Part shown: one piece after another, positions 1-64,000 of the stretch
Layout of the letters: each line of letters starts with the position of its first letter
How positions within the stretch are numbered: position 1 is the stretch's first letter
Assembly: GCF_019059575.1 (NCBI RefSeq)
Contig: NW_024881627.1
Coordinates: forward strand, 620,001 to 684,000
Length of the DNA: 64,000 nt
DNA from: Amphibalanus amphitrite
Lineage: Eukaryota > Arthropoda > Thecostraca > Balanomorpha > Balanidae
Direction of reading: 5' to 3'
The notes under the pieces: generated by a model
The model's input: only the letters and a program-made list of their open reading frames with translations
Told to the model about the DNA's origin: nothing
The model's database searches: none
Made by a program: the position numbers and the translations under genes

Positions 1-1597
1 TGCAGTCGGCGGGACCGATTCAAAATTGAGTCGTTGCTACTAAAATAGCAGCATATGGCCTCAGATGATGAACAGGAAAAATAGTTGCGTAAATTTAGAC
101 ATAAACCACCCCCAAACCATGAATATCTTTTGAAGGCACTATAGATGACCATTAACTAACTAGATGTGATGAAGATCAAATGTAAGGAATACGCTCATTT
201 TACAAAATTACATGCAAGTACCAAAAAGTGATGTAAGTACTTATTCAACGGTCATTTTCAGCGCTCCCCGCTAACGTGACTTCAAGTTGAGATATTTGCG
301 GCAAGGTACCGCATTGAGCAAAATGGTTTTAATTTACATTATAACTTGTTGTGTTTTGTCAGAAAATGATCCTAACTCAGATTTTGTGGAAAAAGGTCAT
401 TATCTCCCTTTAACGTCAATTGAGTGCTATCTATAAATAAGTGGCATACTTGGTGCGAAGGTTTGCAGAATTCGTGGTAATCATTCATCATAAAACATAC
501 GACCGATTTTGCCATTTTGTGCCCACGATTCAACGGTGACATCACTCACCACGGGCGTCTTGACGGCTCTAAAGACTCCAGTTTCACAAACATCAGCTGA
601 GGAAAGATACTCTCCGCATGCTGCGATCAGTGCAGAATGGAGTGACGCCAGCAGGGGTGCCGGGCGACGCGTCGTCGGGCCCTTTTTGTCCGCGACCGGC
701 GTCATGTCAGACTGCAGTTCACGCGGCGTCGGCGGGCCGGAGGCTGCGGCACACAGCCTGCCTGCATCGCTAATGTTTCGCTCTCCGATCGGACAGTCGG
801 CCGTGGCGCCGCAATTGATGAGATTCCATCGGCGCTACTGTGCGGCGACCACCCGGCCGGCCGTGCGGCTCCGACCGCCGGGCAGGGCGCCGGCTACCCT
901 GCTCAACATTCCGGGCAGCGACCGGCGCGGGCGACTATAACGGGCGACATGCACTCCGGCCAAGGGGTACAGGGACTGGTCGGTGTCTTTGCGCATGGCC
1001 ATTTCCATCGATCATTTTCAGGGGTCTTAGTGACTGATCCGGGCATTTGCTTATGGATATTAATCCCTCTTGCCGTGTCGTTTCTAGAGGGGTTTTGGCC
1101 CCATCCCACCCAATGGCCACCGCCCGTCGCGCTCTGCCGTTATTCCGCCCAGGGGCTGACCGAGGGCCGGGTCTGTGGCGTCCATCAGGCCGTGTCATCG
1201 CCCAGTCATTGCCGGCACTCGGTGTCACTGCGGTCCACCTCATCAGGCGGCTCCTTTTTGCCGCCCGCGGCTGTCAGACAGTCTATCGTTGCGCTCCTTC
1301 AACGTCTAATTACTGGGCCAGTTTTTATTGGCGCTCTGGCATGACTGGGTGATACGCATCTAGCATTGGTGTATGCTTTTACAGATGATTTGACATGCGT
1401 GGTACGTTTGTTTTTGGTCACATTCCTTGAGGGTTATTGATCCTGTGGGGAATGTCATTAGTAGCTTTCACGATTGGTTGACACTTTAATCAAAATGCTA
1501 CTGTGATTAAGCTGAGCATAGTTTTGTGACGCTTATTGTGACTCAGAAGTCCTGTGTGCTTATTTAATCCTCCCTTCATATCAAGTTGCATGGAGTT
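1..1597. other. Noncoding DNA, no gene seen
   Basis: The first ~500 bases are AT-rich and show no gene, RNA or clear repeat. From about 640 to 1300 the DNA is GC- and CpG-rich. Its open frames run on several strands at once, have no recognisable domain and are explained by base composition. It may be a regulatory island, but nothing in the sequence proves that. Confidence 0.5.
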
Positions 1598-1727
1598 GTT
1601 TTGGGTGCAATGTTCCGCTCTTCTCGCTCATATCTGCTACCGCACTGGAAATATCCTCCTTGGTTTTGAGTGCAATGTTCCGCTCTTTTCGCTCATATCT
1701 GCCATCGCACTGGAAATATCCTCCTTG
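1598..1727. repeat. 65-bp tandem duplication (two copies)
   Basis: A segment beginning TGCAATGTTCCGCTC at 1606 recurs at 1671 in direct orientation with few changes. Both copies run through GCACTGGAAATATCCTCCTT. The period is 65 bp, so any frame through it shifts between copies. It is a simple local duplication with no known function. Confidence 0.85.
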
Positions 1728-1739
1728 TGCTATTTTATC

Positions 1740-4700
1740 CCACATCCCCCTGAAATGGAAAGTCCGCGGTGGTATGCTGTATACGGTCGGGGCGGAGGGG
1801 AGTACCATTGGTGGTCGGCGGCTGCAGCAGAGCTAGTAACCACGGCTGCGGTCGGGAAACCTCGGCCGGTTCCGTCACCACGACCGGTCGGGCCGCACAG
1901 TACCCTGAACCGAGGGAGACCCTGCCGACCGCGGCCCCAGACTCGGGCGGAAGAGGGTCCAACGCCCCCGGGACAGCCCCGGTGTGTGTGACTGGCGAGA
2001 GAGGGAAGCTGCACTGATATCGATTCTGGTGCACTGTGAGTGTGCAGCCCTCCAGGCTCCAGTCGGCCCCGCAGCGGGTCTGCCCAGATCGGGCACTGAC
2101 CAGCGACAGACTGTGTAGTGTGTACGACTGCTATATCGGGAGCGATGTGTCATCACTGTCTGTGCCCCTGACGCTGACACTTCTGGTGACTGCGACACGT
2201 ATGGTCATCGACACAGGAAGGCGAGCTGTGACTGCGGGACCAACTTCGAACTGTCGTCTTTGGATACGGATCTGCGACTGATTTGGATGCTATCAAATTG
2301 ATCTTACGCTTTTTATCTTCTTTCATTCAGCACGATCTTTTCGGCGCCGCTGTTCTGAAGATGCCGGCGTTTGTCAAATGCAAATTTCCGGAATTCGGTA
2401 CCGATGAGGCGTATCTTTAAATTAAGAGTTCAATATATTCGTTTATAGATTGTTTCCAAATAAGCCACTACAATTCTAACCTCCTGTGTAGAATTTCCTT
2501 GCGCTGCTGCTCCAAGTTCCGGGCGTCACCTGCGCTACGCAGCGCTCTATTGGACCGGCGAGGCGTCACACTCGATCACTCTCTCAGACCCGCGTGCCGG
2601 CGCCGCTCAGCCCTCCTGTCCGGTCCGCGGCGGCGGGTCACCACCCGGGGCCGACCCGCGCCGCGACCCGGGCCTGCTCTCGGCGCCCTGCGGCGGCGGG
2701 CCTTTAAACCTGGCGTCACGGGGCGCCCACCTGGCGCCGGCCGTCTTGGACGGGACCGGCGCGGCGGTGTCAAGGTGACACGGCCGCTGCCGCGTGATTT
2801 GGCCGTATTCAGGCACCGGCGGCGGCGACAGCTGCGGGCCAGTCAGCCATCGGGCGACCCGCCGGCTGCCGGCTGCCGGCTGCTCTCCTTCGGAGGACGA
2901 GCCAAGGTCATTAAAGCCCCGCAGAGCCGCGGCCCAGGTGCCCCCGCGTGCCGCGCCGACGCCTATAATGATAATAATTGTGAGCGATGCGTGTGCGCGC
3001 TGCGGTAGCTGGCGCCGAGCGCCGCCGACTGGGAGAAAGTGGTCCAGACGGCATCATCATCATCATCGGTCGACTGCCGACACTCGGACGGGGCGGAGAT
3101 ATTCGGAACAGGACGGAGACAAGGAGACACTCAGGGTGGAGACAAGGAGACGATCTGCAGACAGGCTGCAGTCTGCAGATACTAGGTGTGACGGGAGGCG
3201 GCCACCTGCCTCTTTGTGACAGCAGAGAAAGAATCTGCTACTTCATTTCATTTGGGCGCCGAAGAGGCGGCAGCTGACTTGAACAATCATCGGTTGCTGT
3301 GAACAGCATTTGATCGGTCTGCAGGATGCTGTGGGCCTGTGTTCACCGTTGCTTACTGTTCACGTTCGCTATATTCATTACTAGACTTGTTGCTTCCTAA
3401 CTTCCAATTTTGATTCCAATCCTGCCTAAGTGTCTCCTGCCCTCCAAATCGTCTGATTAGCCTATGTGTCCCGCCGTCCCTCGGTCGCCTCTCCATCTGC
3501 TCCAACTTCCAACGTCCAAGCTATCCAACGCCCCGGCAGCTTTTCCACCATGCCACTCTGTTCCTCCACAGCCCCACCGTCCACCACACCCCTCTACCAC
3601 ACCCCTCTACCACTCGCCGTTCCGCCGCCCTGATGGCTACCACCCACCACTCTGCAGGCTGGCCTCCCCCTGCCACCCGCCCCGCCTGACCGCCCGGCGC
3701 GGCGGGTCCACCGCCGTGCACCGGTGCGCTGCGATCGAGTAAACAGCATTCTGGTGCAGATTAGCGAGCTGAGCCGCGCCCGTGCCGCGCCTCCGAGAGG
3801 TGTCAGACGCTCCTCGGCTGGTGGTGGGGCACGGGGCGCGGGGCCGGCCGGTAGTGGGGTGAGATACCGATGGACGGGTCACAGGGGATTACATACATGT
3901 CGAGATCACTGTCTGGCCCAGAAAATTCCGGAACGGGTCACGTGGCTTGCAACGGTACAGTGTGGAGCGGTATATGGGTATCCGGTGCAGTTACACTTAC
4001 AAGGCTGTCAGTGCTGTTTGAATCAATAGTTCTGGAATGAGGAATCGACTCATTTTGTGTTTGCTCTGAATGAATCGAATCCATTTTTGGATGAGGTTTG
4101 CTGCTTATCTATGACATAGAGGCATGCGATTGAATTGATGTACTTACATACTTATCTTAAAGACATTGAATATTGCAATTTTACCATCATGTAGTCCTTC
4201 GACTACCAGATATTGCCCCACCGGACGGCTGGGCTAAGCACTAAGCAGTCGAAATGCGTGCACAGAGGCGCGTGTCAGCTCCGGTCGGCAGGACACCCTG
4301 AGCAGCCAGCGGGTCCTCAGGACCGGTCGGCAGCAGGACGGGGGACCGGCAGCTGGACTACTGTCCCGTCCCGTCCCGTGCCGTGCCGTCCGTCTCGGGA
4401 GCTGCTGATTAGGCCGCCGTCACATTCAGCCGGGCCGGGTGTGAGCGACATTTACTGCCGCCGTCTGTCCGTCCGTCTGTCTGTCCGTCTGTGTGCGCCG
4501 GTCCGGTCCCGGGGTAGGTATGAATTATACCGACTGAGCGGCGCCGGGCCGCCGGGGATGAGCTCGCCTCATTGTGAGGACACACTGCGGTGACCGGCCG
4601 CGGGGACGAGACCCGATTGGAAGCGCTTCTCACACCCGACGGCCGTGTGATTAGGTGTGTTCTGCGGTCAGAAAAGGCGCTTACCGCACCGAGCGCCGTG

Positions 4701-5318
4701 AGACAGCTATTGTAGGCAGAGTCTTTGAAGAGGTTATCAGTGGTAGTTAGTGAATATAATTCGCGGGCATCCTGAAGCCGGAATGTTTTCGTATCGTATT
4801 CATAACCCATTCATAGCAGTATTCATGATGGCGAGGTGGCATTGATGTCAGTGAAGTGCCCGAATCGGTCTGATATCTGTGAAGCAGCCTCAAGTTGTGA
4901 TTATTGTCGATTTCTGCATAATTTTTATTTATATCTTCTGATAATCAATGTCTCCCTTTAAATATGCCGCGCCTCAGGGGTGAATGGAAATGCCTTAACA
5001 CTGCGCCAAAAGATCCCTGCACCTCATATTCTTTAGGTTCCTTTGGAGGTCTAAAGGAAAGCAGCTTCACGAATCCAAAAGACCCTGATGTAGGGAGAAA
5101 AATGGATGAAACCAAGCGCTGGTAGGGGAAAGGTAAAGGGAGGTTCTCTTTTTTATACGAATCGTACATGTATAGTCGTCAAGGAAAGTAAGTAAGTATA
5201 AGGCGCGGGCGGCGGGACACAATAAAAGCACACACACTGTTTGCGTTGGTGTTTGAGCTGGTGTGCATCAGCTCGCCGATTGTGACTGTACTGCCCGTGT
5301 TGGCCGTTGGTTTGGTAT
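1740..5318. other. Noncoding GC islands between AT-rich stretches
   Basis: GC/CpG-rich blocks lie at about 1780-2270, 2500-3000, 3560-3880 and 4230-4640, separated by AT-rich DNA. A short CAT microsatellite sits near 3052-3067 and a doubled CACCCCTCTACCA-type repeat near 3585-3615. A TCNGT/CCGTCTGT-type simple repeat lies near 4460-4490. All long frames overlap on both strands and look like low-complexity Arg/Pro/Gly/Ala shadows. No exon, tRNA or transposase was recognised. Confidence 0.45.
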
Positions 5319-5398
5319 CAGTCCGCCGTCTGTAGCAGCAGTCCGCCGTCTGTAGCATCAGTCCGCCGTCCGTAGCATCAGTCCGCCGTCTGTGCTGC
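5319..5398. repeat. 20-bp minisatellite, four copies
   Basis: Four adjacent copies of CAGTCCGCCGTCTGTAGCAT occur, with one or two changes each and the last most diverged. Because 20 is not a multiple of three, a reading frame crossing the array does not encode a regular peptide repeat. This argues that the minus-strand frame over it is spurious. Confidence 0.9.
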
Positions 5399-5909
5399 TG
5401 GTGCACCTGACGTCGCCGCGCACCTGCCGCCGGACCGACCACCGACCACCTGACATCATTACACCCTGACGAATGTATCTCTGCCATCATCTCAGCGCGG
5501 CGCTGCCCGGCGGCATGGCCCGCGCGGCGGCCGTTGGAGCCGCGCTCTGTGAGTCCACATACCTCATACAGCAGACGGTCCTCTCCGCCTGAGACCTGCA
5601 GCGGCCACCTGACCGTCTCCCGGGGCGGGTGCCCCTCCCCTCCCCTCTCCGACTCTCCCCACCGCCGTCCAAATCTCGCGGAATGCACGACCGTTGGAGC
5701 TGGTGGCTGGCCAGACGCGCCGCGGCCGCCGCCGGCTCGCACCGCCCGCCCCCGCCCCCGCCCGCGCTCCAGACGGACGGACGGACGGACGGCCGCCCCG
5801 GAGAGGGGGAGGGGCAGCGGTCGACCCCCCAGCGGGTCAGGTGGCCGCGACCTCCCTGCCATACCGGGAACGGAGTACGGACGGCGACAACCCGAGACCA
5901 CGGATCACC
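5399..5909. other. GC-rich noncoding island
   Basis: CpG-dense sequence with GACGGACG-type simple repeats near 5775-5790. Frames on both strands translate to Pro/Arg/Gly-rich peptides with no recognisable domain. No gene is called. It ends at the TTA target of the Harbinger-like element. Confidence 0.45.
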
Positions 5910-5912
5910 TTA

Positions 5913-7150
5913 AGGCCGTGTTACACTGCCGAATTTTGGTCACGACCCTGTCGCCGAATCACGTCGTGTAGGAAATCGGCGAACAGTTCAACGACAGAGG
6001 CGAACAGTTCGCCGACAGAGCCCGATTTGCAGAAAACGGGTGGGGGGCCCCCTAATCGTGCGCGGGTCAAAGCTGATCCATGATTCGGCGAACATCGCGA
6101 ATGAATGGCGAATCTGTTGCGAATAGTCGGCGATACCTTGGCAACAAGTCGGCGCACGCAGCGACATGTCGGCGGCGACTCGGCAACTGTTTGGCGATCA
6201 TGTTCGTTTATTATAAGTTCGGCGAACGGCCACGAAATTTTCATTTTTCATGAAATATTCGTGGTGGTCGTGGCGAACCGTAAAAGTCGCGCGGTGGACA
6301 CCGACTGGTCTGCGAAATGCCAAGACATTGGAGGAAAGATCCCGAATCGGTCCGCGACATAGGATGACTTGCATATTCGTGCACATTCGTGTACCAAAAT
6401 CAGTTGGGGAAACTACGAGGCAAACGTCAAAAAATGGATTGGTCAATAAATGGACTTTTGATGACCATATATGGGCATAAATGCAGCCCCCGCTACTAAG
6501 GGTGAAAAACGGTATAACAAGCCGGTACTTGCGGTATCGCGTCCACTTATTGGAGAGAAAAGACTTCCATTTTTCACTAGGAATTGGTGTGATTTGATTA
6601 AATTCGGCGAATTGACTCGAAAATGACGATAGGAAAACGGCTTTTCTGCAGGTTCTGGGCGTCGCAATCAGCTGGCCATTCAATAAATGGATTGGTTTTA
6701 TGAAAGAAAATTGTTTAAAGATTTAATTTAATTACAATAAACAAAAATATTTAATTCTAAAATAATAACTTAACTACAATTAGAAAAACCATAAACAAAA
6801 TAATAAAAATAATGACATTTTTAAACCACGCTACTGCTTACATTTTTTGGCGCGTCTGTTTCAATCCGCCATATTTGCCAATCACGGTTTGACCTTGCGT
6901 TGTAACTCTGCGATTTAGAGCCGCCAGTTAATTATGCACCGGGTGAGTGTAGGCCTTGTGTGGTTAAAAAACATTCTTATGCCTTATTTTTTCATTTGAA
7001 TGCTAAAATTCATTGAAAAGATGAAGTTGTCTGATTTTATGACCATATATGGTCATCGCCCCGCCCACTCCAGCCGCTGATTGGCTAATCCAATTTTTGT
7101 TTGGCTCCTCGTAGTTTCCCCAACTGAAATTCGGCAGTGTAACAAGGGCT
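5913..7150. mobile_element. PIF/Harbinger-like nonautonomous element (1.24 kb)
   Basis: The left end reads AGGCCGTGTTACACTGCCG. The right end, reverse-complemented, reads AGCCCTTGTTACACTGCCG, and both continue into AATTT. The 3-bp sequence TTA flanks it at 5910-5912 and 7151-7153, as expected for the PIF/Harbinger superfamily (TWA targets). Inside, 6398-6480 and 7030-7133 form a second, subterminal inverted repeat holding GGGGAAACTACGAGG and CCATATATGG/GACCATATATGG. The left interior repeats CGGCGAACAGTTC. No transposase frame is present, so it would depend on an enzyme supplied in trans. The superfamily call rests on ends and target size only. Confidence 0.72.
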
Positions 7151-7153
7151 TTA

Positions 7154-8859
7154 TGTGATCCGTGCCGAGACCGTACCGAGAGGCCGAGACGGCGGCTCAT
7201 CAGTCCAGGCGGGGACGGAGAGGCGGGGACGGCCGCCACCGCCACCGACCACCGACCGTTGGCACGTGCGCGTGGGTGGCGCCGGCTGCCGGGCGGGGCG
7301 GGGGAGGGGGAGAGAGCACTCAGTCTGAGGACAACAGGCGCCGCCGAGCGCCGGGTGACGGGATCAGTGGGACCGGTCAGCGCCGGGGCGGGGCGCGCTG
7401 CCACCGGCGCGTCAAATGAACCCCTGTGTACGGAGGGGGTCGGGCAGGACCGTTGGACCGGGAGCTGAAGCGTGAACAGGGGTATCGCGCCACGTGGTGC
7501 GACAGATCCGAACGGCGCTCGTTAGGCCGCGAGGACGCAGTGTGAAGTGATGACATCTGCTGGAGACCGTTAGGACGCGCATAGTTAGCGATCTGCGAGC
7601 CCAGCCGAATGGTTCGGATGGACTTTGAAGATAGCCTGTTGTCACCTTTCGGTCTTTCAGTGTATGTATGTATTATGCAATACATGCAAGAATAACGTAA
7701 AACATTTTTTTAGCAAACGCTTGGATTTTCATACAAAATATAACGTTTATCTGTATTACATTTGGCATTGGTCTGTTCTCGTGCTCTGCTTACTGAAATT
7801 AAGATACGCCTGCTCAAATATTTGAATTCCGCTAGCAAGTAAGGTCATTGGAAAATATTTTCCGTCATGACGTCTGTATTTGGTAACACTACCCAAGGCA
7901 CGGGCTGATATACGCTGCCTGAGTCGACCCACGGTTGACCTCTCATGTGACATCACGGCGCGCACAGAGGCGGTGCCCCTGCTGAGCACCGGTGACATTT
8001 GGCCGCCCCCGAGCCCCGGGTGTCCGTCACAGACGCCCAGTACCGTTACGGGGTGACGGTTCAGCTGCGGCGGGCCGGCCCGCTCCCCGGGGGTCACATC
8101 GCCGACCGTGCCCCTCGGCCGGTCACCGGATAAGTTTCCGAGCTCGACGAGGAAGACACACGAATCCTGTGACACTGCTGACGGTCACTCTCCGTAAAGT
8201 GACGTGTCGTGATTGTCACCGTGACGCGCCGGCGCCGTGACGGTTACGACACAGCCAGTTTGTCACGTGACGTATCCGTGACGTCAGTGCGGGACCCGTG
8301 CTGTTTTGCAGGTGGACTGTGACTGAGGGCTGGTACTTACACGGCCGAGTTCAGCTGCACATAGAGAAGGCGCCGGGACGATCAGGCTCACGGTTCCCGG
8401 CTGCTAAACAAATGACGTGAGTTCGATTGAATTTGGCTCGTCCGTGAATCCGCCCGCAGATGTTTGGACGAGCGGGGGCAGCTTTAAGTCTTTTAACTTG
8501 AAGTACAGCATTGCGCCCTTGAGATGCTGCACGAAGGTTACTATATAGGTAAATGCGACGACTTGCAGAGAAAGGATATCTTGCTTTCAGATGAGGACAT
8601 TTGAACGTTTTATTCCAGTTCATAGCTCAGCTGCAGCCAAGCATGGCCATTCACCTAATTTCAAATTAATGAGGATTCTGTTCATGGACGTTGGTGATTG
8701 TGCGCCTTCTTTGGGAGGTCCGAGGTATGAACCGTCTTTTTTTCAGCCACCTTTTCTTCTCTCTGGTCTCTCGGACTTGGTGTAACCCTACACAGGTTTC
8801 GGCGGTCGTAAGCCGTCGGAGACTCGCTCGCTCACGCAAATCACGTTTGTCCGCGGATC
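7154..8859. other. Noncoding DNA upstream of the Hes gene
   Basis: GC islands lie at about 7160-7460 and 7960-8310; the rest is AT-richer. Near 8262-8285 the motifs CACGTG and TGACGTCA fall within about 25 bp. No exon was recognised. Its position 0.3-2 kb upstream of the only gene makes distal promoter or enhancer function plausible, by inference only. Confidence 0.4.
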
Positions 8860-9147
8860 TGCGCGCTGTAAAAACCGCGTCGGTCAGGCGGCCAGTCGGG
8901 CGCGGGCCGCGGGCAGCGCGCGCGCGCCGCTCCGGCCGGCTTCCGGCGGTGGGCCGGGCGCGCGCCCGTGACGTCACAGGGCCGCGCCGGCGGGGAGCGG
9001 GGTAGGTGGCGCGCCCGGCCGGCTGACGGGGCGTGGGACGGGCGCGCGCCACTGCCGACCAGTCGCGTGCTGGCGACGGCGGCGGGCGGACGCGAGATTT
9101 GGGAGTGCGTGGAGCTGGTCGGTCAGCGGAGACAAACAGACGCCAAA
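8860..9147 (+). promoter_or_regulatory. CpG-island promoter/5' leader of the Hes gene
   Basis: This block is extremely G+C- and CpG-rich (many CGCG and GGCCGG strings) and ends at the Hes start codon. No TATA box was seen in a suitable place, which fits an island-type promoter. The transcription start cannot be placed from sequence alone. No in-frame ATG lies between about 8968 and the chosen start, and no pair of Su(H)/CSL sites (CGTGGGAA type) was seen. Confidence 0.55.
8969..8976. promoter_or_regulatory. Full palindromic CRE (TGACGTCA)
   Basis: A perfect 8-bp CREB/ATF consensus, TGACGTCA, lies 172 bp before the Hes start codon inside the CpG island. Full CREs close to start sites in CpG islands are the typical arrangement of CREB-responsive promoters, and vertebrate HES1 is reported as a CREB target. 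Function here is inferred. Confidence 0.6.
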
Positions 9148-10556
9148 ATGCCGAGCGATGAGAAGGCATCAGAGCATAGACGGGTGAGTTCAGGTGTTCC
9201 TTACTAATTGGTGCCGGATATTAATTTGTTTGTGGGATTGCGTCCCAGAAGTTAAGAAGAATGTTTATGAAAATCGGTTTATTGTATTTTTGTGACGGAA
9301 TCGCTTTTTTATAAGTGTTAGCAACGGACTCTATGACAGTCATGTTTTGACTTGCTACTCTATCGCTTATCTGGAGAGCCAGGGTAGGGACCACAGCTGT
9401 CTTCGCTCATTCATTTGAGTTGCCTAGTTGTATTGCGATCACTCCCTCTAAATATTTTCGGGTTAAATGTTTGTAGCAAACTGGCGCTTTTGTGTTTCAA
9501 TTTCATTTTAGCTGAAGCTTAATTTATTGTTAGGAAGTGGTGCTTTTAATTAACATTAATTAGTACCTAATAAGGATAGGCGTTCAATTAAAATAGGTAC
9601 TACAATTGATGGGTAACGCACAATTAACTATGGGATTTGAAATTATCTTCATAAACAATGCTTGTTGAAGAAGCTCCTACAATACCATGATGACTGAAAC
9701 ACTTATGTTTTTGAACTTCTTATATTATATTTAGCCGAGACCCTGACGTTGCCCCGTTCTTCTTTCTCAGATCAACAAGCCGATCATGGAGAAGCGGCGG
9801 CGGGCGCGCATCAACGATAGCCTGTCGCAGCTGAAGAGCCTGGTGCTGGAGGGTCTGAAGAAGGACCCGGCGCGTCACTCCAAGCTCGAGAAGGCCGACA
9901 TTCTGGAGATGGCCGTCAAGCACCTGCGCTCGCTGCAGGCGCGGCCGGAGCGAGCCGCCGCCCGCTACCGGGAGGGCTACGTCGAGTGCCGCCGCGAGGT
10001 GGCCGCCTACCTGAGCCGAGACGCCGGTCTCGACAGCGGCCTCCGGCAGCGACTGCTCAGCCACCTTGGCGCGGCCGGCGGCGGCGCGGTGGACGGCGGG
10101 ACCGGGGACGCCGCGCCGGCGCTGTCCCCCGTGCCCGCCATCAGCGCCGGTCTGGGCAGTCTGCAGCTGCTGCCGGCCACCCTGCCCGGCGGCCAGATCG
10201 CCTTCCTGCTGCCCGGAGCGCTGCCCGGCACAGTGACGGAGATGGTGACCTCTCCGACCGCGGCCGCCGAGCAGCCCCCGCCGGTCCCGGCGCCGCAGGC
10301 CGGCCAGCGCTCCCTCTCCGTCTGTACGGAGCCGGCCGCGGCCAGCGTGGGCGGCTCGGAGGCCTCCTCTTGCAGCGTCGGCTCGGCCAGCCCGGCGCCC
10401 TCCTGGGACCCGGCCGAGACGCGCTGTTCGCCCAGCCCCTGCTCGTCGGAGCGGTCGTTCGGCTCGTGCGCCGGCCGTGCCGACAGCCCGCAGCCGCTCG
10501 ACCTGGTGGCGCACAACCGTCACCATGACGAGGAGGCCCACTGGAGGCCCTGGTGA
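9148..10556 (+). CDS. hes: Hes/Hairy-family bHLH-Orange repressor, join(9148..9183, 9771..10556)
   Basis: Nuclear DNA-binding repressor of the Hes/Hairy/Deadpan class, usually a Notch-pathway effector in neural and segmental patterning. Exon 1 gives 12 residues ([12 protein letters not shown]) and ends at GTGAGT. Exon 2 begins after TTCTTTCTCAG in phase 0, for 273 residues in all. Residues 13-68 form the bHLH. The basic region reads [15 protein letters not shown] and has the family-specific proline (P16); helix 2 reads [15 protein letters not shown]. Residues 78-111 are the Orange domain (YREGYVEC...LRQRLLSHL). The tail is Pro/Ala/Ser-rich and ends in HWRPW plus stop, the Groucho/TLE-recruiting tetrapeptide. 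The start ATG has A at -3. The ASEHRR-type leader resembles Hes1/Hes4-type proteins, while KKDPARH recalls Deadpan, so orthology is open. Only one intron is present and the bHLH is uninterrupted. Confidence 0.95.
9184..9770 (+). other. Intron of the Hes gene (587 bp)
   Basis: The donor GTGAGT directly follows codon 12, and the acceptor is a pyrimidine tract ending TTCTTTCTCAG. The intron is in phase 0. It is AT-rich, in sharp contrast to the exons (exon 2 is strongly GC-rich), which sharpens both boundaries. No other exon or RNA gene was recognised inside. Confidence 0.9.
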
Positions 10557-10659
10557 GCCGAGCGGGCTCCCACAGGAGGTCAGGTCCCACTGGTCTCTGA
10601 CCTGCCGTGTCGGTCGGGCGGCATCCAGCCGACCTGTACCGCCCCACCTGAGACTGCGC

Positions 10660-10665
10660 TGTGAT
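10660..10665 (+). promoter_or_regulatory. K box (TGTGAT) in the likely 3' UTR
   Basis: TGTGAT in the context CTGTGATA lies 104 bases after the Hes stop codon. K boxes in 3' UTRs of Drosophila E(spl)-complex genes match the seed of miR-2/miR-13-family microRNAs and lower expression. A hexamer alone is weak evidence, but the gene family and position fit. Confidence 0.4.
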
Positions 10666-10833
10666 ATCTGCCGCGAGCGATAGTAGCCGAGTGAGAGAGC
10701 GGGGCATTTAGGGGTCTCTTCCGTCCGCTGTCCTTTTGTACGCGTGTGTCGGTAGGTGCGCTGTCTGCGCGCGGGCGGTGCTCCTGCGCCCGTGATAGCG
10801 CCCACATTCCGTTGTGCCACAGGACCAGTGCTG

Positions 10834-10839
10834 TGTGAT
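10834..10839 (+). promoter_or_regulatory. Second K box (TGTGAT)
   Basis: A second TGTGAT lies 278 bases after the Hes stop. Its flanks match the extended K-box context less well than the first. It is relevant only if the transcript extends this far, and no AATAAA was found in the first kilobase after the stop. Confidence 0.3.
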
Positions 10840-12155
10840 GTCGTCGCCTCTCCGGACGGCCCGTAGTGTCGGCAGGGTGCGGTCGACAAGTCAGCGGCCG
10901 CCACCCGGGCCGTGCGCGCTTGTATCCGCTGTGGAGCCTTGTTTTGAATTGAGCCGTTCAGCTCTGGCGAGTTGCCTGGTTGATGGCTCACCGTTATATG
11001 ATAAGACGCCTGCCATTATCGCTCGTGAGCAGCAGATCCCCATTCGCCCGACGTCATTACTGGGTGCTAAGCTGCCAGTGTTTACATAATACATGCTCTA
11101 GCTGAATATCAATGTTTGTCCGTGAGACGGTTACAGCAGTCGGAAGGGCGGCACCACCGGGCCCGCCTCTCAGCCGAGGGGCGTTCCTCTGTCTGCGTGT
11201 TGGCGCGCTGTATCGGTGCCATCTCCTCCCCCTTTCCGGTGGGCCACTGCGACAGACGTGTCCCCTACTCCCCAGACACTTGTCGGACACGCTGCGTCCG
11301 GACCGACCACCGAGACAGTGTCCTGTGTCGGACTGAAATCACAAACAACTCTGCGAACCGCTGCCGGGCGGGCACCGGGACGGGGCGGTAAGATAGGCCT
11401 CCGTGCTTACTCAGCCCAGACCAGCGTGGTGCTGACATACGAGTCGCCTTCAGTTTTATGCTGCGCTAAAACACATCACCTCCCCTGGGCGTAAATCATA
11501 TTCGATTAAATCTTCTTCTCGAAGTGCGCCGGGGCGGCCGGCTGTCAATGAGTCACGACTCTGCCTTCGCGGCGCTCGTAGGATCAAGGCCATCACCGGA
11601 GCGTTCGGTGATTTGGGATCCTCCCTCCGATCGCGTGACCGGCCCGGCCAGACACGAAGTCTGGAGATCGGGAGGGGGTGGGGCCCGGGAGCGGGGCGGC
11701 TTATCGTGTCGTACAACTGCAGCTCTGAAACGGAAAACCATCCCAGGAAGTATCGCCGCTCACGAAGAGCCGCCGATCCGTCGGTGGCTGCTGTGGGCGC
11801 TGCTCTGGGACGGGATAAAGTCGGCTGCACGGTAAAATGGCTCACTGAGGACGTGATGCAGACACGGGAAACGAACTGAAAACGGGAGGCTTCCCTTATA
11901 CGGTAACCGATAGGGAGGCATGTTTTTTCCTCATTGGGTGATTGTCGAATATGAAACAGTTCTAGCTGAACAATGAGCAGCATTTTCGTACAGGATCTGG
12001 CTGAACAGTGAGCAGAATTTTCAAAAGGGAGAGAAAGAGAGTAAAGAGCGCAGGTCCGGTCCGTGACGGCTGGCCCGGCGGCCGGGTTAGTCCGTGACCG
12101 GTCCGGCGTCCGGCTGACCGCCGAGGTCGCCGGACGCCGAGGTCGTTCGCGGCAG

Positions 12156-12171
12156 CACGTGCCGGCACGTG
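12156..12171. promoter_or_regulatory. Paired CACGTG boxes, 10 bp apart
   Basis: CACGTG occurs at 12156-12161 and again at 12166-12171, about 1.6 kb downstream of the Hes stop codon. The 10-bp spacing puts both sites on the same face of the helix. Hes-family dimers and other bHLH proteins bind CACGTG-class sites, so this could take part in autoregulation. That is inference. Confidence 0.45.
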
Positions 12172-13895
12172 ACCACCCCCGGGCTCTGCGCCGGTCACGG
12201 AGCCAGCCCACGCTCGGCCGTGAAACCGGGAGCGAGCGCGGCTCATAAACCGGGCACCGTCGGCCGGCCGGCGCCCGCCGTAAAGCTGCCCCGCACGGCG
12301 CGGCGGTGGCGGTGGTTGCGTCAGTTCCATGGGCTCCGGGGGTCGATGGAGCGACGAGCTGTGCCGGCGGGGCTGACCCCCGGTCGGCGTCCGTAAACAG
12401 GAGACCGCAGCTGCCGGAGGCGCGGTCGGCCGGCACTGAAATAGCCGTCACTTCCTGCCGCCGAACCACGACGCTGACTGGCAGACGGCGGTAAACATGT
12501 TTGCAAAGTCACGTGCGACGCCGACAGCCTTGCACGACGACCTTACCGGGGCCGACGGCGGCCTTTTACGGACGACCCGCGGTCACATGCTGCGAGTCCA
12601 GCCGGCACCGTGAGGGATTTCCAGTCATGGGAAACCACCAGATTTCCCTTGTTTGATAACGTCAGCTTGAGAAGTAGCCGTGCGTACGGAGACAGAATCC
12701 GTAACCCGAACGGTGGACTGATGTGGTCGATTTGGAGCATACCCGTTACAGGTGGTCCTTGTAACAGGGTCAGCAGTGCGCGCGCTCAGTGACGCAGCCC
12801 ATGTCCCAGTTACCCGGGCTGATTACCTGGAGCACCGACTCGGTATCGGCGGGACAGACCCGATTTTTCAGCCGGGCCGAGCCGACAGCGTCCCGGCGCG
12901 CCCCGCTGACACGGTGAGACGCATGGCGTCTCGTTAGAGCGGCCCCGGCCGGCCATTTGTTCTGCCCCTTTCCCTGGTCGGCGTCGGGCCGGCGCCACCG
13001 GGTCCCGGGCTGACCGGTCGGTGGGCGATATTGGACCCCGCCGCCGCGCCGGGTCACCTGTCTGAGACCGCTATACACGGAGGCCCAGGTGGCAGCCACC
13101 TTCTCCTTGCAGCCATGAACCTTTGGTTCTTGGACGCATAGCCCTAGCTGAGCGATTTTGTCACTGAGGTTCTCTCGTTTCTCGTTCTCAGAATCAATCA
13201 TGTTTATTTGATATCCCGGTCAGAGCATCTGACCTGACACAGCCCTCGCGCGCCGCGCGCCGCACCCGCGCCAGGCTGGCGTCGGTGGATGGCACCCTGT
13301 GACCGTGCCGGAGACGGCCGGCAAGCCGCCGTCCGGCACTCCCGGCCCGTGCACCGTGCACAGTGTAAATGATGCGGGTGTCGTGTGACGGACACGGCGA
13401 CTTTGATGTGCCGGCCGAGGGCGCGCCGCCGTCCTCAGCCATGCGCGAGCTCTGATTACGGCACGGGCGGCTCTGATAACAAGTAATGGCCCGACCGGGA
13501 CCTGTTTATCGTCCACGGCCGGGCGGCATTGCAGCGGCGGAAGACATCCTCGGATCGGTTTTCTCATTTTATCGGCACCGCTTCGTGGGGAATGGTTTAT
13601 TTAGAGTTCATGTTTCATATGATTTGCGAGCATGTGGATCTGGCATCATAAAATATGTCCCACATAAACTTTTATTGCCTTCAGCAATTTGACATAACTT
13701 TAAACGTTACCCATCTTTTTTTGGAGGGGGTTTATGGGGTAGCCCATCGTCTTCTATCTATATTGATATGCATTTAAAATCTTTGCCACGTTATGTAAGT
13801 TATCGTTTTGCAGGTGAGATTCATCAGAAAGTATATTTGGCCGCTGGCCGCTGGCCGCATGATGAAAGAGCAAACGAACGCACATACGGCAATCT

Positions 13896-13903
13896 CATTG
13901 AGC
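13896..13903. repeat. 8-bp target-site duplication, left copy (CATTGAGC)
   Basis: CATTGAGC directly precedes the left end at 13904 and recurs exactly at 17329-17336 after the right end. An 8-bp duplication is the hallmark of hAT insertions. Confidence 0.85.
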
Positions 13904-13959
13904 CAGACTTGTAAACGACTCAAATTTTTTTTGAGTCGATTCTTTGTTTGAGTCTGGAA

Positions 13960-14150
13960 ATTTGAATCGATTCATCAAACGACTCATGATGTTAAATTTA
14001 ATTGATTCGAATCAACTCATGACTCATCAAGTTCCTCGATAAAATGATTCGAATCAACTCATGACTCGAGCAACTAGCCAACGGAATGATTCGAATCAAC
14101 TCATGACTCACACATTTTGATGAATCGATTCAAATCAACTCATGACTCAC
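13960..14150. repeat. Subterminal repeats (AATCAACTCATGACTC)
   Basis: The string AATCAACTCATGACTC recurs at least four times, usually after GATTCG or GATTCAA. Short subterminal repeats of this type are commonly transposase-binding sites in hAT elements. Related motifs recur at 17200-17270 in the second copy of the left end. Confidence 0.65.
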
Positions 14151-15123
14151 ACGACATTTTTATTGAACTTATTTCATTCAACCCATGACTCACTATAGGC
14201 ATTTGTTGATTATTTGACTCAAAGCTATGATAAAATGAATATGCCGCATACCACAATTGTATTAAGCAGCATAGTAGCCTTGACCAAAGATTCAAGCAGC
14301 TACCTAGTAGGACTAGGTACATAGGTACCTACTTTGGCAAACATGGTTGATGCAGTTTCCAGTTCCTAAGTCCCAATTCCACTTTTGAATTCTAATATTC
14401 CTGCAGATTGGGCTACCTATTCTGTAGCATACTGGTCACTGGTCAGTCTTGCTTCAATTTCTTATCTTGTCACCTACAACAAAGCAAACAAGTTCTAACT
14501 GCAAGCAGTCCAGAAAATACTTCAAATGTTTGTACACATCACTTCCATTCAGTTTGCTGTACACACCCAACAATATTTTGGGCTGTAGAAATCAAATACC
14601 AATAACATATGAGGTAAGTATGACTGAAATCCATTTATAATGGACACAAATCCCAGTTGCAAATCTTACCTGCCTTTTCAAAGACATTGACATACCAATT
14701 ACCAAAGTCACTGTGCCCACCGGAAATCGCAGTTCATGTCTGATACCCATGGCCTTGGTTTGATATTTAAATGCATTTCATAACTCAATCAGCTTTGAAA
14801 TTATTTCTATCTGTATGAAATGAATCTAAGGCGGGCATTCTCCAGAAGCCGTGATATTGAACAGATTTTTAGCCAACTGGCGCCGCATGGTGGCGCTAGC
14901 AGAGCGTATAACATTAGCGCTTTATTACATGGCTCCTGTGTTAATTTGGCATGAGATATTTTTTACTATTGCCCGGCATCAGGTTACTGACCTTTCTGAA
15001 GGTGAGAAGCGGTTGCCATGTCAACGGTCAATAGTAAGTTGCTCGCGCAGTGGTGTTTGAACAAAAATTCAAATGTCGTAATTTTATCGTCGTTTTCTCA
15101 GACTGTTCAGTTTGATTTCGTGA

Positions 15124-15456
15124 TTTCGTGAGGAAGGACGTGAGCAGTTTGATTTCGTGTGCAAGGACGCCGGACTGAGCACCACCTACACCAACCACTG
15201 CATCCGGGCTACAGCCATAACCAGCCTGGACCACGCTGGGTTCGAGGGTCGACATAAACAGCAAATCAGCGGCCACAAGTCCTTGTCGTCTCTCCAACAC
15301 TACGCCAAGATGGTCTCGGACGATCAACTGAGGAGTATGAGCAGAACGCTCAGCCTCGTGGGAGATGCAACGACATCCACAGTATCTACATCAGTGGAGC
15401 CTCAGACCGGCGGCGGCCAGCTCTTCACAGGCTGCATCTTCAACTTTAACATGTAA
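15124..15456 (+). pseudogene. Crypton-type tyrosine recombinase, C-terminal fragment
   Basis: The frame reads EEGREQFDFVCKDAG and then a ~100-residue domain typical of the Crypton-derived tyrosine recombinase family (DUF3504; relatives in ZMYM2/QRICH1/KCTD1-like host proteins). Counting from residue 1 at 15157, the catalytic-type motifs are HxxR at H14-R17 (NHCIRAT), H40 (ISGHKS) and Y49 (QHYAK). It ends with a tail rich in Asn/Phe (CIFNFNM) and a stop. The N-terminal half, with the first catalytic Arg, is missing, and a stop lies just upstream, so it is not an intact enzyme. The enzyme class cuts and joins DNA through a 3'-phosphotyrosine. It lies inside the composite hAT element and may be a relic or a 3' exon. 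Confidence 0.75.
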
Positions 15457-15607
15457 AGCAACTAAGTGTGTGCCGTAGACATGTGACGTGGCTATGATTG
15501 TATATCCAATACATTCAATTGTACCATGATTTTTGTGTTTGGATATTTTTTATTACGGGATGAATGAATACTAAGTAAAGATGCCGAGAGTTGGCCATGT
15601 AATAAAA

Positions 15608-15813
15608 CGAATACTGCATGGGTGAGCGGGCAATAGCAAAAGTATTGCCCTCTGTAACGTCACTGTCGCCCTCGGGTGAAGACCTCCACAAGTGCTATTG
15701 CCCTCGGCTTCGCCTCGGGCAATAGCACTTGTTTCGGTCTTCACCCTCGGGCGACAGTGACGTCACATCGGGCAATATTTTTTGCTATTGCCCGCTCCCC
15801 CATGCAGTATTCG
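15608..15813. mobile_element. Foldback MITE (~206 bp)
   Basis: The two halves are nearly full-length inverted copies. CGAATACTGCATGGG begins the left half and, reverse-complemented, also ends the right half. GCGGGCAATAGCAAAA and CTATTGCCC blocks recur symmetrically, with CACTGTCGCCCTCGGGTGAAG-like arms around a GGCTTCGCC turn. The whole unit could fold into one long hairpin. No convincing target duplication was found, so the superfamily is unknown. Confidence 0.8.
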
Positions 15814-16287
15814 TATACTACTAGCGCCATCATACGGCAACAGCTGGCAAATAACTGAGTCAATACCAATGCCATTCTCCAAGGCCAATGATTCCGTGTT
15901 GATATGAAAACGGCGCATTTGAGCGTCATATATGCTAAGCCTTACGCACGCTAATCTACTGCATAAAGGTAACAATTTTGGAACACGATCGGGAAGAGGA
16001 CAAAGTCTCCACTCTAGCACATACTAAACGCCTAATGACATTGATACAAAGACCCCGAATGCATTGACGAGTAAATGTGCATCAGGAACGGATTTTCCTA
16101 CTTGTTCATCATAGTGATACGTTTGTAATACGCAATTACTCTGCTCATGGATCCCAGCTCAAAGACGCTAAGATCAAAATCAGGTCAGTCCCAGAAACTT
16201 TGGTTTTTATTCTTTATCTAAGTACTAACAACAAATTGTAGTTTGTTTTCTACGTTAATGAATTGGCACTAAGTCATGATCGCAACC

Positions 16288-16365
16288 TTGCGGTACTTTA
16301 ATGCCATTTCGATTTTGCAGTACTTTAACGCCAACAAAGTTTTGCAGTGTTTTAACGCCTGAGCT
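16288..16365. repeat. Imperfect ~27-bp tandem repeat, three copies
   Basis: Three adjacent degenerate copies of TTGCAGTACTTTAACGCCAA-like sequence, differing at several positions. No function is apparent. Confidence 0.7.
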
Positions 16366-16819
16366 TTGTCTTGCTATTGGTGTCGACATTTCTGGCGGAC
16401 CTTACAGTTTTATTTTATGTTTCTCTATTTTGATTTTGATTTTCTGGTTTGGGACGTTATATAGTTGATATTTGAAGGACTGATGTATTCCATTCTAAAA
16501 ACGAATATCTTTTACCAAGAATATTAGCAAAGGTATCAGTATATTTATCTTGTTCCATGTTTGATGTTAGGTTCTGACTGATGAAGTCACTGCTCCATGG
16601 ATCCCCAGTTCACATCATTTTTAGCAGCTGTAGTAAAAGGGGCTTAGGTGAGCATGAAATTCATTGTTCTTCTTACGCCTTATATTATTAAATATGACCT
16701 GAATCTGGTTCTAAAATACAAACTGTGAAGCGAAGTGAAATGACCATGGCATGAGTGTTTTACTTTGCAACACAAGGTTGCTCAATTGGAAAGAAAATAT
16801 TTTCTTCTTGCACAGTACA

Positions 16820-16958
16820 CAATTTTCCAAATGAATTTCGGGAACGGGTCCATCTGGTTCCAATGCTGACCTAGACCGGGTCTGACCGGTTCTGGAAATG
16901 TGCCAGTCAGACTGGGTCCGGGTCCGGGTCCCAAAATTTTCCAGTTTTGCCACCTCTA
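16820..16958. mobile_element. Probable solo hAT terminus
   Basis: The right edge reads CCAGTTTTGCCACCTCTA, the complement of TAGAGGTGGCAAAACTGG, a typical hAT start (TAGNG plus TGGCAAA). GGGTCCGGGTCC-type repeats precede it. No matching opposite end was seen in the neighbouring few kilobases, so it is likely a truncated remnant. Confidence 0.4.
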
Positions 16959-17336
16959 GTACCTAGGTACCAACTGCCAAATGCTTTTGGCTCATTAGGC
17001 GCCTGTGCCTGAGCCTCTGAGGCTCTTGTAAGTCTGAAATATGGAGTTAAGTGATGGCTAAAGCTGAGGGGGTGATCTAGCATTGATTATTAGGGTGTTG
17101 ATGGTGACTTGTAAACGACTCAAATTTTTTTGAGTCGATTCTTTGTTTGAGTCTGAAAATTTGAATCGATTCATCAAATGACTCATGATGTTAAATTTAA
17201 TTGATTCGAATCAACTCACGACTCATCAAGTTCCTCGATGAAGTGATTCGAATCAACTCATGACGCATCGAAAAACGGTTTGATTCTGAGTCGATTCACG
17301 AATCAACTCAGAGTCGTTTACAAGTCTGCATTGAGC

Positions 17337-19464
17337 AGTCAGTCTAAAATCATGGTAAGACATCCTTTGAGTCTGAAACGAGGTGATATTTTTCAAGATG
17401 TCAAATAAGCTCAATGTCAGAGGCAGCTTCTGCCTTCTATTAATGGGCCGCCATGCTCATCGCTAACGAACTCGCCGGTGACTCTAAACAAAAGGCTCTT
17501 CGGTGCTATTTTGTCGGCAATATTATCAGCTCTACAGACGAAAATTAAGAAAAAATAACGAAAAGAGCTCGGATTCCTCCAGCACAACTGAAGAGCACAC
17601 AGTCACCCGCGTTCCTCTGCCAGCACAGTTTGAATCTCGGGCGCTCGGCGGCCGCAGCCCCGTCGTCCGGTGCTGAGCCCCCGCCGAGCGGCGGCTTCCA
17701 AGACGCGCCGCCGCCCGGCCCGCCCGCCGCGGACGCTTTGAGTGCCACATTAGCGAGCCCGCCGCCCGGCGCGTGTCCGTTTATCGAGTCAGCCCCGCGG
17801 CAGAGCTGGCGACGAGGTCACGGGTCAGACTCTGATGAAAAGGAACGACCCACGACTCGGACCAACACCTCGCCCAGCGCCATACCACAGCGCCGCGTGG
17901 CCTGCATACCACGTAGGTCCATGATCCGCAGTCCAGTCTGATGTATCCTCTAGCCAGTTGACTAAGAGTGATAGAGTTTTTTTATAGCTCGTCTTTTAAT
18001 TGATCTCTAAAACTTTGAGCGCCCAAGTATCGAAATTCTTACTTAAACATTTTAAACTAAAACGTCTTTAGCAAAGTTATTTTGAACGGTTTATCTGAAG
18101 GCCTGAAGTCAACTGGCACATTTAAGTGAACAATGCAAATGGTTCGATTTACAGGACAAGATATTGGCTAGATAATCATAGCCAAAGCAGACGACTTTCA
18201 GAAAGCCTTATGTTATCCATGCTCACGATATGCACTGAAGCGCACTGTGACTCAGTAAATAACCATAATAATGACGTGACTATAAATTGCATCTTTTTGG
18301 TGTTTCACGCGCCATTCACCGCATTCTGTGGGTGTAGAAATTCGTCATATACATGCAAGAAGAGGTTTTGCCACACATCGCTGTCAATCCATGTAGGTAT
18401 TAAATATGTATGGCGGATAGGCGTTCACCACCGGTCATGGTATGCGGTCTGCATGCGCCGTATGTATGAGTCGGTGATGGCTGTGCCATGACCCGCCCAT
18501 GCTCACTGTCCATGGGGGCGGCTCGGGCGGAACTTCCGGCCCGCGCGGTCTGCCGGGAAGGGGCGGGACTCTGTGCACGTTTCCGGTCAGTCGGGGGCGC
18601 CGTGCACCGTGACCTGTGCACGCCCGTGGTGAGCACCGATCTGACCCGGCCGGGGCCGGCGGCGGAAATACCTGCCGCGCTGCACTGTGAGTCGCACAGG
18701 TGCGGCGGCCAGCCCACGGGGCCCAGCGGCCGCACTCCCCGATACAATCTAACACAGATCCGAGCAGAATATTCTGCCGCGCCAGGTGCCCTATTCCCTG
18801 ACAGACAAAGCCGTCGGCTGGCTGTCGAATGTTCCATCCATGTGTCTGGGTGGGGGCATTAGGCACCCGCCGTGTCGCGGCGGTCGCCAACAGGTGCCGT
18901 CGGCAGCGGAGCGAGGTGGCGTGCCGTCCCGTCCGACTGCTGCAGTGACGTCACCGGCCACGTGCCGCCGCCGGGCCGGCCGCTCCGACAGATCGATATA
19001 TTCAGGTATGCATGGGAACCGCGAGCGGCCTTCGACGGTCGGCCGGGGGCGGCGGCCCGGGCGCGTGCCATCTGCTGGGGGCGGAGACGGACGGACGGAC
19101 GGCAGGGGGGGGGGGGGCACCTGCCGCTGTACGGAGCGCGGCATAGCGCCAATCAGTGACTGCTCTGCATGCCTGACAGTATGCATGGGATTGATATATG
19201 GCGTGTGCTGCGATGAGAGTGGCATGGTCCCACCTCCCTCTGACTTTCGAAGGCTGGGTAGGTAAAGCGTGCAGCTTCAGAGCAGTACAGTTTCGTCGTG
19301 TAGCAGCTGTTTCATGGGGCCCGGGATACCAAATGGTATGAGTGGGAGTTGGGGGGTTTGTTATACCCAGGTGCAATGTGCATACGGATCAGGTGTTCAG
19401 GATGGCTTCAGGACAATGTTTCATAACGCCCACAGGGTGGTTAAACGGGCATCGGACATATATA
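17337..19464. other. Noncoding DNA with GC islands
   Basis: Islands lie at about 17620-17790 and 18500-19150, with AT-rich DNA between them. A poly-G run sits near 19106-19117. Frames in the islands are Pro/Ala/Arg-rich, overlap on both strands and contain no recognisable domain. No gene is called. Confidence 0.45.
18946..18964. promoter_or_regulatory. Adjacent CRE and CACGTG box
   Basis: TGACGTCACCGGCCACGTG joins a full CRE (18946-18953) to a CACGTG box (18959-18964) inside a GC island. The same two motifs also lie close together near 8262-8285. A bZIP/bHLH composite element is possible; function is inferred. Confidence 0.45.
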
Positions 19465-19472
19465 ATCATGAA

Positions 19473-21465
19473 CACTGGCGGATACAGCCACCTGTCATGG
19501 GAGGGGCATTTTAGCGAAGGGTCCCAAGGTAGGGTGCCCCTAAAACTAAAAACTCTTCGGATTTAGGCCACTATTTTTTGGGATTTGCCGAAATTTATTT
19601 TTAATTAAAAATAAAAAATATATTCAAATTGAGCCTCATGCCGTTTTGGGCCCCCCCCAAAAAAATCATTGGAAATATGACCGAAGTTGACATTTCAGTA
19701 GGCGGAACTATGGTCATGAGTACCCAAATATAGGAACGTTCCCATTTTTGGGAACGGAGTTCCCAAATATGGGAACGGGCATTCCCATTTATGAGAACGG
19801 AAGGCAATTTTTCGGCCGTTCTCCCACTAAAACTCAAAAGTGCATCACGTCTCAAAAAAGTGCACGCTGATTTAAGTATCTACTAAATCTTCATAAAGTT
19901 ATCTTTAATCTGACCGTGGAACAAGGAAATTGACCGTGGAATGATATTTTTAATGATTTTTTGAAAATGACAGAATGGTGGAAATATGGGTTATACGACA
20001 TTTAACATGCAATTTTAAGGAAAATGAAGCATTTTTTAGTTTGAGGTAAAGTATAATAATTTTCGCCTGGTTATGAACTTTCATACTATCGACACCGGAT
20101 GCTGACAAATGCAATCGAAGACGCGGACGGTCCCGAGGTAATATTGCTGACTTTTGTGTCGGGGCGGACGACCGCGTGGAACGTGAGTGAATTTACCGAG
20201 CTACTGTTGTAAACTCAGTTTAAGCGGTTGAAAATTATCCAGCTGTATTTTATCATCCCGGAAAGACATATTTTATTTGGATGCTAGCTGTTTAGAGTTG
20301 TTTTATAAGGAGCGTCATGAGCGTGGTTTTTGTCTTCCGTGTTTCTAAGCCTGATCGTTTTGGGGGAATTTCTCTTATATAGCTCGCTCTGTGTGGCTTA
20401 TTTATAATTTTTATGCTGATTTCGATAATTCCTCGTGCCCATCCTACCAGGCCTTTTGCCACTTACACTCATCAAGAAAGGAAAAAACTAGATTTTCATT
20501 GGGACTAGGTGTTTTGAGGGTGTAACATATTCAGCGTTCCCATTTTTGGATACTTCCTTGTACTCGTCAACTATCGGTGATAAACAGACAGGTGCTTGAC
20601 ATGTCTCCACCCTCAGCGCGGACGGTGGATATAGGTATGGAAGACCTTGTTGAACATCGCTGAGCGTTGTGAATTACGTAATCCTGCAGAGGGGGGCGTG
20701 CCCGCTGCGAGATCGACGGGAATAAAAGCGCAGAAGACCGGGCGAAACATGCGACGGTCTTGCCGGAAAGGTCATCTGATGATTGTTGCGTTAACAATAA
20801 TTTGCGGCGTTGGACGTGATGCTTGTTAATGAAAAGAGCCCCTGAAAGGCGTCGGTGAAATCGTTCCCAATTTTGGGTACGCCGTTCCCATAATAAGAAA
20901 CGCTTGCAGCGCCAGTGTACGAGAGCGTTCCCAAATTTGGGCTCGCGGCCCGGATGATGGACTGCTTTAGAAATAGGGGAACGATTTGAAACTACGATGG
21001 GCCTTACAATATCAAACTCTTTCCCAACAATATTGAGACAAATATCAGGCGGTTCACGATCGTTTTATATTTTTTGGACGTCATTTAACGGTTCTTTTTC
21101 TTGTTTTAAATAATGCCTACATGGCGTTCCCATATTTGGGTTTATCGTTCCCAAACATGGGAACGAAAATGCGTTCCCGAAAATGGGTACGCTTGACCAT
21201 AGTTCCGCCTACTGATTTTGTATGTACCTGGAAGGAAAATTTAACTTTTTAATTAATTGAAGTTGGTTTTAAAACGATGTCTGATGCGTAAGCATCCAAT
21301 TTCGACAAGATTATGGGATTCTGAAGAAAATTTTGAAATTTTGAACCTCAAAAAACGCCAAAAATAACCTATCTGGCGGGAGGGGCATGCTTACATTGAA
21401 TGCCCCTCCCAGATTTCTACGGGAGGGGCATTTGCCCCCAATGCCCCCCCTTGGATCCGCCAGTG
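19473..21465. mobile_element. hAT-like nonautonomous element (2.0 kb)
   Basis: The ends are CACTGGCGGATACA on the left and, reverse-complemented, CACTGGCGGATCCA on the right. Exact 8-bp duplications ATCATGAA flank it at 19465-19472 and 21466-21473. Near both ends are GGGAGGGGCATT/AATGCCCCTCCC repeats. No transposase frame is present. Its middle is occupied by a second inverted-repeat element (19696-21214). Confidence 0.85.
19696..21214. mobile_element. Nested hAT-like element with CGTTCCC/GGGAACG repeats
   Basis: The left end reads CAGTAGGCGGAACTATGGTC. The right end, reverse-complemented, is identical over these 20 bases. Inside both ends are clusters of CGTTCCCA and TGGGAACG, often as small palindromes around T-rich or A-rich centres (19735-19800, 20855-20945, 21123-21190). 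No clean 8-bp duplication was found: the left flank ends ACATTT and the right begins ATTTTG. Nesting inside the outer element is inferred from the outer intact duplication. Confidence 0.65.
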
Positions 21466-21473
21466 ATCATGAA

Positions 21474-23376
21474 CAGCGTTAGTCATCGATTCAATTGCAT
21501 TATTTTACACATAACTATGTGCATTTGCACAGATCAGTAACTACACGTGCAAAAGATAGTTGCAGTGTAGAGCGCGCATTTCCGCTCATATTAACTTTAT
21601 ATATGCATAAATGCACTGCAGTTTGGGATCAACAGGAACGATGCTTGAGCAATGAGTGATGTATGGTTAAAGATTTTTGGATGCTTCGGGCCGGTTTCAT
21701 AAAAAGGCCATTCTGTTGGCACCGCAGCAAAACCATCACAACTCACAAGTCACTAACCACAGTGGTGTCAGTATGAAACTGAAATCGGCGCAGCTTTACA
21801 AACTCGAGCGCAAATCGAGTGGAAGGCTCTCTTTCCACTCTCTGTGAATAATGACCTACCCTGAATGAGCGCAGTGTATGTATGCGTCTCTCCATCTCCG
21901 TTACCGTAATGTAACGACTAACGTTAGGTAAGGTAGCCATTTATCAGCGAATTCACCACGTCAGTGTGCTCTGGTGGTGGACAGATGAGCACACCGCCAC
22001 CCTGCTCTCATTTACATCTCCTTGAATGCTAATTCCCTCCAACCGCCGCCGGTCTGCACTCAAGGTCGAACGGTAAATACACAGTGCGTACGGTCCATGT
22101 GTTATAGCTACAATACGGCCGGTCCGCTCCGCTATGAAGTAATTAATGGTGGTGTTTTTCTCTCGGACCGTGTTTGATGAACCCGTTCAGCGCCTTTGGA
22201 GGAGCCTTGTGAGGAATGTGGCTATGTTTGTTGTTGGGTCGCCGGTAAATGTGAGGTGTGTTGTTAGCACCTGGGCGGTCGGCTGCTGGGTGGCGGGCGT
22301 CTGCAGCCGTGAGCGGCTCAATTTGAACAGAGCACGGCCGGGGGTCATACCACCCAGGGCGGCGACAGACCGGCGACGGGCGGGCTGTGCGGTCTGGGTA
22401 TAACTGCATAGACTTCAATGTTACTGACAATCTGTGCTCCATAACAAGCACAACAATCACCATCATTTTATCATATAATCACTACTCCGTCCGCATTTGT
22501 GTCCTATAGGCCATTTTACCGTATTTGTTCTTGCTTTGCCGGCCGGCTGACATCACACCGCCGTCCATGCCTCGTCCATTGAACTAAACGTTCATGCTGA
22601 CCCTCACGATACCATTTTCGGTGATTTTGGACGTATAACTCGCCCCCGATCATTGACCAGTGATCAGTGCCTTAGTATCCCGAATACAGCCAGTCCGGTC
22701 TGCACTAGCAGCGGTGCCGCCCGGCCGAGCGGGCACGGTGCGCTGAGTTCATTCAGTGAATGGGTTCACCCGCCCAGCACGCAGTCACCGCGGCGCCCAA
22801 CTCTCCCCTGATCAACATTATGACAGGCAGGGCGGGGCGCCACGGGCATGCAAGGGCGGCGCAAAGCTCAGGCCGGTCAGTGATTCACAGGGTCACCACT
22901 CACCGGGGCGAACTTACGAGCCTGTGCCATTTCTACGCAGCGTATTGGCTCTATCTGCTTGAAATTTGACTAAAATTGAAACTTACCGATGAAAATGGGG
23001 ATTTCGTATGCAAGCGATCGACAGATCGCCATACAATTGAGGCACTGGGTCGCTGTGGGACGGGGTGTCGACTCTGGCGGCTCTGTCGGGCGGCCTTTGA
23101 AGAGCTCCTCCCGGGGCCGGATTCCCCTCCCAAGTTCCCTCCGCTGCCGCTATCTGCAGTCATGAGTGCCGGCACTCGCGGACGGCGCGCTGGCCTCGGA
23201 GCCGCGTCGCCGCCTTTGACCGGCGCCCGCCACCGACGGCTTTGATGTGCCGCCGCACACGCCCCGGGTCACCAGAGGTCACGGACTGTGATAGGGGGGC
23301 GGGGGTACGCGATGTGACTGTCGGAAATAGTTCAACCGCTTGTCCTCCCTAGTCTCATTGCCACATTATTATATCA
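21474..23376. other. Noncoding DNA, no gene seen
   Basis: Mixed AT-rich and GC-rich DNA with islands near 22240-22400, 22690-22900 and 23090-23310. None of the frames shows a recognisable domain, splice-supported exon or transposase motif. No RNA gene was recognised. Confidence 0.45.
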
Positions 23377-23473
23377 TGCAGTAAGAGCAATCGAACTACA
23401 ATCCGTTTTACATTTACAATCATAAATGTAAAACGGATATATCCGTTTTAGAAGTTCGATTGCTCTTATTGCA
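23377..23473. mobile_element. Small palindromic MITE (~97 bp)
   Basis: TGCAGTAAGAGCAATCGAAC at the left is mirrored by a reverse complement differing at one base at the right (TGCAATAAGAGC...). The centre contains TCCGTTTTACATTTA and its complement, so the unit is nearly self-complementary. No clear target duplication was found, so the family is unassigned. Confidence 0.65.
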
Positions 23474-26400
23474 GGCTAACCCCACTACAAGTCCACTGCC
23501 CAATCAGCTTCTCCTGGCGCTTGACCCCATCATGACGCCATCAGCCTCACCATGCAGCCACTCTACAGCTTCACCGCAGTTACCCCCTACAGCCCACCGC
23601 GCAGCCCCGCCAGCCCGGCCCAGGCGCGGCGGTGGCGTGGGAGTTGGATCGATTGCAGGCCACCCTGTCGGCAACATGTGTTGGAGGTGGGGCCGGGTGG
23701 TGACATCAGAAGCGGCGGCGCACCACCGGCCGACCCGCGCCATCCGACAGACGTTAGCAGCTACGGAGGGTGGCGGCCGGGCCGATATTTCGATCACGCC
23801 GCCAGTCTGCCTGCTTTGAACGAAACACATTGCTATCAATGTCGTGGCTGGTGTTCGGTGCGCGAGAGAGGCAAAAATTCACCGCCTGAGGAGCGGAATA
23901 TTTCTGTTAGCGGGCCTGCCTTTGAGGAGCTGTGTTTGCGGTCATATGGACTGACGGTGCCGCCGGTGTGCTGGTCCGACACGCTGTCTACACACGACTC
24001 GCGCACGTGTGTGTATGTATGTCTGTGTGTTTCTGTGTGCCTTTCTCACCGCGGCGGCGCGCTCACATCCGAGCCCGAAACAAAACACGCCTTCTCGAGG
24101 TTAATCCGGTCGATAGTGCCGCCCTTTGAAGGTGCCGCCAGTGTGGGGCGGAGGTCAACCTGCCCCCCCCCCCTCTGCCCCCGCCCGGCTGACTTTGGGG
24201 GCAGTAATCGTGTCGGTATCGGCGAGCAGTAAATCAGGGTAGAAACGGCAGGTGTCGAGACAGCTACTCACTCAGGACCGGTGGCCGAGAGGTCACACTG
24301 AGCCTCCCACAAAGTTTGACCACCAGGCTAGGAAGGTCACGAAGACGGCCGTCGGGAATGGAGCCGCTGGCCGGCAGCGTTCACCCTTGCTATTGCGAAA
24401 TTTAGAATAAGTATGCGTGCCTGCTATCGGTTGACTGCCGAAAGTCACATCATTTTGGGTAGTCTCGGGATGAGTTGTGAGTCGCAGATATCTTCCATCA
24501 TGACCTTGAATGATAAAAGTGCCTAGAGGCGGCTACGACCAACGTACGTACATCAAACATAACACGGAGATAGAGACATACTGTTAGAGCCAAATGCAGA
24601 CTGATGATGGTAAATTCGATGGTTATTTTGGTATAAATTTGCATAACTGTTGCATGAAGTTCCATCAAAGTATACGCTACTACGGACGGGTGCGCCATCC
24701 TGGGACCTAAATACGTGCCTAATTGCTCCCAATATTCGAAGATTGTAGATCGGTCAGCGATTTAACAGGCCATCATAAGCCGGGAACAGTAGAGCGACTG
24801 ACGTAATAGCGCGTATGCTTACCTGCGAGTAATGCAATAAATTAAAGTCGATCGCTGGACCGCTGCCCCTGGCAAAATCGGAGCCTTCAGTCAACTCGCA
24901 GTTTTTTTTCTGCCGTGGCAGGCATGGTTTTCGTACAAGCCGCACAAGCCGCACAAGCCGCCAACTTCACAAATTTCGAATAAACATGTGAGCAAACTTG
25001 CATCCTCGTTTCCTATTCCATCATCTTATAAACAGATCGTGACAAACATGTTTGCCTGTTAACATCCATCTTCTGCTGTATAATCTTTTGTACCTACTAG
25101 GGCAATGCTAACAATATTCGCAGCAACATACGTTAGGTACTCATTCTCCTTCACATCCTTTTAGTACCGAGTTAGGTTTGTATTGCCGCCATTCAGGGCG
25201 GAGCTCTGACTCTCCGGCTGCGGCACTTATATCCCGGATCCGTTTTCCGGCACGTGCTCAGAGTCGGGACTCTAAAGGTTATCCCGTTCAGCTGCAGTCG
25301 CCCACACAGGGCAGTCACAGCATGACAAGGCCGCCATCCGGTCGAACTTCACTGAGTACGTTACTGCACGGTCGTCTCTCATGGTGCCATTATATTCGAC
25401 AGATCTGGAAGTGTCCTATATGGTCTGAAGTACCTACCCACCTTTAGAAAAAACGCAGCCTGTATCTGGTATATCTGACGGAGGCAGAGCTGTCTGTCCG
25501 ACGAACAGATCTGACTGTTTCTGCAAATCTGACAGAGGCAGAGTGCTAACATTTCTGACCGACCTCTTCTGACAAATCCACAGGCCAGAGCCTCAGCGCC
25601 TCGGTCTCCACGAGTGGGCCTCCGCGAGAATAGCTCTCCTCTGGGCTGCCATCAGAGGGAGCTCCTGCAGTGTCCGGTCCGTCGGTGTGCCTCTCCGCGT
25701 CTCCGCTGCTCTGTTCTCGGCCCACTCTGACCGCTGACACCCCGCCGGGCCGGCGCCCGCCCTGCCGGCTCTCCCACGCTGCCGGCCGCCGCCGCCGCTG
25801 CCGTGGGCGGCTGACGACCGGCGGCGGCGCGCGCCGCCCACGCGCCACTCGTGCCGCCGTGCCGCCGTGCCGCCGTGCCGCCGGCCGTCTCCGAACGGCG
25901 GCCGCATCGATCGGATGCGGCCGGGTTCCGGTCGGCCAGCTCGGCCCGGAAGCGACCCCCCGGGCGCCGCCGACGGAGGCTGGGGGCGGAGGAGACGGCG
26001 CGTGCCACCGCAACACTTATACCTACTGCAGGGGCGGCGCGGGGGCGGAGTGGGGTGAGAAGGGGGTGTGAAGGCCGGGAGGGGAGACATGGGGTTAATT
26101 CATTGGTTACAATTTTGTGCATGGCAAAGCTCATAAATGTATCTGGTAAGGTTGTAAAGATCAATGTAACCTCGTTGTCTTATATAAGAGTGAGGGAAGA
26201 TGAAGTTCCGGGCTAGAATAGCGCCCCAGCTCTTTCCAACGGGTATGCCTCAGCAGCCGCTTTGGTCCTCTGACCGGCAGCCAGGGCACGTCCTCGCAAC
26301 ATGCAGCTGGGAACCACGTCCACGAAAGATCACGTGCCTTCCACGTGATCAAACAGTCAACTATGCGCCGCCGCGGTCGGCAGACTCAGTGCCGGCGATG

Positions 26401-28098
26401 ATCGGCGCTCCATCAGCCGGCGCGTGTATCGTCTGGGGCGCCGCGCGCCGCGATCCCTCCGTTCGTGACCGGAGTATGGTGGCTCCGTCACGAGCGGCCG
26501 GCGCGCAGTGTGAGCAGTCCTCGCCGGCGGCGGACCGTCCGTGACCTCTGACCTGCCGGGCCGGTACTCGCTGACCTCCATGAGGGTCACGGCGTGGTGT
26601 GGGAGAGGTGGGAGTTTCCCATGGGATGGTTTGTTAGAATGGGAATCCTCATATGGGACAGTCTGGAAGGAAGGAGGGCGCAGTGCGATATAATCTAACC
26701 TGCAGAGGTGGTGATTCCTCCTCGGGCCGTCTATATAGGGCGGGTGGGCAGTTGGCACTCTGCGTGGGCCAGCCGGCGGTGTGTGTGGGCGGATCGGGCG
26801 TCCGCGCCAAATGTGATATGGTGATTGGAGCGGTGGCGGCCGGCCGGCCGGTGGGCGGCGCGCTGCTCAGTGCTCCGGTCGGCTCCGGTCGCTGATTACA
26901 GGCGCTGCCGTCCACCCGCTGCGACCCGACCGGCCGCCGCGCCGTCAGTATCGCACCTTATCACCATAATAATAGGAAAAATCCGACCTCGCCGACCGGC
27001 TCGCCCAGCGTAATTACAAAAAATCGACCAGCAGCGCGCCGGTGTCGGGCGGCGCGCCAGTGAGACAAAGGCGGCGCGCCGGCGGCGGCGGCGCACGTGC
27101 CACCGGCGGCCACGTGACGGGCCGGGTGGCGAGCTGCAGCCGCCGCGGCCGGCGCGCACTGACAGCCGAAATTTACGGCCGATTGGCGCGGCGGCGGCGC
27201 CGATGGAATCTGGCCGGCCAGCGTGCTCCGATCGACCGGGCGCCGGCGCCCATCTGATGGCCGCGCGCGGCGAGCTGCACCGGCGCGGTGTCGGTCCGTT
27301 CGTTAGCGGTCGGCGGTGAGATGGCATCGGCCACTGCAGCCGGGCAGCGGGTAGCCGCATCGATCAGAGACCGGTGGCGGAGGCACCCGTGCTACGCGCC
27401 GCCGCCCACCGCCCGCCGCCGGCGGTCAGCGGCGGCCGGACCGTCCGTGAGATAACCCACCGGACCACCGGGCACCAGCCGGACTGGCAGGCAATGATTG
27501 TCCGGACTGGACGACAGACTCCCACAGTTCACACTCATCTAAGCCTGTTGTCAACTTGGCTGTGTGCCTGACGAAACGAGCATACGTGCCTGGCATTTAC
27601 CCACTCATGTTGCAACAAAAATTCCCCTTATACCATAGGGGAGCCATACAAGACAATGACGTGATGCGTAGCTCAAACAAAGTACCTACCTATCAACTGC
27701 CCATGGAAATCACCAGAATCATAACCCCGGTACCACAACAAACACCGAGTAACACACACAATGTAAGTACCGCGTGGTGGGGCTGCCGCGCGCCGCCGGA
27801 CACGGGGACCCAGGAAAATCCCTCAGCCGGGGTATATTCGACGGAAACACCGCACGCCCAGATAGCAACCACAGCCTGGCGGTCAGTCTGACTACCGGCC
27901 GCAGACTGGTGGCCTCGGCACGGACGGAACTGACGCGTGTCGGACGGACTATTTTAGTGTTCCGGAGCGAAATCCCACGGCAGAGTTCCGTCTCCGGTGA
28001 GGATAACTTCTCAGCATTCTTACTTACAAATACCATACTACTTGAAAACAAAATCGTTTTCGTCCAAGACCCAAAACAACGATGTTCGCATATGAGCA
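23474..28098. other. Noncoding DNA with large GC islands
   Basis: Strong islands lie at about 23560-23780, 25640-26060, 26380-26560 and 26830-27470, with AT-rich DNA between. CACAAGCCG repeats three times near 24939-24961, and GCCGTGCC-type repeats lie near 25855-25885. The long frames overlap on both strands and are Arg/Pro/Ala/Gly-rich without a domain. No gene, tRNA or transposon end was supported here. Confidence 0.45.
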
Positions 28099-28106
28099 GT
28101 GCGCAC
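28099..28106. repeat. 8-bp target-site duplication (GTGCGCAC), left copy
   Basis: GTGCGCAC immediately before the left end is repeated exactly at 34062-34069 after the right end, almost 6 kb away. This defines the outer hAT insertion. Confidence 0.85.
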
Positions 28107-28394
28107 TAGAGTTGCAAAATTTCACTACCGCACTACCGGCATGCCGGTAATTTTTCACTACCGCAGGTTTATTCGTGGTAACTGGCATGTCTTGCCGGTA
28201 GCATGCCGGTATTTTTGATTTTGTGCAAAAAAAAAAAAAATATCAGCAAATGATTCAAACTTTGGACACTAAGAGGCTCTCAAATTGTAGTAACAGCAAT
28301 ATTAGCCACTGCAAGATACATTTTGTGGTAGAAGTTCCATTGCTAAGTGTAGGGGTAACACATGGACCTCAGCATTTCACACAATTCACAGGCT

Positions 28395-30676
28395 CAGTGG
28401 CGGCGGAATAGGGGGTGCGGGGGGTGCAGCTGCACCCCCATCGAAAAACATGGGGGTGCAAACATATCTTTTTGCACCCCCAAAATCCGTACAAGGGGCC
28501 CGTCGCACCATCCAATACATTTTCTCCTGAAAACCAGTGATCGGGAAACGAACACTGATATCCGGGATGTCCAATTATGGCCAGGAGTGCCCCATGCTAG
28601 TCTTTGGGGCCCCCACACCGGCTAGAAGTGTCCCAAGCCGCGTTTGGTGCTCCATGCGGCATCTGAGGGCCCCCACAACGGCCTCAGAGGGCCCTTTTAT
28701 GACGATCTCTGAGGGCTCCCACGACGACCTGTCCCTTGGGGCCCTACAACGGCCACTAAGGGCCCTTATGACGACCGCTGAGGGTCCCACAGAGACTCCA
28801 GGGCCCCAAGGAGACTCCAGGGGCCACGCTGGCCTCTGAGGGCTCCTATGACGGCCTCTGAGGGCCCTTACGATGATTTCTGAGGGCTCTCACGGCGACC
28901 TCTGTCCCCTGGGGCCCTATAACGACCACTAAGGGCCCTCATGACGACCGCTGAGGGTCCCACAGGACTCCAGGGGCCCGCTGGCCTCTGAGGGCCTCTA
29001 CGACGGTCTCTAAGGCCCTCGTGACGGTCCTAGACCCAACTCAAGTCCGTGGGCCCATTTGGCTTCAGACGGCCCAGCGACGGCCTCTGAGGGCCCCAAC
29101 ACAACCAGGCTGCTGGCATCTGAGGGCCCTGCAACGGTCTATTGAGGACCCTAACGATGGCCTCTAGCGGTCTTACCAAGGCCTCTGAGAGCCCTGCAAA
29201 GGTATCTGAGGGCCCATGAAGACCCTCACTATGGCCAAGGACCCTCATACGACCTCTGATGATCCTCTCGAAGGCTTCTAAGGGCCCTCACAACAACTTC
29301 TGAGGACCCCAGGACGGTCCCTGAGGGGCTGAGGGCCCTGACGACGACCTCTGTGGGCCCTCACGATGGTCTTTTAGACCCAACGCAAGCTCCAAAGGCC
29401 CACGCTGGCGTCTGAGGGCCCCACGACGGCCTCTGAGGGCCTCGATGCAGGCAGGCTCTAGGGGCCATGCTGACCTCTGACTTCTGAGAGCCCTCTTGAC
29501 GGCTTCTAGGGCCTAACGAAGGCTTCAAGGGCCAACGCTGGCCTCTGAAGAACCCTACGACGGCCTCGGAGGGTCTCAACTCAACGCAGGCAGGTGCCAG
29601 GTGACATGCTAGCCTCTGAGGGCCCCGCAGAGTTCAGATTCAGAGGACCCAACGACCTTTGTGGACCTTACGAAATACGAAGGTCTCTGAGAGCTCACGC
29701 AGGCTCCTGGAATTCCACACTGATTCTCAGTCCCCATGTCGGCTTGTTGAGGCACTTTATCTGCTCTTGGTGCCCCGTCGCCGGCCTCTGAGAGTCTTCA
29801 ATGTCGGAACTTATGGGTCCATGGGCCCTACACCGGCTTTTATGGCCCCTACATCGACTCTTGGGACTCATGACCCGTGAAATGTGGGTCTAAGCGGCTT
29901 CTAAGAATCCCCATGCTGGTTCTAGTAGCCGCCAGCCGAATATTTGGGCTCACACGCGAGCTCCTGGGACCCCGTGCATACTCGAGGGGTCTACCTGCCT
30001 GTAAGACCCCACGCATACTTTTGAGGCTCAAACGCTTGCCCCTGAAGGCCCCACTGAGACCCCTTTCCTCTATTCAGTTCTCCATACCGGCTCTTTAGGC
30101 TAAACATTGGCTCATGTGGCCTCCATCCCGGCTTTGGAGGGCCTCCATACAGGCTTTTTTGGGGTCCGATGCCGGTTTCTGAGAGCCCTCAAAAGAATTT
30201 CGAGCCTATACTACCTTCTGAAACCTTTCAGCAACTTTTAAGAGACCGACCCTGATCGGAGGGCTCATTGAGTCTGGGGAGTCATGTAGGTCTCTGGAGG
30301 AGTCTCTATGTGGTCGGTTTCCAAGGGGCTTCTAAACACGGTCAATTCTTGGAACGGTCTCGTAGGGCCCTCAATGGTCCACTGCGGATCCAGAAAAGTG
30401 GTTTGAGACGCTGCGGGTGGTGGGTAGACTAAAAGATTAGCCGATAAAAACTAGCTGCATTTGCTTCTTTATGCTTTCATTATTTGAGATAGGTAGGTAC
30501 ACTGCAATTTCAAACATTTTGCAGAACTTGTGTGTATGGGGATAGTTTTCCAAAATCTCCGTTTTCCATAAATCAATAATAATCACTAAAAAAAAATGAA
30601 GGGGGGCCCAAACTTCCAGAGGGGCCCCTCGAGAAAACTTTGCACCCCCAGCCAAAATTACCTTCCGCCGCCACTG
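28395..30676. mobile_element. Nested hAT-like element filled by a minisatellite
   Basis: A perfect 14-bp terminal inverted repeat, CAGTGGCGGCGGAA, is flanked by exact 8-bp duplications CACAGGCT (28387-28394 and 30677-30684). Just inside the ends are GGGGGTGCA/TGCACCCCC hairpins. The interior is a long degenerate tandem array rather than coding DNA. It is inserted within the 28107-34061 element and is therefore younger than it. Confidence 0.88.
28560..30390. repeat. Degenerate minisatellite (GGCCTCTGAGGGCCC type)
   Basis: About 1.8 kb consists of imperfect repeats of a few tens of bases, each with a core such as GGCCTCTGAGGGCCC followed by ACGACG. Divergence rises toward the right side. The core contains the palindrome GGGCCC, and frames through the array give no consistent peptide. 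It makes up almost the whole interior of the hAT element at 28395. Confidence 0.8.
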
Positions 30677-31586
30677 CACAGGCTTGGTTATAATTAGAAT
30701 TGTCAAGAATCTACTGTGGTCTATAAAAGGAAGAATACTCATTCATGTTGCAAAAGCACGATAAAAGTAAGTCTAATGGTAGGTAATATGTATAGCACAA
30801 TAAAATAAATCAATGTTCATGACAACATTCCCTAGGGGAAAAGGCAGAATCAAAACACCAAAAAACACAATGTTTGGAAACTGGCCTTGAGTCCTGAGAT
30901 CATGAGATGTGGTCTGAGAAACTCTACAAAGAATTTGACACTGAAAATCCAGCTGAAAAGGCAGGTGTTAGGTAGCCCTGAGTCTGACTTTGGTCCCATT
31001 ATTAAATGAAAATGGATTTAAACTGGCATTTTGTCTTATCTTTACAAGAAAACACATCATGCAGGCAAAATTGACAAAAAGTGGCGCAAATAATTAGACA
31101 ACCAAGGATTTACTTTTAAGATTCTCTCTCCCCTAATGAATGGGTGTAATCTGATGACGTAATATTTATTCATATACCCTTTTGGTTGAATGACTGAAGA
31201 GAGATGAATTTCTTTGCAGTGAATTACACTACAATGTTGATTTCATTATAATTTGATATTGTGTTGGGTAATTTTTATCAATATAATCATTCACGAAGCA
31301 GTGGCTTGCTGTCGTTAAACATCTTTTTTTGCAGCGTTTTAATCAGCTGGTTAAAAGCCACTATTATGGCGCATCTGTTTCGAAATCGATAACCTTGTGT
31401 TTGTTCCCGCTTGAGGTTGGAGAGGATGGAAGATATCGTTTTTATACATATTATTTGGTGACTATTCTCAGGACCAGTGAGTTATTAACACATTTTTTAC
31501 ATGATTCGTATCTTATTCACGAACCAGCAAGCCATAGTGGATAGGAAAAAGCACAGTGTATATAAATACAGTGGCGGCAAATGCGC

Positions 31587-31602
31587 TTGGTCACGTGACC
31601 AA
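31587..31602. other. 16-bp palindrome around CACGTG
   Basis: TTGGTCACGTGACCAA is a perfect palindrome containing GTCACGTGAC, a high-affinity bHLH-zip (MiT/TFEB, USF) type site. A 14-bp version recurs at 33440-33453. Both lie inside the 6-kb hAT element. Confidence 0.6.
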
Positions 31603-31853
31603 ATCTGCACGTGCGGTTGTGGCGAGGGCACTTCCCGAAACTCTGGTGCCAACGGCCTCGCGGCGCCCATAGAGAATACATGGGACCTTTTCTTTTCAGA
31701 CCTATCGTGTCTAAACCAAGCCATTTAGTGCAAGGATACGACTGGTTTGAGATTCAGTAGTCTTTTGGCTATAAGTCGGCATAAGAAACATATTTTTATC
31801 GGCAAAATTCGCAAAGTACCAGGTGGTTTTCCGATGCCCTGCACGCCTCCTAA

Positions 31854-32889
31854 CCCCCGGCGCCCGACCGGAGAGTCAGTAGCGCTCCACTCACGACTTT
31901 TGGCGATAGCTCAAAACACCTTACAGCTAGAGGGCTGCTATTCGGCACACCTTATCTTTGCTTCCATACGCATCTTTGGAAACCAATTGCATTTCCGTCT
32001 CAGGTCAGAGCACTGACTTATGATGACGTCACACGTGAACCTCTGCAATAGTTCCAAAATACCGAAACTTCGCAATGCCCTCGGTGCCAGAGGAGCTGTC
32101 ACAGCGAGATGATACTTACAGGACCTAGTATCCTCTAGGAGTCTCAAAACTTTTATATCTCGGATTTCTCCTAGAGGTCACATGAGGTCAGGCCGATCGC
32201 GTGACGTCACCATTACAAGTCAATGGGGAAAATATGGAAACTGTAATTTTGACGAGAATGATCTTAACCTAGCTCAAGCACATGGAATCGCAATTTCATG
32301 CAATGCTTGCAATGTCCAATGCTTCACTTTTGCATCTTTAACCTAGCGTGACGTCATTCATGACGTCACAAAGGTCACAAGTTTTTTCGTCAATAACTCC
32401 TGACAAAATTGAACTGGCAAGTCGGAAAAGTCGCCAATAGACTCGGGAAGACCTACCGAATCGAATGATATACGTTATGACCTCCTCCGACCAAGTTCGT
32501 GACCTGAGTGCCTCTGACCTGGCTTTGACCCGATGTGAGCACCATATGTTGACCCCACCCAAACAAAAGTGTACTATTTTGACGCACCGGAGCATGACAA
32601 ACATGATGGTACTAAAATCGCGACTCTGCGCCGTTTTTTTCGGCAAAGTTATTTTTCAAAACCCAAAATCGTATTTTGGCCCTCGGGGCACTTGACCTGA
32701 CCCTCAGAGGCCACCAGTTGACCTGAGACTTTTTAACCGTGCATCAATCGCTGCGTCCCCGGTCCCGTAACGGCACACATGCTTGTTTTTCCCGCGAGGC
32801 TAGCTCAATTAGGGCGAGGGAGTCGTACCCGCCCACTCTCGCGGCGGGGGCGTAGGTATGTAAAAAAAAACTAAGAAGTCTGGTGATGA
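31854..32889 (-). mobile_element. Old piggyBac-like nonautonomous copy (copy F)
   Basis: Read on the minus strand, this aligns by eye with the elements at 52418 and 56023. It shares the GGCGGGTACGAC block near its left end, GAGCTAGC, TCGAATGATATA, paired TGACGTCA sites, several AGGTCA/TGACCT half-sites and the CCCCATTGAC segment. Its length is almost the same (~1.04 kb). The terminal G/C runs have decayed. The flanks read CTAA and TTGA rather than TTAA, so exact ends are approximate. No coding capacity is seen. Confidence 0.65.
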
Positions 32890-33008
32890 TTGATGCAAGA
32901 TTCTTACAGATAATGGTAGAATGAGGGTAGGGCATCAGTTATTTAAGATAAGTGAAACAAATTTGCAGCCCTCAGTAGCATTGATTTATGCATTAAGAGT
33001 TATAAAAC

Positions 33009-33162
33009 CATAGGCGGCGGAACGGGGAGGGCACCGGGGCACCATGCCCCCTATAATTTTGGCATTTAAACATTAGCCCTATGGGCGTTGCATGGAAAGA
33101 ATCGGACCGAAAGTCGGCAGTGCCCCCCCCCCCCCCCTATTGAAGGTGTTCCGCCGCTACTG
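33009..33162. mobile_element. hAT MITE (154 bp)
   Basis: The ends are CATAGGCGGCGGAAC and, reverse-complemented, CAGTAGCGGCGGAAC. The flanks TATAAAAC (33001-33008) and TATAGAAC (33163-33170) match at seven of eight bases. GGGGCACC/CACCATGCCCC and a poly-C run lie inside. The ends resemble those of the 28395 element (GGCGGCGGAA), suggesting the same mobilising enzyme. Confidence 0.7.
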
Positions 33163-33439
33163 TATAGAACAACTGTAAGCTGCAGGCTCAGCTCTTCAGT
33201 TTCTACCTATGCCTGCAAACACAATAAAATCAATGGAAGAGTAATAATAGATTAATTGCATTTTATTGATGCTATTCAAGTATCAATGGTAACTATGTCA
33301 CCGATGATTCAATATTATTTGCACGGTATCATTTACCACCATGCGTCTAAATATTTAGTATCTAAAATAATGCAGTAAAATAAGCTGCGCCACGTCTGTC
33401 GACAAAATCTGGTGCCAACTCAAGGTCACACGGAAAATG

Positions 33440-33453
33440 TGGTCACGTGACCA
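33440..33453. other. 14-bp palindrome around CACGTG
   Basis: TGGTCACGTGACCA is a perfect palindrome sharing its central 14 bases with the one at 31587. Nearby CTGGTGCCAAC also recurs near 31644, so the two sites may derive from one duplicated segment. Confidence 0.5.
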
Positions 33454-34069
33454 ATGTCCGGCAGCTGGGAAAAAGTAGATGTTGATCTCGCTTCCTCAGT
33501 TAGGAAGATGGCCTAATCTGTACTTGTTAATCTATGTTTTGACCATCTATATTTTCAACATTTGGCTCGTGCCTGCAACTTTTTATAAGAATATGGAAAA
33601 GTAGAGCAACTGTGAAATGTAAATGTGATTACTGCTCACTGTCCAGTCTTCAAAAACACATTTCAGTAATTCAAGTCCTTTTTGTCCTCACCTTTTTGAT
33701 GAATGTAATAGTTTTTTTTTTGTAGGCAATACTTCTTTGATTACAGGTGATATTTTAACAGTTATAGACTGGAATTGAGTTTCAAAATTGTGGGTATTTG
33801 TGGGGCCAACTCAGCCAAAATCAGCCTGCTGGTATTTGTGGTTGGACAATGGATGGCTGTTGGGTGGGAGGGGTACTGAAACTGCCAAAATGTGGCATCT
33901 CTTGCAGGGGTAAGCTAGAATCAAGAATGCAGGTTTTTTAGTATGCCGGTAATTTGGCGGTTTTTTTTGCTTGGGGCGTGGTAGCATGCCGGTATCCCAG
34001 AAAATTTTTGTGGGGCGGGGCGGTGCCGGTAGCAGCCTTTTGGGAAAACTTTGCAACTCTAGTGCGCAC

Positions 34070-36488
34070 ATCCCCGTATTGCCGGCGCCCGACTCAGCTG
34101 ATCAGCTCATCCATCAGTCGACTCTTTGCTCATGTTTAGTTTTTGGCCAAAGTACCTGCGCCAAAGAAGCCTGTCGCACCTGCGGAATCGAGTGGCGGGT
34201 CGGACATGTGCCACGTTACAGACATCAATTCAGCGGCCACCTGACGCACCCATCAGAGGCCACCGCCGACCGACGGCGACATGTGGGGACGCAGATTACT
34301 GCATAGAGTGCACATCAACATGCATGCATATTACATGGATCTGTTGCATCTGTTGACACCCCAAATTTGCATTATGCATGTATCCGACATGTGCTCTACA
34401 TAGGTATATCCTGGAGTATGCAGCAGGTCCTGTGTAATAAATACGGCATGAAGTCACTGCGACAATGCGTGGCTAGCCCGTAATGGTCACAGTGACCTAA
34501 GGTGGACCGTGACTCATCAGAGGCACCGTCCTGAGATCAGCGCTGCCTGCGGACGGAGTTGAGCTCGGCGGCTGGCCTGTGGGCCCTGGTCCGGCCGGCC
34601 GCCGCGCCGCGCCGGTCCGCTCATGTTTCAGGGCGGCGTGGTGGGCTGTGGTGTGCGATAGCAGACCACCACCTGTCACCGACGGAACTGAGGTCATCGC
34701 GGTCAGAGACGACCGGCAGGGGCATCGGACCACCGCGCCGGAGCGGTGGACCACTGACCAACGTACCACTGGACCGCGAATAGCGGGACTAGTGGACCAA
34801 CGGACCACTGATCTGGACTCCATACCATGGTCAGCGCGCCACCAGACCACCGAACCGGCAGACTACTGGACCGGGGGCCGGCTAACCAACGGGCGAGCTG
34901 ACCCGCGAGCCAAACGGCCAACGGACTGATGGACCAGCGAGCCAAACACCCAACGGGCCGGCGAACTATCTGATCAACGAACCGCGGATGAGCGATCTGG
35001 CGGGCCGGCGAGCCTGATGGTTTAGCGGGACGGTAATGAGTGGATGCAGGGCGGCCGGTAGGATTTACCCGTTACTGCACCGGCTCCTACTGGTGTGCCT
35101 GCTGGTGATAATTTGTATGATGGTGATGATGTTCCGTGATCTTATTGGATAAACTCACGAACTGTGCATGTGCTCAGTGTATTGAACAACTGACAAGATG
35201 TCCCTGATGTTTACTTGGGCTAAACGCTGACATAATTATGAAGAGCGCCAAGAATCCTTTGGTGCTATAACGGAATGTGGAGACCAATCTTTATAGTAAT
35301 CTGCAGCCCGCCGTCTGGCATTCTTTTTGCACCCTCCCCTCGGTGCACGTCTGATCACCCTCTGCACGTGCCCGCCCGCCCGCCTGTCTGTCTGCCGGGG
35401 CTGGGTGTGCGGTATGGCTGGCCGGCGGCTCTGAGAATTTCCCGCCGGTCGGCATCAGATAGTCGTGGGTGCACCACCACCACCGCCACCACCGCGCCGG
35501 CGCTGTTTGCATATGAACCGTGCGGTGGGCTATCGAACTGGGTGATAACCATCGGCCCACGGACCCGAGATCGGCGAGTTGAGGCCGGCCCTGATCACTA
35601 TTCAGTCGTGCCGTTCTCGTGTGGTTTCCAATTAATCAGCCTCATGCAATTCACGTGGCAAATTGCCGAGCGGTTAACGGGACGTTCTGGATCGGCCTGA
35701 TATAGACCCACTTATCGACTTACTAAATCTAAGCAAAATATATTGTAGACAGCGTATAAAGATTAAAAATAAATGTTCTCACTGTCGTAAAAATGTAGTG
35801 GTATTATCTAGCATTCTATTTCGCAAAACACTTGGTGAAAATATTGAATATTAATATCCTCTCATGTGACCTGCTCTGTGTGTATGTGTTTATGTGCTCT
35901 GCAAACCAGGCCACACGTGCAGCAGGGGTCGGCGCGGTATGCCATGGGAGCGTGTCAGCTCTCGGCAGAGGTGACCCCGGCCCGGTGACGTCACCGTCCG
36001 GCCGCTGGTGGCCAGTGACGTCACCGGGTCGGTTCTGGGAGAGGGCGGCGGCGCCTCTGATGCGGGAACATGACCGGCTCGGTAAACACGGGGCCCGTGG
36101 GCGGCCGGCGGCCGGCGCAGACAGGGTGGCGGCGCCGCGGACCCGCTGGACTGGTGCGGGGTGGTGACGGGATGGTACTGGTGCTGCGGTGGTGGTGAGC
36201 TGGTGTCCTGGGCCTACGGGATGTGTGTCGAGCTTCTTTGTCACAAGCACCTCATCAAGGCAAATTAAGTAGGACGGAAGTTCAGTATGTCCAACAGAAT
36301 GAGAATGGTAGTTTCCACGGTCCACCATGCTCCAGAGCGGCCCTTCCGGCTCGTGTCGTGGCGATGGCGGCGTTTGAAGGCCCCCGTAGATAGTGCCTCC
36401 GACGCCCACGGACCGACAACATTGCAGTGTTTGCCTGATAGGATAGGGGCTTTGATCCGCCGCCGTCCTCTGGGCCGCTGCCGCCGCG
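34070..36488. other. Noncoding DNA with GC islands
   Basis: Islands lie at about 34540-35060, 35330-35480 and 35920-36160. Within 34700-34990 there are many degenerate GGACCACTG/GGACCAACG repeats. CAC-rich simple sequence lies near 35470-35495. No exon or RNA gene was recognised; the long minus-strand frame across 35816-36496 has no recognisable domain. Confidence 0.45.
35986..36023. promoter_or_regulatory. Twin CREs 30 bp apart
   Basis: TGACGTCA occurs at 35986-35993 and 36016-36023, each set in GTGACGTCACCG, with GCCGCTGGTGGCCA between. Their 30-bp spacing is about three helical turns. They sit in a GC island with no recognised gene, so this could be an unannotated promoter or enhancer. 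Confidence 0.5.
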
Positions 36489-36580
36489 ACATACACCGCC
36501 TACATCGCCCGCCACCGCCACATACACCGCCTATATCGCCCGCCACTGCCACATACACCGCCTACATCGCCCGCCGCCGA
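36489..36580. repeat. 31-bp minisatellite, three copies
   Basis: ACATACACCGCC begins at 36489, 36520 and 36551, exactly 31 bp apart. Each is followed by TATATCGCCCGCCA-like or TACATCGCCCGCC sequence. The period is not a multiple of three, so apparent peptides here are artefacts. Confidence 0.85.
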
Positions 36581-36706
36581 GCACAATGGCTACCGCCCAC
36601 AACTCCGCCGAACTCCATAGCCGCGCGGGAACACGAAATTTGAAGCATGCCCAACCTAAGCTGGCTTTGACTTATGAACTGAAGGTTTTTTTTTTTAGAA
36701 GTCACG

Positions 36707-36724
36707 TTCTAGAAGTTTCTAGAA
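36707..36724. promoter_or_regulatory. Perfect four-unit heat-shock element
   Basis: TTCTAGAAGTTTCTAGAA consists of four alternating units (TTC, GAA, TTC, GAA) in exact 5-bp register, the consensus bound by HSF trimers. A fifth TTC follows one base out of register. No heat-shock gene or frame was recognised within several kilobases, so it may be fortuitous. Confidence 0.5.
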
Positions 36725-36739
36725 GTTCAAGTTTTGTTC

Positions 36740-39700
36740 AAGAGGTTCAAGGAATTGATTGAGACCCAATGAGACCAATTCATCCCGCAGCTCGTTTGAA
36801 TTCCTTCGTCTCACGGATTCATTCCATTGAATGGTGTGCTCAATGTATACATATAATTGTTTTTTGCATTGCATTGGCGTGACTAAAAAGCACACACATA
36901 CGTGACACCATCACTCAATGTGTGCTGAAAATGGTTGATTTAAGTCCTAGCTTTGTCTCATGTGATTACCAAGCAAAATATCTGTGCACCTTCGACGTGA
37001 CTAAAAAAGTTAATCGCATAAACAAAGCTGTTAAAGAGAGGTCAAAGTATTCGTTAAGTCCAAACCTTTGAATGCACTGGGTGATTGAGACGTTAGGATT
37101 GTTCCAACTGAGCATCATATGAGTGTGTTTCGCAACAGTCATAAAGTTTTTATGTTATAGTGGCCATTACTCGTTTTGTTTTTATCAGAAACAAGTGATT
37201 TTATTATCGATGTCTGGTACCTACTACATGATGTAGTCATTAACCTCCAAACAACTCGTCTTATTGCAACATTAAAGGCACCTCGCTATACTCCCCGATC
37301 AAGTGCTGGATAACGCCATCGCGGAGTGTTCTCAGGCGGAGCTATCAAACCTCTGCCATCAGTTTGCCAAACGTACACATAAATCCGCCTGGCCGCGGTA
37401 TAAAACGTGTTATCGTGTGACGGGATTGTGTGAAATACGGCTCGGGCCGGCTCACTCAGACGGCACTATCAAGCATACAAGCATTCCGCTGCACCTGTCG
37501 ATGACTTGGCCGCTAAAAGGCTGGGGATGCAATTATCTGGTTGAGTGAAAATCATGGATACATGAAGTTGTTGATTTCTTTGCTAACCGGCTTTGTGTCT
37601 GCTATACACAGAAAACTCGCTTCGCTTCGTTTTGAGCTGAGCTTGCTCTTTTATTATTTGTGTATCAGTGCTGGACACTCTAAGATGTGATGGATAATTC
37701 GTTTTTCATGATGTCCGTAGATATGTAAGCAGACTAGATTGTTCCCAAAGTTTAAGAAAAAATGCAGGCTTCGTTAAATTTCCCGCTGAATCGTTTTCAG
37801 ACCTTTCTTTAAAATGCTTCATTCATCATTGTTTTTTCAATGAAGTATCAGCCGCAGAGCGAGTGTTCTTGGCTTTTACTTGGAATTTAAATCAATCGGA
37901 TAGCTCTGACCGGAAATAAAAGAAGACACAAAAATTGAAGCATTATCCTTCCCAAGTCGTATCGAGGGGTGGGCCATCACGACCACAGAGTGTCCTGTGT
38001 ATCCGGTAAAAGTGGTGACTGTGAGTCAGCCTGCCGGTCTGCTGATCTGCCGAGGAGGCCTCCTAGTCCTGAGTCACCGAGGCGCGGACCCGACCGGGCC
38101 GGGTAAACAGTGTGATGAGGGTGACCGCAGCCGGGCCCCGCCGGCCGCGCCGGCTCCGATAACAGACAGCATGACGCCAGCGCTGGCCGAGCCCCCCCCC
38201 CTCCCCCGTCCTGCGACACGGAGAGGGGGGGGGGGGGTGCTGCCCCCCCCCCCTGAGCGTCCCACCGTGCCCGTGCAGGGACGGTTTATTTATACTGCCG
38301 CCAGAGCCGAGTGGCCTGAGAGGCGGGCAGCCAAGATGCAGGCAATTTCATCAACGTTTATGGCGCTTGTGCTTGCTAAAAATCATCATGTTGCTTATCT
38401 GTGTTACTTGGGTCCTAAAAAGAGATTATTAAAAAAAAGCAGGCAACCGGTCTCGAGAATTCCTCAGCGATACAGTTGTGGTGCTGGGATCCGGGGTTTA
38501 ACTTGCTGCGTTGCGCGATCGGGCGATGAGACCATTGCTGTTGTAGCCTGATTCCACAGGATTGTCCGACGTGGGGGGTCCGCTTATCCCGAGAGAGTGG
38601 TTGGTAGTGATCACAGGTCACTGGCTAGTGGCTATCGGTCACAGGCAGTTGGTCACTGGTCAGTGGTCGCCGGTTAGTAAGTGTCAGGGAAGGTGCCTGC
38701 TCGGCTATGCACCGATGCACCTATGCGGGACGCCTCAGTGGGTCTGGGGGCGGTCACCCGAGTCGAGAACGGCGGGCGGCGCGGAGGTACGGCCGGGAGA
38801 CGACTGCAGAGACGAATGAGAGACAATTTAAAGACACAAGGGGCCTGAAGACGATCGGTAGACAGAAAAACACAGAGAGAAATTGTAAATAAAACATGGG
38901 GTTTTTGGGTGATGTTAGAGACGAAAGTGACAAGGACAGGCGAATCTTAAGTTTTGAAACAAGACACGTCGACGGAATACGGCAGAAAAATACTTGAGGC
39001 TGGCGATCTTAAGCAATAAGACCATAAGACCAACAGCTGCAGATCGTGCTCACCACCTGATGTGTCCTCCCGGCAGTGTCCTGATTTTCGTGAATTTTGG
39101 TGGAAAACCACACCCAAATGGATTCCCTTTTTGACGTCCCGGTAAGCCAAACGTACGTCGTCCCTGACAGATGAAAATCGCCAAATATATGAAATACCAA
39201 AAACAAATAAACAAAAAGAAATGTAATCTCTGAAGCCCTGAAACCATGAAAATGATAGCGCTGTGGTGGGAAAAGATATGGATTATAGATGGGAGGGTAA
39301 CAGGCGAGAGATCAGCGAGTGCTACTGCCTCTGGGTTTCAATTGTACAGACGGTTTATACTTCATGTCATACTGTTTCAAGAGCTTTTCAGTGTCTCAGG
39401 TTTGGCGTCAATATCGACATCCTTTTGAAATAGTGACGTCTTCGCGGCTTTAGTCACACTCTCCGAAAAATCAATTTCAGGACACTGCCTCCCGGGACAT
39501 TCCTCGCCACATTCTCATCCTGACACCGGGAGCAGCCACCGCACCCTCTCCCACTTTCCCAGCCCATCATGCCGACCCTGTCTGCGCTGGCACCTTTGTC
39601 TCAGACGGTCGGCTCCATTGTTATTCGTCGCAGGCGGTGGTGCGACTCGTTCACACGCGTGCCCCGCGCGGCGGCGGCGCAGCGGCGTGGGCACGCCAAA

Positions 39701-42110
39701 CAGCCAGAGGTCGAGCTGCCGCGCCGCGCGCGCCTCCCGGCCGCCGGGACCCACCGTGGCGCGTGCCTCAATCTTCGCACTTTTGTTTCGAATTCGTCTC
39801 CATTGTGTGCGGGAATGGATAAATGCCGCGGCGCGGCGGCTGCCGATGGATGCCTCTGTGGGAGGGAGGCGGAGCGGCGCGGTGGGCGGCGCGACCAATA
39901 TCGGCCGGCAGGCGGGAGGTCGCCCCGCGCCGGGGTCGGTCGATCTGTGGGAGCAGGTGGCCGACCGGCCGACCTGTCCGCCGACCTCCGACCGGGCGAC
40001 GGGAGAGCTATTACACGGAGAGGCGCGGTGAGCGGCCACACTTCCGTCGGCCGCCCCGAGAGGAGATATCCTGGGAACGTCTGTCAGAAACGGCCAGAGA
40101 CGCTTTACCGGGGTGGAACGCATCGTGTGACGCCAAATGTTCGCTGTTATTGGAAGTGTGTAAGTAACATACAGCTACTGGCATGTCAGTTTACTTGCAT
40201 AAAATTTCCTCAATTACGACCCAGCTTGTCAGTCGTGTACTTTGATCATTCAGAAATACAGTCCAAATTGGCTAGCACACAAATGAAACTGTTTCCTCAC
40301 TTGGGGTGCTACAACCGGAAATGCTGAGAAGCTTGCAGCTTTTCTCGAGCATATGCATCTGAATGCATTACACGTAGCTCCAAAAACCGTCTGCGGCGGA
40401 CCTGCCCTATATTTTGCGGCAGTGACCAGCACCGCCATGTCTGGCTCGCCTGGTTCATTATCGGAGCGCGCGGTTCCAGACGCGTGGCTACGATAAACCG
40501 ACGGTCGGCGGACGTGCAATTTTATCCCGCGCCGGGTCCATGTTCCGCGCAAACAGGCGTGCTCTGTATACAGACCGGCCGGCGGCGTTTCTGCTGAAAT
40601 CTCGTCTAACGGTGCGCGGCCTGCAGTTGTCCAGCGCCAGCCGGTCTGCTCTGCTCTCCCTGCAGTTTGTATGGGCCTGCTGGACTGCCGCGGAGCTGGG
40701 GAGCGGCTGAAACCAGCGCTGGTCCTGCAGCACGCCTGCTCTGCGCGAGCCGAGTGTCTGCTGTCATGGTGCTCTGGGAGGGGGGCTCTGGAACGCTCCC
40801 GCCGGCGGTCGGTCGTCTCATTTCAATACCGCCCCCGGTCTGCCAGTCGGCGGTGGTGTGCCATTAGAGGCACGTGGTCCGCCGCCGCCGCCGCCTCCAG
40901 GGACAGGCCGAGCTGAGCTGGGCCAGCCGCGTCGGCGCCGCGCAGCACCTGGCACCCCCTCCCCGCCCCTCCCCTGCCGTCCGTCAGTCGGCGGCCCGCC
41001 CCGCCCCCCCTCGGGTCACGGTCACGGACAGGGCTCAGCGGCAGACGCCGCGTGGGTGGCCGCCCCGACACTGCGGGCCTACACTTCAGTCATGAATATA
41101 ATATATCAATATGCAATATGCGCACATGTGCGTGCTAAATTAGTAATTAACGCGTATACCTATTTAACGAGCACGTGTATGCATTGATATGTATAAATGC
41201 TTACATAATATTATATACATGGATTTTTACATGCACACCTGCATTTTTGCATGCATACATGCATTTTACATGCATACACATACACATGATCTATCCGAAT
41301 GAGGAGCCTATCTAGCCAGTCACCTCTCGGTAAGCATATACTATCAGCATCCGGCGGTGGCGCGGTGTGGGCGTATATCCGGCCGCCAAGCCCGGCCCGG
41401 TCGTGACCGGTCGGACGGGCTCGGAGTGGTCCGGTCGGCGCCGGCGCCGGCGCGGCGGTGGCGCCAGCCCGTCTGCACCGGCCGGCCAGCCGACGTCATT
41501 TCCGGCGCGCGCCGAGCGCAGAGACGGGCCGCCGCCGCCGCGGCGCCGGGCGCGCTGCATGCATAATTCGAGCGGCCGAGGTACGGGGAATCAAAGGCGG
41601 TGGGCGGCCAAATGGTGGGGTACGGCGCAGAGGTCATGAGCTGTGGCGTAGCGGAGATTCCGCGCCGACGGCCACACCACAATACAACCGCGCGGTGAGA
41701 GGCAGCAGCTCCGATGGCTCCGATGATAAGTGCACCTCCATGGGGTGAGCGTTTGAGCGGCTAAGTTCCAACCGAGGTGCTCTTGTCTTAACGGAATGGG
41801 ATTCTGCTGCGGCGCATCAATCGGTGGATGACCGAGAGCATGTCACCACCTCATTCTCTCATTCCCACGACCATGGAATGGTTTTAGTAGTTATGTTTCA
41901 AAGATCGAGATGTCCGTACCAGCAAAACTGCAATGCCGCAAGCAATGTCTTTTGGTCATTCCCTGCAGGAACAGTGCTGAGCTGATGCCACGACGCATAG
42001 CCTTGAGCCTAAAATGAACTGTGTATGTTTGGATGAGTCATGCAATGCATACATAGATGCACACTACTGGCGCTGCGAAGCTCACTATCGGCAGTCTAAC
42101 AGACCCCACC
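36740..42110. other. Noncoding DNA with GC islands
   Basis: AT-rich DNA spans about 36740-37960. GC islands lie at about 38080-38300 (with G and C runs), 39640-40060, 40780-41060 and 41370-41570. Frames there overlap on opposite strands, are rich in Arg/Ala/Gly/Pro and show no domain. The short frame at 37303-37548 lies in more balanced sequence but I do not recognise it and cannot support it as a gene. Confidence 0.45.
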
Positions 42111-42112
42111 GT

Positions 42113-42435
42113 GGCACGTGGCGCCGACCCACCATGACACGTGGCGCCAACCCACCGTAGCACGTGGCGCGTGCCACAGACGCACGGTGGCACGCGCCAC
42201 GGGCGCTGACCATGTGCACAGGGACAGTCGCCCCGTGGCGGCATTGTGCACGACCCGTGCGCCACGTGCCGAACACACGGAGACGTGTCCGACACGTGGT
42301 GGACTCGTGTCTGACACGTGTGTGGCGTGTGTCTGACACCGGCGCCTGTGGCACCCGCGGGACGCCGGTCCGATCGCAATTATGAAGGATGATAAACTTT
42401 TGGTATAATCTAATATTGATGACAGACACGTGAAC
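42113..42435. promoter_or_regulatory. Cluster of seven CACGTG boxes
   Basis: Seven CACGTG hexamers fall in ~320 bp, in GGCACGTGGCGCC-like repeats on the left and GACACGTG-type repeats on the right. Chance would give fewer than one. Part of the cluster comes from a degenerate local repeat (GTGGCRCGTGGC). CACGTG is bound by many bHLH proteins, including Hes-class repressors. Any link to the Hes gene 32 kb away is speculation. Confidence 0.55.
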
Positions 42436-42439
42436 ACAT

Positions 42440-43407
42440 GGTGAACCATTTCCAGTCCCCGGAGGCTGGAAGTTTGGAACCAGCTGCGGCAATATCCCAG
42501 AGGAAGGCGCGGCTAATCGATGCTTCATTTGAAAAGAGTTTTGTATGAGTTATAACAAAGTTGCAAGAATCCTGTAACTTAAACATTGTTTAGTATACAC
42601 GCTTATGAAACAAGTGTGGATTAAGTATTTCAAAATATAAAGGATACTTATGAACTAAAAAAATGTGGAAATAAATTGCTGCTTAGTTCAAGCATCATTG
42701 GAATAAGACACGTGGCGTTTAGTATATTTCGACAGTGAATGAAGGCCAGAAGAAGTGGAACTGTTTCGGGAAACGGAGCTATTCGGAAGGGGTCGTTTCG
42801 CCCGGCATGTCCGTGGCTGCACCTGCGCTGCAACCGTTTAAATGTGCGGTGATTGGCGGTTATACCGCATGCCAGCCTGATTAAGCGCGGTGTCATAACC
42901 CTAAACTGACTTCACCTAACGTGCTAGAATGTTTCGAGCGGTACATTTGTTACTGTGACGTATGGTCGTGACCATTTAATGCGAGACCGTGAGCACATAA
43001 TAAGCACAAAATGCGGCCGTGAATCTTCCCTGGTAAGCACCTCTTGCATTCTTCTGTGCTAATTTATTCCCTTGGGAATGACTATAATTCAGTGATTAAA
43101 CATAAACCTCATGGTGCCCTGTATCTGTCAACCTTACAGTTCCCCGTTAACATACCCGAGTGGTCAGGTGAACTCGTCAGACCCATAACCTCCCCCGGCC
43201 GGCCCAGCAGCCCGCCCCCTTAAATCGGCAATGGCCCACCTGCAGGCGCGCAGCAGACCTGTGAAACATTTAACTTTACGACGATAATCGGCGTCCGCGC
43301 GGCGGTTTAGTGCCGCCTGGCAGGCCCCATGTGAGGCCCCGAGATTTGTGGGGCGCTCAGTGCCACAGGTTAGTGACGGACGTGCAGCGGGGCTGGCAGG
43401 GGGCGTC
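42440..43407. other. Noncoding DNA, nothing recognised
   Basis: AT-rich to about 43180, then moderately GC-rich. I see no exon, RNA gene or repeat with defined ends. Confidence 0.4.
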
Positions 43408-43545
43408 GGTGCCCTGCCCGAGAGTCTGTCGGTGCCCTGCCCGAGAGTCTGTCGGTGCCCTGCCCGAGAGTCTGTCGGTGCCCTGCCCGAGGGTCTGTCG
43501 GTGCCCTGCCCGAGGGTCTGTCGGTTCCCTACCCGAGGGTCTGTC
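43408..43545. repeat. 23-bp minisatellite, six copies
   Basis: Six head-to-tail copies of GGTGCCCTGCCCGAGAGTCT plus GTC occur. The first three are identical, the next two differ at one base, and the last has three changes. High identity implies recent expansion. With a 23-bp period, each frame cycles through three peptides, so frames here are not genes. Confidence 0.95.
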
Positions 43546-44706
43546 AGGACTGGGTCGGCAGGGGAAAGGGGAGGGACAGGGCGTCAGTGCCCTGAGGGTC
43601 TGTGTGTCCCTGTATATACGAGAGCCAGTAATGTATGGCCCGCCACTCCGTACTGTATGTAGGAGGGTCTGATCGTTCCTGCTGGAGGGTAATGTCGGTC
43701 CCTTATGGTGCCAGGGGTTGGGGATCAAACCTGCAGTCAAACAAACCTTCAAACCTTGAGTCTGCAAGCTGTATAAGCAGACAGTAGACACCATGAGCAG
43801 GCCTGGCGGACACTGGATGTTGGACGTTGGTCCAATATAATTTGTGCATGAGAATCTATCAATTCATGCAATCAAGTCCATCACGTCTTATAACTGTCAG
43901 CCGTCACGGTGAGGACATCAGCATTCCTACCAGCTACCATCATATTCCAACTCGATTATCCTTACGGCTTGAACTATAGCCACCGTTTTTATTCACTTAC
44001 ATGTTACATTTCTTATCAGCCTCACCTTCTCGGTCCCCTTGAGCACCAGACTGATGTCACATAATAGTGAGACATTCATTCATCACATCCCCTCGGCCAT
44101 TCTTTCCCAGTGCGGCCTGCCGCGCCACCGTTAAAATTCCAACCCTTTGGCAGCCATATCGGTTCACATGCATTGCGTCAATCGTTGATCTCCACGAATC
44201 TTTGATCATTATCGACAATCGGCTGTGACCAAAAGGGTGAGCTCATACAGCTCCATGAGCGTCTCTGATTGGCCGACAATGTGTGAGCGATAGCGGCGAT
44301 ATTTCTCTGTCGAACAGCCGCCAGATGGGTGCACTATCTTGGCTTCGTGCTGGGCCGACTATGCATGGCCTGGGAGCGGCTGATTTAGACGGGGGGGGGG
44401 GGGGAGGCAGAGGGGACCGGGACCTGTGGAAGAGTTGGTGGTCCAGTGTTCCTTGGGGACCATTCTTAGTCGGGCCAGTCGGGCTTCATTGTGACTATGA
44501 TATAGAATATAAGAGATGGATACTCTTCGCATTTTGCATTTCTCGCTATTTGGCATAACGTTTTATTCGTCTCTTGACCTGATTGACAAGGGAGGAGCCA
44601 ATTAGAATGTCTCGATATAAGGATAACTTGGCCCAGCTTCGAGTGCTTTCCATCCCTCTAGTATCTTATTCCCTCAACTATCTTTTATCTCCTCCTTCAT
44701 TGATCT

Positions 44707-44710
<4 letters not shown>
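43546..44710. other. Noncoding DNA
   Basis: Mixed composition with a poly-G run near 44390-44404. No gene, RNA or defined repeat was recognised before the TC microsatellite. Confidence 0.4.

Positions 44711-44786
<76 letters not shown>
44711..44786. repeat. (TC)n microsatellite
   Basis: About 38 uninterrupted TC dinucleotides, followed by TC-rich sequence. The frame reading as Leu-Ser repeats is caused by this run. Such GA/TC tracts can bind GAGA-type factors in arthropods, but there is no evidence of that here. Confidence 0.97.
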
Positions 44787-44789
<3 letters not shown>

Positions 44790-44791
<2 letters not shown>

Positions 44792-45669
44792 TCATTCTCA
44801 CTCTCCACTCTCACTCTCCCTGTATTTCACCAACACATTCAGTGTGATAGAAGCTCTTTATTACTGTCACACGTCGAAGATCATCACTCTACCGCCGCCT
44901 CATTGCTTCTGGAGCATACCTTTCTCGTGATTAATTTGCTCCTCTCAGCTCTCGTCTGGCGCATTGTGGTCTCGCATTCGGCTCCAATCTCTCCTCGCCG
45001 AGGGTCTGGGTGGCAGCGCCGCTCCGTGCGTTTCAGCTGTTCGCTCCAGTCGTTTTTCTGGCCACAATGGCCGCTCGCAGAGCCGGGTGGCATTGCAGGG
45101 GTGCTGATCGCCGGGGAGGGGTGGCCACCGTACGCTCGGCTCGTGCTCAATGCTCGGTTGGGTGCCGGCACTGAGGCCGGGCAGCGGTGCGTAACTTACT
45201 TAGCGGCCGGCGAGCTCAGACGGGTCGGCGCTCAGCGGCGCCATTCAGCGGGGATGAATAATTCACAGCCGGCGAGCGGCGGCCTCGGCGGCCGTACAGC
45301 GACCGGAGGCGGTACGGTGCAGCCCGCCTGCAGCCGCCGTCCAGAGCAGCTAGGATCTCCGGGCCCTAGCCACCGGGTGGCCCGACAGAGGGGCTGGCGT
45401 CGCAATCTGGCGACCGGCGGCGGTCAGAGGGTGGCTCCATCTGGCCGACCCCCGGTGCCACCTGATCACACACCGGCCGCCGCTGATGGTCTCACCGGAA
45501 TGCGCCGTGACGCCGCTGCTCTGTGACCCGCCGCCGAGCGTCATCAAGGCGTCATCAGGGGCGTCATCAGGGCGGCGGCATCTGGCGCGGGCGGCGCTCT
45601 CATCTGAGCTGGGCGCGATAAACAGCGCGGCATGTGGCGCGGCTGCGGCGCGCGGCGCGACAGGTGCGT
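44790..45669. other. GC-rich noncoding DNA beside the foldback element
   Basis: A GC island covers about 45080-45660, with frames that lack domains. Its last nine bases with the next few, CAGGACCCC at 45670-45678, are the left target-site copy of the foldback element. Confidence 0.4.
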
Positions 45670-45730
45670 CAGGACCCCACGTCTATCAATTCAGCAGCAA
45701 CGAATATCAGCCTCACAGCAGCATATTTCG

Positions 45731-48700
45731 GGGTCTTTTGATTTGGCTGAAAATCGGTATACAGGGCCTCCTCGATGCGCTGATTCCGAAAATGTACCTC
45801 TTTAGGTTGGTATTTTGAACCGTTAACGAGTTAACGGCCAATTAACATTTTAACGGGAAACGGCGGGGTCTTTCGATTTGGCTGAAAATCGGTGTACAGG
45901 GCCTTCTCGATGCGCTGATTCCGAAAATGTACCTCTTTGGGGTGGTATTTTGCACCGTTAACGAGTTAACGACCAATTAACATTTTAACGGGAAACGGCG
46001 GGGTCTTTCGATTTGGCTGCAAATCAGTATACAGGGCCTCCTCGATGCGCTGATTACGAAAATGTACCTCTTTAGGGTGGTATTTTGCACCGTTAACGAG
46101 TTAACGACCAAATAAGATTTTAACGGGAAACGGCGGGGTCTTTCGATTTGGCTGAAAACCGGTATACAGGGCCTCCTCGATGCGCTGATTTCGAAAATGT
46201 GCCTCTTTGGGGTGGTTTTCTGCACCGTTAATGAGTTAACGATCCGTTAACATTTCAGCAGCATATATCGATTTCAGCAGCAAATTTTCGGGGTCTTTCG
46301 ATTTCGCTGAAAATCGGTAAACAGGGCCTCCTCGATGCGCTGATTCCGAAAATGTACCTCTTTGGGGTGGTATTTTGCACCGTTAACGAGTTAACGGCCA
46401 ATTAACATTTTAACGGGAAACGGCGGGGTCTTTCGATTTGGCTGAAAATCGATGTACGGGGCCTTCTCGATGCGCTGATTCCGAAAATGTGCCTCTTTGG
46501 GGTGGTATTTTAAACCGTTAACGAGTTAACGACCAATTAACCCGGCCGGGCCCGGGGGGTAATCCCAACCACCGCAGCCCGGGGGGGGGGCGTTTTTCGC
46601 CCCCCTGTCTAACTCCGTAAATAAGGGAGCTACGGAAACAAAAGCGATACCAAACGAAAGGTCCTTACGAGACGATTCTAATGCACCTAAACTTTTTGAC
46701 CTCAGGTCAATTTTCAAGGTCAGAGGTCAAGGTCAAAGGCCAAAACCGGCACATGTGTAGTGATCTCAAAGTAAGCCTTCTAGAGGACGGCAGGCTGCAT
46801 CAAACCGGCAAAATTGGGTGTCAAACGAAAGAAGAGAATCTGAGGATTCTAAAAATGTGCTCCAAATCAAAGGTCAAGGTCAAGGTCACGCTCAAAATTG
46901 ACCTCAAACTTGGCACTTTTTCACACATCTTGCGTGCTAACTTCCAAGATGTTTTGAAATGTTTTGAGGCTTATCAGTTCCCTATTTGTGGTTCATCTTA
47001 CGATACAAGGCTGCTCAAAGGTCAAGGTCACAGAAGAGTATCCCTGCTAGAGGCTATTTCACTGATTCAAGTTAGTAATAATAAATAAGACAATTTTGCC
47101 ATCCGGAAGCTCTAAATGAAGGCTTAGAGGAAAATAGATGCCAGATTCGTGATCAGCGGGTACAAATCCATCATAAACGACCTTTCATGTGTCAAGGTCA
47201 ACCAGAGGTCATTCGAGGTCACATGAGGTCAACATGAAAGTTGACCTTTTCCGAACAATATATATATCATTCGACGCGGCTTGACAAGGCGAATGCGATG
47301 GTACCACTGCCGTAGCTCTAGGACCATTTTTGTCGAAGTTATTTGCGAAAAACTAAAACCACATTTCGGGGTCGTTGACCTGACCTCTGACCTCAGGTCA
47401 CCAAAACTATTTTTCTATTTTTCTCTAGGTCAAACGCTACACAGCCGTGCTCGTAATTTGTCTTTATCTCTAAAACTCTATTTTTAGCAGCTATTTGAAG
47501 TTTGCGTCTGTGACGCCGATTTTTGCCGTGCAGGGGTCTAGAAAATTGGACCTTGTGACGTCATCAAGGGGGTTAGGTCCAAATTTTTTACTTCAGAAGA
47601 TGTCAAATTGATGGGAGAGCGTTCGGGAGTTATCGCAAATATTCGCCAGGGGGGGGGGGGCGAAAAACGCCCCCCCCGGGCCCGCGAGGGTTAACATTTT
47701 AACGGGAAACGACGGGGTCTTTTGATTTGGCTGAAAATCAGTATACAGGGCCTCCTCCATGCACTGATTACAAAAATGTACCTCTTTAGGGTGGTATTTT
47801 GCACCGTTAACGAGTTAACGACCAAATAAGATTTTAACGGGAAACGGCGGGGTCTTTCGATTTGGCTGAAAACCGGTATACAGGGCCTCCTCGATGCGCT
47901 GATTTCGAAAATGTGCCTCTTTGGGGTGGTATTTTGCACCGTTAACGAGTTAACGATCCGTTAACATTTCAGCAGCATATATCGATTTCAGCAGCAAATT
48001 TTCGGGGTCTTTCGATTTGGCTGAAAATCGGTTTACAGGGCCTCCTCGATGCGCTGATTCCGAAAATGTACCTCTTTGGGGTGGTATTTTGCACCGTTAA
48101 CGAGTTAACGGCCAATTAACATTTTAACGGGAAACGGCTGGGTCTTTCGATTTGGCTGAAAATCGGTGTACAGGGCCTTCTCGATGCGCTGATTCCGAAA
48201 ATGTACCTCTTTGGGCTGGTATTTTGCACCGTTAACGAGTTAACGACTAATTAACATTTTAACGGGAAACGGCGGGGTCTTTCGATTTGGCTGAAAATCA
48301 GTATACAGGGCCTCCTCGATGCGCTGATTACGAAAATGTACCTCTTTGGGGAAGTATTTTGCACCGTTACCGAGTTAACGACCAAATAACATTTTAACGG
48401 GAAACGGCGGGGTCTTTCGATTTGGCTGAAAACCGGTATACAGGGCCTCCTCGGTGCGCTGATTTCGAAAATGTGCCTCTTTGGGGTGGTATTTTGCACC
48501 GTTAACGAGTTAACGATCCGTTAACATTTAAGCAACATATATTGATTTGAGCAGCAAATTTGTTGGGTCTTTCGATTTGGCTTAAAATCAGTATACAGGG
48601 CCTACTCGATGCGCTGATTCCGAAAATGTACCTCTTTTGGGTGGTATTTTCGACTGTTAACGAGTTAACGGGAAACGGCGGGGTCTTTCGATTTGGCTGA

Positions 48701-48990
48701 AAAACGATATACAGGGCCTCCTCGATGCGCTGATTCCGAATATGTACCTCTTTGGGTTGGTATTTTGCACCGTTAACGAGTTAACGGCCAATTAACATTT
48801 TAACGGGAAACGGCGGGGCGGTCTTTCGATTTGGCTGAAAATCGGTGTACAGGGCCTTCTCGATGCGCTGATTCCGAAAATGTACCTCTTTGGGGTGGTA
48901 TTTTGCACCGTTAACGAGTTAACGACCCATTAACATTTTAACGGGAAACGGCGGGGTCTTTCGATCTGGCTGAAAATCAGTATACAGGGC
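45731..48990 (+). repeat. Direct array of ~134-bp monomers (left arm)
   Basis: About 16 units begin GGGGTCTTTCGATTTGGCTG, pass through ACAGGGCCTCCTCGATGCGC and ATGTACCTCTTT, and end with the CGTTAACGAGTTAACG palindrome and TTAACATTTTAACGGG. Spacers rich in CAGCAGCATAT/CAGCAGCAAATTT interrupt the array at about 46250, 47966 and 48526. The array is split by the piggyBac-like copy at 46541-47690. Minus-strand frames inside (repeating HIFEISASRRPC) are shadows of the monomer. Confidence 0.92.
46541..47690. mobile_element. piggyBac-like nonautonomous element, copy A
   Basis: It begins CCCGGCCGGGCCCGGGGGG; its other end, reverse-complemented, begins CCCTCGCGGGCCCGGGGGG. TTAA flanks it at 46537-46540 and 47691-47694. 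Sibling monomers read CCAATTAACATTTTAACG, which is the empty site with a single TTAA, so the 4-bp duplication is directly shown. Inside are a G-run/C-run hairpin (GGGGGCGTTTTTCGCCCCC), many AGGTCA/TGACCT half-sites, TATATCATTCGA (47264) and TGACGTCA (47556). No transposase is present. Confidence 0.88.
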
Positions 48991-50165
48991 CTCAGGGAAT
49001 CAGCGCATCGAGGAGACCCTGTACACCGATTTTAAGCCAAATCGAAAGACCCCCGAAAATTTGCTGCTGAATTCGATATATGCTGCTGAAATGTTAACGG
49101 ATCGTTAACTCGTTAACGGTGCAAAATACCACCCTAAAGAGGCACATTTTCGAAATTAACGCATCGATGAGGCCCTTTATACTGATTTTCAGCCAAATCG
49201 AAAGACCCGCCGTTTCCCGTTAAAATGTAAATTGGTCGTTAACTCGTTAACGGTGCAAAATACACCCAAAAGAGGTACATTTTCGGAATTAACGCATCGA
49301 GGAGGCCCTGTATACCGATTTGCAGCCAAATCGAAAGACCCCGCCGTTTCCCGTTAAAATGTTAATTTCTCGTTAACTCGTTAACGGTGCAAAATACTAT
49401 CCCAAAGAGGAACCTTTTCGGAATCAGCGCATCGAGGAGACCCTGTACACTGATTTTAAGCCAAATCGAAAGACCCCGAAAATTTGCTGCTGATATCGAT
49501 ATATGCTGCTGAAATGTTAACGGATCGTTAACTCGTTAACGATACAAAATACCACCCCAAAGAGGCACATTTTCGAAATCAGCGCTTCGAGAAGGCCCTG
49601 TATACTGATTTTCAGCCAAATCGAAAGACCCCGCCGTTTCCCGTTAAAATGTTAATTGGTCGTTAACTCGTTAACGGTGCAAAATACCACCCCAAGGAGG
49701 TACATTTTCGGAATCAGCGCATCGAGAAGGTCCTGTACACCGATTTTCAGCCAAATCGAAAGACCCCGCTGTTTCCCGTTAAAATGTTAATTAGCCGTTA
49801 ACTCGTTAACGGTGCAAAATACCAGCCCAAAGAGGTACATTTTCGGAATCAGCGCATCGAGGAGGCCCTGTATACCGATTTTTAGCCAAATCGAAAGACC
49901 CCGCCGTTTCGCGTTAAAATGTTAATTGGTCGTTAACTCGTTAACGGTGCAAAATACCACCCCAAAGAGGTACATTTTCGGAATCAGCGCATCGAGGAGA
50001 CCCTGTATACCGATTTTCAGCCAAATCGAAAGACCCCGCCGTTTGCCGTTAAAATGTTAATTCGTCGTTAACTCGTTAACGGTTTAAAATACCACCCCAA
50101 AGAGGTACATTTTCGGAATCAGCGCATCGAGGAGGCCCTGTAAACCGATTTTCAGCCAAATCGAG
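48991..50165 (-). repeat. Inverted array of the same monomer (right arm)
   Basis: From about 48991 the monomer reads in reverse complement (GAATCAGCGCATCGAGGAGG, then AGCCAAATCGAAAGACCCC). About nine units follow, with CAGCAGCA-type spacers near 49060-49100 and 49480-49520. Arms of unequal length suggest array expansion or contraction after the foldback formed. Confidence 0.9.
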
Positions 50166-50232
50166 AGACCCCGAAATATGCTGCTGTGAGGCTGATATTC
50201 GTTGCTGCTGAATTGACAGACGTCAGGACCCC

Positions 50233-50949
50233 GCGGACTGTGGCCGCCGGCCGCCGGCCAGCTGACCGGTGACCACACGGACGGTCGGTCAGTGTCTGAC
50301 ACGGAGACAGGGGGTCCCGCGGACACTGGGTGCGATAGTGACTGAATCTGACCAGTGGCAGTCCGTCGGTCCTGGGTCACTTGCGGCCACTGCAGTGGCC
50401 GCAGTGCACTGGTCAGAAATTTGAGACCAATACCTAATAGGCGATGTGAGGCCGAGAAAAGTGCTCAATGGTTACTGAACGTGAACAATGATCTTTGATC
50501 AGATATTGGTGATGCAACAGTTGGGCTTGCGGAAGGCATGCACTCAGCAAAAAATGGGGCGGGGGGCGGGGGGCAAACAATGTTTACTTTATGATGGTGG
50601 GAGAGGGGCCGATGTCGGGCAAAAGACATCTCCGTGGACCGGGATGATCCAAACATTGCGCATTCACTCGAAAATGTTCTTGTGCGAAAAGAAAAACCAG
50701 TACCGATGAAAGCGCTGTCAAACCGTCAGCTTATTTATTGGGAAAAAGAGAGACGTACTTTTTAACAGATCCTTTAAAAAGTGCTTTTTTAATTAGGATC
50801 ATCATGAAAAGTGGCTTGGAAAACAAATAAATTAGGTTATGAAGTGGCATAGCGTGCAGCTACAAACTGTGCAATCTTGTTGTTGGAAATTCGACCGTTT
50901 TGACAACCAACAAGGCGAAACTACCCGCCCTTAAGTGACCATCCCACCT
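50233..50949. other. Noncoding spacer
   Basis: GC-rich next to the foldback element, then AT-rich. No gene or defined repeat was recognised. Confidence 0.4.
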
Positions 50950-50953
50950 TTAA

Positions 50954-52321
50954 CCCTCGCCCCTCTGGGGTCTGCGTATAACACGCCCTACTGGGGGGGG
51001 GGGGCTCTTCATAGCCCCCCTCCTAATAACTCCGAAACTACTGGGTTGATCGTCAAAATTCAAACGGCTTCTGATAGCTCCGAAAAAAAAAACTGTCGAA
51101 CGATACCTAATTTCATTTACTTTGAGGTCACCGATGACGTCACAGGTCAGGTCAAAGTATAAATTATTAGTATTTTGGCTTGTTCATATTTTGGGCTCTG
51201 GCCGCCGTCTTACAGGTCAGATCAGGCTCATTTTTGGTTTACACACTCGTGAACAGATGCTTTAGATACTCTGAGGGTGCCAAACTTGCACTTTGATTTT
51301 CAGGTCAGGGTCAGGTCATCACAGGTCACGGAAATATTATATCATGCGTCGGTCACTTGACACGTGTTTTATGGTTCATTTAGGCCATAGATTTCGATTT
51401 TGATGTCGTTTGTGTCATTCGAGGTCATTTTGAGTTGAATTTAGCTTAGGTTAGGTCACTTTCAGGTCAAAAAGGTCAAATTTTGAAGTTTAAAATTTTC
51501 AACAACAAAGGTGTCTATTGGATGCAGTTTGAGCTCAGGAACATGATAATGCTATTTATATTGGTGTACGATGTCAAATACGTACTGAAAAATTTATTTA
51601 AGAAAATTATAATTTTGAATTTTTTGCAATAATGCGTATAATTTTTGAAGATATTTAGCTAAAACCTGCTAGAGTAAGCCATAAGCATATGTTCTATCAC
51701 ATATATTCCGTTTTTTTCGTAAAGTCAATTTTTTTTGAAAAAATATAAAAATACCTATAAATTTTGAATTTTATTATATGTAATTTTCGAAATTTTCGAA
51801 CTTTGGAATATCCGAGATGGCAGTTTGATAGCGCAGTCTATTTTGAGTCCTCTCATGCAAAGAAATCGGATCCAGCTTAAAAACTGAGCTCTTCGGAGCG
51901 ATTGCCGTGGTTCAATGTTTTGCGTCGAAATCGGCCGAACATGACGTCACTCTGACGCCATTGCCGGCCGACCTATGGTAGCTACGAAGCTCATATTTTG
52001 ACACAAGGTGTCAAATTGATGCAGCCGAAGGTACAGCCCACCGCTAAAGTAATGTAGGGTTTTACCAATCTCAACGGTTGGCTTTGACTGGCGATTGTTT
52101 AATGCGGAGTGATCGAAAAGAAGATGTCAATAGTTAAAGTTTCAGCTGCAAGGGTGACGATACATATAAGCTACATTAAAAGTTTCACTGTAGTCTGGCT
52201 AATCGTTCCTAAGTTTCAGAAGCAGAACATACCCATGACTGAAACCCCACATTACTTCTGCTGTGGACTGTACGGCGAGTTTGGCGTTGATACGTCAGGC
52301 GGTTACCCAGTGGGGCGCGGG
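50954..52321. mobile_element. piggyBac-like nonautonomous element, copy B (diverged)
   Basis: The left end CCCTCGCCCCTCTGGG follows TTAA (50950-50953). The proposed right end, reverse-complemented, is CCCGCGCCCCACTGGG and is followed by TTAA (52322-52325). A G-run/C-run hairpin lies just inside the left end, but the right side lacks one, so the right boundary is less sure. AGGTCA/TGACCT half-sites crowd 51120-51480, and TGACGTCA occurs near 51131 and 51943. The second half is AT-rich and unlike the other copies. Confidence 0.55.
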
Positions 52322-52417
52322 TTAACATTATATTTGAGTTGAGATAGCCAAATTGGGGTGGGGTCCTTGTCTCACAATCACCGGTTCCGGCACTCGCAAC
52401 ATCGATAAATGCCTTAA

Positions 52418-53460
52418 CCCTCGCCGGACCTATTGGTTTTCTACATACGCGCCGGCCGAGGGGGGGGGGGGGGGCGGGTACGACCCCCCCCCCCTCGCCG
52501 TTTCGCCCCTGGTGGAGCTAGCGCGTCGCGGAAAAAACGAGCGTGTGCGCCGTTACGAGACGCAGAGATTGGCACCCGATTTTAAGGTCCTAGGTCAACC
52601 GGTGACCTCTGAGGTCAGGTCAAGTGCCCCAGGGTACGGTTCAGTTTTTGGTGAATAACTTCGCAAAAAACGGCCGCAGAGCCGCGATTTTGGCAGCATC
52701 GTGTTCGCCTCGCTCAGGCGCGTCGAATGATATACTTTTTGTCCGGGTCAGGTCAACTTTGGGTGTTGACCTCAGGTCAAGGTCAGGTCAGCACCCCCAG
52801 GTCACGAAGTTGGTTGAAAGAGGTCATATCGCATATCATTCGATTCGGCAGGTCTTCCTGAGTCCATTGGTGGCTTTCTCGACTCGCTAGCTCAATTTGA
52901 TCAAGAGTTATTGACGAAAAACTAATATGACCTTGATGACGTCATAAATGACGTCACGCAAGGTCAACATTGCAAAAGTGACGCATCTAACCTTGCAAGG
53001 AGTGCATCAAATCATGATTCTGTGTGCTTGAGATAGTTGGAGATCGTTTCCGGCGCCAGAATAGCAGTTTTCATTTTTCCCCATTGACTTAGGTATAATG
53101 GTGAGGTTACGAAAATGACCTGACCTCATATGACCTTTAGGAAAAATCCGAGATATACAAGTTGTGAGACTCATAATGGATACTAGATCCTGCAAGTTTC
53201 ATTTCCCTGTGACATCTCCTCTGGCAGTGAGGGCGTTGCGAAGTTGCGACATCTGAAGACCGTGCAGAGGTTCACTTATGACGTCATAGGTCAGTGACCT
53301 GACCTGACCCAAAAATGCGGTTGGTGTCAAAAGATGCGGCTTGGATTAAAGGTCAGGTATGCCAAGTTTCAGCTCTCTATCGCCAGCGTGTTCGGAGCTA
53401 TCGCGAAAAAACCCTATGGGGGGGGCGGCACCCGCCCCCCCCCCCCTCGGCCGGCGAGGG
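52418..53460. mobile_element. piggyBac-like nonautonomous element, copy C
   Basis: The left end CCCTCGCCGG and the right end CCGGCGAGGG form the terminal inverted repeat. TTAA flanks it at 52414-52417 and 53461-53464. Long G-run/C-run hairpins lie just inside each end (about 52460-52498 and 53419-53448). By eye the interior holds about 20 AGGTCA or TGACCT half-sites, three TGACGTCA sites, TCGAATGATATA and TATCATTCGA. Open frames are broken and carry no transposase. It is about 97-98% identical by eye to the copy at 56023. Confidence 0.88.
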
Positions 53461-53464
53461 TTAA

Positions 53465-53836
53465 ATCGAGAATGCTTAATTTCAAAGTCGCAGCGCTTGG
53501 ATTCAGAGGGGCTAATGCATTTGAATGCCCCCTCTGAATTTGTACCCATCAGCGCAGATCTAGCTATTTTGAAATCGTGTACTAAAACCTTTGTAAAGAT
53601 GTGGTGGTATGTACCGCTTTGCGCGCAACATCTGTCGCACTTACCAAATTATTGCTTCCAAATGACGTCATAGGAACAGCAGAGGTCCCAAAAAATAAAC
53701 AAAAATAAAGTTTAATATCTCAAAAACCGGAGAATATTTTTCGGTGAAATTTGGTAAATGCTCATTTTTGCTCTTTCTGAACCATGTTACATCACTTTCA
53801 TGCCAATTCATTAACTTTTTTGAAGGTGGGAGGGTC
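53465..53836. other. Spacer between transposons
   Basis: Contains an inverted pair TTCAGAGGGG.../...CCCCTCTGAA at about 53501-53540 and AT-rich DNA. The inverted pair could be the remains of another small element, but no second end was identified. Confidence 0.35.
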
Positions 53837-53844
53837 CCCTTAAT

Positions 53845-54145
53845 CAGGGCTGCGGAGTCGGAGTCGGTGTCGGAGTCGGAGTCGGTCGGAGTCGACAGTT
53901 GTGACCGGAGTCGGAGTGGGAGTCGGAGTCGATTTTAGAAACCCGAGCCGGAGTCGGAGTCGGAGTCACCGAAAATCTGTCGACTCCGCAGCCCTGCTAG
54001 GTCTGCGGAGTCGGAGTCGGGAGTTGGAGTCGGTCGGAGTTGACAATTCGGCCCGGCGTCGGAGTCGGAGTCGGAGCTGGTTTTTGAAAACCGGAGTCGG
54101 AGTCGGAGTCGGAGTCGCCGAAAATCCATCGACTCCGCAGCCCTG
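53845..54145. mobile_element. Dimeric hAT-type MITE (GGAGTCGGAGTCGG)
   Basis: It begins CAGGGCTGCGGAGTCGGAGT and ends with the complement CGACTCCGCAGCCCTG. An exact 8-bp duplication CCCTTAAT flanks it (53837-53844, 54146-54153). It consists of two head-to-tail units: 53845-53996 ends in its own CGCAGCCCTG, and a second unit starts CTAGGTCTGCGGAGTCGG. GAGTCG hexamers fill both, which explains the Glu-Ser-Arg-type frames. CAGGGCTGCGGAGTCGG-type MITEs are known from many animal genomes. Confidence 0.85.
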
Positions 54146-54153
54146 CCCTTAAT

Positions 54154-56018
54154 GACAAAACTTCGTCACGGTAATACTACTGATAAAGACTTCAACCACT
54201 TATGTATTCAATTTGAAACGTGCATTGCTCTGTATGCTTTTTTTGTTATTTCGACGCTCGCCTGTGCCCAGACCGTCCTTGGCTAACGTTTATCAGCGTT
54301 TTGTCCATTATCTGCTTGAGGCTAGAATTTAAAGCGCCTCATTACGGAATAAGCGCACTGAATAAACGACTGTAAGACCAGACGACGATACAAATACCAT
54401 ATCATCAGATACTGCTATTATCACCAATAGCTAAATGTTAATTGCCTTGATATAATCAGAACTATTTGAAGGCAAACAAGGTCGTTTCTGAGCTGGTCTG
54501 CTCTAATCATGCTGTCAGATTATGCGTTTGGGCAGCTGAAACGTGCAAAAATGATACCATCTAATAGCAAAATGCCCCGGGAAATTCCAAAATGCACGCA
54601 CTAGGCAAAGTAATGCTAACCGTTTGTCTGAATCGTTCCACATTTCCATACTTTAGCAGCAGACGCTGGCGAATTATTGTGAAACGAGTTATAATCATGC
54701 AACTAAATATCATATTATGCAAATCAGCAGCACAACTTTGAAGACGGCATAATTGCATATAAATGCCTGGACCACCTTTGTGGGAGTGAATATATCCAGC
54801 TTATTATACTGCAGTTTATATCTGTGTTTATCTATTGCTCTGCGAAAGATATAGCTAAATGTTCTCAGTTTGTATGTGAATTTACATACCTATTCGTGGG
54901 CTGTAAAAAGCATTTATTATAAATTGTAGTGTGGCTTCGAGCGAGTCACGTCCGACCGGGTCACCAGTGCGCCCCCACCGGGCCGCACGCCGGGTCACCA
55001 GTCTGCTCCCTGCCAGTGTCGGAGGGTGGCGGCGCGCGAGCCCGGTGGTCCGACCTCCACCGTGGGAGCGGCCGCTCGCCATTACGGCCGATAGTGATGG
55101 AGCGCCACTGATGGAGACTGCCGCAGTGGGGGCCACCATTAGACAGCGTGCCACACGCAGACACTGCGCTTCAATTATGGACCCAATTGGCTAGCGGTGC
55201 GGTCGATAGAATGGTAGCAGTGGGTGGCTCCAATTCACAGGAGGAATTTATTGATTGAGTTGTGGGGTCAAGTTTAGGCATTAAATCATTGGTACCTATT
55301 TCTACATGACATAAGTGGTTTATGATTGCTTTGCTCTGGCGTCGATGATAATCAGAGTTATTGGTTCTTCAATGGCAGAGCGAAGCTAACCCATCATAAA
55401 ATCGGAGTATGTAGGTAGCAGTTGTTTGGTTTGAGGACCATACCCGTTTTCCAAGCACCTTGGGTTGTGAGTCATTCACTGATGTCATGTTCATGGAATG
55501 CCAAAAGTCGGCTCACACATGCGACCGGTGGCAGCGGCGAGCACTTTCCAAACATGTTTTCCCTGTGCGAACATGGTGTGATCTAAACTGAGGGAAACAT
55601 TTCAATGTCAACATGCACAATTACATGCTCCGCGCTGAAGTGGTCACATGTCATGTCGGACTTTTGGGGCGTAGCTTCTGTTTGATGATAAGATGATATG
55701 CAATGTGTCTGCAAACAGCATTGTATGTTTTCTGTTGATTTAGCTTGGCTGCTCACTTTGTCCTTCCGAGGGGAAGTGAAAAAGAAAAGCGGATTTGATT
55801 AAAAACAGCCTTACGTGTAGAGATTATAGTCGAGCGTTTTGATGATGACGATGCATTTCAACATTTTCCATTTTACGTACCATTTATTTACAAACATGCA
55901 GGTGTGTGAGTTCAGGAGGTACGGTAGTATCTTTTTTTTTGGGGGGGGGGGAGGATACGTGACACTGGACGACCATCCCCGGTGTCTATAAAAATGTCTA
56001 CTGCCTGGTGCAGGCATC
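54154..56018. other. Noncoding DNA
   Basis: Mostly AT-rich, with a GC island at about 54930-55100 and a T-run/G-run near 55932-55951. No gene, RNA or repeat with ends was recognised. Confidence 0.4.
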
Positions 56019-56022
56019 TTAT

Positions 56023-57057
56023 CCCTCGCCGGACCTATTGGTTTTCTACATACGCGCCGGCCGAGGGGGGGGGGGCGGGTACGACCCCCCCCTCGCCGTT
56101 TCGCCCCTGGTGGAGCTAGCGCGTCGCGGAAAAAACGAGCGTGTGCGCCGTTACGAGACGCAGAGATTGGTACCCGATTTTAAGGTCCTAGGTCAACCGG
56201 TGACTTCTGAGGTCAGGTCAAGTGCCCCAAGGTACGGTTCAGTTTTTGGTGAATAACTTCGCAAAAAACGGCCGCAGAGCGCCGATTTTGGCAGCATCGT
56301 GTTCGTCTCGCTCAGGCGCGTCGAATGATATACTTTTTTGTCCGGGTCAGGTCAACTTGGGGTGTTGACCTCAGGTCAAGGTCAGGTCAGCACCCCCAGG
56401 TCACGAAGTTGGTCGAAAGATGTCATGTCGCATATCATTCGATTCGGCAGGTCTTCCTGAGTCCATTGGTGGCTTTCCCGACTCGCTAGCTCAATTTGAT
56501 CAAGAGTTATTGACGAAAAACTAATATGACCTTGATGACGTCATAATTGACGTCACGCAAGGTCAACATTGCAAAAGTGACGCATCTAACCTTGCAAGGA
56601 GTGCATAAAATCACGATTCTGTGTGCTTGAGATAGTTGGAGATCGTTCCCGGCGCCAGAATAGCAGTTTTCATTTTTCCCCATTGACTTATAATGGTGAG
56701 GTCACGAAAATGACCTGACCTCATATGACCTTTAGGAAAAATCCGAGATATACAAGTTGTGGGACTCATAATGGATACTAGATCCTGCAAGTTTCATTTC
56801 CCTGTGACATCTCCTCTGGCAGTGAGGGCGTTGCGAAGTTGCGACATCTGAAGACCGTGCAGAGGTTCACTTATGACGTCATAGGTCAGTGACCTGACCT
56901 GACCCAAAAATGCGGTTGGTGTCAAAAGATGCGGCTTGGATCAAAGGTCAGGTATGCCAAGTTTCAGCTCTCTATCGCCAGCGTGTTCGGAGCTATCGCG
57001 AAAAAACCCTATGGGGGGGGGGGCGGCACCCGCCCCCCCCCCCTCGGCCGGCGAGGG
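56023..57057. mobile_element. piggyBac-like nonautonomous element, copy D
   Basis: The ends CCCTCGCCGG and CCGGCGAGGG match copy C, but the 4-bp duplication is TTAT (56019-56022 and 57058-57061) instead of TTAA. G/C-run hairpins, AGGTCA arrays, TGACGTCA sites and TCGAATGATATA are all retained, and the interior differs from copy C at only a few percent of positions by eye. High identity implies recent movement of this subfamily. No coding sequence is present. Confidence 0.88.
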
Positions 57058-57061
57058 TTAT

Positions 57062-60000
57062 GCCGTTATGGTGCACGTACACGTTCGAAGAAAGCTGGTC
57101 GCTTTGCACTAAGAGTCTCTGATGGCAAGATGAGAAGCGAAATTTCCTATTCAATATAACATTTAGCATTCCGTGCAATGGTGTTAACTACATGTGCTTG
57201 TTAGTACTTCCGCTATAACAGTTTACTTACCTAAATCAAATGCTATATAGTTGAGCCTATTGTTTCGTTTATAGGCACGTCTGGAAACCGGCGTTAAACG
57301 TTTTTTTGCCAGTCCAACAATTGATGAAGAATGCGGACGTGAATAAATCGCTCCTATTTAGGATGTGGTAACAACGATTCTCAAGCCACTGAAGCAGCTG
57401 AAGTCAACGATTCACCACTTTCTAGCTCCCCAGCGTTGTTGGCTTCCCACACCCCTGTTGCGTGCCGGATTCACACCGTTTTTCCGTTGTGCACCTGCCA
57501 CCGCCATTGGCTAAGCCTCACTCGTGAAGCGGTTAGGAGACCACCGCCGGTGGCGGATTTCCGACACCTACTTACCACCCAGCGCGCTGGCCGCCGTCTG
57601 ACCTCATGTCGCCGGCTGAGCCCCCCGAGCCGGCGCGCCGCACCGCCCCGTCACCCACCGCTGCGGTCGGGCTGTCCGGCCGCCGGCTGATTATCCCCGT
57701 GTTTAGACAATGCAGCCTGCGTGCTCGGCCCGCTACCGGACGGCGCCCACACGGAGCCGGTAGTCGCCGAAACGGAGCCGGTAGTCGCCACTGAGCCGGA
57801 TTACGGCCACAGAGCGGCAGGATCACGGGCTTTTTGCTGTCATGGCTTGGCGCCGGTGATTCGTTGTTGATTTTTAACGGGATGGGTCTGACTCGGCAAG
57901 TGCTTGCAGGTGGGCTCAGTTCAGATTCTTTTGGTTATTGCTGAGAATGCGCGCGGTGTTCTTGTGGTCTGATGTGTGTGATATTGGGTTTTCGCTTATG
58001 AATGCAGCCGACTGAATCAACTGTGTTCTTCACATTACCCATTTTTTCCTTCAAACCATCGCTTACTCTATTCTCCCTTAGTTGCCTCCATCTCTCCTCT
58101 ATATGTACTCCTGAATAGCCCCAAAAGTCTGCAATGCGAAACGAAATATCTCACTGTTGCGCAGCCTCCTTTGGGTGACTCACTCAACAGCTCGAGAAGT
58201 TTGTGTGCAGAAACTAGGCTAGAATGGTTTGGGATGCAAGATTTACACGAAGCCAGTGCGTCTTAACTAGAGCTTTTATCGGGATCTTGTGAAGTGTTAA
58301 CTGTTATCAATAAGGTTAATAAAAGCCTAACTCGCATTGGTCAAAGATTCCATGGCATTTTTGCGCCATTGGCTAACTGGCCATTAAAGTCGAAGCAGTC
58401 TATATCGACTTTTTCACGCTTCACATATTTCAGATTAATGTAGGTAACTTTATCCCTAATCTGACATGTAAAACCGGGTGTATTTTAAACTCGACACCCT
58501 AGTTTATCAATAGTGTGATCGATATCGTCTGTCGCACTCCCAAAGGGAAATATTTGCCCCCTCTGGAAGAATGTCACGGCTCATTGAGCGCTCATAAAGG
58601 AATCACCATAAAGCCTCTCCCAGTCGGAGCGCGGAAAACTCCCTTTCCCTAATCGCGACAAAAGCACAATCAGTGCGATCGCTCAGGGGGCCGGTGCGGT
58701 GAAGTGCTCGCTCAAGTGTAGCCCCCGGTTGGCAGCTCCCGGCCGGCCGGCCGGCCATTCAGCGGCGCCGCCTGCAGCTCGCCGAGTATGCCGCGCCGCG
58801 CCGCCCAATGCCGCCCCTCTGCCGACACTGAGCAGCGCTGTTGTGACGTGCCCGGCGCTCCCATTTGGCCGACAGCCGCGCGTTATCCCGTGAGCCGCTC
58901 AGTTGTCCGCTTTGCCCCGTATTCATACCTGTGTTGGCTATTTACTGGCCGGCGCCCGATGCCGAGATGCTATCTCCCATTGGCGCCGCGGGAAAGTGTA
59001 TCGCATTGGGCGCGAAACAGGCGGGACGAAAAATGGCGCGGCCGAGACGCGCGGCGCATCTGGCAGGCCGACGGCGGGGAAGACGGATCAGGCACGTGGC
59101 ATTGTGCCCGCTGTCCCTCCGACGGGCATCCCAGGGGAAAAGGGGCGCGATGTTATCGCACTAGCCGGCCCAGACTGTGGGCCTGCTCTGTGCGACCTAC
59201 GATTGGAGCTCAGTACTTTGTGTCGAACCTTCTCTGTGCGGCAGGCGTTATAATGACCCTTCAGTCTTCACTGTGCGGTGAGTGTGACATTTGGCCGTAA
59301 ACCTATATCGACCGACTGAGGCTCGTTTGAGTTCGAAAGCCATATGGCAGACGAATGTGTCCTGTCTTTAAGCTACGGATGGTTGGGCTAGCTACGTCAC
59401 TTTGTGGATAAATTTGATTTCGCACCCTCCCAACGTGCCTCCAGGGTGCCTGGGGTGACTCTCCCGACTGATGATCTGCGTCTCACGTTCCTCTGACGGT
59501 AGCCGGCGCGGCAGCCCCAGTCACCGAGTCATCGGCGGCTCCATTCAGCCGACACGGCGCGCTCGGCACGTCTCGGGGCTCTGTCTGCAGCTCGCGGCTC
59601 GCGCGCACGTCTCGCCGGCGCTGCAGACCGGCGCTGTGCACGGCCTCCGGCGGACGGGAGCGGCGGCAGCGCGGATACCACCTGCTGCCCGCGCGGCGTG
59701 CACGCACGGCCCGCGGTGCGCCGGGCACGCCCTATGGCACTTTGTGCCGACGGAAAGTGTCAGATGACGTTATTGGTCAGAGACGGATCGAATGTGGCCT
59801 GAATAATGTCACTGCTGGTGCTGCTGCTGCAGTGCCTATGAGATGCTTCATAAGAGAGCAACCATACTGCCGCGCCGGTCTGATTGCCCGTGGAAAAACA
59901 CGAGCCTCGCTTCTGAGACCATTCAGCATTCCATTCGGTTTCAGTGTTCGCTGTTCGTGCAGCGACGCTTAATTTTGGAAAAATAGATTAGGTACTGAGC

Positions 60001-62320
60001 TACAAAGAGCTTCGACGCTCTCGACCTAAATACGTCACACGGTGTTTCCCACAAATCTCTCAAAACGAATTATCGCCCTGACATGACTCATTATCTGGGG
60101 ACGTTTCCCTGTTTTGTTTCCGACATCACTCCCCCTGTTTTTCCTGTATGCCTGCCTCACGCTGTTGCTCTTCGCCCGTCAATCAGCTTCCCCTATCGCC
60201 GTCGCAGACCGCCCCAAATCTCAGCAAATTGACTGCGGTCGGTCTGCGGCGGTCGATCCCCGCTCGAGTTAGCTCCGTGACAGCTCCGGGACGGTGTGGG
60301 CCGCGCCCGTCTCCAAAAACAGCGTCAGGTCGGGCGGCGCGGGCCACGCGTCGGCCCGATCTGCGGACAGGAGTGCCCTGTTTTTCTGCTCTCTCCTGGG
60401 AGCGGCCGGCCGGGAGGAGCGGTGAGTGGAAGGGTTTGACAGCCGGCCGGCCGCAGAGCGAGCCTGGCCCAGTTTCTGCCGGAGAATAATGCCGAGCTCG
60501 GCCAGTCAACAATGGGCGGCGGTCAGCCGACAGTCGACTTTTCACCCCGTTTGGGAGGGTCGGCAGGCTGTTTGGGCGGCCCGTCTCCGTCCATCAGCGG
60601 GGCAAATGGAGGCGCCGGGCCAACTGGGGCGCTCTGGCGTGATACTGGGCGCGCAGGTGGTGGGCCGGGAGCTCCACACAGGTGCTTTACCCGCGTCATT
60701 GTGTCTGGGGCCCAGAGCACCGGCATTAGCCGGTGCCGAAAATTGGGCACTGATTGTCGAGCGGTACTCCAAAAGTGGGGAAATATTCATAGGCGGCCAT
60801 TTTTCGTTGGTCACTTATCACAGCGGGCGTCACCCTGTCCATTGGTTTCGCCTTTGTGTCTGTGAACTGCTGTATTGGACTATACCAATATCCAATTTCT
60901 ATCATTGAGTGTTATTGAACGCGAGCACCTGCTGTCTAGTCTCTCTTCTCTATAGGCGAGTGCGATGTCGTGTGGACAGTGCTATCACCGATGCTGGAGT
61001 GACGAGCGCGCGGAGACTGCAATAAAGCACAGCAGAGTACCTCCCTCCGCGGGCGGGCGGCTCAGCTGAAACTGCACCGATAGATCCGCGGGCAAAAACG
61101 GCCGGCTGTGACGCGCCCGACGCCCGGCGACGGACACCCCTTCTGCGGCGGATCGGGGCACACGGCCGCTGTAAGTACTCACCACTTACCGGGCCCCAGA
61201 GAGTCACCACAAATAAACAGGTGGCCGCGCCGGTGCTCGTCACTGCCGCGCCGGTCTCGCCGCCGCCGGGTGACACGCGCCGCCTTTGACCGTCGCGGCG
61301 GCAGTCACGCGGCGACGGTGCGCCGTTTTTGTGTGGGCCGCGCCGGTCTGTGAGCTGTGAGGGATCAGCGCCGCTGGGACGCCCGGCTGAATGTGATCGT
61401 GACGGCGCGCGGCGCGGGCTGACGGTGAGTGTCACCGCCGCGCTACAGGGAGAGCAGGAGGGAGGGTAGAGCGTGGAGATCGGCTAGCTAGAGACTGGAG
61501 CGAGATGTATCTGGAACAGATGGGTATCAAACTGTCCAACGCACTACTCCCTCGCATAAAATATCGCGTGACATTAGCTTCCGGTCAGTTAACAGGCGCA
61601 ATGCGCATGGCGCATTATTTCCCCTTTTCACTTAGCAAAGTTCTGTGGATCTACGAGAGCAAGGCTGTGGATCTAGCATGCAATAAGAGGTGAATACCTA
61701 TGTATGTTATATTGCTCATTTCACTAGTGCACGCTCGTAGGTGAGCAGCTGCACACTCAAAGCTATAGGTCATCTGATTCGAGTTTGATGTCATCATCCC
61801 TTTGAGCCGGATGTGTCAGTTCAGGAAGGACCACCACTATAGGTGACCACACAGGTAGTAACATTCCATGCAAGAGACGTTCTCCGTATAAAGGTGGGTC
61901 ACAATCGTCCCTGCGTGAATCAGGTGCGTTCTCCGTATCACATCCTCCGTATACCATCTGGAGCGCCTGGTGTCGGCTCCCGGCCCAGACGCCGTACCTC
62001 CTCCGTCCACTGCAGGCTCCAGATGGCCGCACCCACAAACAGCGGCGCCGGCTGACTGGTCGGACGACGCTCTGGCTCCGCGGCGGCAGAATCGGAATCA
62101 CGCCCGGCGGCCCCCGCGCGCGCGGATGGCGGGAACGGGCAGGTCGCGCCGCGCCAAAAAGGCGCGAAACGGCCCCCGCTGTCCGTCAGCAGAGGTCACT
62201 GACGTGTTGACGGCGTACACTGCAGTGCACCGGACAGGGAGCGGCTGGTGACGGTACTGTCTGTCGTCGAAACTCTCACATAGTGGTGATCGTAGTTATC
62301 GTTTTATGCACTCGCCACTC
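57062..62320. other. Noncoding DNA with several GC islands
   Basis: Islands lie at about 57540-57800, 58690-59110, 59490-59720, 60190-60680, 61030-61400 and 61960-62200, with AT-rich DNA at 57100-57420 and 57850-58640. GGCCGGCCGGCCGGCC is at about 58741-58756. Frames in the islands overlap on both strands and show no recognisable domain. Island density resembles the DNA around the Hes promoter, so enhancers or an unseen promoter are possible. No gene is called. Confidence 0.45.
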
Positions 62321-62324
62321 TTAA

Positions 62325-63316
62325 CCCTATTCCTGGCGGGCTCCGCCGGGACAAGAAACTGGCGGGGGGGGGGGGGGCCGATTCGGCCCCCCCCTGAGAT
62401 CTCGAGAACGAAGCAAGATAGCGACAAGCGGTAAACGGCATCGGATACGCACGGCCAAGATCTACAATTTTTACAAAGGTCATTTTCAGGTCAGGTCAAA
62501 GATGACGTCACAGGGGTCGAAAAAGTCAAAATGGCGGCGCTAGATATGGAGAGAGTTTTCTCGAATAACTTTCGAATTAGTCAAGATAGGAACAAACTAA
62601 GGGCATCATCGTGATCCTCTCGTCAATCCGCATCGAATGATATATATGTTGACCTCGAAAGGTCAAGGTCAAAGGTTGACCTCAGGTCACGTGACCTCGA
62701 GGTCATCATGTATATCATTCGATGCGTCTTGACGAGCTGAACACAATGAGACCATCCACGCGTCTGTATCTTGTTCCTGTACGGAGTTATTGGCCAAAAA
62801 CCTTTGGTGACCTTTGATGACGTCACATGACCTCACAGCTGCCCAACAGCAAAACAGACCTCAAGGTAGTGAAGGTTGATCGTATATGAAGTCATGTATG
62901 GTATATGGGGCCATTCCGACCCGTTTTAGTGGTAAAAACAGGGAGTTGATTTTTCCCCCATTGACTTATAATGGGGAGGTCGCGAAATTGACCTGACCTT
63001 AGGTCACCGATATCAAAATTCCGAGATATACAAATTGCACATACTGGTACCCTAACTAAACCCTGAAGAGAAGAAATTGATCGGTCAAAAACTCTAGCTC
63101 TGGCGTGATTGCAAACTTTTCTGAGGTAGGGTCACCAAACCGCCTCTGGTGACCTGACCTGAGGTCAGATCAACTCAAAATTTTCAGACATGTTGCGTAG
63201 AAGCCTTTTAGGAAAAGTCAGAAAATTTGAGCTTCCTAGCTCAACGCGTTTGGGAGAAATAACCAAAAAACCTCAGGGGGGGGGCTCCTGAGGCCCCCCC
63301 CCCGCCAGGAATAGGG
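62325..63316. mobile_element. piggyBac-like nonautonomous element, copy E
   Basis: A perfect 16-bp terminal inverted repeat, CCCTATTCCTGGCGGG, is flanked by TTAA at 62321-62324 and 63317-63320. G-run/C-run hairpins lie just inside each end (GGGGGGCCGATTCGGCCCCCC on the left; GGGGGGCTCCTGAGGCCCCCC on the right). The interior has many AGGTCA/TGACCT sites, TGACGTCA near 62503 and 62818, and TCGAATGATATA with TATATCATTCGA (62633-62720). Overall sequence is otherwise unlike copies C and D. No transposase is present. Confidence 0.9.
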
Positions 63317-63319
63317 TTA

Positions 63320-63577
63320 AGGCCTGGCTACACTATGCGTTTTCTGCGTGCGTTTTTTTGCGAATTTGCGTGTTTTGCGTAATATCGTTCTAGAAAAAAG
63401 TTATTATTAATATAATTTCCTTAATATTTGTATAAAAGTTAAAACGTTATATTAATTTAAAGTTTGCATGAAAAAGTATAACAAAAGCGTTATGTCGTTT
63501 CTTTCTAGAGCGATATTCCAAAAATCACGCAAACTCGCAAAAAACGCACGCAGAAAACGCATAGTGCAGCCAGGCAT
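63320..63577. mobile_element. Harbinger-like MITE (258 bp)
   Basis: Imperfect ~38-bp terminal inverted repeats contain GCCTGGCT, CACTATGCGTTTTCTGCGTG and CGTTTTTT, and extend into an AT-rich centre. TTA flanks it at 63317-63319 and 63578-63580. The left TTA plus the first base of the MITE is also the right TTAA of copy E, so the two insertions share a junction. The superfamily call rests on the 3-bp TTA duplication and end type. Confidence 0.68.
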
Positions 63578-63580
63578 TTA

Positions 63581-64000
63581 CTCGCTGGGGTGCTAGGGGT
63601 GACTCAAAGGGCATAATCGGGAAATGATCTTCACCACCTCACCACACACCGTCCGAAATTGGTGGAAATTTTGCACCTCCCTCGCCTGGAAAAGAAATTC
63701 GTCAGTTTCGTTATAAGTTTGCCTTAACTTGCAAAACAACACGCATAAGAAAACTAAACCTGAAATATTTTTTCAACCCTGGAAAACTTTTTGGGGAAAT
63801 AACCATGTTCCCACGGAGTGTCCAATGCCGTCTTGAGCGATCCACCAATGCTTATTGCTCATACTGTGTGTGTAGGCAGCGAGCGAATTGTGTGAATCTT
63901 GTGTTACACATTATCATTGAACTATTATATGAGCAAGCCATCAGATTTGATGTACTTGCCTCGACTTCTTAGTCTGAGTAAGATATCTTTTAAGGGTTAT
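63581..64000. other. AT-rich noncoding end of the window
   Basis: No gene, RNA or repeat with ends was recognised. Confidence 0.4.

Follow-up and report, generated by a model that had tools for sequence, protein, structure and literature searches.

AGGTCA half-site arrays in piggyBac-type transposons of the barnacle Amphibalanus amphitrite as possible subterminal sites for mobility

Introduction

Host-factor sites in transposons are usually explained as by-products or as later co-option. The hexamer AGGTCA, counted here on either strand and termed a half-site, is a typical docking site of hormone receptors, and AGGTCA-rich repeats of a similar kind may occur in other invertebrates. In a 64,000-nucleotide stretch of the genome of the barnacle Amphibalanus amphitrite (contig NW_024881627.1, positions 620,001 to 684,000; hereafter the window), 98 half-sites lie in six mobile elements that cover 6.6 kb, against 37 in the remaining 57 kb. 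The question raised by this locus is why short elements of 0.9-1.4 kb should be so rich in one receptor site. An original prediction described them as a piggyBac-like, nonautonomous superfamily whose members barely resemble each other, and proposed that their shared motifs are under selection.

Results

The elements and their ends

The coordinates, ends and target duplications first assigned to the six elements held up (Table 1), both flanks being TTAA in A, B, C and E. A window scan for TTAA-like duplications with CCY...RGG ends recovered A to E, along with one additional weak pair (26699-30099, CTAA). Among 30 fetched copies of D (D included; 98.4-100% identity), 27 have TTAA on both sides, two have TTAT and one has ACAA/TTAA. 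The tips are CC[CT] within an inverted repeat, and element A inserted without further sequence change: its flanks minus one TTAA differ from the adjacent 135-bp array units by one mismatch in 44 bp. The left and right ends of C and D differ by 28 bp, with the duplicated segment, as in T. ni piggyBac, and a manual count, in which G-run length is ambiguous, gives 26-28 for A, E and the transposase-bearing element described below. The TTAA duplications, the empty site of A and this end asymmetry mark the elements as genuinely piggyBac-type, as had been proposed; their proposed nonautonomous character is likewise supported.

Table 1. Elements A to F, with parts of C and E, in window positions.
Feature	Position	Strand	Description
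Element A	46541..47690	+	Non-autonomous piggyBac-type; TTAA duplication; 21 half-sites; 1 TGACGTCA
Element B	50954..52321	+	TTAA duplication; 11 half-sites; 2 TGACGTCA
Element C	52418..53460	+	TTAA duplication; 20 half-sites; 3 TGACGTCA
Element D	56023..57057	+	TTAT duplication; 19 half-sites; 3 TGACGTCA
Element E	62325..63316	+	TTAA duplication; identical 14-bp tips; 18 half-sites; 2 TGACGTCA
Element F	31854..32889	-	C/D-like, decayed; 9 half-sites; 24 near-miss hexamers; 4 TGACGTCA
Long left end of C	52418..52494	+	Tip CCCTCGCCGG; next, 28 extra bases with a CGCCGG repeat at their end; then G-run/C-run palindrome
Short right end of C	53418..53460	-	Tip and palindrome as at left end; the 28 extra bases are absent
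Left half-site cluster of C	52592..52622	+	AGGTCA, about 20 bp, AGGTCAGGTCA
Central imperfect palindrome of E	62606..62749	.	Arms end in TATATCATTCGA; half-site array between
Best conserved core block of E	62946..63037	+	CCCATTGACTTATAATGGG, TGACCTGACCT, TCCGAGATATACA; 83.7% identity to D over 92 bp

The ends of C are predicted to fold (z -3.06 for 52418-52507 on the left and -2.27 for 53401-53460 on the right). The terminal G-run/C-run palindromes vary from family to family, whereas AGGTCA is constant. The central palindrome of E matches itself at 73.5% over 155 aligned columns, with an inverted-repeat score of 160 against a shuffle maximum of 80; A, B and F are not above their shuffles, and C and D are slightly above.

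Elsewhere in the window, Pfam on ten other open reading frames gave one weak integrase match; the window also has a HES protein. There were no matches in Rfam at the gathering score, in phage records by blastn or in the viral contig scans, and the one match in the prokaryote contig scan (L001) was an unrelated bacterial intergenic repeat.

Motif content and arrangement

In none of 1000 dinucleotide-preserving shuffles was the half-site count of any element reached (shuffle means 0.49 to 0.61), which confirms arrays far above composition-matched expectation and rules out pure chance as their origin. The CREB/ATF site (CRE) TGACGTCA is present in all six elements as predicted (shuffle mean 0.01 to 0.02); its counts were reached in 5, 1, 0, 0, 0 and 0 of 1000 shuffles for A to F. 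TATATCATTCGA occurs, as had also been noticed, in every element except B (1, 0, 1, 1, 2 and 1 copies in A to F) and nowhere else in the window. All 11 half-sites of B fall in its first 525 bp; its right part, from about base 1081 (about 52034), differs from B's own family.

A simple AGGTCA tandem repeat is excluded, since the half-sites differ in spacing and strand and stay at similar distances from the left end across families. Only 6 of 78 half-sites in A, B, D, E and F stand immediately after another AGGTCA. The 45 close pairs in these five elements have many spacings, the commonest being period 5 (9), DR0 (6) and TGACCTnAGGTCA (6); period-5 and period-6 neighbours together are the most frequent (15/45). 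The left cluster lies between 164 and 201 from the left end in A, B, D and F and between 153 and 174 in E. When half-site positions were anchored on the left end, 84 coincidences between families were found against 24.9 by rotation (0/2000). A partner lay no more than 6 bp away in 84 of 284 half-site comparisons (29.6%, null 8.1%); other 6-mers gave 150 of 15,294 (0.98%, null 0.45%). Common descent by itself makes such agreement more frequent, and some partners may be no more than neighbours within one array. Right-anchored positions coincide weakly (fraction 0.06-0.09), and pairwise chains of half-sites, a weaker test than the pooled one, reached ≤0.05 in four of ten pairs (best 0.036).

A classical receptor dimer needs a dominant spacing or orientation, and no preferred dimer spacing or orientation was found among the 45 close pairs. 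The extended SF-1/ERR/FTZ-F1-type site, thought to recur through the elements, did not prove to be a general feature: TCAAGGTCA occurs 6, 0, 2, 2, 1 and 0 times in A to F, the bases before the 78 half-sites read YCA in 9 and TNA in 10, and positions -1 to -3 are conserved at 0.60-0.68, near background. Nor is the CRE a universal motif, with TGACGTCA at zero copies in L004, L012, L046 and L048, further elements of the genome, and in the transposase-bearing element; its left-anchored position is not conserved. Within C, D and F, 3/3 are kept from C to F and from D to F, and 2/4 from F to C or D.

A transposase-bearing relative

One relative with a transposase gene was found (C33:447036-451750), in which an open 666-codon piggyBac transposase frame lies between two half-site arrays. 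The presence of arrays in the transposase-bearing element too is a new finding. They hold 15 (22.2/kb) and 11 half-sites (21.7/kb), compared with one in the 2-kb frame (0.5/kb), and are positioned 0.15 to 0.7 kb inside each end, the right array about 1 kb upstream of the frame start and the other downstream of the gene. The apparently intact transposase matches profile PF13843 (DDE_Tnp_1_7) at 1e-59 (profile 5-349 of 349) and T. ni piggyBac (6x67) at 1.3e-56, with the three catalytic aspartates aligned. One tip starts CCT; both ends recur at a second copy (C431) and one end at C257. The short copy L012 matches this element in two stretches (499 bp, 99.6%; 515 bp, 98.6%) with the gene skipped, and by this alignment is an internal-deletion derivative of it at about 99% identity.

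A transposase gene was thus assigned to the L012 family only; the 11 fetched transposase loci (L069-L079) yielded no transposase-bearing partner of the A, B, C/D or E families. Dense arrays stand beside the gene only at L078. At L075 four half-sites form a small cluster ahead of the frame (307-495), and the arrays at L069 are part of a C-like copy that the L069 element had inserted into. Ends were resolved for five of the 11, the L069, L072, L073, L077 and L078 elements. Half-site counts are 2, 4, 0 and 4 in four other piggyBac elements of 2.65-3.07 kb, whose ends read CCCATTA.

Kinship of the families

That the elements barely resemble each other is only partly true, diverged as their backbones are. 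Masking of half-sites, CREs and G/C tracts leaves a match between A and C (106 bp at 72.6%, 4e-12), and C, D, E and F have shared blocks. An alignment of E with D spans 943 to 984 bp, and 60-63% of the bases outside half-sites are conserved in it. C and D are 96.75% identical. Between D and E the core block is well kept, but only 6 of 14 tip bases agree, so that the interior is better conserved than the tips; the tips of A, B and C are more alike. Conservation is higher in the CCCATTGACTTATAATGGG block than in AGGTCA, making the half-sites one among several constrained parts. The core of A matches C on the reverse strand, which may reflect an ancestral palindromic core, clear in E alone. We prefer this to a flip of A's core because A's half-sites are left-anchored like those of the other elements.

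Near-identical copies are numerous in the 807-Mb host genome. First-look candidates, before scoring, numbered 2322 for D, 1504 for E, 2384 for A and 6946 for B, of which 40 each were scored; all 40 matched at 95-100% for A and at 99-100% for E. Copies of the D and E families, being 98-100% identical, are young. Elements also nest and recombine, as the foreign right part of B illustrates.

Evidence for selection

Purifying selection seems to act on the half-sites of lineages still moving, a claim resting on a near-miss test and an ascertainment-corrected pair test. Eight of nine living elements (C and D, one family, counted separately) have a near-miss excess per exact half-site between -0.07 and 0.44. 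The two dead copies available as controls, one of them F, have 1.61 and 1.15, and the neutral expectation is 1.5 at survival 0.8. B has 0.92 near-misses per exact site. With ACGTCA left out, near-miss numbers of A to E are like shuffles (0.17-0.83), and those of F differ (0.015).

After correction, retention exceeds neutral in both directions in three of seven family pairs (E-L012, E-L046, L012-L046) and in one direction only in L015-B; the three pairs containing D are not significant. Signs of the predicted selection are thus a slower loss of half-sites than of neighbouring bases in part of the family pairs, the D pairs not among them, and the scarcity of near-misses. L004 and L046 are one family (96-97%) and hence non-independent. 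Several other figures are inflated because exact sites were selected in one copy, namely 11/15 half-sites intact between E and L004 and 13/18 between E and L012 (attained by no circular shift), 9/9 conserved from F to C, and a position profile of 0.81-0.88, for which about 0.80 is expected under neutrality for chosen positions at 64% identity. Among young copies an underpowered comparison showed no significant lack of variants in half-sites: in D, shared variants fall on 1 of 110 half-site positions and on 10 of 766 others, and in E on 0 of 105 and 6 of 737; singletons fall on 5 of 110 and 69 of 766 in D (p 0.14) and on 5 of 105 and 36 of 737 in E (p 1). CpG decay was rejected as the reason for differential loss (CpG ratio 1.04).

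Discussion

We hold with moderate confidence that these elements form one piggyBac lineage, and that their AGGTCA arrays are subterminal cis-sites for mobility, read by a shared factor that is probably a host nuclear receptor. The window elements would be its non-autonomous members. The transposase-bearing member has a central gene with one half-site array inside each end, and loss of the gene with both arrays retained would yield the short elements, as is seen for one copy of one family and presumed for the others. Going by sequence statistics, purifying selection would keep half-sites in moving lineages while dead copies decay. A factor common to all families may bind the arrays in germ cells or the early embryo, and so let the transposase find, open or pair the ends. 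AGGTCA seems to have outlasted change in the remainder of the element, suggesting that it is required for movement. A host protein is the more likely reader because the hexamer is constant across families with differing tips and terminal palindromes; the best candidate would be a nuclear receptor reading single half-sites at any spacing and orientation. Only tentatively do we extend this to the whole lineage's movement depending on a host nuclear receptor, whereby the receptor would be drawn to the arrays in germ cells, no family or deletion derivative could lose them, and the lineage would thus have supplied a large share of the host's AGGTCA sites.

The main rival, unlikely in our judgement but deserving attention, makes the half-sites accessory sites of the transposase itself, whose C-terminal cysteine-rich domain or another part would read them, so that transposase is loaded or restrained near both ends, as by subterminal sites in other transposons. 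Arrays inside both ends of the transposase-bearing element fit this. The T. ni cysteine-rich domain is described as recognising TGACGCATG and a cryptic TGACGTACG through Y558, R567 and K569 (PMC7351741); these sites have TGAC as in TGACCT, and TGACGT as in TGACGTCA, and in an alignment read by eye R567 and K569 fall on R and K of the barnacle transposase and Y558 on R. Subterminal transposase sites in piggyBat are also described as holding back activity (PMC11707139). However, the G-run/C-run palindromes, the expected site of the cysteine-rich domain, differ by family where AGGTCA does not, and the half-sites extend 0.7 kb inward without fixed spacing. We regard as improbable a promoter or enhancer of the transposase gene that persists in short elements only as recent deletion products: one array does lie upstream of the frame and the D and E copies are young, but the arrays on both sides of the gene are equally dense and the window elements have no transposase gene.

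Arrays born once by slippage, inherited, and refreshed by slippage and inter-copy recombination would require no selection at all. The prevalence of period-5 and period-6 spacings and the recombination seen in B are in keeping with such a history, to which we give little credence given that near-neutral near-misses are confined to the two dead copies, half-site positions are kept between families and, in three family pairs, more half-sites survive in either direction than neutrality predicts. Least credible of all is that the host keeps the arrays as ready-made hormone-responsive enhancers. The elements do hold 98 of the window's 135 AGGTCA words, and Alu-spread nuclear-receptor sites are reported to be bound in human cells (PMC1785376), but host benefit works on single insertions and the two dead copies decay near the neutral rate.

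Among the known systems closest to these elements is T. ni piggyBac (LE35/RE63 ends), which shares the TTAA target, CCC tips, a palindrome inside both ends, the 28-bp end difference (insertion plus duplicated segment) and a related transposase with aligned catalytic aspartates; half-site arrays, G-run/C-run palindromes and very many short derivatives are features of the barnacle elements. Among the matches listed in a search of published open-access papers, judged by titles and abstract openings, nothing similar appeared except the coral CMITEs, and a search of the same scope joining piggyBac, AGGTCA and transposable elements returned no paper. CMITEs, piggyBac-type MITEs of Acropora, are likewise described as TTAA-flanked families with differing tips and an interior conserved more than the tips, which the account of their authors leaves unexplained; they are about 100 bp long, and as described include neither half-site arrays nor a transposase-bearing parent with most of the interior (PMC2872659). 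Alu, with DR2 and other nuclear-receptor elements, is also a mobile repeat spreading AGGTCA-type sites genome-wide, but it is a retroposon whose DR2 is attributed largely to CpG deamination (PMC1785376), whereas living barnacle elements carry 11-24 half-sites each, with signs of selection. The CERP2/CELE2 MITEs of Caenorhabditis are reported as related families read by one factor and active in germline promoters; there the reader is HIM-17, with experimental demonstration and co-option by host genes (PMC9757741), whereas the barnacle arrays are known from sequence. hoboVA of Drosophila simulans is a non-autonomous DNA transposon carrying developmental factor sites, but is hobo-related, and its description mentions no dense array of one half-site (PMC5913719).

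The hexamer is nearly without near-misses in moving lineages and decayed in dead copies, an indication that the element itself needs it. An experimental system is at hand in the transposase, which looks intact, together with the arrays that belong to it and the short derivatives. The arrays offer a candidate answer to the question posed by CMITEs, of why the interiors of piggyBac MITEs can outlast their tips in conservation. If a nuclear receptor is the reader, every insertion of a living element would add 11-24 receptor half-sites to the host genome.

Half-sites in the window elements and other families

The six non-autonomous elements of the window (A to F) all lie where the original prediction placed them, and their flanks are likewise as described: TTAA at A, B, C and E, TTAT at D, and decayed at F. 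They hold 98 AGGTCA half-sites, counted on either strand, in 6,624 bp, against 37 in the remaining 57,376 bp, and every 500-bp segment (step 250) of the 64 kb with at least six half-sites overlaps one of them. The claimed excess over chance was confirmed with dinucleotide-preserving shuffles, which gave an expectation of 0.49-0.61 half-sites per element and reached the observed count in 0 of 1000 trials for each. The accompanying words were also distributed as proposed, TGACGTCA in all six elements (1 to 4 per element) and TATATCATTCGA in every element except B. The suggested SF-1/ERR/FTZ-F1-type 5' extension did not hold up, being rare (9-10 of 78) and without conservation. Scanning the window for ends and target duplications alone recovers five elements with both ends, plus one weak extra pair.

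Locations of features in the window and in the genome
Feature	Location	Strand	Details
HES/hairy-type gene	9786-10556	+	HLH and Hairy_orange; WRPW terminus
Possible DIRS, Ngaro or Crypton type element	13906-17264		160-bp direct repeats (96%), 3.2 kb apart, flank the recombinase fragment
Tyrosine-recombinase fragment	15124-15453	+	PF00589, 1.2e-5, just below cut-off
Palindrome	15607-15814		86%
Palindrome	23377-23473		70%
Element F	31854-32889	-
135-bp tandem array	45679-50223		Two parts in opposite orientation; element A within the first
Element A	46541-47690
Element B	50954-52321
Element C	52418-53460
Element D	56023-57057
Element E	62325-63316
Imperfect palindrome	63316-63581		73%; adjoins right end of E
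Transposase-bearing element	C33:447036-451750		Between TTAA at positions 1173 and 5892 of C33:445860-452643 (L078 with L080/L081)
Predicted site of the 5' end of that element's third copy	C257:113371-113700		L082; 5' end not at this place
CCCATTA-tipped piggyBac	L069:671-3343		Open transposase frame; inserted within a C-like half-site element
Half-site cluster	L075:307-495		Four half-sites preceding the frame of another piggyBac transposase

Genome copies of A, B, D and E were sought in the 807.55-Mb assembly, with 40 matches scored for each. All 40 were at 98-100% identity for D, 99-100% for E and 95-100% for A; those of B, with the window copy set aside, were at 89-91%. First-look candidates, which are not confirmed copies, numbered 2322 (D), 1504 (E), 2384 (A) and 6946 (B). 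Among 30 fetched D-family copies, TTAA stood on both sides in 27, TTAT in two (L025 and the window copy, 56019-57061) and ACAA/TTAA in one. At three loci (L011, L039, L044) D or E copies sit within other TTAA-flanked half-site elements. A CpG ratio of 1.04, together with the HES/hairy-type gene, is in keeping with an invertebrate animal.

An ends-only scan of 67 loci (268,878 bp), picked for D, E or a transposase and hence no random genome sample, returned 76 pairs: 30 E, 29 D, one C and 16 others. Six of the 16 are 0.9-1.2-kb elements of further families, every one with 13-20 half-sites, and fall by their tips into three families (L015/L021/L031/L049; L046; L048). Three are transposase-bearing elements of 2.65-2.77 kb with CCCATTA tips and two, four and no half-sites, and the remaining seven are longer pairs enclosing a D or E copy. 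An additional CCCATTA element, at L077, has four half-sites in 3.07 kb.

piggyBac anatomy and a transposase-bearing relative

The target duplications of the window elements are TTAA, as in piggyBac. The flanks of A less one TTAA restore the unit of the 135-bp tandem array that surrounds it, differing at a single base over 44 bp from the units at 45957 and 49675; the array parts 45679-46541 and 50223-49361 are 87% identical. The ends are asymmetric, the left carrying about 28 extra bases between tip and palindrome that finish in a partial repeat of the tip; in C, CCCTCGCCGG, 28 bases and CCGAGGG stand on the left against CCCTCGCCGGCCGAGGG on the right. According to PMC7351741, T. ni piggyBac has 35- and 63-bp ends differing by 28 bp (a 17-bp insertion plus a duplicated segment), with a palindrome in both that its cysteine-rich domain binds. 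The barnacle elements share the asymmetry of about 28 bp with a repeated segment and the palindrome in both ends, but their palindrome is a G-run/C-run hairpin. Seven of eight ends fold 1.6-3.1 s.d. better than their own shuffle mean, the exception being the right end of B. This end is foreign to the B family, because the 39 scored matches other than the window copy (40 scored) cover at most the first 1085 query bases and three fetched copies terminate in a normal palindrome; one of the 39, C667, has a separate 245-bp match to B positions 1080-1324. The left G-run is 15 long in C (52460-52474) and 11 in D (56065-56075), although these copies are near-identical, which is consistent with slippage.

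Scoring 116 of 232 first-look candidates for the transposase domain PF13843 gave at least 116 genomic matches, and open frames of 550-680 codons are common among them. Groups with identical scores and open frames of 569 to 680 codons point to a piggyBac complement that is rich and apparently recent. One of 11 transposase loci fetched, L078, holds the C33 element, which begins with CCCGCGCCCTGGTG, 27 bp in which most of the tip recurs, and a palindrome; its right end comprises CCTTCGCCCTGGTG and a palindrome. The element's open frame has 666 codons, or 645 counted from the first ATG, and matches T. ni piggyBac at 1.3e-56; the alignment starts at residue 137 and runs into the cysteine-rich C-terminus, with aspartates aligned at D268, D346 and D447; a Pfam search of the frame gave no further domain above cut-off.

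Half-sites are concentrated inside both ends of this element, with 15 in 677 bp on the left (22.2 per kb) and 11 in 507 bp on the right (21.7 per kb); the intervening 553 bp, the 1,998-bp frame (0.5 per kb) and the 980 bp after it hold one, one and five. A second copy, on C431, has both ends at the places predicted from C33, and the third, on C257, has one end at its predicted place, its 5' end not. The short element at L012, whose outermost left 178 bp lie beyond the fetched locus, aligns to the C33 element along 499 bp (99.6% identity) and 515 bp (98.6%) and lacks its middle 3.5 kb. This copy therefore arose by gene deletion that kept both arrays, and we infer the same for the other short elements.

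Signs of selection on the half-sites

With positions counted from the left end, there are 84 cases in which half-sites from two families lie within 6 bp of each other, where rotation gives 24.9 (0 of 2000), a count partly due to common descent; the fraction stays at or below 0.004 with any one element dropped, and none of ten other words fell below 0.087. Right-anchored coincidence is weak (0.06-0.09). A partner was found in 84 of 284 half-site comparisons (29.6%; null 8.1%), some of which may be adjacent sites of one array, and in 150 of 15,294 (0.98%; null 0.45%) for control words free of half-site or CRE (CREB/ATF site) pieces.

Between E and the related elements at L004 and L012, 89% of half-site positions are shared against 65% and 63% of others, and 11/15 and 13/18 half-sites are intact, above every circular shift, although these counts are inflated by choosing exact sites in one copy. 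With per-lineage survival set to the root of backbone identity, half-site retention still exceeded expectation in both directions for E-L012, E-L046 and L012-L046 (1e-4 to 0.018) and in one direction for L015-B (0.0083; 0.12 in the other), but in none of the three pairs with D (0.056 to 0.53). Within young families, shared variants are too few for a test of selection. Pooled over alignable pairs, conservation is 0.81-0.88 at the hexamer bases and 0.47-0.71 at the nine bases each side; since about 0.80 is expected of chosen exact sites without selection, the profile mainly indicates that conservation of the hexamer does not extend to any neighbouring base.

An alignment-free count of near-miss hexamers gave an excess per exact site in living elements of -0.07 (A), 0.01 (L048), 0.03 (L012), 0.15 (L015), 0.21 (L046), 0.36 (C), 0.37 (E), 0.44 (D) and 0.92 (B), against 1.61 and 1.15 in two dead copies (F and the C-like copy at L069) and an expected 1.5 if sites decay neutrally at survival 0.8. 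In comparisons with D, the dead copies have no significant excess of intact half-sites (4/9, 0/2, 5/8), the exception being F, with 9/19 intact from D and 10/20 from C (shift fraction about 0.01).

AGGTCA, intact at 0.61 (265/432), is not the most conserved component, since words of CCCATTGACTTATAATGGG are intact at 0.83-0.91. CREs are kept in 3/3 cases from C/D to F and 2/4 in the opposite direction, and none occurs in the transposase-bearing element or in four other elements examined. B, L004, L046, L015 and L048 lack the exact ATATCATTCGA arm, and a central palindrome is clear in E only.

Discussion

The exact hexamer, in arrays inside both ends, seems to be under selection in moving lineages with or without the gene, which favours a role in movement over one solely in transposase transcription. 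The nearest published parallel found is the coral CMITE group, whose interiors, in the account of them in PMC2872659, are better conserved than the tips for reasons unknown.

As to what reads the half-sites, the transposase itself is a serious rival, because the cysteine-rich domain of the T. ni enzyme recognises TGACG-type sites according to PMC7351741, and its R567 and K569 align with identical residues in the C33 transposase. The recurrence of one hexamer across families that differ in tips and terminal palindromes favours a shared host factor as the candidate reader, and nuclear receptors would be the obvious candidates for AGGTCA. The lack of fixed spacing suggests that such a receptor may bind single half-sites or tolerate variable spacing, a tolerance ascribed to COUP-TF.
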